Below are positions 1 to 32,785 of a DNA stretch of 32,785 bases, one piece after another (position 1 is the first letter of the stretch; every line of letters starts with the position of its first letter). The notes beneath the pieces were generated by a model. It was not told the DNA's origin. It ran no database searches and saw nothing but the letters and a program-made list of their open reading frames with translations. Source of the stretch: Caulobacter sp. (GTDB lineage Bacteria; Pseudomonadota; Alphaproteobacteria; Caulobacterales; Caulobacteraceae); the NCBI GenBank assembly GCA_026225565.1, contig JAMFTA010000199.1:32001-64785 (forward strand), given 5' to 3'. The translations under genes and the position numbers were made by a program.

Positions 1-883
1 CATGGGCGGCGTCGAACAGCGACCCGTAGGAGCCGTCGTTCAGATAGAGGGCGTCGCCCTTCTTCAGCTCGACCTTGCAGAGGATGGAGGTGGATTCCGC
101 CACCAGCGCCCGGCCGGGCTCGCACCAGAGCTCGGTGGTTTCATGCACCTTCATCTCGTCAAAGCCCCGGTGGATGGACTCCATGTAGTCTTCCATCGCC
201 GGGGGAACCATGCCGGGATAGACCGACGGGAAGCCGCCGCCCACATCCACCACGTCGGCGAACACGCCGGCGCGGACCAGGGCGCGGGAGGCTTGGGCCA
301 TCGCGGCTTGGTAGGCCGTGGGCCTCATGCACTGGCTGCCCACGTGGAAGCAGACGCCCATCAGCTCTTCGGTGGAACGACGAGCGGCCAACAGTAGGGC
401 CGGCGCATCCTGGGTGGAGACCCCGAACTTGCCGCCCAGGGTATAGGCTGCGCCCTCGGTCTGCACCGCGAGACGAACCATCAGGTTGAGATCCTTGGCG
501 CCGCCCGTGGCTTCAAGGATCTTCGTAAGCTCTTCGTGGGTGTCGAGCGAGAAGGTGCGCACGCCGTAGTCGAAATAGGCCTCGGTGATCGCCGCCCGGC
601 TTTTTACCGGATGCATGAACGCCATAGACGCGCCCGGGGCTGTGCGGGCCACCAGCTGGACTTCGGGTATGGAGGCCACGTCGAACTTGCGAACGCCGTT
701 CTCCCATAGGGTCTTGATGACCCAATCGGAAGGATTGGCTTTGACGGCGTAAAGTACGTCGCCCTTGAAGTTATCCTGGAACCAGCGTCCTGCTACGGCC
801 GTGCAGTCCGGACGCACGAGTGCGACTGGACGTTCGGGAGACCGCTCGCGGACCAGGTCCAGGGAGTCATGGTACGTGTGCAA
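1..883 (-). CDS. Ornithine decarboxylase, type III PLP fold (partial, C-terminus off the left edge)
   Basis: PLP-dependent decarboxylase that would convert ornithine to putrescine, the entry step of polyamine synthesis, in the cytosol. Reading leftward from a TTG at 883, the frame stays open for 294 codons to the window edge. It shows the PLP-lysine motif YAVKANP (Lys about residue 48), the barrel motif HVGSQ and the glycine-rich phosphate-binding motif DVGGGFP. These are hallmarks of the alanine racemase-like (fold III) ornithine/diaminopimelate decarboxylases; the N-terminus (HTYHDSLDLVRERSPERPV) fits the short alphaproteobacterial ornithine enzymes. The TTG is chosen because an AGGGGG ribosome-binding site lies about 10 nt upstream, the family alignment begins right there and no in-frame ATG/GTG is close. 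The substrate is inferred from family resemblance; lysine or a dual specificity is possible. The gene is divergent from the pilus locus. Confidence 0.88.
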   Translation of the reverse strand, partial: MHTYHDSLDLVRERSPERPVALVRPDCTAVAGRWFQDNFKGDVLYAVKANPSDWVIKTLWENGVRKFDVASIPEVQLVARTAPGASMAFMHPVKSRAAITEAYFDYGVRTFSLDTHEELTKILEATGGAKDLNLMVRLAVQTEGAAYTLGGKFGVSTQDAPALLLAARRSTEELMGVCFHVGSQCMRPTAYQAAMAQASRALVRAGVFADVVDVGGGFPSVYPGMVPPAMEDYMESIHRGFDEMKVHETTELWCEPGRALVAESTSILCKVELKKGDALYLNDGSYGSLFDAAH

Positions 884-1046
884 TTCACGTAACCCCCTGT
901 TGAAGTTAAACCCAATCCGGCGTTAGCAGCGCCTGCGAGAAGCTCTCGCCTACGAACTCGGGTCCGCCGGAGAGGTGCAAATAGGGAATGCGTCCCCCGA
1001 TGTAAAGCGGTTTTGGCGGGCTTTGGCCGCCACTGACCAATTGGTC
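884..1046 (-). promoter_or_regulatory. Structured 5' leader of ornithine decarboxylase; candidate speF RNA motif with a 44-codon short ORF
   Basis: About 160 nt upstream of the decarboxylase start hold several paired elements. These are a perfect 6-bp hairpin (935-940 with 944-949), a GGCG/CGCC pair (919-922 with 930-933), CCG/CGG pairings around 998-1011 and a 12-bp perfect palindrome GACCAATTGGTC at 1035-1046. A short ORF on the minus strand runs from TTG 1040 to TAA 906 (44 codons). It includes LYIGGRIPYLHLSGGPEFVG and ends 22 nt before the decarboxylase start. Established knowledge: a conserved RNA called the speF motif occurs upstream of ornithine decarboxylase genes in alphaproteobacteria, and E. 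coli speF is controlled by a leader peptide. That this leader is that motif, or that the ORF is translated, is inference; the TTG has no clear ribosome-binding site. Confidence 0.5.
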
Positions 1047-1079
1047 GCAAACCGACCCAGGAGCACGAGTTGATCCATA

Positions 1080-1287
1080 TTAGATATTAATATTCCAATG
1101 AAATTCAGCCGATATGGCCTCTGATGCTAAGTAAACACATATGGTAAATTTGCATAAACGATGTATTGATTTGGGCGATGTATCAGTTTTACACGCCATT
1201 AACACTCGTATGGCATTCTCAAATGGTCTTGAGGGGTTCGGCGAGCAAATGGCTCGAACCCAACGCTCGCCAACAGGAGAATTGAGC
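1080..1287 (+). promoter_or_regulatory. AT-rich upstream region of the pilin operon
   Basis: This 208-nt stretch is visibly richer in A+T than the rest of the window and contains no convincing gene. An open frame from 1141 runs into the pilin in phase but is not Flp-like. One imperfect CtrA-type site, GTAA-N7-TAAA, is seen at 1144-1158 (6 of 8 positions of TTAA-N7-TTAA). In Caulobacter the pilA promoter is activated by CtrA, so a CtrA-driven promoter here is plausible but not shown. I could not settle on a -35/-10 pair. Confidence 0.35.
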
Positions 1288-1452
1288 ATGTCGAAGTTTG
1301 TCTCGCGTTTCATGAATGATGAATCCGGCGCCACGGCCATCGAATATGGCCTGATCGCCGCCCTGATCGCGGTCGTGATCATCACCGCCGTGACCGCCCT
1401 GGGCACCACGCTCAGCGCCAAGTTCAACAGCATCTCCACGTCCATCCACTAA
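1288..1452 (+). CDS. pilA: Flp/PilA-family type IVb pilin 1
   Basis: Major structural subunit of the Flp pilus, 54 residues. It has a short leader (MSKFVSRFMNDESG) followed by the Flp processing motif ATAIEYGLIAAL; cleavage after Gly14 would leave Glu and Tyr at mature positions 5 and 6, as in the family. A hydrophobic helix fills residues 20-40. The start at 1288 is chosen because AGGAGA lies at 1275-1280 with ideal spacing; an in-frame start at 1141 would add 49 residues no pilin has. It is the first gene of the locus, followed by a strong hairpin and a second pilin. CpaA would be its peptidase. Confidence 0.93.
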   Translation: MSKFVSRFMNDESGATAIEYGLIAALIAVVIITAVTALGTTLSAKFNSISTSIH

Positions 1453-1484
1453 ACTTGAGGCCTCAGCTTCAAGGTTAAGCGATG

Positions 1485-1511
1485 GGGCCGCGACGTCATG
1501 CGTCGCGGCCC
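1485..1511 (+). terminator. Strong hairpin between the two pilin genes
   Basis: Perfect 11-bp GC-rich stem (GGGCCGCGACG at 1485-1495, CGTCGCGGCCC at 1501-1511) with a 5-nt loop, followed by only TTTG. It lies between pilin 1 and pilin 2. The weak T-tract suggests a partial terminator or an mRNA 3'-stabilising hairpin that lets pilin 1 be made in excess; this role is inferred. Confidence 0.6.
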
Positions 1512-1541
1512 TTTGCATTCTGGCGGCAAGGGAGCCAACCG

Positions 1542-1706
1542 ATGCGGAGCTTCATAAAGCGATTTGCCCGCGATCGACGGGGCGCGACGGCGATCGAATA
1601 CGCCTTGATCGTCAGCGTGTTGTCGATTGTCATCGCCGCGGCGCTGACGACGGTTGGCGTCAAGCTCTACACATTGATCGGAACCGCCGCGAACGCGATC
1701 CACTAG
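1542..1706 (+). CDS. Flp/PilA-family type IVb pilin 2
   Basis: Second small Flp pilin, 54 residues, parallel in design to the first: basic leader MRSFIKRFARDRRG, then ATAIEYALIVSVLSIVI with the Glu/Tyr pair at mature positions 5 and 6 after cleavage at Gly14, and the same C-terminal ending (AIH versus SIH). AAGGGA sits 8 nt before the ATG. The core is more beta-branched than in pilin 1, and the leader has Arg-Arg where pilin 1 has acidic residues, so the two are diverged paralogs rather than a recent copy. It could be a minor subunit, an alternative major pilin or a pseudopilin. It lies just downstream of the hairpin at 1485-1511 and so may be expressed at a lower level. Confidence 0.9.
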   Translation: MRSFIKRFARDRRGATAIEYALIVSVLSIVIAAALTTVGVKLYTLIGTAANAIH

Positions 1707-1791
1707 ATCGGGCGTCGCAACGCTTCATTTAAAGCTCTGTGCCAAGCTGACGCCATCAGCGGTCTGGGACCGGGATCGTGCGGATGGGTTC

Positions 1792-2298
1792 ATGACGGCG
1801 CTTCCTCTTACCCTGACGGCCTTTTTCCCGGCGCTGGTGATTTTCGCGGCCATCCGGGACGTCACCACCTTCACCATTCCCAACTGGATCTCCCTGACGG
1901 CGATCCTCGTCTTCTTTCCCGTGGCCTTTCTGACGCATCTGCCGCTTGTCGCGCTGGAGAGCGCGGCGCTGGTCGGCGTCATCGCCCTGGTGCTGGGCGT
2001 CGGTATGTTCGCCCTGGGCTGGATCGGAGGGGGCGACGCCAAGCTGTTCGCCGCCAGCGCGCTCTGGCTGGGATGGCCGGCGGTGCTTCCCTTCCTCTTG
2101 TGGACATCCTTAGCGGGCGGCGGCCTGGCGGTGATGCTCCTGTGGAGCCGCAAGCTGGCCATTCACTATCCCAACTTGGGGCCCGCCTGGTTCGAACGCC
2201 TGATGCTGCCTGGGGGGGACGTGCCTTACGGTCTGGCGATCGCGGTCGGCGCATTGATCGCTTTTCCGTCGAGCGGTCTCTTCCATACCCCTCTGTGA
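1792..2298 (+). CDS. cpaA: Prepilin peptidase CpaA/TadV (type IV aspartic peptidase)
   Basis: Inner-membrane aspartyl protease that removes the leader from Flp pilins. It has 168 residues, almost all in hydrophobic segments, the size of the short peptidase-only TadV/CpaA group, without the methylation domain of PilD. The two catalytic aspartates are visible: Asp23 in IRDVTTFTIPN and Asp82 in the family motif GGGDAKL. A further conserved PGGDVPYG lies near residue 145. The gene follows pilin 2 by 85 nt. It precedes a 132-nt spacer with a long inverted repeat, so it may be in the pilin transcript or partly separate from cpaB onward. Confidence 0.92.
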   Translation: MTALPLTLTAFFPALVIFAAIRDVTTFTIPNWISLTAILVFFPVAFLTHLPLVALESAALVGVIALVLGVGMFALGWIGGGDAKLFAASALWLGWPAVLPFLLWTSLAGGGLAVMLLWSRKLAIHYPNLGPAWFERLMLPGGDVPYGLAIAVGALIAFPSSGLFHTPL

Positions 2299-2302
2299 CA
2301 CC

Positions 2303-2396
2303 GTCGCGGCGCGCCTCTTTAACCAAAAGCGCCCGCGCTTAGGCCGACGTTAACCCGCGAGAGACAATGATTTAGGCCTGTAAGAGGCGCGGCGAC
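2303..2396 (+). promoter_or_regulatory. Long inverted repeat in the cpaA-cpaB spacer
   Basis: Arms GTCGC-(GG)-CGCGCCTCTT (2303-2319) and AAGAGGCGCG-GCGAC (2382-2396) pair over 15 bp with a 2-nt bulge and enclose 62 nt. A nested AGGCC/GGCCT pair (2341-2345, 2375-2379) lies inside the loop. The loop also carries two TTAAC words (2319-2323, 2350-2354). No T-tract follows, so it does not look like a plain terminator. It ends about 20 nt before the cpaB ribosome-binding site, consistent with an mRNA structure or regulator site. The function is unknown. Confidence 0.45.
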
Positions 2397-2430
2397 CCGA
2401 CCGGCCGCTGCGCTGTTGGAGGCATGATCA

Positions 2431-3354
2431 ATGAGCCCGGTGCGAATGGGCGTTCTCGTCAGTGTGGCGTTCGTGGCGGCGGTCGGGCTTGCGCTCATCG
2501 CCCGCAGCGTCGCGATCGGTCATGCGCGCCCCGCGCCCGTGGCTGTGATGGCCGCCCCGCAAGCGCCCATGGTGCGCGTGCTGGTGGCCAAGCGCGATCT
2601 GTCGCCGGGCGATCGGCTGACCCCAGGGGATTTCAACTGGCAGGCCTGGCCGGCCGAAGGCCTGAATCCTGCCTTCATCACTGATGGCGCGGCGGCGGCC
2701 GGTCCGTCGGTAAAGGCGCCGGCGACCGTCAAGATAGAAACCGCCGCTTTAAATGCGGCCTCCGACAAGGCCCACGATCTGATGGCCTCCGGCGCCGGCG
2801 GCGCGGCCGGCAAGATGGTTGACGCCATCGTTCGCGATCCCATCCTGGCCGGCGAGCCGATCGTCGAAGGCAAGGTGGTTCACGCCGGCGCGGCCGGCAT
2901 TCTGGCCGTCTCCCTCGATCCCGGAATGCGGGCCATGTCCGTTCCGGTCTCGGCTGAAAGCGCGGCCGGCGGTTTCATCCTGCCGGGCGACCACGTGGAC
3001 GTGGTGCAGAGCCGACAGATGGACACGTCGGGCGGCGCCAAGAAGTTCGCCTCTGGCGCGGTGCTGCGCAACGTCAAGATCCTGGCCATCGATCAGAACA
3101 CCACCCGCACCCAAAAGAGCGCGGCGGTGGTCGGCGCCACCGCGACCCTTGAGGTCTCCCCGGCCGAGGCGGAGCTCTTGGCCCTGTCCAAATCCCAGGG
3201 CGAACTCACCTTGATCCTTCGCTCCTATGCGGACACCGCCGGCAATTCGAGCGCGGGCGGCGGGCCGAGACTGGCCGAACAGGTGAACGTCGCCCCAGCG
3301 GTGGTCAAGGTGTTCCGAAACGGCGCACCCGCGGATGTGGCGGTGACCCGATGA
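2431..3354 (+). CDS. cpaB: Flp pilus assembly protein CpaB/RcpC
   Basis: Periplasmic, membrane-anchored pilus assembly factor of 307 residues. An N-terminal signal anchor (about residues 6-25, VLVSVAFVAAVGLALIA) is followed by an SAF-type domain: MVRVLVAKRDLSPGDRLTPG near residues 45-65, DPILAGEPIVEGKVV near 135-150, then RAMSVPVSAESAAGGFILPG and DHVDVV near 170-190. This is the usual CpaB arrangement. An Ala/Gly-rich stretch around residues 85-130 interrupts the SAF region. GGAGG at 2418-2422 supports ATG 2431 over the out-of-frame ATG at 2424. The TGA overlaps the ATG of cpaC (ATGA), implying coupled translation. CpaB is thought to help secretin assembly or to bind peptidoglycan. Confidence 0.92.
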   Translation: MSPVRMGVLVSVAFVAAVGLALIARSVAIGHARPAPVAVMAAPQAPMVRVLVAKRDLSPGDRLTPGDFNWQAWPAEGLNPAFITDGAAAAGPSVKAPATVKIETAALNAASDKAHDLMASGAGGAAGKMVDAIVRDPILAGEPIVEGKVVHAGAAGILAVSLDPGMRAMSVPVSAESAAGGFILPGDHVDVVQSRQMDTSGGAKKFASGAVLRNVKILAIDQNTTRTQKSAAVVGATATLEVSPAEAELLALSKSQGELTLILRSYADTAGNSSAGGGPRLAEQVNVAPAVVKVFRNGAPADVAVTR

Positions 3355-4973
3355 GCGGGCATCGCCTGATCGCCCTCTTCGCCTGCGCTGTCCTGCTTCC
3401 CGGCGCGGCTCTGGCCCAGCCTGGCCTGATCGGCGCGCCTACCCATTCCTATGGCGGCCAGACCTATGGTGAGACGCCGGGCGCCGGCTATGGCCGCCCG
3501 AGCGGCGAGACCATGCGGGTCGACCTTTCCAGCGACAGAGGCGAGACGCGCACCCTGGCCCTGCCCAAGGGCAAGTCGGCGGTGATCGACCTGCCCACCG
3601 ACGCGCGCGACGTGGTGGTCTCCGATCCCAAGGTGGCGGACGTGGTGCTCTCCACCCCCCGGCGCATCTATGTGCTGGGCGTGGGCGGCGGCCAGACCGA
3701 CGCCGCCTTCTTCGACACCTCGGGGCGCCAATTGCTGCGCCTGAACATCCGGGTCGATCAGGACATCAGCGCCCTTGGCGATACGCTCAATCGCATCCTG
3801 CCGGGATCGACGATCCGGGCCGAGGCGGTCAATTCGAGCATTGTGCTGTCGGGCGAAGTCGCCAACCTGGCGACGGCGGACAAGGCCGTGCGCCTAGCCC
3901 AGGGCTTCACCGGCAAGCCCGAGCAGGTGGTCAACATGCTGAGCGTGGCGGAATCCGAGCAGGTGATGCTCAAGGTCCGCATCGTCGAGGTGAACCGCAC
4001 CATCATCAAGCAGCTGGGCTTCAACCTCGGCGCCGTGATGGGCCAGCTTGGAAAGCCGCAATATAGCTTTGGAACGACGCCCACATTCGGCGTCAACGGC
4101 TCCTTGCTTGGCGGAATCACAGGCGGATATTCAGTAAATACGACATCCCAAGCCGTCGTGGCCGATGCTACCGGCACCGGCGGCTGCACTAGCGGGGCTA
4201 GCGGCAACACGATTATCGATGCCGGGTTGAAAGCGGCGTGCGTGGCGACCGGAAGGATCGGCAGCAACGGGATCAATCAAGCGACCAGCATGGTCGAGGC
4301 CTTCGAGCGCGTGGGTCTGGTTCGCACTATGGCCGAACCCAATCTCACCGCTGTCTCCGGCGAAAGCGCCAAGTTCCTGGTCGGCGGCGAATTTCCCGTG
4401 CCCGTGGGCGAGGACAGCACCGGCCGCATAACGGTGGAATTCAAGCAGTACGGGGTCGGTCTCGGCTTTACGCCCGTGGTGTTGTCTAAGGGCCGCATCT
4501 CGTTGAAGCTCTCCACCGAGGTGTCCGAGATCACCAATACGGGCTCTTTCTCGGTATCTACGGCGGCGACGTCCACCACAGCCGCTTCGTCCTTGGTGGT
4601 GCCTGGCCTCAATGTCCGTCGGGCCGAGACGGTTGTAGAGTTGCCATCGGGCCAATCGATGATGATCGCCGGCTTGTTGCAGTCGGTCAGCAAGCAGACC
4701 CTGGATTCCCTGCCCGGCCTGATGCAGGTGCCGGTGTTGGGCGCCCTCTTCCGCTCGCGCGACTTCCAGCAGGGCGAGACCGAGCTGGTGGTCATCGTCA
4801 CCCCCTATCTGGTCAAGCCGGTGATGCCGGGTCAGCTGCAGACCCCCGCCGACGGCCTTGAGATCGCCAACGATCTGGAGACCAACCTGCTTGGAAAATT
4901 GAACAAGAGCGTCGGCAAGGCCGCGCCCGAGGGCAAGACCTATCAAGGGCCATTCGGCTATGTGGTGGAGTAA
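3351..4973 (+). CDS. cpaC: Flp pilus outer-membrane secretin CpaC/RcpA
   Basis: Secretin that forms the outer-membrane pore for the pilus, 540 residues. A Sec signal peptide ends near residue 22 (LLPGAALAQ). The N-terminal secretin domain (about 55-130) is followed by a BON-like domain (about 130-195, RLNIRVDQDISALGDTLN then SGEVANLATADKAVRLAQ). The secretin core runs from about 205 to 490, with VRIVEVNRTIIKQLGFN, AEPNLTAVSGESAKFLVGGE and the closing GLLQSVSKQTLDSLPGL...LFRSRDFQ. Residues about 246-306 are an extra Gly/Thr/Ser-rich loop, encoded by lower-GC DNA, with two cysteines (279 and 297). It starts within the cpaB stop codon and is followed closely by its pilotin-like partner CpaD. Confidence 0.95.
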   Translation: MSGHRLIALFACAVLLPGAALAQPGLIGAPTHSYGGQTYGETPGAGYGRPSGETMRVDLSSDRGETRTLALPKGKSAVIDLPTDARDVVVSDPKVADVVLSTPRRIYVLGVGGGQTDAAFFDTSGRQLLRLNIRVDQDISALGDTLNRILPGSTIRAEAVNSSIVLSGEVANLATADKAVRLAQGFTGKPEQVVNMLSVAESEQVMLKVRIVEVNRTIIKQLGFNLGAVMGQLGKPQYSFGTTPTFGVNGSLLGGITGGYSVNTTSQAVVADATGTGGCTSGASGNTIIDAGLKAACVATGRIGSNGINQATSMVEAFERVGLVRTMAEPNLTAVSGESAKFLVGGEFPVPVGEDSTGRITVEFKQYGVGLGFTPVVLSKGRISLKLSTEVSEITNTGSFSVSTAATSTTAASSLVVPGLNVRRAETVVELPSGQSMMIAGLLQSVSKQTLDSLPGLMQVPVLGALFRSRDFQQGETELVVIVTPYLVKPVMPGQLQTPADGLEIANDLETNLLGKLNKSVGKAAPEGKTYQGPFGYVVE

Positions 4974-4977
4974 GCCG

Positions 4978-5676
4978 GTGATCAGCCAATCCTCTTCCCT
5001 GACCCTCCGTCGGCTGCTGTGCGGTCTGGCTCTGGCCGGCCTCGCGGCCTGCGCCTCGCCGCCATCCAAAACGCCGTCCGGCCACGCCATGCTGCCGACC
5101 GAACACTATGCCGTCAAGGTGGAGGAAGTTCCCGACCAACTCGCCCTCGCCGTCCATGCCGATGGCGTCTCCTCTCGCCAGCAGACGGCGCTGGCGGATT
5201 TCGTCGCCCGCTGGCGCGAGGCCGGGGCGGGCGAAGTGGCGGTGAAGACGCCGGCCGACACCGACGCCGCCGAGCAGGCCAAATCCATGACCTATGTCGT
5301 GCAATCCCAGCTGGAAGCCCTGGGCGTTCCGTCGGAGCGGATCCGACTGGCCTCCTATGTGGCGGGAGTTCCCAAGGGGCCTGTGCTGGCGAGTTTCAAG
5401 CGCCTCACCGCCCACGGCGACGATTGCAATGGCGACTGGGGCAATCTCACCTCCACCATGAGCAATGAGCCCTATAAGCATTTCGGCTGCGCCCTGACGG
5501 CCAATTTCGCCGCGCAACTGGCCGATCCCCGCGACCTCGTTGCGCCCGTGCCTCTGGCCGCCGGCGACACCACCCGCCGCGAGGTGGTGCTGGGAAAATA
5601 CCGCGAGGGTAAGATCACCGCATCCGAGAAGGACGATCAAGCCTCCGGCGCCGCCTCCGTCGCGGTGAAGCAATGA
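4978..5676 (+). CDS. cpaD: Flp pilus assembly lipoprotein CpaD
   Basis: Outer-membrane-associated lipoprotein that partners the secretin. From GTG 4978 the product is 232 residues, with a basic n-region, a hydrophobic stretch and a lipobox LAAC (Cys25), then a CpaD domain that includes GDDCNGDWGNLTSTMSNEPY and a paired FGCALTANFAAQLADPRDL. The GTG is preferred because GGTGGAG lies 7 nt upstream and the lipoprotein signal has normal length. An in-frame ATG at 4960 inside the end of cpaC would add six residues (MWWSKP) and cannot be excluded. The stop overlaps the cpaE start (ATGA). Confidence 0.88.
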   Translation: MISQSSSLTLRRLLCGLALAGLAACASPPSKTPSGHAMLPTEHYAVKVEEVPDQLALAVHADGVSSRQQTALADFVARWREAGAGEVAVKTPADTDAAEQAKSMTYVVQSQLEALGVPSERIRLASYVAGVPKGPVLASFKRLTAHGDDCNGDWGNLTSTMSNEPYKHFGCALTANFAAQLADPRDLVAPVPLAAGDTTRREVVLGKYREGKITASEKDDQASGAASVAVKQ

Positions 5677-7094
5677 CCAGCCAGTCAGGCTTCCAGGACG
5701 ACTTCGACGGTTTCGACGCCGACGACGATTTCACCGGTCCCTCGGTGTTCGACGCGCCGCCCAAGGCGACGCCGGCGGCGAGGCTCACGCCTGTCGATCT
5801 GCACGACGACGGCTTTGACGCGCCGGCGCTCCTACCGGCCCAACCGCCGGTTTCCAATCCTGTCGGCGCGCTCCTGGCCGGGGTGGAAAGCGCCCTCGGC
5901 GAGGCGTCGGTGCCGCGCATCACCATCCACATCTTTTGCCAGCGGCCGGAAACCGCCGCCGTGGCCGAGCAGGCGGCCGCCGACCGGCGTCTGTCGCGCG
6001 CCACTACCGAAGTGCATCCCGGCGGCCTGGTCGAAGCTTTGGCCCACTATCGCAACCAACCCACCCCGCCCTTGATCATCGTCGAGAGCGTCGAGCCGGC
6101 GCAACTCCTGCTATCGGGCCTGGATCGCCTGGCCGAGGTCTGCGATCCCGGCACCAAGGTGGTGGTGATCGGCTCGCACAACGACATCGGCCTCTACCGC
6201 GAGCTGATGCGTCGGGGGGTCAGCGAATATCTGGTGCCGCCGCTGCAGACCCTGCAGCTGATCCGCGCCGTCACCACCCTCTATACCGATCCCGCCATCC
6301 CCTTCGTCGGCCGCACCCTGGCCTTCGTGGGGGCAAAGGGGGGCTCCGGCTCCTCGACCCTCGCCCACAATATCGCCTATCAGCTTTCCGAAGCCATGCA
6401 GGCCAATACGGTCATCGCCGACTTCGACCTGGCCTTCGGCACGGCGGGGCTGGATTTCAACCAGGACCCGATCCAGGGCATGGCCGACGCCTTGAACAAA
6501 CCCGATCGCCTGGATCCCACCCTCTTGGATCGGATGACCGCCCGCTGCACCGAGCGCCTCTCCCTGTTCGCCGCACCGGCGTCGCTCGACGATGACTACG
6601 TCATCTCCGACGAGGCGTTCGAGGAGGTGCAGAATAAGATCAGAAGCACCGCCCCCTATGTGGTGCTGGATCTCCCCCACCTGTGGTCGGCCTGGATGCG
6701 CCGAGCCATCCTGTCGTCCGACGACGTGGTGATCACCGCGACCCCCGATCTGGCGTCCCTGCGCAACGCCAAGAACCTCTTCGACCTGATCAAGAAGGCC
6801 CGACCCAATGACGCGCCGCCGCATCTGATTCTCAATCAGGTGGGCGCGCCGGGCAGGCCTGAAATTCCGGTCAAGGAATTCTCCCGGGCCTTGGGCATCG
6901 AGCCCGCCCTGGTGCTGCCGTTCGATCCTAAGCTGTTCGGCCAGGCCGCCAACAACGGCCAGATGGTGTTCGAGGTGAACCCTAAAGCCAAGGCGGCCGA
7001 AGGGCTCGCCCAGTTCACCCAGGTGCTGGCGCGCCGCGAAGCTATCGTCGTCAAGCCGCACTCTTTGATCGACCGCCTCTTGGGTCGGACCTGA
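5673..7094 (+). CDS. cpaE: Pilus assembly/localisation protein CpaE/TadZ (MinD/ParA-like ATPase family)
   Basis: Cytoplasmic P-loop protein that positions the pilus machine; in Caulobacter CpaE marks the pole. It has 473 residues in three parts: an acidic, disordered N-terminus (residues 1-80), a receiver-like domain (about 80-210, with IIVESVEPAQLLLSGLDRLAE and a VVIGSHND strand), and a MinD-like domain (about 215-450). The nucleotide loop reads GAKGGSGSSTLAHN near residue 220: the signature lysine of the deviant Walker A box is present at its start, but the second, catalytic lysine is Ser. DFDLAFGTAGLDFNQ and VVLDLPHLWS match the switch regions. The altered loop is a recurring trait in the CpaE/TadZ group, so it is not read as a defect. 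It begins inside the cpaD stop codon. Confidence 0.93.
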   Translation: MTSQSGFQDDFDGFDADDDFTGPSVFDAPPKATPAARLTPVDLHDDGFDAPALLPAQPPVSNPVGALLAGVESALGEASVPRITIHIFCQRPETAAVAEQAAADRRLSRATTEVHPGGLVEALAHYRNQPTPPLIIVESVEPAQLLLSGLDRLAEVCDPGTKVVVIGSHNDIGLYRELMRRGVSEYLVPPLQTLQLIRAVTTLYTDPAIPFVGRTLAFVGAKGGSGSSTLAHNIAYQLSEAMQANTVIADFDLAFGTAGLDFNQDPIQGMADALNKPDRLDPTLLDRMTARCTERLSLFAAPASLDDDYVISDEAFEEVQNKIRSTAPYVVLDLPHLWSAWMRRAILSSDDVVITATPDLASLRNAKNLFDLIKKARPNDAPPHLILNQVGAPGRPEIPVKEFSRALGIEPALVLPFDPKLFGQAANNGQMVFEVNPKAKAAEGLAQFTQVLARREAIVVKPHSLIDRLLGRT

Positions 7095-7101
7095 GCCCGG
7101 C

Positions 7102-8634
7102 ATGTTCGGTAAACGCAGCTTCGGCACGGCCGACCTGGACGCCCCCGCCCCGCCGCCCCCGGCGGCGGGCGCGGCGATCGCTACGCGCCCCCAGCGCCAG
7201 GATCCCAAGACCGCGCCCAAGGCCGAAACAGCTGAGGGATTCGCCGGTCTTTCCCACGACTCCGACGGCCGTAAACTGTCGCGCAAACCGGCCGACGTGG
7301 CCAAGCGCGCCGAGGACGTCGCCCCCAAGCGCGACGCCATCGCCGAGATCGTGCGCGAGCAGAGCGACTATTACCACGCCACCAAGACCACCATCTACAC
7401 GGCCCTTCTGAACACCATCGACCTGTCGCAACTAGCCCAGCTGGACATCAAGCAGGCCGGCGAGGAGATCCGCGACATCGTCGCCGAACTGGTGGCGATC
7501 AAGAACGTCTCCATGTCCGCCACCGAGCAGGACCACCTGGTTCAGGACATTATCAACGACGTCTTGGGCTATGGGCCGCTGGAGCCCCTCCTGGCCCGCG
7601 ACGACATCGCCGACATCATGGTCAACGGCGCCCACCGGGTGTTCATCGAAGTGGGCGGCAAGGTGCAGCTGACCAACGTCCGCTTCCGCGACAATCAGCA
7701 GCTGATGAACATCTGCCAGCGGATCGTCAGCCAGGTGGGACGGCGGGTGGATGAAAGCTCCCCCATCTGCGACGCCCGTCTGCCCGATGGCTCGCGGGTC
7801 AACGTCATCGCTCCGCCGCTCTCTTTGGATGGCCCGACCCTGACCATCCGGAAGTTCAAAAAAGACAAGCTGACCATGGGCAATCTGGTGCAATGGGGCT
7901 CCATCAGTCCCGAGGGCGCCAAGGTCTTGGGCATCATCGGCGCCTCGCGCTGCAACGTCTTGATCTCGGGCGGCACGGGCTCGGGCAAGACCACGCTCCT
8001 CAACTGCCTGACCGCCTACATCGACCCTGCCGAACGGGTGGTGACCTGCGAGGACGCCGCCGAACTGCAGCTGCAGCAGCCCCATGTGGTGCGCCTGGAA
8101 ACCCGGCCGCCCAATTTGGAGGGCTCGGGCCAGATCACCATGCGGGACCTGGTCAAGAACTGCCTGCGGATGCGGCCCGAGCGGATCATCGTCGGCGAAG
8201 TGCGGGGCCCCGAGGCCTTCGACCTCCTGCAAGCCATGAACACCGGCCACGACGGCTCCATGGGCACGCTGCACGCCAACTCCCCCCGCGAAGCCGTGTC
8301 GCGGATGGAATCCATGATCACCATGGGCGGCTATGGCCTGCCGTCCAAGACCATCCGCGAGATGATCTCCGGCTCCATCGACGTAATCGTGCAGGCGGCG
8401 CGTCTGCGCGACGGCTCGCGCCGCATCACCCACATCACCGAGGTCTTGGGCCTGGAAGGCGATGTAGTCATCACCCAGGATCTATTCATCTATGACATCA
8501 CCGGCGAGGACGCCCAGGGCGGGGTGGTCGGCCGCCATCGCTCCACCGGCATCGCCCGCCCCCGCTTTTGGGACCGCGCCCGCTATTACGGCCTGGAGCG
8601 CGAGTTGGCGGACGCTTTGGACGCGTCGGAGTAG
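7102..8634 (+). CDS. cpaF: Flp pilus secretion ATPase CpaF/TadA
   Basis: Hexameric cytoplasmic ATPase of the VirB11/TadA group that drives pilus extension and, in Tad systems, retraction. It has 510 residues: a Pro/Ala-rich variable N-terminus (1-80), a helical N-terminal domain with the family block [20 protein letters not shown] (about 150-170), and the ATPase core. The core shows Walker [10 protein letters not shown] (about 290-298), the Asp box near [14 protein letters not shown], Walker [14 protein letters not shown] (about 362) and the histidine box [11 protein letters not shown] (about 388). It is full length. It starts 7 nt after cpaE and ends 3 nt before tadB. Confidence 0.96.
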
Positions 8635-8637
8635 GCG

Positions 8638-9618
8638 ATGGACGCCCTCACCCTGATCCTGATCGCCTTTATGGGCTTTGTGGTGGTGGCGGGCCTCGGC
8701 TTCGTCTTCGCCGGCGGCGAAAACGGGGCGGCCCCAATCAAACGGCTGCAGTCGGTCACCGGCGCCGTCAAAAGCGACCAGCCGCGCACCCGCAACGCGG
8801 TCGAGGTCGCGGGCGTTCGCCGCAAGCAGATCGTGCAGACCCTGAGGGCGGCGGAAAAGCAGGAGCGCAAGGCCAAGCTCACCACCGAATCCCGCCTGCG
8901 TCAGGCCGGCTTGAAGGTTTCCGTCCGCACCTTTTGGATCGTTTGCGCGGTCTTGGGCGTCGTCGCCATGCTGCTCGCCGTGGTGTTCAGGGCGCCGTTG
9001 ATCGCGGGCGTGGGCATAGGGTTCGCGGCGGGCTTCGGCCTGCCCCGCTGGGTGCTGGGTTTCCTGATCAAGCGCCGCACTAAGAAATTCACCGAGGAGT
9101 TCCCCAACGCCACCGATGTCATCGTGCGGGGGATCAAGTCCGGTCTTCCCGTCAACGATTGCCTGAAGATTATCGGGCGGGAAAGCTCAGAGCCCCTGGG
9201 CAGCGAGTTTCGTCAGTTGGTGGAATCGGCGGCCATGGGCCTGACCCTCGAACAGGCGCTGGAAAAGATGTACGAGCGGATGCCCACCTCAGAAGTGCGC
9301 TTCTTCGCCATCGTGCTGTCGATTCAAGCCAAGACCGGCGGCAATCTGGCCGAGGCCCTGGGCAACCTGTCGGCCGTCCTGCGGGCGCGAAAATTGATGG
9401 TGGAGAAGATCAAGGCCATGTCCGGCGAAGCGGTGGCCTCGGCCTTCATCATCGGCTCCCTGCCGCCGGGCGTTATGGGGCTGATCTTCGTCTCGAGCCC
9501 CAAATACATGATGCCGTTGTTCACCGATCCTCGCGGTCACCTGATGCTGATCGGTGCGGCGATGTGGATGGCAACCGGCGTCTTCGTGATGAAACGCATG
9601 ATCAACTTCAAGTTCTGA
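8638..9618 (+). CDS. tadB: Inner-membrane platform protein TadB (CpaG)
   Basis: First of two polytopic membrane proteins on which the ATPase acts; 326 residues. An N-terminal helix (5-27), a charged linker, two helices near 100-140 and a T2SSF/GspF domain at about 150-290 are seen. The domain has EEFPNATDVIVRGIKSGLPV, ESAAMGLTLEQALEKMYERMP and KTGGNLAEALGNLSAVLR, with C-terminal helices after it. It is adjacent to cpaF (3-nt gap) and to its partner tadC (7-nt gap). In Caulobacter nomenclature it would be cpaG. Confidence 0.93.
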   Translation: MDALTLILIAFMGFVVVAGLGFVFAGGENGAAPIKRLQSVTGAVKSDQPRTRNAVEVAGVRRKQIVQTLRAAEKQERKAKLTTESRLRQAGLKVSVRTFWIVCAVLGVVAMLLAVVFRAPLIAGVGIGFAAGFGLPRWVLGFLIKRRTKKFTEEFPNATDVIVRGIKSGLPVNDCLKIIGRESSEPLGSEFRQLVESAAMGLTLEQALEKMYERMPTSEVRFFAIVLSIQAKTGGNLAEALGNLSAVLRARKLMVEKIKAMSGEAVASAFIIGSLPPGVMGLIFVSSPKYMMPLFTDPRGHLMLIGAAMWMATGVFVMKRMINFKF

Positions 9619-9625
9619 GGCGATC

Positions 9626-10633
9626 ATGGATATTATCGACACCCTCACCGATCCAGCCAATGTCGTCATGGGCGTCGTGGGCGTCTTGTCGTTCGCCACC
9701 ATCTACACCCTCGCCGCGCCGATGTTCAGCGCCGACAAGCTCGGGGCTCGGATGAAGTCGGTGGCCAACCGTCGCGAGGAACTGCGCCGGCGCTCCCGCC
9801 AACAGATCGTCGGCGCCCCATCGACCCTGCGCCACACCGATGGGGGGATGATCAAGAAGATCGTCGACCGGCTGGATTTGAAACGACTGCTGGAAGATCC
9901 CAAGGTGGCCGACAAGCTGGCCCAGGCCGGCTATCGCGGCTCTCGCCCCATGACCATCTTCTATTTCTGTCGGCTGGTGATGCCCTTCGTCCTGGCCATC
10001 GTCACGGCGATCTACATCTACGGGATCAACGGCTTTAACATGCCGCCGATGATGAAGTTGACCACCGTCTTCGGCGGCTTGGCGGCGGGCTTCTACGGCC
10101 CCAACATCTTCCTGCAGAACCGGGCGTCTAAGCGCCGCGAATCCATCGTCGGCGCCTTTCCCGACGCCCTGGATCTGCTCCTGATCTGCGTCGAGGCCGG
10201 CATGTCCATCGAGGCGGCCATCCAGAAGGTGGCCGGGGAGATCGGCACGCGATCCATCGAACTGGCCGAAGAATTGACCCTGCTCACCGCCGAGCTGTCT
10301 TACCTGCCTGAGCGCCGACAGGCTTATGACGGCCTGTCGCGCCGCACCAATCATCCGGGGATCAAGGCGGTGGCCACGGCGATGATCCAGGCCGAACGCT
10401 ATGGCACCCCGCTCGGCCAGGCCCTGCGCATCATGGCCAAGGAGAACCGCGACATGCGGATCGCCTCGGCGGAAAAGAAGGCGGCGCAACTGCCAGCCAA
10501 GCTGACCGTGCCGATGATCCTCTTCTTCCTGCCAGTGTTGTTCGTGGTGATCCTGGGGCCGGCGGGGATGAATATCTCCGACACTTTCAACCACAGGGGC
10601 GCGCAGAACCAGGACCACTCGGTCCGACACTAG
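9626..10633 (+). CDS. tadC: Inner-membrane platform protein TadC (CpaH)
   Basis: Second T2SSF-domain membrane protein of the Tad platform, 335 residues. Helices lie near 12-32, 110-135 and 140-158. The GspF-like domain (about 175-300) has FPDALDLLLICVEAGMSIEAA, ELTLLTAELSYLPERRQAYD, GTPLGQALRIMAKENRDMR and EKKAAQLPAKLTVPMILFFLP, which match TadC closely, and a final helix follows. It is the last pilus gene here: tadD, tadE, tadF and tadG do not follow. No T-rich hairpin is seen in the 71-nt gap to the next gene, so read-through is possible. Confidence 0.93.
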   Translation: MDIIDTLTDPANVVMGVVGVLSFATIYTLAAPMFSADKLGARMKSVANRREELRRRSRQQIVGAPSTLRHTDGGMIKKIVDRLDLKRLLEDPKVADKLAQAGYRGSRPMTIFYFCRLVMPFVLAIVTAIYIYGINGFNMPPMMKLTTVFGGLAAGFYGPNIFLQNRASKRRESIVGAFPDALDLLLICVEAGMSIEAAIQKVAGEIGTRSIELAEELTLLTAELSYLPERRQAYDGLSRRTNHPGIKAVATAMIQAERYGTPLGQALRIMAKENRDMRIASAEKKAAQLPAKLTVPMILFFLPVLFVVILGPAGMNISDTFNHRGAQNQDHSVRH

Positions 10634-10704
10634 GATCGAACTTCCGCCACATGCTTTAAGACAGCGCCGAGGGAATGTTTTCGCCCGTCAACCGGTGAGG
10701 CGCT

Positions 10705-11871
10705 ATGTTTGGATTACCGAAGGGCCGCGGGATGGTGCGCGAGGCGGTCGGTCCGCCCCTGATCTTCTCAGAAGCCTTCGCGGTGATCTTCCTGGGCGTC
10801 ATCGCCCTCAACATCGTCGGCGTGATACCCGTGCTCCTGGGCGCCCTGCAGGACGAGCATCGGCTGGGGGCCTCCGGCATCGGCGTCACCGCCATGCTGG
10901 AACTCCTTTCGATGGGGATCAGCACCGGCCTGTGCGGCGCCCTCCTGCCGGCCGCGCACATGCGCGCCATCGGCGTTGTCTCCTTGCTCGCTTTGGCCGC
11001 GGCGCACATGGCCACCATGGCGGCTTCCGGTGTCGGGGTGATGGAGGTGCGGACAGCCGCCGGCGCGCCCGAGGGGGTGCTCCTTTGGATCACCGTCGGC
11101 ATGATCGCCCGCTCGCGCACGCCGGAGCGCTGGTCGGGGGTCTTCTTCACCGGCCAGGGCGTGGCGCAGCTGATCCTTGCCGGCGTATTCTGGCTATGGA
11201 TGGGCCGCTTTGGCGCCAACGGCGGGTTTCTGATCCTCGGATTGACTACACTTGTGGCCGTGCCGATCGCCCTTTTGGCCCCCTCGCGCTACAAGGCGCT
11301 GGCCCAGTCCGAGGGTTTGCGCGGGGCGCCGCCCCTGCGTGGATGGATCGCCCTTTTGGCCACCGTGGTGCTGATCGCCGCCAACGGGGCGGTGTCGGTC
11401 TATCTGGAGCCGCTGGGCCGTCAAATCGGACTATCGGCGAGGATCGTGCGCCTCTCCTTGTTCGTCTCCCTGGTGGCCCAGGTGGCGGGCGGCGTTCTGG
11501 CCACCCTGATCGCCGGAAAAGTGAAATATATCCGGGTGTTCGCCACCTGTGTCATCGCCTATCTGATTGCCTGGACGGTGTATGGCTTTGGCAGCCACGC
11601 CTGGATGTTCGTCTCCGCCTCGGCGCTCGCCGGCCTCACCACCCTCTTGCTCGGCCCCTTCCTCACCCCGATGATCATCCAGGCCGACCCCACCCGGCGC
11701 GCCGCCATGCAAGGCGCTGGCGCGCAAATTCTCGGCGGCGCCACCGGCCCGCTGCTGGCTGCCTTCCTGGTCAGCGACAGCGACGCGCGGGGCGTTTTGG
11801 TCTTGGGCGTCGGCGCGCTTCTGCTAGGCTTTGGCATGGTCTTCGCCCTCTACCTCACCAATAAGAAATGA
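10705..11871 (+). CDS. Major facilitator superfamily transporter, substrate unknown
   Basis: Polytopic membrane protein of 388 residues with about 12 hydrophobic helices, typical of a secondary transporter. A GGTGAGG ribosome-binding site at 10694-10700 supports ATG 10705. The second half begins after a charged loop (LAPSRYKALAQSEGLRG, about residue 190-210). I see no motif that gives a substrate. Its TGA overlaps the ATG of the ABC ATPase gene (ATGA at 11868-11871), which in turn overlaps the permease/binding-protein gene, so the three are probably translated together. It could export what the ABC system imports, or carry a related solute. The family call is firm and the function open. Confidence 0.82.
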   Translation: MFGLPKGRGMVREAVGPPLIFSEAFAVIFLGVIALNIVGVIPVLLGALQDEHRLGASGIGVTAMLELLSMGISTGLCGALLPAAHMRAIGVVSLLALAAAHMATMAASGVGVMEVRTAAGAPEGVLLWITVGMIARSRTPERWSGVFFTGQGVAQLILAGVFWLWMGRFGANGGFLILGLTTLVAVPIALLAPSRYKALAQSEGLRGAPPLRGWIALLATVVLIAANGAVSVYLEPLGRQIGLSARIVRLSLFVSLVAQVAGGVLATLIAGKVKYIRVFATCVIAYLIAWTVYGFGSHAWMFVSASALAGLTTLLLGPFLTPMIIQADPTRRAAMQGAGAQILGGATGPLLAAFLVSDSDARGVLVLGVGALLLGFGMVFALYLTNKK

Positions 11872-12647
11872 TCCGCATCGCCGGCGTCCGCAAGACCTTC
11901 GACGGCGGCGCCGTGGCGGTGGACGACGTGACCCTGGCGATCGCCAAGGGAGAGTTTCGCGTTGTCGTCGGCGCCTCCGGCTCGGGCAAGACCACCCTTC
12001 TGAAAATCATCAACCGCTTGATCGAGCCTGACGCGGGGTCGGTGACGGTGGACGGGCGACCCGTCGCCGAAGGGCCCGCGCCGCAGCTCCGCCGCCGCAT
12101 CGGCTACGCCTTTCAAGGGGTGGGGCTGTTTCCCCACCTGACGGTCGCGGAGAACATCGGCGTCACCCCCAAACTTCTGGGCTGGCAGCCGGCGGCGGTC
12201 GCGGCGCGGGTGGATGAGCTGTTGGACCTGGTCGCCCTGCCGCGCGCTTTTGCGACGCGCCGGCCGGACGCCCTGTCGGGTGGACAGCGCCAGAGGGTCG
12301 GCCTCGCCCGGGCGCTGGCCGCCAAGCCTGAGGTTGTGCTGCTGGACGAGCCGTTCGGGGCGCTGGACGCCGTCACCCGCGACACCTTGGGGCGGGACTA
12401 TCGCCAGATCCATGAGACCCTGGGCCTCACCACCGTGATGATCACCCACGACATGATGGAGGCGTTGCTGTTGGCGGACCGGATCGCCGTAATGCGGGGC
12501 GGGCGGATCCTGGCCGACAGCGCGCCAGGAGATTTCCTCGCCGGCCACCCCGACCCCTATGTGCGCGAGCTGGTCGACACCCCGCGCCGTCAGGCGGAAC
12601 GGGTGGCGGCCTTGGCGGCCCAAAGCAGAGGCATGGGCGCGGCATGA
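11868..12647 (+). CDS. ABC transporter ATP-binding protein, quaternary-amine/OpuC type
   Basis: Cytoplasmic ATPase subunit of 259 residues. Walker A GASGSGKTT (35-43), a Q-loop in GYAFQGVGLFPHLTVAENI, the ABC signature LSGGQRQRVGLARAL (about 135), Walker B VVLLDEPFGALDAVTR (about 155) and the switch histidine in VMITHDMMEALLLADRI are all present. The ENIGVTPKLLGW stretch and the EALLLADRIAVMRGG end resemble the ProV/OpuCA/OsmV group of betaine, choline and carnitine importers. It lacks the C-terminal CBS domains that many OpuCA proteins have. It overlaps its neighbours by 4 nt on both sides. Confidence 0.9.
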   Translation: MIRIAGVRKTFDGGAVAVDDVTLAIAKGEFRVVVGASGSGKTTLLKIINRLIEPDAGSVTVDGRPVAEGPAPQLRRRIGYAFQGVGLFPHLTVAENIGVTPKLLGWQPAAVAARVDELLDLVALPRAFATRRPDALSGGQRQRVGLARALAAKPEVVLLDEPFGALDAVTRDTLGRDYRQIHETLGLTTVMITHDMMEALLLADRIAVMRGGRILADSAPGDFLAGHPDPYVRELVDTPRRQAERVAALAAQSRGMGAA

Positions 12648-14200
12648 GCGAGCAGATCGCCGCCGCACTCCACCTCCTGCCCACCTACCTCGGTTGGCAC
12701 GTGGTGCTCAGCGGCGCTGCCCTCGGGCTCGGTCTCTCGATCAGCGCGCCCTTGGCGGTGCTTTCGGCCCGCAGCGCCGCAGTGCGCTGGCCGGTGCTGG
12801 CGGCGGCGGGCCTGATCCAGACCGTTCCCTCCCTCGCCCTCCTGGCCCTCTTCTATCCCCTATTGTTGGCCCTCTCGGCCCTGACCAAGAGCGTGGTCGG
12901 GTATGGATTTCCGGCCCTCGGCTTTCTGCCCTCGCTCCTGGCGCTTAGCCTCTATTCCATGTTGCCCATGCTGAGAAACGGGGTGACGAGCCTCACCAGC
13001 GTCGATCCGGCGGTGGTGGAGGCGGCCAAGGGCGTCGGCATGACCGACCGCCAGCGCCTGTGGCAGGTGGAGGCGCCCCTGGCCGCGCCGGTGGCCATGG
13101 CCGGGGTCCGCACGGCGGCGGTCTGGGTGATCGGCACGGCGACCCTGGCCACCTCGGTCGGGCAGACTTCCCTCGGGGACTACATCTTCTCCGGTCTGCA
13201 GACGGAAAACTGGGTGCTGGTGCTGTTCGGCTGCGCCGCCTCCGCCGGGCTGGCCTTCGTGGTCGATCAGTTGCTTGGCTTGATCGAGACCGGCCTGGCC
13301 CGTCGCCGCAAGGCGCCCATGCTGATCGGTCTTGGCCTGTTGGCGGGGGGATTCGTGCTGGCCTGCGCGCCGATCCTGATCGCCGCGGCCAAGCCGCCTG
13401 GCTATGTGGTCGGGGCGAAGAACTTTTCCGAGCAATATATCCTCGCCGACCTGATGGGCGACCGGCTAGAGGCTGCTGGCGCGCGGGTGACCCACAAGAG
13501 CGATCTCGGCTCGGTCATCGCCTTTCGCGCCCTCGCCGCCAATGAGATCGACGCCTATGTGGACTATTCGGGCACCCTTTGGACCGCGGTGCTGGGCCGC
13601 AAGGACACCCCGCCCCGCGCCCAATTGCTGGCGCAGATGACCCGCGAGCTGAAGGCGAGATACGGGGTGGAGGTGTTGGGACCGCTCGGTTTCGAAAACG
13701 CCTACGCCCTGGCCATGCGCCGCAGCGAAGCGGAGAGGCTGGGGATCGTCTCCATCGCCGATCTTTCCGTCCACGCGCCGGAGCTGACCCTGGGGTCGGA
13801 CCTGGAATTCCTTTCGCGTATCGAATGGCGCGGTCTGCAAGGGGCCTATGGGTTGCGGTTCCGGGCCGAGCGCCAGTTCCAGCCGACCTTCATGTATAAG
13901 GCGGTGACGGGCGGCGAGGCGGATGTGATCTCCGCCTTCTCGTCCGACGGGCGGATCGCGGCGGACGATCTGGTGGTGCTGACCGATCCCAAGGGGGCGA
14001 TTCCGCCTTACGACGCGGTGGTGCTGATCGCGCCCAAGCGCGCCCAGGATCGGCGGTTCCGCGGGGCTCTGCAGCCATTGATCGGGCGTATTTCGGTGCA
14101 GGCGATGCGCCAGGCCAATCTGACGGTGGATCGCGACACGGAGAAGCGCTCTCCGGCCGAAGCGGCCCGCGCCCTAGCCCAGGCCATCGGCGCCCGCTAA
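12644..14200 (+). CDS. Fused ABC permease and substrate-binding protein, OpuC/OsmF/EgtUBC-like
   Basis: One 518-residue chain joins two subunits of a betaine-type importer. Residues 1-225 form a permease with the family coupling region TSVDPAVVEAAKGVGMTDRQRLWQ-type block and at least five helices; another helix (about 227-247) leads to a periplasmic binding domain (about 250-518). The domain opens with YVVGAKNFSEQYILADLMGD and has AYVDYSGTLWTAVLG, SDLEFLSRIEWRGLQGAYGL and DVISAFSSDGRIAADDLVVL, matching the type II binding proteins for glycine betaine, choline, carnitine and ergothioneine. Such fusions are known (for example BilEB- or EgtUBC-like proteins). The ligand cannot be told from sequence by eye. 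It pairs with the ATPase at 11868. Confidence 0.9.
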   Translation: MSEQIAAALHLLPTYLGWHVVLSGAALGLGLSISAPLAVLSARSAAVRWPVLAAAGLIQTVPSLALLALFYPLLLALSALTKSVVGYGFPALGFLPSLLALSLYSMLPMLRNGVTSLTSVDPAVVEAAKGVGMTDRQRLWQVEAPLAAPVAMAGVRTAAVWVIGTATLATSVGQTSLGDYIFSGLQTENWVLVLFGCAASAGLAFVVDQLLGLIETGLARRRKAPMLIGLGLLAGGFVLACAPILIAAAKPPGYVVGAKNFSEQYILADLMGDRLEAAGARVTHKSDLGSVIAFRALAANEIDAYVDYSGTLWTAVLGRKDTPPRAQLLAQMTRELKARYGVEVLGPLGFENAYALAMRRSEAERLGIVSIADLSVHAPELTLGSDLEFLSRIEWRGLQGAYGLRFRAERQFQPTFMYKAVTGGEADVISAFSSDGRIAADDLVVLTDPKGAIPPYDAVVLIAPKRAQDRRFRGALQPLIGRISVQAMRQANLTVDRDTEKRSPAEAARALAQAIGAR

Positions 14201-14269
14201 ATGTCGCAGGACGAGCCCAGGCTCGTCGCAGTCAATGCTGGATTAAGCTTGTTGGCCTAATTTGCGCCC

Positions 14270-14656
14270 ATGGATTTCTCGGAACCTTCGCCCATGGGCA
14301 TCGAGGTTGACGGCAAGGCTGGCGAAGGCGGGTCGATGGACCTTCGCCGGGCTAAGCGTCATCGCGCCCTTTTGGGGGGCAAGCTCGTCTATGGGGACGG
14401 GGCCTTCACCGTCGATTGCATCGTGCGCGACCTATCGCTGACCGGGGCCAGGGTGTCGGTGCCCGAGGGACTGGGCGTGCCCGATCTGGTCTACTTCCTG
14501 GAGCTGCGCTCGGCCACCGCCTATGAAGCCCGGGTGATCTGGAAGCGATATCCCCTCTTGGGGCTGGAATTCATCGAACGGTATGACATCGAGCATCCCA
14601 CCAATCCGTCGATGGTCACCCTGAAGCGCCTTTGGACCGAAGGTCAGCAGCGCTGA
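14270..14656 (+). CDS. PilZ-domain protein, putative cyclic-di-GMP receptor
   Basis: Small cytoplasmic protein of 128 residues with a single PilZ domain: an Arg-rich start RRAKRHR (about 26-32) and the second c-di-GMP motif DLSLTGARV (Asp54, Ser56, Gly59), then a beta-barrel that includes VYFLELRSATAYEARVIWKRYPLLGLEF. Both binding motifs look usable. ATGs at 14270, 14294 and 14336 are all in frame and none has a clear ribosome-binding site. The domain itself begins just after 14336, so the true start may be there. It stands alone between the transporter operon and a TetR gene. A link to the nearby pilus locus is possible, since c-di-GMP controls pili and holdfast in Caulobacterales, but is not shown. 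Confidence 0.82.
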   Translation: MDFSEPSPMGIEVDGKAGEGGSMDLRRAKRHRALLGGKLVYGDGAFTVDCIVRDLSLTGARVSVPEGLGVPDLVYFLELRSATAYEARVIWKRYPLLGLEFIERYDIEHPTNPSMVTLKRLWTEGQQR

Positions 14657-14702
14657 CCGAAGGCGCGGAATCGACCGCCGCGTCAATTTCTACCCCATGA
14701 TT

Positions 14703-14732
14703 CGGCAAGGGCCGCCGGCCGAACTCTTGCCG
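14703..14732. other. Hairpin in the PilZ-TetR spacer
   Basis: A 7-bp perfect stem (CGGCAAG 14703-14709, CTTGCCG 14726-14732) encloses a loop with a smaller GGCC/GGCC pairing. It is 47 nt after the PilZ stop and has no T-tract. It may end the PilZ transcript in a factor-dependent way or serve the next promoter. Confidence 0.3.
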
Positions 14733-14781
14733 AGCCGCGTGGATTAGGCGCATTTCTGGCGGATGATATCGATTTCAATCT

Positions 14782-14807
14782 CTGGCGCCCAGCCTCCTGG
14801 CGCCCAG
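14782..14807 (+). promoter_or_regulatory. Tandem 11-bp repeat just upstream of the TetR-type gene
   Basis: CTGGCGCCCAG occurs twice (14782-14792 and 14797-14807), 15 bp apart centre to centre; each copy is nearly palindromic. The second ends 10 nt before ATG 14818. TetR-type regulators often bind near-palindromes over their own promoter, so this could be an autoregulatory operator. It lies very close to the start codon, which would suit a short-leader promoter or the start at 14836. Confidence 0.35.
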
Positions 14808-14817
14808 TCGGCCCTCA

Positions 14818-15483
14818 ATGCGGCGACCGCCGATCATGTCTGAAGCGCAGGTCATCGCCCTCAATCCCGGCCCCCTCAATCCTGGCAGGCGGGCGCAGAC
14901 CAAGGCCGCCAACCGGCTGGCCATCCTGGAGGCCGCGCGCGGGGTGTTCAGCGAGATGGGCTATGAGGCCACACCCGTGCGCGACATCATCCGCCGCAGC
15001 GGCCTGTCGGTCGGCGCCTTCTATAACTACTACCGCTCCAAGGAAGAGGTCTATCAGGCCCTGGCCGACGACGGCGCCCATCGGTTTCGGCTGATCCTGC
15101 GCGCCGAATATGAGAAGGCGGGGGACTTCCACGGCTTCCTGCGCGCCGCCCTCTTCGCCTTCTTCAGCTTTCAGGTGAGCGAGCATGAAGCCTGGCAGAC
15201 CCAGCGCCCCAGCGGCGAGCGCCTGCATCCGCAGATCCGCGTGGAGACTCCCGAACAGTTCGCGGTATTCGAGGAGGTGAAGGCGCTCCTGGTCGATCGC
15301 ATCGCCCGGGGGCTCGCCCCCAAGGTGGACGCTGATTATCTCACCGCCGCCTGCATTGGCGTCGCCCGCGAATTGAGCGACCGGATGCTGGCCCGCCGGC
15401 CCATCGATGTGGAGGCGACGACGCAGTTCGCCTTGCTGATGATCAAAGGCGGTCTGGACGCCTTGCCCCGCCTGGGCGACTGA
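14818..15483 (+). CDS. TetR/AcrR-family transcriptional regulator
   Basis: DNA-binding repressor of 221 residues. The TetR helix-turn-helix is clear at about 34-78 (AILEAARGVFSEMGYEATPV, then IIRRSGLSVGAFYNYYRSKEEVYQAL). The C-terminal ligand domain (about 85-221) is alpha-helical and not recognised as a special subfamily. An ATG at 14836 (MSEAQ) is an equally good start; neither has an evident ribosome-binding site. It has no obvious target gene beside it: the next gene is convergent, and the previous one is separated by 161 nt with hairpins. The tandem repeat upstream suggests self-control. Confidence 0.9.
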   Translation: MRRPPIMSEAQVIALNPGPLNPGRRAQTKAANRLAILEAARGVFSEMGYEATPVRDIIRRSGLSVGAFYNYYRSKEEVYQALADDGAHRFRLILRAEYEKAGDFHGFLRAALFAFFSFQVSEHEAWQTQRPSGERLHPQIRVETPEQFAVFEEVKALLVDRIARGLAPKVDADYLTAACIGVARELSDRMLARRPIDVEATTQFALLMIKGGLDALPRLGD

Positions 15484-15500
15484 ACCGCAGATCGCATCGA

Positions 15501-15527
15501 GCCCCCTCTCCACGCGGGAGAGAGGGC
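15501..15527 (+). terminator. Hairpin after the TetR-type gene
   Basis: Stem GCCC-C-CTCTCC / GGAGAG-A-GGGC with one internal mismatch and a 5-nt loop, 18 nt after the stop codon. There is no T-tract, so it is a possible factor-dependent terminator or 3' mRNA end. Confidence 0.4.
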
Positions 15528-15553
15528 GAAAGGCTCTAAATCATAGAGGTGGA

Positions 15554-15597
15554 GCATTTTCGGGCGGCGAGCCCGCATCCGGTTCGCCTGAAAATGC
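15554..15597. repeat. Palindromic intergenic unit (REP-like)
   Basis: Arms GCATTTTC-G-GGCG (15554-15566) and CGCC-T-GAAAATGC (15585-15597) pair over 13 positions with one G-T wobble and an 18-nt loop. It fills the space between convergent genes and ends 1 nt before the stop codon of the minus-strand gene. The CCGGTTCGCCTGAAAATG side resembles palindromic intergenic elements that I recall as common in alphaproteobacterial genomes; a single copy is seen here. It could act as a two-way terminator. Confidence 0.45.
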
Positions 15598-15598
15598 C

Positions 15599-15823
15599 CT
15601 AGCGGCCCCAGGGACGATAGCCGTAGTGGCGATGATCCCAACCGCGGCGCCATTCGTGGCGGGGGGCGTAGTAGTGGGCCCGGTAGCCATAGGCCGGGGC
15701 GTAGCCTTGATCGTAGCCGCGCTCGTAACCGTGGCGGTAGTCCTGGGCCATGGCGGGGGCGGCGATGGCGGAGCCGGCGACGAGGGTGGCGGCGACCGCA
15801 AGCAGAGCATTACATATACGCAT
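15599..15823 (-). CDS. Small secreted Tyr/Arg/His-rich protein
   Basis: Product of 74 residues: a Sec signal peptide (MRICNALLAVAATLVAGSAI, then AAPAMA) cut before QDYRHGYERG, then a 49-residue mature part made of Tyr-, Gly-, Arg- and His-rich repeats (GYERGYDQGYAPAYGYRAHYY...). A GAGGAGA ribosome-binding site lies just before ATG 15823, which makes this start far better than a longer in-frame start at 15976. I do not recognise a named family; similar low-complexity secreted peptides are frequent in Caulobacterales. Possible roles (surface, metal or polysaccharide contact) are guesses. It is divergent from obgE. Confidence 0.75.
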   Translation of the reverse strand: MRICNALLAVAATLVAGSAIAAPAMAQDYRHGYERGYDQGYAPAYGYRAHYYAPRHEWRRGWDHRHYGYRPWGR

Positions 15824-15978
15824 GATGGTCTCTCCTCTCGGCTCGGGCGGCGGCCAATATGGGCGGCTCCGAAGCGATGAGACGGTTATGACGCCGCCGC
15901 CCTGAACGGGGTCTGAGGCTGTTGTTATCTTCCGTTCATCCCGCCGGTCTCGACGGGGAGGGCCGTTTTCAGGCATAG

Positions 15979-18193
<2,215 letters not shown>

Positions 18194-18402
18194 TTGGTGA
18201 CTATCCGGCGCTGGTGCTTGAGGGCGCTGCAATCCCCGTTGTGACAGGTAGCAAATTCGCTGTTCGCGTCACGCCGAGCTCAGGGGGATGGCAGGGTGGC
18301 GGGGAGGATAAGCTTCACTCCGCCGGATGATCGCGGCCCACATGCGTTTTTACGTCACAGCCAATTGTCATCGCCTTGCTCTACGACCTCCCAGCCTGCT
18401 AT

Positions 18403-18417
18403 TGATAATCGTTTTCG
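18403..18417 (+). promoter_or_regulatory. Putative Fur box upstream of feoA
   Basis: TGATAAT-C-GTTTTCG matches the 7-1-7 Fur consensus TGATAATnATTATCA at 11 of 14 informative positions, with a perfect left half. It ends 22 nt before the feoA start. The 246-nt gap after proB holds nothing else I can name. Iron-dependent repression of feoAB fits this site. Confidence 0.5.
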
Positions 18418-18439
18418 AAAATGGTTCCCGAGTGATCCT

Positions 18440-18760
18440 GTGCACCCATTGGCCGACCTCGACACCGATATCGCCAGTTTCGTGGCTCCCGCTAAGCGGG
18501 CGACGCTAGCCGATGGTCGGCGCGGCTTTTCTGGCGTGATCGTCGATGTTCAGGCCAGCGACGCCGACGGCGGCCTGCCTGCCGCTGAGCTGGAGCGCCG
18601 CCTGTTGGAAATGGGTTTCGTTGAGGGCGCCCGGGTCGCGATCCTGCACGAAGGCTTTATCGGCCGCGATCCCATCTGCGTGCGCCTGGACGATATGCGC
18701 GTCGCCCTTCGCCGCCGTGACGCCCGAAGCGTTCTGGTGCGTCCCGACGTCGCGCGATGA
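18440..18760 (+). CDS. feoA: Ferrous iron transport protein FeoA
   Basis: Small cytoplasmic SH3-like protein of 106 residues that assists FeoB. The core reads LERRLLEMGFVEGARVAILHEGF and IGRDPICVRLDDMRVALRRRDARSV-type sequence, the standard FeoA fold. The N-terminal 40 residues are longer than in minimal FeoA. The start is assigned to GTG 18440 since the open frame upstream is unlike FeoA; TTG 18449 is an alternative, and the ribosome-binding site is weak for both. Its TGA overlaps the ATG of feoB. A Fur-like site lies just upstream. Confidence 0.85.
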   Translation: MHPLADLDTDIASFVAPAKRATLADGRRGFSGVIVDVQASDADGGLPAAELERRLLEMGFVEGARVAILHEGFIGRDPICVRLDDMRVALRRRDARSVLVRPDVAR

Positions 18761-20661
18761 GCGTCCTCGACCTTAAGCCCGCGCAGGCCATCGCCGCTCT
18801 GGCCGCGCCCGTTCGCGTCGCCCTCGTCGGCAATCCCAACTCCGGCAAGACGGCGATGTTCAACGCCTTGACCGGATCGCGCCAGAAGGTGGCCAATTAC
18901 GCTGGCGTGACCGTCGAGCGCAAGGAAGGGCGGCTGACCGCGCCCAGCGGCCGGGCGTTCAGCATCCTGGATCTCCCGGGCACCTATTCGCTGCGCGCCC
19001 GCAGCCCGGATGAAGCGATCACCCGCGACGCCGTCCTGGGCAGGCTTGTCGGGGAGGCATCCCCCGACGTGGTGGTCTGCGTCGCCGACGCCACCAATCT
19101 ACGCCTCGTCCTACGGCTGGCGCTGGAGCTGAAGACCGTAGGCCGGCCCTGTGTCCTGGCGCTGAACATGATCGACATCGCCGAGCGCCAGGGCTTGGAG
19201 ATCGACACCGAGCGCCTATCGCGCGAACTGGCCATGCCGGTGGTGGGCACCGTCGCCACGCGGCGGCGCAACATCGACGTCCTGATCGACCAGGTTGAGC
19301 GGCGGGCCGCCCTGACCGTCCACGCAGGGGCGAGCGCCTGGACCGAGCCGTCGGCCGCCGAGATCCGCGCCCTGCATCGCGAGGCCGAGCGCATCCTGGC
19401 GGCCTGCGTGCGCCCGGCCAAACGCCCGGACACCTGGACCGGCCGGCTCGACGACGTCCTGCTGCACCCGGTCGCCGGCATCCTGATCCTGCTCACCGTC
19501 CTGTTCCTGATGTTCCAGGCGGTGTTCACCGGCGCCCAGCCGATCATGGATCTGATCACCGCGGGTTTCGACGGCTTGAGCGGTTTGGTTGGCCAGGTCC
19601 TGCCGGACGGCGTGCTCAAGAGCCTGATCTGCGACGGCGTCATCGCCGGTGTCGGCAGCGTCTTGGTCTTCCTGCCGCAGATCATGATCCTGTTCTTGTT
19701 CATCATCATCCTGGAAGATGTCGGCTACATGGCCAGGGCCGCCTTCCTGCTCGACAAGATCATGGGCGGCGCCGGCCTGCATGGGCGCGCCTTCATCCCG
19801 CTCTTGTCCAGCTTCGCCTGCGCCATTCCCGGCATCATGGCCACGCGGGTGATCGACAACCGGCGCGACCGGCTGACCACCATCCTTGCGGCGCCTCTGA
19901 TGACCTGTTCGGCCCGCATCCCGGTCTACACACTGATCATCTCCGCCTTCATTCCAAGGCGGCAGGTGCTGGGCGGCCTCAGCCTGCAGGGTCTGGTGTT
20001 CTTCGGCCTCTACGCTCTCGGCCTGGTCAGCGCCTTGGCGGTGGCCTGGGTGGTGCGCAAGGTGTTCTGGCGCGGACTGGTCGAGCCCTTCCTGATGGAG
20101 CTGCCAGCCTACAAGGCGCCAGATCCGCTCAATATCGCCCGCAATGTGCTGCAGCGTGGGCAGATCTTCCTGCAGCGCGCGGGCACTATCATTTTGTCGA
20201 TGATGATCCTGATCTGGTTCCTCTCCACCGTGCCGGGCAAGCCGGCCGGCGCGCCGGGACCGGCCATCGACTACAGCTTCGCCGGCATGATCGGCCATGC
20301 GATTCAGCCGGTTCTCGCGCCGGTGGGCTTTTCCTGGCAGATGAGCGTGGCCCTGATCCCCGGCATGGCGGCGCGCGAGGTGGCGGTCGGGGCGCTCAGC
20401 ACCGTCTATGCGGTCTCGGCCGGCGAGGGCCACCCTGCCGCTCTGGGGGGCGTTCTGGCCCATCACTGGTCGCTCGCCACGGCCCTGGCCTTTCTGGCCT
20501 GGTATGTCTTCGCGCCCCAGTGCGCCTCGACCCTCGGCGTGGTCAAGCGCGAGACCAATTCCTGGCGCTGGCCGATCATCATGTTCGTCTACCTGACCGT
20601 GCTCGCCTATGCGGCGGCCTTCGTCACCTTCAACGTGGCGCGCGCGCTCGGTGGAGGCTGA
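18757..20661 (+). CDS. feoB: Ferrous iron transporter FeoB
   Basis: Inner-membrane Fe(II) importer of 634 residues. The cytosolic G domain has G1 GNPNSGKT (25-32), NYAGVTVERKEG (switch I), G3 DLPGTYSL (about 72) and G4 NMID (about 136). The helical GDI region follows, then the membrane part (about 220-630) with the Gate motifs LEDVGYMARAAFLLDKIMG, the Cys-bearing SFACAIPGIMATRVI and LMTCSARIPVYTLIISAF, and FAPQCASTLGVVKRET near the end. It is shorter than the E. coli protein (773) but similar to other alphaproteobacterial forms. It sits between feoA and a small Cys-tailed membrane protein in one operon. Confidence 0.96.
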   Translation: MSVLDLKPAQAIAALAAPVRVALVGNPNSGKTAMFNALTGSRQKVANYAGVTVERKEGRLTAPSGRAFSILDLPGTYSLRARSPDEAITRDAVLGRLVGEASPDVVVCVADATNLRLVLRLALELKTVGRPCVLALNMIDIAERQGLEIDTERLSRELAMPVVGTVATRRRNIDVLIDQVERRAALTVHAGASAWTEPSAAEIRALHREAERILAACVRPAKRPDTWTGRLDDVLLHPVAGILILLTVLFLMFQAVFTGAQPIMDLITAGFDGLSGLVGQVLPDGVLKSLICDGVIAGVGSVLVFLPQIMILFLFIIILEDVGYMARAAFLLDKIMGGAGLHGRAFIPLLSSFACAIPGIMATRVIDNRRDRLTTILAAPLMTCSARIPVYTLIISAFIPRRQVLGGLSLQGLVFFGLYALGLVSALAVAWVVRKVFWRGLVEPFLMELPAYKAPDPLNIARNVLQRGQIFLQRAGTIILSMMILIWFLSTVPGKPAGAPGPAIDYSFAGMIGHAIQPVLAPVGFSWQMSVALIPGMAAREVAVGALSTVYAVSAGEGHPAALGGVLAHHWSLATALAFLAWYVFAPQCASTLGVVKRETNSWRWPIIMFVYLTVLAYAAAFVTFNVARALGGG

Positions 20662-20662
20662 G

Positions 20663-20806
20663 ATGGCCCAGGGCCTGATCGTCTACGCCATCGTCGCCGC
20701 GGCCGCCGGCTGGACCGTCTGGCGGCTGTTCCTCCGTGGTCGCTTCAAACAGAAAGCCAAGGCCAAGGCCGTCTGCGCGCCCGGCTGCGCCTGCAGCGAC
20801 GGGTGA
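20663..20806 (+). CDS. FeoB-associated small membrane protein with a Cys-containing tail
   Basis: Protein of 47 residues starting 1 nt after the feoB stop; GGAGG at 20653-20657 fits ATG 20663. One transmembrane helix (LIVYAIVAAAAGWTVWRLFL, about 5-24) is followed by a basic stretch (RGRFKQKAKAKAV) and a tail with three cysteines (CAPGCACSDG). This layout matches the FeoB-associated Cys-rich membrane proteins found next to many feoB genes, which are thought to help FeoB or bind iron. It is not related in sequence to E. coli FeoC. The role is inferred from position and shape. Confidence 0.8.
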   Translation: MAQGLIVYAIVAAAAGWTVWRLFLRGRFKQKAKAKAVCAPGCACSDG

Positions 20807-20877
20807 TGTCAGGGCAAAAGTTCTGCTCGATCGAGGATGGCGATCTCCGCTGGAGCGCCCTGGATGGCCCCCGGAGA

Positions 20878-20894
20878 GCTGGCGCGACGCCAGC
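20878..20894. terminator. Short hairpin between the convergent iron operons
   Basis: GCTGGCG-CGA-CGCCAGC, a 7-bp stem with a 3-nt loop, lies in the 88-nt gap between the convergent feo and ftr1 operons, directly at the ftr1 stop codon. There is no T-tract on either strand, so a two-way terminator is only a suggestion. Confidence 0.35.
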
Positions 20895-21746
20895 CTATTC
20901 GGCGGGATGGGCCGTGGCGGAGGGGGAGACCGTCCAGGCGACGCGGGACCGGTTCACCAGCCTCATCAAGGTAAGCATCAGGGCCACAACCCCGAGCCAG
21001 GCGATCAGCTGCAAACCGTTGGGTTGATCGGTGTAGCCGACCAGGGTCTTCAGCAGCCGGCCCGCCATGCCGCCCTCCGGCAGGATGGCGGAGGTGTCCC
21101 AGAGCGGGGTCTGCAGAACGCCGATCACGCCCCCCTGCTGCAGGAAGGCCGCCGCCTGGGAGGCCAGCCCCGCCGCCAGTAGGGTGATCAGGCCGGTGGT
21201 GGCCGCAAACAGCCTATGGGCTGGAATGGCCAAGAGGCCCAGATACATCAGGAGCGACAGGCCGGCCCCCAGAGCGACGCCCAGGGCGCCGCCGAGCAAC
21301 AGGCTGGCCGCCGAAGCCCCGCCGCCCGCCGCGACCCCGTAGAGGAAGAGCACTACCTCCGAGCCCTCGCGCAGCACGGCCACGCCGACGACAATGGCCA
21401 GGGCGAGCAGCGACTTGCCGCCCCGGCGCACCTCCGCCCCCACGGCCTTCAACTCGCGCGACATCTCCTTGCCGTGGGTGGCCATCCAGACGTTGTGCCA
21501 GGTGAGCATACCGACAGCGAGGATCAGGATCGCCGCATTGAACAGCTCCTGGCCCGAGCCCTGAAACAACGACGCCAGTCCACCGGCGAAAGCCGCGACG
21601 ATGCAGGCGCCCAGCAAGCCGCCGGCCGCCCCCGCCGTCACCCAAAGGCCCCGCCCAACGACGCCCTGGGTCGCCGCCAGGACGATGCCGACGATCAGAC
21701 CGGCCTCAATCACTTCACGGAAAACGATGAGCAGGGTGGCGAGCAT
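20895..21746 (-). CDS. FTR1-family iron permease (EfeU/FetM-like)
   Basis: Polytopic inner-membrane iron permease of 283 residues with about seven helices. The two REXXE iron-binding motifs of the Ftr1/EfeU family are present: REVIE (residues 10-14) in helix 1 and REGSE (126-130) in the middle. AGGAGG lies before ATG 21746. It is the last gene of a three-gene unit with P19 and a cupredoxin, the arrangement known for FetMP-type and Ftr1-P19 systems. There is no large periplasmic C-terminal domain of the kind seen in E. coli FetM; the separate cupredoxin may stand in for it. Confidence 0.92.
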   Translation of the reverse strand: MLATLLIVFREVIEAGLIVGIVLAATQGVVGRGLWVTAGAAGGLLGACIVAAFAGGLASLFQGSGQELFNAAILILAVGMLTWHNVWMATHGKEMSRELKAVGAEVRRGGKSLLALAIVVGVAVLREGSEVVLFLYGVAAGGGASAASLLLGGALGVALGAGLSLLMYLGLLAIPAHRLFAATTGLITLLAAGLASQAAAFLQQGGVIGVLQTPLWDTSAILPEGGMAGRLLKTLVGYTDQPNGLQLIAWLGVVALMLTLMRLVNRSRVAWTVSPSATAHPAE

Positions 21747-21755
21747 GACCGCCTC

Positions 21756-22088
21756 CTATTGCGCCACAACGACGCCTTGCGCCGTCGCCGAATGGTACTC
21801 CCCCATGAAGGGATAGCGGCCCGGACGCAGGGGATGGATCCGCACCGTCCCGCTCTGCTTGCCGGCGATGACCTTCTCGACCTTCAGCGCCGTGGAGTCG
21901 AACTCCTCGGCCAGGGGGTCGTCGTTGACCACGTTCAGGATCGCCGGTTGGTTGGCCGCAACCCTGATCTCGGCGGGAGAGAAGCGGTGATCCTTCAGGG
22001 TCACCGTGATCGGCGCTTGAGCCCGAGCGGGGCCGGCGATCGCCGCTCCAGCCAGGGCCGTCAGCGCAAGGACCGTCTTCAGGCTCAC
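21756..22088 (-). CDS. Periplasmic cupredoxin-domain protein, EfeO-cupredoxin type
   Basis: Secreted protein of 110 residues from a GTG at 22088 that overlaps the stop of the P19 gene (GTGA). A signal peptide (LKTVLALTALAGAAIAGPARA) precedes a single cupredoxin fold: ITVTLKDHRFSPAEIRVAAN, NDDPLAEEFDS, KVIAGKQSGTVRIHPLRPGR and FMGEYHSATAQG. It is the compact type found fused to EfeO and next to Ftr1 permeases. No type-1 copper cysteine is seen, so it probably does not hold a blue copper site; it may bind iron or copper to help oxidise or hand over iron. A longer in-frame start at 22139 would run through the P19 gene and is rejected. Confidence 0.85.
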   Translation of the reverse strand: MSLKTVLALTALAGAAIAGPARAQAPITVTLKDHRFSPAEIRVAANQPAILNVVNDDPLAEEFDSTALKVEKVIAGKQSGTVRIHPLRPGRYPFMGEYHSATAQGVVVAQ

Positions 22089-22609
22089 TTGCTCTTGCTC
22101 GGATATTGGAAGGTCCAGGCGGCCTTGATCGGCTTCCACCAGTCCGGCACGCCCGAGGCCTTGTCCACGTGGCGATAGAGCTTGGGCGGCGAGATGACGT
22201 AGGTGAGGCGGTAGGTTCCCGGCCCGTCCATCCTCACGCCATTGGCGTAATGCAGGCCGTCCTTGGCCACCATGGCGGCGAGCACGCCGCTCTTATGATA
22301 GAGGGGGGAGCCCTTCTTGGTTATCTGGTACTTGATGGTCAGGTAGGGAATCCAGGTGTCTTCGGCCAGGCTGTGGGCCTCGTCCTTGCCTGCGTGGACG
22401 TCGGCTTCCAGGTGGATGGCGTCCTTGCCCATTTCCATGCCCGGAACGTGGGCGCTCATCTGGATGCCTGTCAGGTAGTTGGGGACGATCTGCAGGCCCT
22501 CCTTCATCACCGGCTCGCCCACGTAGAATTCCTGCGCGGCAAGGGCGGGCGAGGCCGCCAGGCCCAGCGCGCTGAGCGCCAAAACAGACGGTGCCAGGAC
22601 GAAACGCAT
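22085..22609 (-). CDS. Periplasmic iron-uptake protein P19/FetP
   Basis: Secreted iron-binding protein of 174 residues. A signal peptide (LAPSVLALSALGLAASPALA) is followed by the P19/Tp34 domain: FYVGEPVMKEGLQIVPNYLTG, HVPGMEMGKDAIHLEADVHA, DTWIPYLTIKYQI and MDGPGTYRLTYVISPPKLYRH. The Met-, His- and Glu-rich HLEADVHA region supplies the metal ligands known in Campylobacter P19. GGAG lies 9 nt before ATG 22609; a longer in-frame start at 22765 crosses the promoter region. It heads the p19-cupredoxin-ftr1 unit. In this family the protein passes iron to the FTR1 permease. Confidence 0.92.
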   Translation of the reverse strand: MRFVLAPSVLALSALGLAASPALAAQEFYVGEPVMKEGLQIVPNYLTGIQMSAHVPGMEMGKDAIHLEADVHAGKDEAHSLAEDTWIPYLTIKYQITKKGSPLYHKSGVLAAMVAKDGLHYANGVRMDGPGTYRLTYVISPPKLYRHVDKASGVPDWWKPIKAAWTFQYPSKSK

Positions 22610-22639
22610 GGAAATCTCCAATTTGGCTGTCGTTGTAAA

Positions 22640-22654
22640 CGCGAACAACTCGCA
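22640..22654 (-). promoter_or_regulatory. Putative Fur-type site upstream of p19
   Basis: On the minus strand TGCGAGT-T-GTTCGCG forms an inverted repeat (GCGA / TCGC, with TGCGA-N5-TCGCG symmetry) in the form of the GCGA-type Fur boxes (TGCGAATnATTCGCA). It starts 31 nt upstream of ATG 22609. It fits iron-repressed control; an Irr or other iron regulator is also possible. Confidence 0.4.
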
Positions 22655-22706
22655 ATAGCAAGAATATTCACCCGCCGCGGCGATCCGGGCGCTTGCCCAT
22701 AGATGG

Positions 22707-22748
22707 AACCCTGTTACTCGTGGACCGTTGCAAGAGTGACACAGGGTT
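22707..22748. promoter_or_regulatory. Inverted repeat before the PEBP-family gene
   Basis: Arms AACCCTGT (22707-22714) and ACAGGGTT (22741-22748) with a further ACTC/GAGT pair inside. The right arm ends 16 nt before ATG 22765, within the divergent p19/PEBP promoter region. It may be an operator or an mRNA hairpin; no T-tract. Confidence 0.35.
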
Positions 22749-22764
22749 TGAGTGAGTGTGCGCA

Positions 22765-23379
22765 ATGAAGCATTCGGCCATCCTCTTCGGCGCGGTCGTC
22801 AGCTTGACGATCGTTAGCGCCGCCTCCGCGCGCATCCTGGCCGATAGGTCTGTGTTGGCGATGGACCGGGTGCTGTCTCCCGCCATTCAGCCCCTGACGG
22901 TCACATCTCCCGCCGCCGAGCCCGGCGAGCCGATCCCCGCCGTCTACACCTCGCTTGGAAAGAACGTTTCCCCGCCTGTGGCCTGGGACTTCGCGCCCCA
23001 GGGGACTAAGTCCTTTGTGGTGGTGATGGAGGATGCGGACGCCGCGACCCCTGTCCTGCATTGGCTGGCCTACAATATTCCCGCCACGGTCACCGGCCTA
23101 AACAAGAATGTGCGCAATCGCCCGCAAGCCAAGGCGCCCGCGGGGATGATGCAAGGGGTGAACTATGCCGGCGGCATCGGCTATGTTGGCCCCAAGGTGC
23201 GGGCGGGCGATCCGCCCCATCACTATCACATCCAGGTGTTCGCTCTGGACCGGATGCTCGGCATCGGTCCGGGGCTGAGTCTCGACAAGGTGATCGCCGC
23301 CATGAACCAGCGGGTTCTGGCGGAAGGAGAGGTAGTGGGCGTCTTCGCCCCTCCGCCCCAGCAAACCGCCTCCAACTAG
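22765..23379 (+). CDS. Secreted YbhB/YbcL-family phosphatidylethanolamine-binding-like protein
   Basis: Protein of 204 residues with a signal peptide (LFGAVVSLTIVSAASA) and a PEBP/RKIP fold: IPAVYTSLGKNVSPPVAWDFAP, SFVVVMEDADA, LHWLAYNIPA and the YVGPKVRAGDPPHHYHIQVFALD ligand-site block. These match the bacterial YbhB/YbcL group, whose function is poorly known; members can inhibit kinases or proteases or bind small anions. The in-frame GTG at 22756 would add only three residues; ATG 22765 is preferred. It is divergent from the iron unit and stands alone before tldD. Confidence 0.88.
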   Translation: MKHSAILFGAVVSLTIVSAASARILADRSVLAMDRVLSPAIQPLTVTSPAAEPGEPIPAVYTSLGKNVSPPVAWDFAPQGTKSFVVVMEDADAATPVLHWLAYNIPATVTGLNKNVRNRPQAKAPAGMMQGVNYAGGIGYVGPKVRAGDPPHHYHIQVFALDRMLGIGPGLSLDKVIAAMNQRVLAEGEVVGVFAPPPQQTASN

Positions 23380-23474
23380 CCGACAAGCGCCGATGCGGGG
23401 CAACTGAATCGCAGCGCCCCTTGTCTGAGGGCGTTCGTATTGCGATCTATCGCTCTCAGTTTGCGTGGTGATCC

Positions 23475-24905
23475 ATGAACGCCCTTTCCCCCACTCCCTC
23501 GATCCTTGAAGGCTCCGGCTGCGATGTCGGCCGCGTCTCGAAGATGCTTGAGGAGGCCCTACAGGGCGCCGACGACGGGGAGCTCTTTTTGGAACGCTCC
23601 GAATCCGAGATGCTGGTCTTCGACGACGGGCGGCTGAAGGCGGCCAACTATGACGCCACCGAGGGCTTTGGCCTCAGGGTCGTCGCCGGGGAGACCGCCG
23701 GCTACGCCCACGCCAGCGAGATCTCCGAAGCGGCCATCGGTCGGGCTGCGGGCTCAGCGGTCCTAGCCAAGCGCGGCTATTCTGGGGTGGCGGCAGAGGG
23801 CCCCCGCGGCACCAATACCCGCCTTTATGGCGACGAAGATCCCCTCGCCTCGCCCGCGTTCGGCGGCAAGGTAGAGCTATTGCAGGAAATCGACGCCTTC
23901 GCCCGCGCCCGCGATCCCCGCGTGGTGCAGGTCTCCGCCTCCATCGCCGGCGAGCGGCGCGTGGTGGAGATCCTGCGCGCCGACGGGCGGTTGCTTCGCG
24001 ACGTGCGCCCCCTGGTGCGGGTGAACGTTTCCATCACCGTGGAGAAGGACGGCCGGCGCGAGACCGGCTCGTCCGGCGCTGGCGGCCGCGCCAGCTTCGA
24101 GGCCTGGATCCGGCCCAGCCACTGGCAGGACCAGATCGACGAGGCCTTGCGCCAGGCGTTAGTGAATCTGGACGCCATCGCCTGCCCCGCCGGCGAGATG
24201 GATGTCGTGCTCGGTCCCGGCTGGAACGGCGTCTTGCTGCATGAAGCCATCGGCCATGGGCTGGAAGGCGACTTCAATCGCAAAGGCACCTCCGCCTTTT
24301 CAGGCCGCATCGGCGAGCGGGTGGCGGCCAAGGGGGTGACGGTGATCGACGACGGCTCCCTGCCCGGCCGCCGGGGCTCTCTGACCATCGACGACGAGGG
24401 CACCCCCACCGAACGCACCGTCTTGATCGAGGACGGAATTCTCAAGGGCTACATGCACGACCGCATGTCCGCCCGGCTCATGGGCATGGAGGCCACCGGC
24501 AATGGCCGGCGCCAGTCCTACGCCCACATGCCCCTGCCGCGCATGACCAACACCGCCATGCTGGGCGGGAACGTGCCGCGCGAGGAGATGATCGCCTCCA
24601 CCCAGCGCGGCCTCTACTGCGCCAACTTCGGCGGCGGTCAGGTGGACATCACCAACGGCAAGTTCGTCTTCCAGTGCACCGAGGCCTATCTGATCGAGGA
24701 CGGCAAGGTGACCGCCCCGGTGAAGGGCGCCACCCTGATCGGCGACGGCCCCTCGGCCCTGACTCGCGTGACCATGATCGGCGACGATTTCGACTTCGAT
24801 CCCGGCATCGGCGTCTGCGGCAAGTCCGGCCAGGGCGTGCCGGTGGGCGTCGGCCAGCCGTCGATGAAGATCGGCGGCCTGACGATGGGGGGCACCAGCC
24901 TTTAA
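23475..24905 (+). CDS. tldD: Metalloprotease TldD
   Basis: Zinc-dependent cytosolic peptidase of 476 residues that works with TldE/PmbA on antitoxins, microcin B17 precursor and other unfolded peptides. The N-terminal domain (LFLERSESEMLVFDDGRLKA) precedes the catalytic helix with HEAIGHGLEGDF (HExxxH at about 256) and the C-terminal barrel (CGKSGQGVPVGVGQPSMKIG), the standard ending. The third zinc ligand should be a Cys near the end (GVCGKSGQG). Its partner tldE is not in the window. A real T-tailed terminator follows. Confidence 0.96.
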   Translation: MNALSPTPSILEGSGCDVGRVSKMLEEALQGADDGELFLERSESEMLVFDDGRLKAANYDATEGFGLRVVAGETAGYAHASEISEAAIGRAAGSAVLAKRGYSGVAAEGPRGTNTRLYGDEDPLASPAFGGKVELLQEIDAFARARDPRVVQVSASIAGERRVVEILRADGRLLRDVRPLVRVNVSITVEKDGRRETGSSGAGGRASFEAWIRPSHWQDQIDEALRQALVNLDAIACPAGEMDVVLGPGWNGVLLHEAIGHGLEGDFNRKGTSAFSGRIGERVAAKGVTVIDDGSLPGRRGSLTIDDEGTPTERTVLIEDGILKGYMHDRMSARLMGMEATGNGRRQSYAHMPLPRMTNTAMLGGNVPREEMIASTQRGLYCANFGGGQVDITNGKFVFQCTEAYLIEDGKVTAPVKGATLIGDGPSALTRVTMIGDDFDFDPGIGVCGKSGQGVPVGVGQPSMKIGGLTMGGTSL

Positions 24906-24968
24906 GGATGGGAGGCGCCGGCCTTTGACAACAGGCGCCCGGGAAGTGGGCTTTCTTCCTTACAACCT

Positions 24969-24989
24969 AAAGCCTTAATTGGGCTTTTT
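24969..24989 (+). terminator. Rho-independent terminator after tldD
   Basis: AAAGCC-TTAATTG-GGCTTT stem followed by TT (a run of five T in all), 64 nt after the tldD stop codon. The stem is short (6 bp), but the T-run is the clearest in the window. Confidence 0.65.
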
Positions 24990-24993
24990 GTTA

Positions 24994-25016
24994 CCGCGAT
25001 TTAACCCACATTGCGG
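24994..25016. other. Short hairpin upstream of the TonB-dependent receptor gene
   Basis: CCGCGAT (24994-25000) can pair with ATTGCGG (25010-25016) with one wobble and a 9-nt loop. It lies 5 nt after the terminator and 69 nt before the receptor start. It could be a regulator site in the receptor promoter or an mRNA leader hairpin. Confidence 0.25.
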
Positions 25017-25085
25017 CCTTGTAATTGGCGCCAGGCGGGGCGTTCGAGCACACCCTGCGCCTTGGACGGCGTTTGGGGGTTTGGC

Positions 25086-27215
25086 ATGTTCGGAACGGTG
25101 ATGGCCTTGGCCCTGGCGGCGCAATCGGCGGTGGACGAGCCCCAGGGGCCGCCCTCCACCACGCCCTTGACCGCCCAGAGCGGCGCCACGCGCGCCCGCC
25201 GCGCGCCCGTGGCCCGCGGAGACAAGCCCGGCGCGGTGCAGAGCCTACAGCCGGAAGCGCCTAGCGGGCAGTCGTCCAGCGGGGTCACCTCCTATCCCGC
25301 GTCCTTCTTTGCGCCGTTTCAGCCCAACACCGTCAACGACATGCTGGACCATCTGCCGGGCTTTGTGTTCGACGATGGGGATAGCGTGCGCGGCTTCGCC
25401 GGGGCGGCGGGCAATGTGCTGATCGACAGCGACCGTCCCACCAGCAAGAACGACGACCTCTATAACGTGCTGCGCCGCATCCCCGCCTCGCAGGTCGAGC
25501 GCATCGACATCATTCGCGGCGGCGCGCCCGGTATCGACATGCAGGGCAAGACGGTGATGGCCAACGTCATTCGCAAGACCGGGGCGGCCGATAGCCTGAT
25601 GGTCGCCTTAGCCGAAAACTGGGTGGTGCGCGATGGTCGCCAGCAGCCGACGCTGCGCGTGGAGGCGAGCCACAGCGACAACGGCAAGACCCTGGAGGGC
25701 GGGCTGGTGGTCGGCGACTTCTTCGATGACGGCGCCGGCGACGGGCCGGAGGTGCGCCAGAACTCCACCGGCGTGATCGAACGGCTGAAGGACAACACCG
25801 AGGCCGGCGGCATCCAGGTCGTCGCCACGGGCGCCTATACGACGCCCCTCTTTGGAGGGAAGTTCAAGGTGAACGGCCAGATTTTCGGCCAGAGCTACAT
25901 CTATGACGAAACCGACCAGGACCGCATCGTCGCCGCTCAATCGAGCCTGGAGCACGATCATCAGAACAAGGAACAAGGGGAGCTCGGCCTCACCTATACC
26001 AAAAAGTTCGGCGAAAAGCTCTCGGTGGAGAGTCTCTATATTCAACAGCTGCAGGGGGAGGACTACCTCAGCCTCTACTATGCGCCGGGCGACGCCGAAC
26101 GTTTCCGCGAGCAGCACACCAATGGCGAAAGCATCCTGCGCTCGACCGTCACCTATACGGCATCCAACAGCCTGACCTTCGAGGCGGGGGCGGAGGGCGC
26201 CTATAACTGGCTGCACAGCCATACCGGCTATGTGGTGAACGGGGCGCAGATCGCTCTACCGGCCGCCGACGTGCAGGTGACTGAGCTGCGCGGCGAAGGG
26301 TTTGGCAAGGCCACCTGGGTCGCCTCGCCGCAATGGACCTTTGAGGCCGGTCTGCGGCTGGAAGGCTCGCACATCGCCTCGGATGGGGACGTGGTCCTGG
26401 CCAAGACCCTCTTCTATCCCAAGCCCCGAGTGGCGGCGACGTGGTCGCCGACCAAGGTCGACCAGTTTCGTCTTAGACTGGAGCAGGAGGTCGGCCAGCT
26501 GGATTTCAACGACTTCGTCGCCTCAAGCTCCTTGACCACCGGTCAGATCCACGCCGGCAATCCTAACCTCGATCCCCAGCAGGCCGGCGTGATCGAGGCG
26601 GCCTATGAGCGGCGCTTCTGGACCGCCGGCGATGTCAGCTTCACCTATCGCCATTCAGAGTTGACCGATGTGGTGGACCGCGCCCCGGTGTTCAGCCCCT
26701 CGGGCGATTACGACGCACCGGCCAATATCGGCAAGGGCAAGAAGGACGAGTTGATCGTCGCCTTCACCACCCCGCTTGACCCGTTCGGCATCCCGGGCGG
26801 GCAGTTGAAGGCCAATTACACCTGGCGCACCTCCAGCGTCACCGATCCCACCACCGGGGTCGATCGCCCCATCTCCGGCCTGCGCCCGCGCTTGGGCGAG
26901 ATCGACTTCACTCAGAACCTGCCCAAATGGAACCTGAACTGGGGCCTGACCTATTACGCCGGCTGGCGTGAGGCCTATTACCGATTCTCCCAGATCGAGG
27001 TGGATTCCTGGCGGCCGAACGGGACCGCCTTCGTCGAATACTTTCCGATCAAGAACCTAGCCGTCCGCTTTGAACTTGACGACATCAGCGCCGACTATCG
27101 CCGTAACCTGATCGTCTACCCCGACGCCCGCAATCTAACGGCTATGACCTATAGCGCCCGCCGCGACCTCTACTTCGGGCCCGCGCCCTATCTGCGGGTG
27201 AGGAAGGTGTTCTGA
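25086..27215 (+). CDS. TonB-dependent outer-membrane receptor, substrate unknown
   Basis: Outer-membrane channel powered by TonB, 709 residues from ATG 25086 (GGGGG lies upstream; the in-frame start at 25011 would add a stretch that is not signal-like). A short, weak signal region (MFGTVMALALAAQSA) is followed by a Pro/Ser-rich linker, a plug domain (about 75-190: TVNDMLDHLPGFVFDDGDSV, VLIDSDRPTSKNDDLYNVLR, IPASQVERIDIIRGGAPGID) and a 22-strand-type barrel ending in an aromatic residue (LRVRKVF). There is no STN signalling domain. It converges on a peptide transporter 13 bp away. No iron-site motif is seen; it could take up peptides, siderophores or carbohydrates. Confidence 0.88.
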   Translation: MFGTVMALALAAQSAVDEPQGPPSTTPLTAQSGATRARRAPVARGDKPGAVQSLQPEAPSGQSSSGVTSYPASFFAPFQPNTVNDMLDHLPGFVFDDGDSVRGFAGAAGNVLIDSDRPTSKNDDLYNVLRRIPASQVERIDIIRGGAPGIDMQGKTVMANVIRKTGAADSLMVALAENWVVRDGRQQPTLRVEASHSDNGKTLEGGLVVGDFFDDGAGDGPEVRQNSTGVIERLKDNTEAGGIQVVATGAYTTPLFGGKFKVNGQIFGQSYIYDETDQDRIVAAQSSLEHDHQNKEQGELGLTYTKKFGEKLSVESLYIQQLQGEDYLSLYYAPGDAERFREQHTNGESILRSTVTYTASNSLTFEAGAEGAYNWLHSHTGYVVNGAQIALPAADVQVTELRGEGFGKATWVASPQWTFEAGLRLEGSHIASDGDVVLAKTLFYPKPRVAATWSPTKVDQFRLRLEQEVGQLDFNDFVASSSLTTGQIHAGNPNLDPQQAGVIEAAYERRFWTAGDVSFTYRHSELTDVVDRAPVFSPSGDYDAPANIGKGKKDELIVAFTTPLDPFGIPGGQLKANYTWRTSSVTDPTTGVDRPISGLRPRLGEIDFTQNLPKWNLNWGLTYYAGWREAYYRFSQIEVDSWRPNGTAFVEYFPIKNLAVRFELDDISADYRRNLIVYPDARNLTAMTYSARRDLYFGPAPYLRVRKVF

Positions 27216-27228
27216 GCGGCAGGCCCGC

Positions 27229-29028
27229 CTACGGCTCGCCATGATCCACAGCCAGGACTGGGTGGTGGATCTCGTCCACCCCGTGGGACCAGCCCTTCAG
27301 CACCTGATTGAGCGCTAGGAACAGGACCCCCACGCCCACCGCCACCCATCCGACCACGCCAAACCAGTAGAGGGCGGTGTGCAAGGCGCCGGCGGGATTG
27401 AGCACCTGGCCGCCGACGGTTTCCGCCCCGGTCATGCCGGCGATCTTGGCGCCAATGAAATTGGCCCAGGAGGTGCCCAGATACCAGGTCGCCATCAGGG
27501 TGGAGACCAGCACCGGCGGCGACAGCTTGGTCACCGCCGACAGGCCCACTGGGCTCATGCACAGCTCGCCGGTGGTGTGCAGCAGATAGGCCATGCCCAG
27601 GAACACCAAGGGCACGCGGAACTGGCCGTCAGCGAACTTGCCGCTCCACATCAGGAGCAAGAATCCCGCCCCCACCTGGATCAAGGCCAGGCCGAACTTC
27701 AGCACCGGATTGGGATCGCGCTTGCGCTTGGCCAGCCATGTCCACACAGCGGCGAACACGGGAGCGAAGATCAGGATGAAGCCGGGGTTGAACGACTGGG
27801 TCTGGGCCGCGGTCATCACAAAGGCGCCGGCATTTAGCACCGTGTTGCGCTCGGCGAACAGGTTCAGCGAGGTGCCGGCCTGCTCGAACAGGGTCCAGAA
27901 CACCACTGAGCCGGCGATCAGGATCAAGGCGAGGCCTAGCCGCTGCCGCTCGACGCTAGTGCACTTGGTCGCCATGAACCAGGCGAGATAGGCGAGGATG
28001 GCGATGGACCCGGCCATCAGCAGCCAGCCGACCATGGTGTTGTTGCGCACCAGGAGCCACACTACCGCGACGGCGACGATGGCGGCGAGATAGACCGCCC
28101 ATTCCACATTGATCGGCCCCAGGACCTTGCGCTTGACGGCCACTGGGTCTGGCGGTTCGCCGTGTCCCTCCAGCCATTTTCGGCCGAGCATGAAGACGAT
28201 CCAGCCCGCCGCCATGCCGACGCCGGCGAGGCCAAACCCTGCCCACCAGCCCACCGTCTCGCCCAAGAGGCCACAGAGGATGCCGGCCCAGAAGGCCCCG
28301 AGATTGATGCCGTAATAGTAGAGAGTGAAGCCGGGATCGCGCCGAGGGTCTCCCATAGGATAGAGCTGGCCGACGATGGAGGCAATGTTGGCCTTCAGAT
28401 AGCCCACCCCGATGACGATGAAGGCCAGGGCCAAGTAGAAGATGTTGAGGAACAGGGGATCGCGCTTTTCCACCGACAGAACGTAGCTGCCCGCTGGCAG
28501 GACGCTGGGCAGGGGCGCTGCGGCCGGCAGACCCTTGATGGCGAAGCCGCCGCCGGGGGCCGCGCCGAAGGCGTAGGCGTGGGCCCCGACCTTCAACGTC
28601 TCTTGCCGCCCCGCCCCGCGCCCTTCGCTGAGGAAGGTGTATTTGGCGCCCTGATACGTCAGCACCTGCTGCGCCGGCGCCGCTTCGATGGCCAGGCCCA
28701 GGTGGCCGATGACCAGCAAGAGGGCTCCCACCTGGATGGCTTTGCGCGTGCCGATCCAGCGGTCCGCCAACATGCCGCCGATCAGGGGCGTCAGATAGAC
28801 CAGGCCCACATAGGCCCCATATTGGTCCGCCGCGGCCCGGTCGGTGAGCAGGAACTGTTGGGTCAGATAGAAGATCAGAATCCCGCGCATCCCGTAGTAG
28901 GAAAATCGCTCCCACATCTCGGCGAAGAATAGGACGAACAGGCCCCTGGGGTGATTGCGCAGCTGCAGCAGCACAGGGATCGCCGTCAGGACCGTGATCA
29001 CGATCCCGGCGATAACAACAATGTTCAT
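27229..29028 (-). CDS. POT/PTR-family proton-dependent oligopeptide transporter
   Basis: Inner-membrane symporter of 599 residues. The family signature ExxERFxYYG is exact at residues 37-46 (EMWERFSYYG), followed by GMLADRWIGTRKA. About 14 helices are seen; residues 120-190 form an unusually long periplasmic loop (VLTYQGAKYTFLSEGRGAGR..) between helices, and the conserved block LKANIASIVGQLY comes after it. The end of the protein (GELCMSPVGLSAVTKLSP) matches the PTR2 signature. It carries di- and tripeptides by family knowledge. It is convergent with the TonB-dependent receptor. Confidence 0.93.
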   Translation of the reverse strand: MNIVVIAGIVITVLTAIPVLLQLRNHPRGLFVLFFAEMWERFSYYGMRGILIFYLTQQFLLTDRAAADQYGAYVGLVYLTPLIGGMLADRWIGTRKAIQVGALLLVIGHLGLAIEAAPAQQVLTYQGAKYTFLSEGRGAGRQETLKVGAHAYAFGAAPGGGFAIKGLPAAAPLPSVLPAGSYVLSVEKRDPLFLNIFYLALAFIVIGVGYLKANIASIVGQLYPMGDPRRDPGFTLYYYGINLGAFWAGILCGLLGETVGWWAGFGLAGVGMAAGWIVFMLGRKWLEGHGEPPDPVAVKRKVLGPINVEWAVYLAAIVAVAVVWLLVRNNTMVGWLLMAGSIAILAYLAWFMATKCTSVERQRLGLALILIAGSVVFWTLFEQAGTSLNLFAERNTVLNAGAFVMTAAQTQSFNPGFILIFAPVFAAVWTWLAKRKRDPNPVLKFGLALIQVGAGFLLLMWSGKFADGQFRVPLVFLGMAYLLHTTGELCMSPVGLSAVTKLSPPVLVSTLMATWYLGTSWANFIGAKIAGMTGAETVGGQVLNPAGALHTALYWFGVVGWVAVGVGVLFLALNQVLKGWSHGVDEIHHPVLAVDHGEP

Positions 29029-29157
29029 CAGAAATTCGACCTGAGCTGCGAGGCGGGGTGAAACTTCCCCGACTTCTTACTATCTGGGGATAGAAACCAC
29101 GCCCAACCGCGTTTCACAAGTCAGGGGCGTTCGCCGCCCCGGCCAGGAGCCCGCCCC

Positions 29158-29526
29158 ATGAAACTTCCCGGACCGGATCATCCCATCGCCATCGCCCCCG
29201 CGAGCCGCCGAGTGCGGGCCAAGGTGGGCGGCCATGTGATCGCCGACACCGCCGAGGCTTTGATGCTGACCGAGGCCAGCTATGCTCCCGTCGCCTACCT
29301 GCCGCGGGAGGACGTGGAGATGGGCTTCCTCTCGAAGACCGACCACCACAGCTATTGCCCCTACAAGGGCGAGGCCTCCTACTTCAGCCTGCACATCGAC
29401 GGCGAGATGCGGGAGAACGCGGTGTGGAGTTATGAGGACCCCTATCCCGCCCTGCAGGCGATCAAGGGTCGACTGGCCTTCTACCCCAACCAGGTGGAGG
29501 TCTACACGGTCGATACCGACGTCTGA
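29158..29526 (+). CDS. DUF427 domain protein
   Basis: Small cytoplasmic protein of 122 residues with the DUF427 hallmark HHSYCPYKGEASYFSL (about 63-78), the leading GGHVIADTAEALMLTEASY and the AVWSYEDPYPALQAIKGRLA region. CAGGAG lies before ATG 29158. The function of the family is unknown; the fold is a small beta-tent and the conserved His/Tyr/Cys cluster suggests a ligand or metal pocket. It is divergent from the peptide transporter and convergent with the next gene. Confidence 0.93.
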   Translation: MKLPGPDHPIAIAPASRRVRAKVGGHVIADTAEALMLTEASYAPVAYLPREDVEMGFLSKTDHHSYCPYKGEASYFSLHIDGEMRENAVWSYEDPYPALQAIKGRLAFYPNQVEVYTVDTDV

Positions 29527-29592
29527 GGCGACCGTCGGCGGCGACGGCCGCAACCGCCACGATGCGATGACGCCTTGAGCGCCCCGGGTGGA

Positions 29593-30600
29593 TTAAAGAG
29601 CGACCACCGTTTGCTCGATGGCGCCGAAGATGGTGTGGCGCTTGTGGTCGCGCATCTCGATCCGCACCTGATCGCCCGCTTTCAGGAAGGGGGTCTGGGG
29701 CGCGCCCATGAGGATCGTCTCGACGGTCCGCACCTCGGCGATGCAGGCATAGCCGAGGCCGCCCTTGGCTATGGGCAGGCCGGGGCCGCCGTCCGGCCCC
29801 TTGTTGGAGACCGTGCCCGACCCGACGATGGTTCCGGCGCAAAGGCTGCGGGTCTTGGCCGCATGGGCGATCAGGACGCCGAAGTCGAAGGTCATGTCGA
29901 CGCCGGCGTCCGCCCGGCCTAAATCTTCGCCATTCAGCGTTGTCTCCACCGCGCCGTGCAGCTTACCCCCGTCCCAGCGGTCGCCCAGGGCGTCGGGGGT
30001 CACCGCCACCGGTGAGAAGGCGCACGCCGGTTTGGACTGGAAGAAGCCGAAGTTCTTGGCCAACTCGCCAGGGATCAGGTGGCGAAGGCTGACGTCATTG
30101 ACCAGCATCACCAGACGGATGAACCCCCTCGCCTCCTCGGCGCTAACGCCCTGGGGCGTGTCGCCGACGATCACCGCCACCTCGGCCTCCAGGTCGCAGC
30201 CCCAGGCCTCATCGCCCAGCGGGATGGGATCGCGGGGGCCGAGAAACCCGTCCGAGCCGCCCTGGTACATCAAAGGATCGGTCCAGAAGCTCTCGGGCAT
30301 CTCAGCCCCCCGAGCTTTTCGCACCAGCTCCACATGGTTCACATAGGCCGAGCCGTCGGCCCACTGGTAGGCGCGCGGCAGGGGCGAGGCGGCTTCGTGC
30401 TCATGAAACCGCTGCTCGGGCAGGCCGCCGGTCTCAAGACTCAGGGCCAGGGCGCGCAGGAGGGGTTCACAACGCTCCCAGTCGTCTAGCGCCGCTTGCA
30501 GGGTGGGCGCGATGGCGTCCGCCGGGGTGAACCAGGCGAGGTCGTTTGAGACCACCGCCAGAGCGCCGTCGCGCCCGGACTTCAAGGAGGCGAGTTTCAT
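29593..30600 (-). CDS. Fumarylacetoacetate hydrolase-family protein
   Basis: Cytosolic metal-dependent hydrolase or decarboxylase of 335 residues. The C-terminal FAH fold has the metal site DLEAEVAVIVGD (Glu138, Glu140) with Asp in MLVNDVSLRHL, then FQSKPACAFSPVAV and the SGTVSNKGPDGGPG loop. The N-terminus (LASLKSGRDGALAVVSNDLA) and the overall length are like those of the fumarylacetoacetase-like proteins near aromatic catabolism genes. No such genes are adjacent, so the substrate is unknown; it may be fumarylacetoacetate itself. No ribosome-binding site is evident before ATG 30600. Confidence 0.9.
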   Translation of the reverse strand: MKLASLKSGRDGALAVVSNDLAWFTPADAIAPTLQAALDDWERCEPLLRALALSLETGGLPEQRFHEHEAASPLPRAYQWADGSAYVNHVELVRKARGAEMPESFWTDPLMYQGGSDGFLGPRDPIPLGDEAWGCDLEAEVAVIVGDTPQGVSAEEARGFIRLVMLVNDVSLRHLIPGELAKNFGFFQSKPACAFSPVAVTPDALGDRWDGGKLHGAVETTLNGEDLGRADAGVDMTFDFGVLIAHAAKTRSLCAGTIVGSGTVSNKGPDGGPGLPIAKGGLGYACIAEVRTVETILMGAPQTPFLKAGDQVRIEMRDHKRHTIFGAIEQTVVAL

Positions 30601-30639
30601 GGGGCCATTGGTGGCACAGGGCGCCCCACGGGAAAAGCC

Positions 30640-31374
30640 TTATCCGTGAGACTTGGCGCTGGCCGCCAGGGGCGGGGCCGCCGTGGAACGTCGCGGCGGC
30701 GGCGCGGCGCGGGCGGACGCCGGGGAGGAGGTCTTGATGATCAGGAGGTCCTGAATGCGGGCCAGATCCCGCTCCACCACGTCCTTGCGCCAATAGTCGG
30801 ACAAGGCCTCCAAGGCCTCGCGCACGGCGACGATCTGCTCGCGCCCACTCATCGGCTCGCTGTGTTTCTCACCATGGTGCGGCGGCGCTTCCTTGGAGAC
30901 GATCTGGGCCGGCGAGATGAACACCTTCCGGTCAGCCCCAGCGGAGACGATGACGGCCGACTCCGTCTTGGACTCAGGGGCGTGGACATGAGCGGCGTGA
31001 GGTCGCTCTCCCTCGCCGGCCAGGGCCTTTTTCAAGCCACCCAACGGCTTGGAGACCGATCCGCCGAAGGTCAGCAGGGGGCCAAGATTCATCTCCAGGG
31101 CTTCGGCCACCCTTTGGGCGCCGTCGATCGTGCCCGCGCCCGTTTTCATCAGCGCCTGATCCAGCACCCGCCGGATGGTGCGATAGATGTGTTCGGGCGC
31201 CCGCAGCCGAGCCGCCGCTTCGTCCCGCGCTCGCTGGCGATAGGCCAGAAGGCCGATCACCGCCGCCACCAGGAGGATGAACCATAGCGCCGCGCCGCTA
31301 TAGAGCAGCGGCTCGGGAAAGATCGGCCCGGTCCATTCGACCGGCGGAGGGGCGTCGGGGTAGTCGAGACTCAT
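30640..31374 (-). CDS. Single-pass membrane protein of unknown function
   Basis: I do not recognise this 244-residue protein. It has a short Pro-rich N-terminus, one hydrophobic segment (about 27-45, GAALWFILLVAAVIGLLAY), a basic stop (RQRARDEAAARL), a helical segment (EHIYRTIRRVLDQALMKT and DGAQRVAEALEMNLGPLLTF), a His-rich variable stretch (HAAHVHAPESK...HHGEKHSE) and a C-terminal helix (REQIVAVREALEALSDYWRK), then a Pro/Ser/Ala tail. The arrangement implies an inner-membrane anchor with a cytoplasmic, partly coiled domain. It follows no obvious operon. GC content and codon use look like those of its neighbours. Confidence 0.72.
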   Translation of the reverse strand: MSLDYPDAPPPVEWTGPIFPEPLLYSGAALWFILLVAAVIGLLAYRQRARDEAAARLRAPEHIYRTIRRVLDQALMKTGAGTIDGAQRVAEALEMNLGPLLTFGGSVSKPLGGLKKALAGEGERPHAAHVHAPESKTESAVIVSAGADRKVFISPAQIVSKEAPPHHGEKHSEPMSGREQIVAVREALEALSDYWRKDVVERDLARIQDLLIIKTSSPASARAAPPPRRSTAAPPLAASAKSHG

Positions 31375-31470
31375 GGGGTCGCCCCAGGCTTCGCGGAATG
31401 AGCATGGCGGCGCCGAGGCGAGACCGCAAGCCGCAATTAACCCTTTCGACGGGCAGGCGACGCTAGGTGC

Positions 31471-31887
31471 TCAGGCCGGCTTCTTAATGGTGCGCGAACG
31501 TCGGGCGCCCTGGTCGTAGAGCACCGCGTTGGTGAATACGATCACCTCCACCAAGACGTCGCCGCCCGGCTCTGAGGCCCATACATAGTTACGCTCGACT
31601 TCAACGGGAGCGCCGGTGGGCGCGAACCCTTCATAGGTGTCGCCCCAGGGCGTGATCTTGGAGAGCTCGCGCCAACTCATCGAGCAGGCGCGGATCAGCT
31701 CGTCATCGGCCATCATCTCCAGGGCCAGGGGGGCGGGCATCTCACTGGCATCCTTGAAGGCGGGTGGGAGAGACCAGCGATCATTGGGCTGGCCGGTCAA
31801 ATGATCGTGCGGATTTAAACCGCGCACGGCCGATTGCCAACCACGGGCGGGATACCCCGCCATAGCCAGCGGCATAGGAGCCCGCAT
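31471..31887 (-). CDS. Uncharacterised protein of 138 residues
   Basis: Not recognised. The product has no signal peptide or membrane segment. It contains compact, conserved-looking blocks: GLNPHDHLTGQPNDRWSLPP (about 23-42), APLALEMMADDELIRACSMS and SWRELSKITPWGDTYEGFAP (about 71-90), and a beta-rich NYVWASEPGGDVLVEVIVFT end. The N-terminal 18 residues may not be real: ATGs at 31887, 31875 and 31863 are all in frame and none has a clear ribosome-binding site. It is followed by the membrane protein at 30640-31374, 96 nt away on the same strand, and is divergent from the YqaA/DedA-like gene. Confidence 0.68.
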   Translation of the reverse strand: MRAPMPLAMAGYPARGWQSAVRGLNPHDHLTGQPNDRWSLPPAFKDASEMPAPLALEMMADDELIRACSMSWRELSKITPWGDTYEGFAPTGAPVEVERNYVWASEPGGDVLVEVIVFTNAVLYDQGARRSRTIKKPA

Positions 31888-31976
31888 CGCCGCGTCTGAC
31901 GCTCGGCGCGGGGCGTGTTCTCCTTTGCGGCAAAGCCTGCTAGCCAGGACGCGCCATCCGCCTGAAGGGGCCCGCC

Positions 31977-32543
31977 TTGCTTCGATCGCTCTACGACCGG
32001 CTGATGCGCCTCGCCGGCACCCGCTACGCCGTCCTGTGGCTCGCTTTGGAGGCCTTCTGCGAGGGGGTCTTCTTTCCCATTCCGCCGGACCTGATGCTGA
32101 TGCCGATGGTGCTGGCCCATCCCAAGCGGTCCTGGATCTACGCCGCCGTCTGCCTGGTCGCCTCCATATGCGGCGGTTCGGTCGGCTATGCGGTAGGCTA
32201 TTTCGTCGAGCCGGTGGGGCGGGCGATCCTGGCCCTCACCGGCAACGCCAATGGCCTGGATAGTTTTCGCCACCTCTACGCCCAGTTTGGGCTTTTGCTG
32301 ATCGCCTTGCCGATTCCCTATAAGTTGATCGCCATCGCCTCCGGTTTCGCCCACTTCAGCTTTCCGACCTTCCTGATCGCCTCGACCTGCATTCGCGGCG
32401 CGCGCTTCTTTCTGGTGGCGGGCCTCTTGCGGGTCTATGGCGCCCCCATCCGCGCCTTTGTCGAAAAGCGCCTGGTGCTGGTGATCTCCGCTGTGGCGGT
32501 GGTGTTGGTCGCCCTGGTGCTGGTTCTGAAGTTTCACCACTAA
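31977..32543 (+). CDS. YqaA/DedA-like membrane protein (SNARE-associated VTT domain)
   Basis: Inner-membrane protein of 188 residues with several hydrophobic segments. The FCEGVFFPIPPDLMLMPMVL block, GGSVGYAVGYFV, IALPIPYKLIAIASGFAHFS and the Arg-containing CIRGARFFLVAGLL are characteristic of the YqaA branch of the DedA/VTT superfamily, whose members move lipids or hold membrane potential. A TTG start at 31977 is chosen: AAGGGG lies 6 nt upstream and the reading begins MLRSLYDRL, as in relatives. ATG 32004 would remove a conserved N-terminus. It is followed by dsbB after 15 nt, so the two probably form a small operon. Confidence 0.87.
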   Translation: MLRSLYDRLMRLAGTRYAVLWLALEAFCEGVFFPIPPDLMLMPMVLAHPKRSWIYAAVCLVASICGGSVGYAVGYFVEPVGRAILALTGNANGLDSFRHLYAQFGLLLIALPIPYKLIAIASGFAHFSFPTFLIASTCIRGARFFLVAGLLRVYGAPIRAFVEKRLVLVISAVAVVLVALVLVLKFHH

Positions 32544-32558
32544 CCCCGAGGCCCACTT

Positions 32559-32785
32559 ATGCGGATCGTCCGTTTCGCCTCCCATTGGCCCGCCGTCGCC
32601 GCCCTGGCCGCCGCCGCCATGCTGGCGACCGCCCACGGGTTCGAGACCTTTGGCCACTTTCCGCCGTGCGAACTCTGTCTGAGGCAGCGGGACATCTACT
32701 GGCTGATCCTGTTCAGCGGCGCGGCCCTGTCGCTGGCCTCGCGCCTGCGACCGACGGTGTTGCGGGTCGCTTGCGCCATTTTGGC
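32559..32785 (+). CDS. dsbB: Disulfide bond formation protein DsbB (partial, C-terminus off the right edge)
   Basis: Inner-membrane quinone-linked oxidase that reoxidises DsbA. The first 75 residues are visible: a first helix (WPAVAALAAAAMLATAHGFE), the redox motif CELC (Cys37, Cys40) followed by LRQR, and the second helix (IYWLILFSGAALSLAS). This is the standard CxxCxxQR signature of DsbB. The ATG at 32559 is preceded by CCCCGAGG and sits 15 nt after the upstream stop. Confidence 0.9.
   Translation, partial: MRIVRFASHWPAVAALAAAAMLATAHGFETFGHFPPCELCLRQRDIYWLILFSGAALSLASRLRPTVLRVACAIL

Follow-up and report, generated by a model that had tools for sequence, protein, structure and literature searches.

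The conserved leader of an ornithine/lysine-type decarboxylase gene in Caulobacteraceae, probably a cis-acting translational element that reaches into the first codons

RNA-level control of alphaproteobacterial polyamine synthesis has been a standing question since speF was described without a ligand, and in the section of PMC3766115 used here speF is given as an RNA of unknown ligand. The locus studied here, at the beginning of a 32,785-nt stretch of Caulobacter sp. DNA (the window, by which we mean this whole stretch), raises the same question for a decarboxylase gene: is the DNA in front of it a regulatory leader, and does it act as a translated peptide, as the known speF RNA or in some other way? 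A preliminary description of this DNA had proposed a candidate speF RNA with a translatable 44-codon ORF. Pfam and solved-structure matches define the decarboxylase as an ornithine/lysine-type fold-III, COG0019-type enzyme, its NCBIfam matches lying below cut-off only, and the gene after it matches 1,9-bis(guanidino)-5-aza-nonane synthase, which resembles deoxyhypusine synthase, with a score above the cut-off.

The 204-nt leader DNA matched 133 of 149 genomes of the same family, its own included (E<=0.01), with the weakest matches being short stretches. This family (f1) is the Caulobacteraceae, and a pattern scan of named genomes found matches in Caulobacter, Phenylobacterium, Brevundimonas and Asticcacaulis. 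Among the leaders examined by name is that of Caulobacter strain OR37 (L133). Among the matches listed, a decarboxylase gene followed within 200 nt on the same strand in 114 of 120 loci; five of the remaining six had no room for it and the sixth, L128, from a bin labelled Deltaproteobacteria, had no decarboxylase in 2345 nt and appears to be a chance match, which leaves an ornithine/lysine-type decarboxylase downstream in 114 of the 115 listed named loci with room. Where there was room for it, the synthase gene lay within 2.6 kb (63 of 67 loci, again among the matches listed). The window's own genome holds one convincing copy of the leader, the second-best match having an E value of 3.

The elements of the leader stand in the order CCGGCGGACCC, a variable insert, GCTGCTAACGCCGG, nYTGGGTT, the Shine-Dalgarno region (SD) and TTG (Table 1). 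Placed side by side in one orientation, 70 of 70 leaders carried CCGGCGGACCC with 11/11 letters, and the same 70 shared a near-invariant GCTAACGCCGG-nYT-GGGTT. Just upstream of the invariant block the family leaders have a conserved CTTTACA-n~16-CCTATTT, which, by its resemblance to the consensus, we take to be a sigma-70-type promoter; the transcript would start near position 973, a few bases before the first predicted stem, P1. Only leaders carrying CTTT(G)ACA were retained for the set of 154 distinct leaders that is counted below. L136 has a second CCGGCGGACCC upstream of its promoter, and as its apparent insert of 110 nt spans that copy, it was left out of the insert set.

Table 1. Positions of the features of the decarboxylase leader and its surroundings in the window.
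Feature	Position	Strand	Remarks
Ornithine/lysine-type decarboxylase, N-terminal part (417 aa in full)	1..883	-	extends beyond the window
Coding-region lock TCCCTGGACCT, codons 7-10	855..865	-	partner of SD and GGGTT; synonymous homozygosity
Start hairpin ACGUG-AAUUGCA-CACGU, TTG start codon (881-883) in loop	874..890	-	pair counts in 99 TTG and 30 GTG/ATG leaders
Shine-Dalgarno region CAGGGG	894..899	-	6/6 pairs with coding partner in 120/129 leaders
44-codon ORF of the preliminary description	906..1040	-	rejected as gene, frame not kept in relatives
GGGTT, pairing candidate for coding GACCT (helix A) or leader GACCC	909..913	-	helix A complete in 125/129 leaders
P1 3' strand CGCCGG	917..922	-	invariant in alignment A1 (54/54)
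Conserved GCTGCTAA adjoining P1	923..930	-	alignment A1: GCTAA invariant, preceding letters >=90%
Hairpin GCGAGA-GCT-TCTCGC, variable insert of leader	935..949	-	hairpin of the preliminary description
GACCC, candidate pseudoknot strand	960..964	-	all 5 pairs with GGGUU possible in 104/115 leaders
P1 5' strand CCGGCG	965..970	-	within CCGGCGGACCC, 70/70 leaders
Promoter -10 hexamer CTATTT, 16-nt spacer	979..984	-	majority letters CCCTATTT over 154 leaders
Promoter -35 hexamer TTTACA	1001..1006	-	CTTT(G)ACA 37-40 nt before CCGGCGG, 154 distinct leaders
12-bp palindrome GACCAATTGGTC	1035..1046	.	chance level

The ORF is open exactly as the preliminary description had it, on the minus strand from 1040 to 906, and its product is LVSGGQSPPKPLYIGGRIPYLHLSGGPEFVGESFSQALLTPDWV, ending in a stop. 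The window contains 223 ORFs of at least 44 aa in its six frames as well as seven perfect 12-bp palindromes, where our arithmetic from equal base frequencies expects about eight; because both are thus at chance level in a GC-rich window, the ORF and the palindrome are weak as signals. The palindrome does exist where it had been described, but its value as a signal is lost with this frequency and with its absence from the loci of relatives: GACCAATTGGTC occurred in four of 335 loci, all four being the window's own place, and the palindrome was rejected as an operator. The hairpin upstream of the decarboxylase is likewise present, but it does not fold significantly (z -0.4 for the window's own insert), and folding of the 179-nt leader was not better than that of shuffles (z -0.86, with 38 of 200 shuffles as good).

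Among relatives the reading frame is not maintained. The lengths between the two invariant blocks of the 154 distinct leaders spread over the three classes modulo 3 as 72, 42 and 40, so that the frame of the ORF is kept at the leader end in 42, about the third to be expected without constraint, and only 29 leaders are both open and in this frame; inside the ORF lie both short indels (1-2 nt) and the inserts of 4 to 85 nt. The ORF also begins upstream of the conserved promoter and runs through it, the 'LYIGG..IPYLHL' part of its product, LYIGGRIPYLHL, coinciding with the promoter stretch, and 53 of the 154 leaders have no ATG, GTG or TTG between the approximate predicted start site and GGGTT. 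Related leaders that break the frame were what the preliminary description had named as speaking against its own proposal, and because the frame is lost in this way we reject the ORF as a leader peptide. The alignment of related leaders that it had recommended did uncover strong conservation, as nucleotide sequence (promoter and 5' UTR) and not as peptide, and its broader idea of a regulatory leader holds: the conserved leader is there, it is probably regulatory, and the gene behind it is of the ornithine/lysine type. The SpeFL leader peptide of E. coli speF controls ornithine decarboxylase from the leader through a translated peptide; the present case is like SpeFL in the probable control of an ornithine decarboxylase from its leader and unlike it in that no frame is conserved.

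Conservation reaches beyond the start codon. Full pairing between the SD and a coding CCCCUG is possible in 120 of 129 leaders (G-U allowed, best place within 21 nt); when the UTR is mononucleotide-shuffled, the figure is 2.9 per 129. Most relatives have CCC (Pro) where TCC (Ser) stands in the window, and pairing with the SD is still possible there. The consecutive codons CCC, CTG, GAC, CTG and GTC showed a synonymous homozygosity of 0.96-1.00 versus 0.35-0.60 expected by codon usage in 93 decarboxylase sequences, those of 128 anchored sequences that were long enough, L040 and L223 having been left out because they have no codon anchor. When 56 well-conserved codons were compared, five others were also high (positions 6, 12, 84, 87 and 94) and the rest dropped sharply. 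Helix A, formed by coding GACCU and leader GGGUU, was complete in 125 of 129 leaders and in none of the 129 when slid to any of six other registers, with the helices named on the same, related sequences that were used for counting; its variation consists of ten leaders with G-U turned into A-U and six with U-G turned into C-G.

In predicted folds the SD was unpaired with a probability of 0.052 in native sequences versus 0.165 after synonymous recoding and lower in 117 of 129, with the native MFE falling below that of the recoded sequences at p<=0.05 in only 15% of the 129. The start codon was more exposed than in the recodings (0.619 vs 0.483). Since the SD is predicted to be closed and the start codon exposed, the lock would act on the SD and not on the start codon. 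Start codons, which were assigned by rule, were TTG in 99, GTG in 28 and ATG in two leaders, and 128 of the 129 start at one and the same codon, seven before a conserved Leu; the start hairpin varies in sequence, with TACGTG/CACGTA in most TTG leaders and other helices in GTG leaders. Judged by pairing and codon choice, the first codons of the decarboxylase form part of the conserved element.

The P1 pairs never vary within the family, and for this reason the pairing of P1 rests on invariance and not on covariation. Among 91 distinct inserts, from which one artefact (L136) was removed, the gap between the invariant blocks ranges from 4 to 85 nt. Five of eight long inserts fold at z -2.2 or lower, among them L063 and L067, which are near relatives; the window's own insert, L003 (z 0.5) and L065 (z -1.0) do not fold significantly. 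One genus, g14, is probably Asticcacaulis, with L064 and L068 resembling L155, a named Asticcacaulis locus. In eight g14 leaders the 33 pairs of one named structure were kept in 99.2% of cells, and double changes affected two pairs, one belonging to the insert stem and the other, changed from A-U to U-A, to the start hairpin. The number of such pairs was not unusual (155 of 500 shuffles as high), that of double-changed cells was (2 of 500 shuffles as high), and slid registers showed none; the double changes stem from two sister sequences and hence represent few events.

Of 115 leaders, 104 could form all pairs of a pseudoknot between GACCC and GGGUU. One of these pairs is lost in the ten leaders that have AGGUU, and the varying pairs otherwise show one-sided changes only. 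The unconstrained MFE structure of the window's leader lacks P1, at -56.7 kcal/mol versus -52.1 with P1 forced. As a simple on/off switch through competition for GGGUU the pseudoknot finds no support in folding: when GGGUU is occupied, as it would be by the pseudoknot, the SD stays closed (0.052 in both states), with a rise of more than 0.1 in only 2 of 129 leaders. The leader has two features of riboswitches, a conserved cis leader 5' of a metabolic gene and an expression platform predicted to hide the SD, and in the folding computation a coupling of aptamer and platform by GGGUU competition was not found. In Caulobacteraceae the upstream leader paired directly with the ribosome-binding site no better than shuffled leaders did (p 0.38-0.995, 13 evaluated of 15). 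SAM-II-like riboswitches are compact pseudoknots; our leader is like them in its short stem with a loop that could pair just 3' of the stem, near the SD, and unlike them in that its pseudoknot is only a candidate and that no Rfam family matches it.

No Rfam family reached its cut-off in the window, and permissive scans gave one row each, mcrA for positions 700-1300 and Rhodo-rpoB for the leaders of ten relatives, both far below cut-off. The speF model (RF00518, gathering score 37 bits), which the preliminary description had suggested as a check, matched neither the window nor the whole genome nor the ten leaders. The leader works like a translational regulatory leader, and its membership in speF fails on the covariance model. 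In the class, RF00518 matched six of 190 genomes at E<=0.001, four of them over the cut-off, with none of the 14 control genomes of the model being matched; our own model of the leader, R1, had no match at E<=1 in six speF loci.

According to the portion of Corbino et al. (2005; PMC1273637) available here, speF is an element in the 5' UTR of COG0019-type decarboxylase genes in Alphaproteobacteria, and its extended form is conserved from a putative start site and has a stem topped by a variable insertion. This outline recurs in our leader, with its position in the 5' UTR of the same type of gene, its conservation near the putative start and its predicted stem with a variable insertion. It differs from speF as described in that portion by having no covariance match, by being much shorter and by including coding sequence; the ~80-nt long bulged stem-loop of speF (PMC1273637, same portion) has no counterpart that we could see, and our searches recovered the present leader from no order other than that of the window's genome. 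The N-termini of speF-associated and present decarboxylases also differ as read. The spermidine riboswitch, in the part of Salvail et al. (2023; PMC10853860) considered here, is a SAM-I variant of Gram-positive hosts that acts by transcription termination; as a cis-acting RNA on polyamine genes it resembles our leader, which, unlike it, has no SAM-I match. In open-licence papers, searched by title and the start of the abstract, we found no description of this decarboxylase leader.

Searching the class with R1, with 13 candidates scored per genome so that distant copies may be missed, yielded five of 385 genomes, four from its own family and G432 (E 0.009), which lacks GGACCC and was taken as a chance match. 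In the order, 49 of 120 genomes matched at E<=0.1, 24 of them from other families, and 17 of 20 fetched other-family hits lay directly upstream of a decarboxylase, with L237, L239 and L241 lying elsewhere; outside the order, R1 matched none of 28 decarboxylase loci at E<=1. Diverged versions of the leader precede the decarboxylase in three more families of the order, f175, f174 and f2, while f176 is a further family of this order and f14 belongs to another one.

In f175 the stem is reduced to CCGGC-GGAGGNNACGAU-GCCGG and the loop is turned into an SD and an ATG. The resulting micro-ORF, GGAGG-n5-ATG-CCG-GAT-TGG, the only conserved one that we found, opens with M-P-D-W-V-N in 13 of 13 leaders (L222, L224-L232 and L234-L236), where the Val codon (2) and the Asn codon (1) have undergone synonymous changes. 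Its stop lies ahead of the decarboxylase start by 1 nt in eight leaders and by 16 nt in four, and beyond it in one. A candidate for a covarying position in the f175 loop, judged by eye, was dropped. The f174 leaders (L223, L233, L238, L240 and L272-L284) have two copies each of GGACCTG and CTAACGCC in tandem in 13 of 17 cases, L283 having neither string, and the doubled GGACCTG...CTAACGCC can be likened to tandem riboswitches. In f2, GGCGGACA...ACTAACGCC was present in nine of 12 fetched leaders, the three without it belonging to another genus group; in L314 the script found no motif.

A sister hairpin, GCCAAUC-CCAUGGGACCUCUCCGCAA-GAUUGGC, was found in eight of 15 fetched f176 leaders. After one f14 leader was added, five of its eight pairs were changed on both sides, mostly owing to the f14 sequence, and 0 of 500 shuffles reached this. 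The model of this hairpin matched 14 of 385 class genomes at E<=0.05, ten of them not beside a decarboxylase and four, from f14, just upstream of one, including the one that had supplied the training sequence. A second decarboxylase leader with a loop like CCAUGGGAC...CGCAA is thus seen in two orders (L286, L287 and L292-L297 of f176; L322, L323, L330 and L333 of f14). Pairing of the leader with the ribosome-binding site beat shuffles in f176-1, where the hairpin loop supplies the complementarity (8/8, p<=0.01), and reached p 0.015 in the one f14 leader, was split in f176-2 (p 0.175 and 0.000) and ranged from p 0.005 to 0.54 in f174, with two at 0.015 or lower (9 evaluated of 10); it was at chance in f175 (13 leaders, p 0.16-0.98), f2 (9, p 0.21-0.89), f176-3 (3, p 0.44-0.755) and f176-4 (2, p 0.105 and 0.14). 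The 3' strands CUAACGRCGGUCAGGGG of L291 and L299 (f176), compared alongside L033, resemble that of speF, GCAACGACGGUGAGGGC, and are a possible bridge to the extended speF element. Picked by eye, the 3' strands are alike in a chain from speF over f176-4 (L291, CUAACGACGGUCAGGGG) to Caulobacteraceae (L046, CUAACGCCGGUCUGGGU): L291 shares 13 and L299 12 of 17 letters with speF, and L046 shares 14/17 with both f176-4 leaders and 11/17 with speF.

Several other explanations of the leader have to be weighed. A 44-codon peptide sensing ornithine or polyamines by ribosome arrest, in the manner of SpeFL, is extremely improbable; its ORF is open in the window and f175 has its conserved M-P-D-W-V-N micro-ORF behind GGAGG, but the frame is kept in only 42 of 154 leaders, 53 of 154 offer no start codon between the approximate predicted start and GGGTT, and the ORF runs through the promoter. 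The inverted repeat CCGGCG/CGCCGG could also be a DNA operator in the initially transcribed region, as its near-fixed distance of 37-40 nt from the -35 box would allow; we favour RNA because the spacing of the half-sites varies by tens of nt, and with a constraint that extends into codons the operator is very unlikely. Identity of the leader with the speF RNA of Corbino et al., or with a diverged copy of the first domain that the extended element has outside the RF00518 hits, would agree with the same gene type downstream, with the similar outline in the consulted portion of PMC1273637 and with the chain of 3' strands picked by eye; we nevertheless hold it to be unlikely, with RF00518 matching nothing in genome, window or ten leaders, R1 nothing in six speF loci, and the decarboxylase N-termini differing as read.

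Two further readings accept the leader as an RNA and differ in what acts on it. A protein instead of a metabolite might bind the P1 element and repress or activate translation or mRNA decay, since short invariant sequences, with a single convincing copy in the window's own genome, fit a protein site as well as an aptamer; there is no candidate protein at hand, and we regard this as a doubtful though serious alternative. The leader might also be a fixed one whose lock merely sets a low translation rate, in line with an SD predicted to be closed in both computed states and with TTG/GTG starts. Against such an unregulated leader, which we consider rather improbable, stand P1 and GCUAA, located at a distance from the SD and more invariant than a weak start site requires, and the tandem copies in f174.

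We prefer to regard the leader as a structured 5' UTR that probably acts in cis on translation of the decarboxylase, most likely as an uncatalogued RNA that holds translation down and releases it on a signal. Such an RNA would begin with P1 (CCGGCG/CGCCGG), enclosing GGACCC, the insert of variable length and CUGCUAA, whereas the SD and the UUG/GUG start would sit in a second predicted fold built partly of the first codons of the decarboxylase, with CCCCUG paired to the SD and GACCU to the leader GGGUU. The SD fold would keep translation low by default, and the invariant P1 element, together with GGACCC, CUGCUAA and GGGUU, would be the likely sensor that alters it. As the signal we would guess at a polyamine-pathway metabolite, giving feedback on the decarboxylase and on the downstream deoxyhypusine-synthase-like gene; a P1-binding protein would be the other choice. 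A leader this short and near-invariant through most of a family with a tractable model organism represents a compact RNA for ligand tests, and the regulatory element would be partly made of the enzyme's own first codons.

A wider unification may be put forward tentatively, as a possibility that we hold to be doubtful. A single alphaproteobacterial RNA could have as its branches the leaders of the order, the f176 and f14 hairpins with CCAUGGGAC...CGCAA, and the domain that comes first in the extended speF element; it would form a stem where the mRNA begins, with a loop tending to GGAC...YAA. It might constitute a new class of metabolite-binding riboswitches for the polyamine pathway that closes the ribosome-binding site of the decarboxylase. 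In Caulobacteraceae the first codons of the enzyme would then belong to the switch, and in f174 the sensors would be in tandem.

As to the surroundings of the locus, a Tad/Flp pilus cluster lies divergent from the decarboxylase at positions 1288-10630 of the window and comprises a Flp/Fap pilin, a prepilin peptidase, RcpC/CpaB, a secretin, an AAA protein, T2SSE and two T2SSF proteins. Further along, a permease and OpuAC glycine-betaine-binding domain protein (12644-14197), FeoB (18757-20658) and a TonB-dependent receptor-like protein (25011-27212) are encoded.
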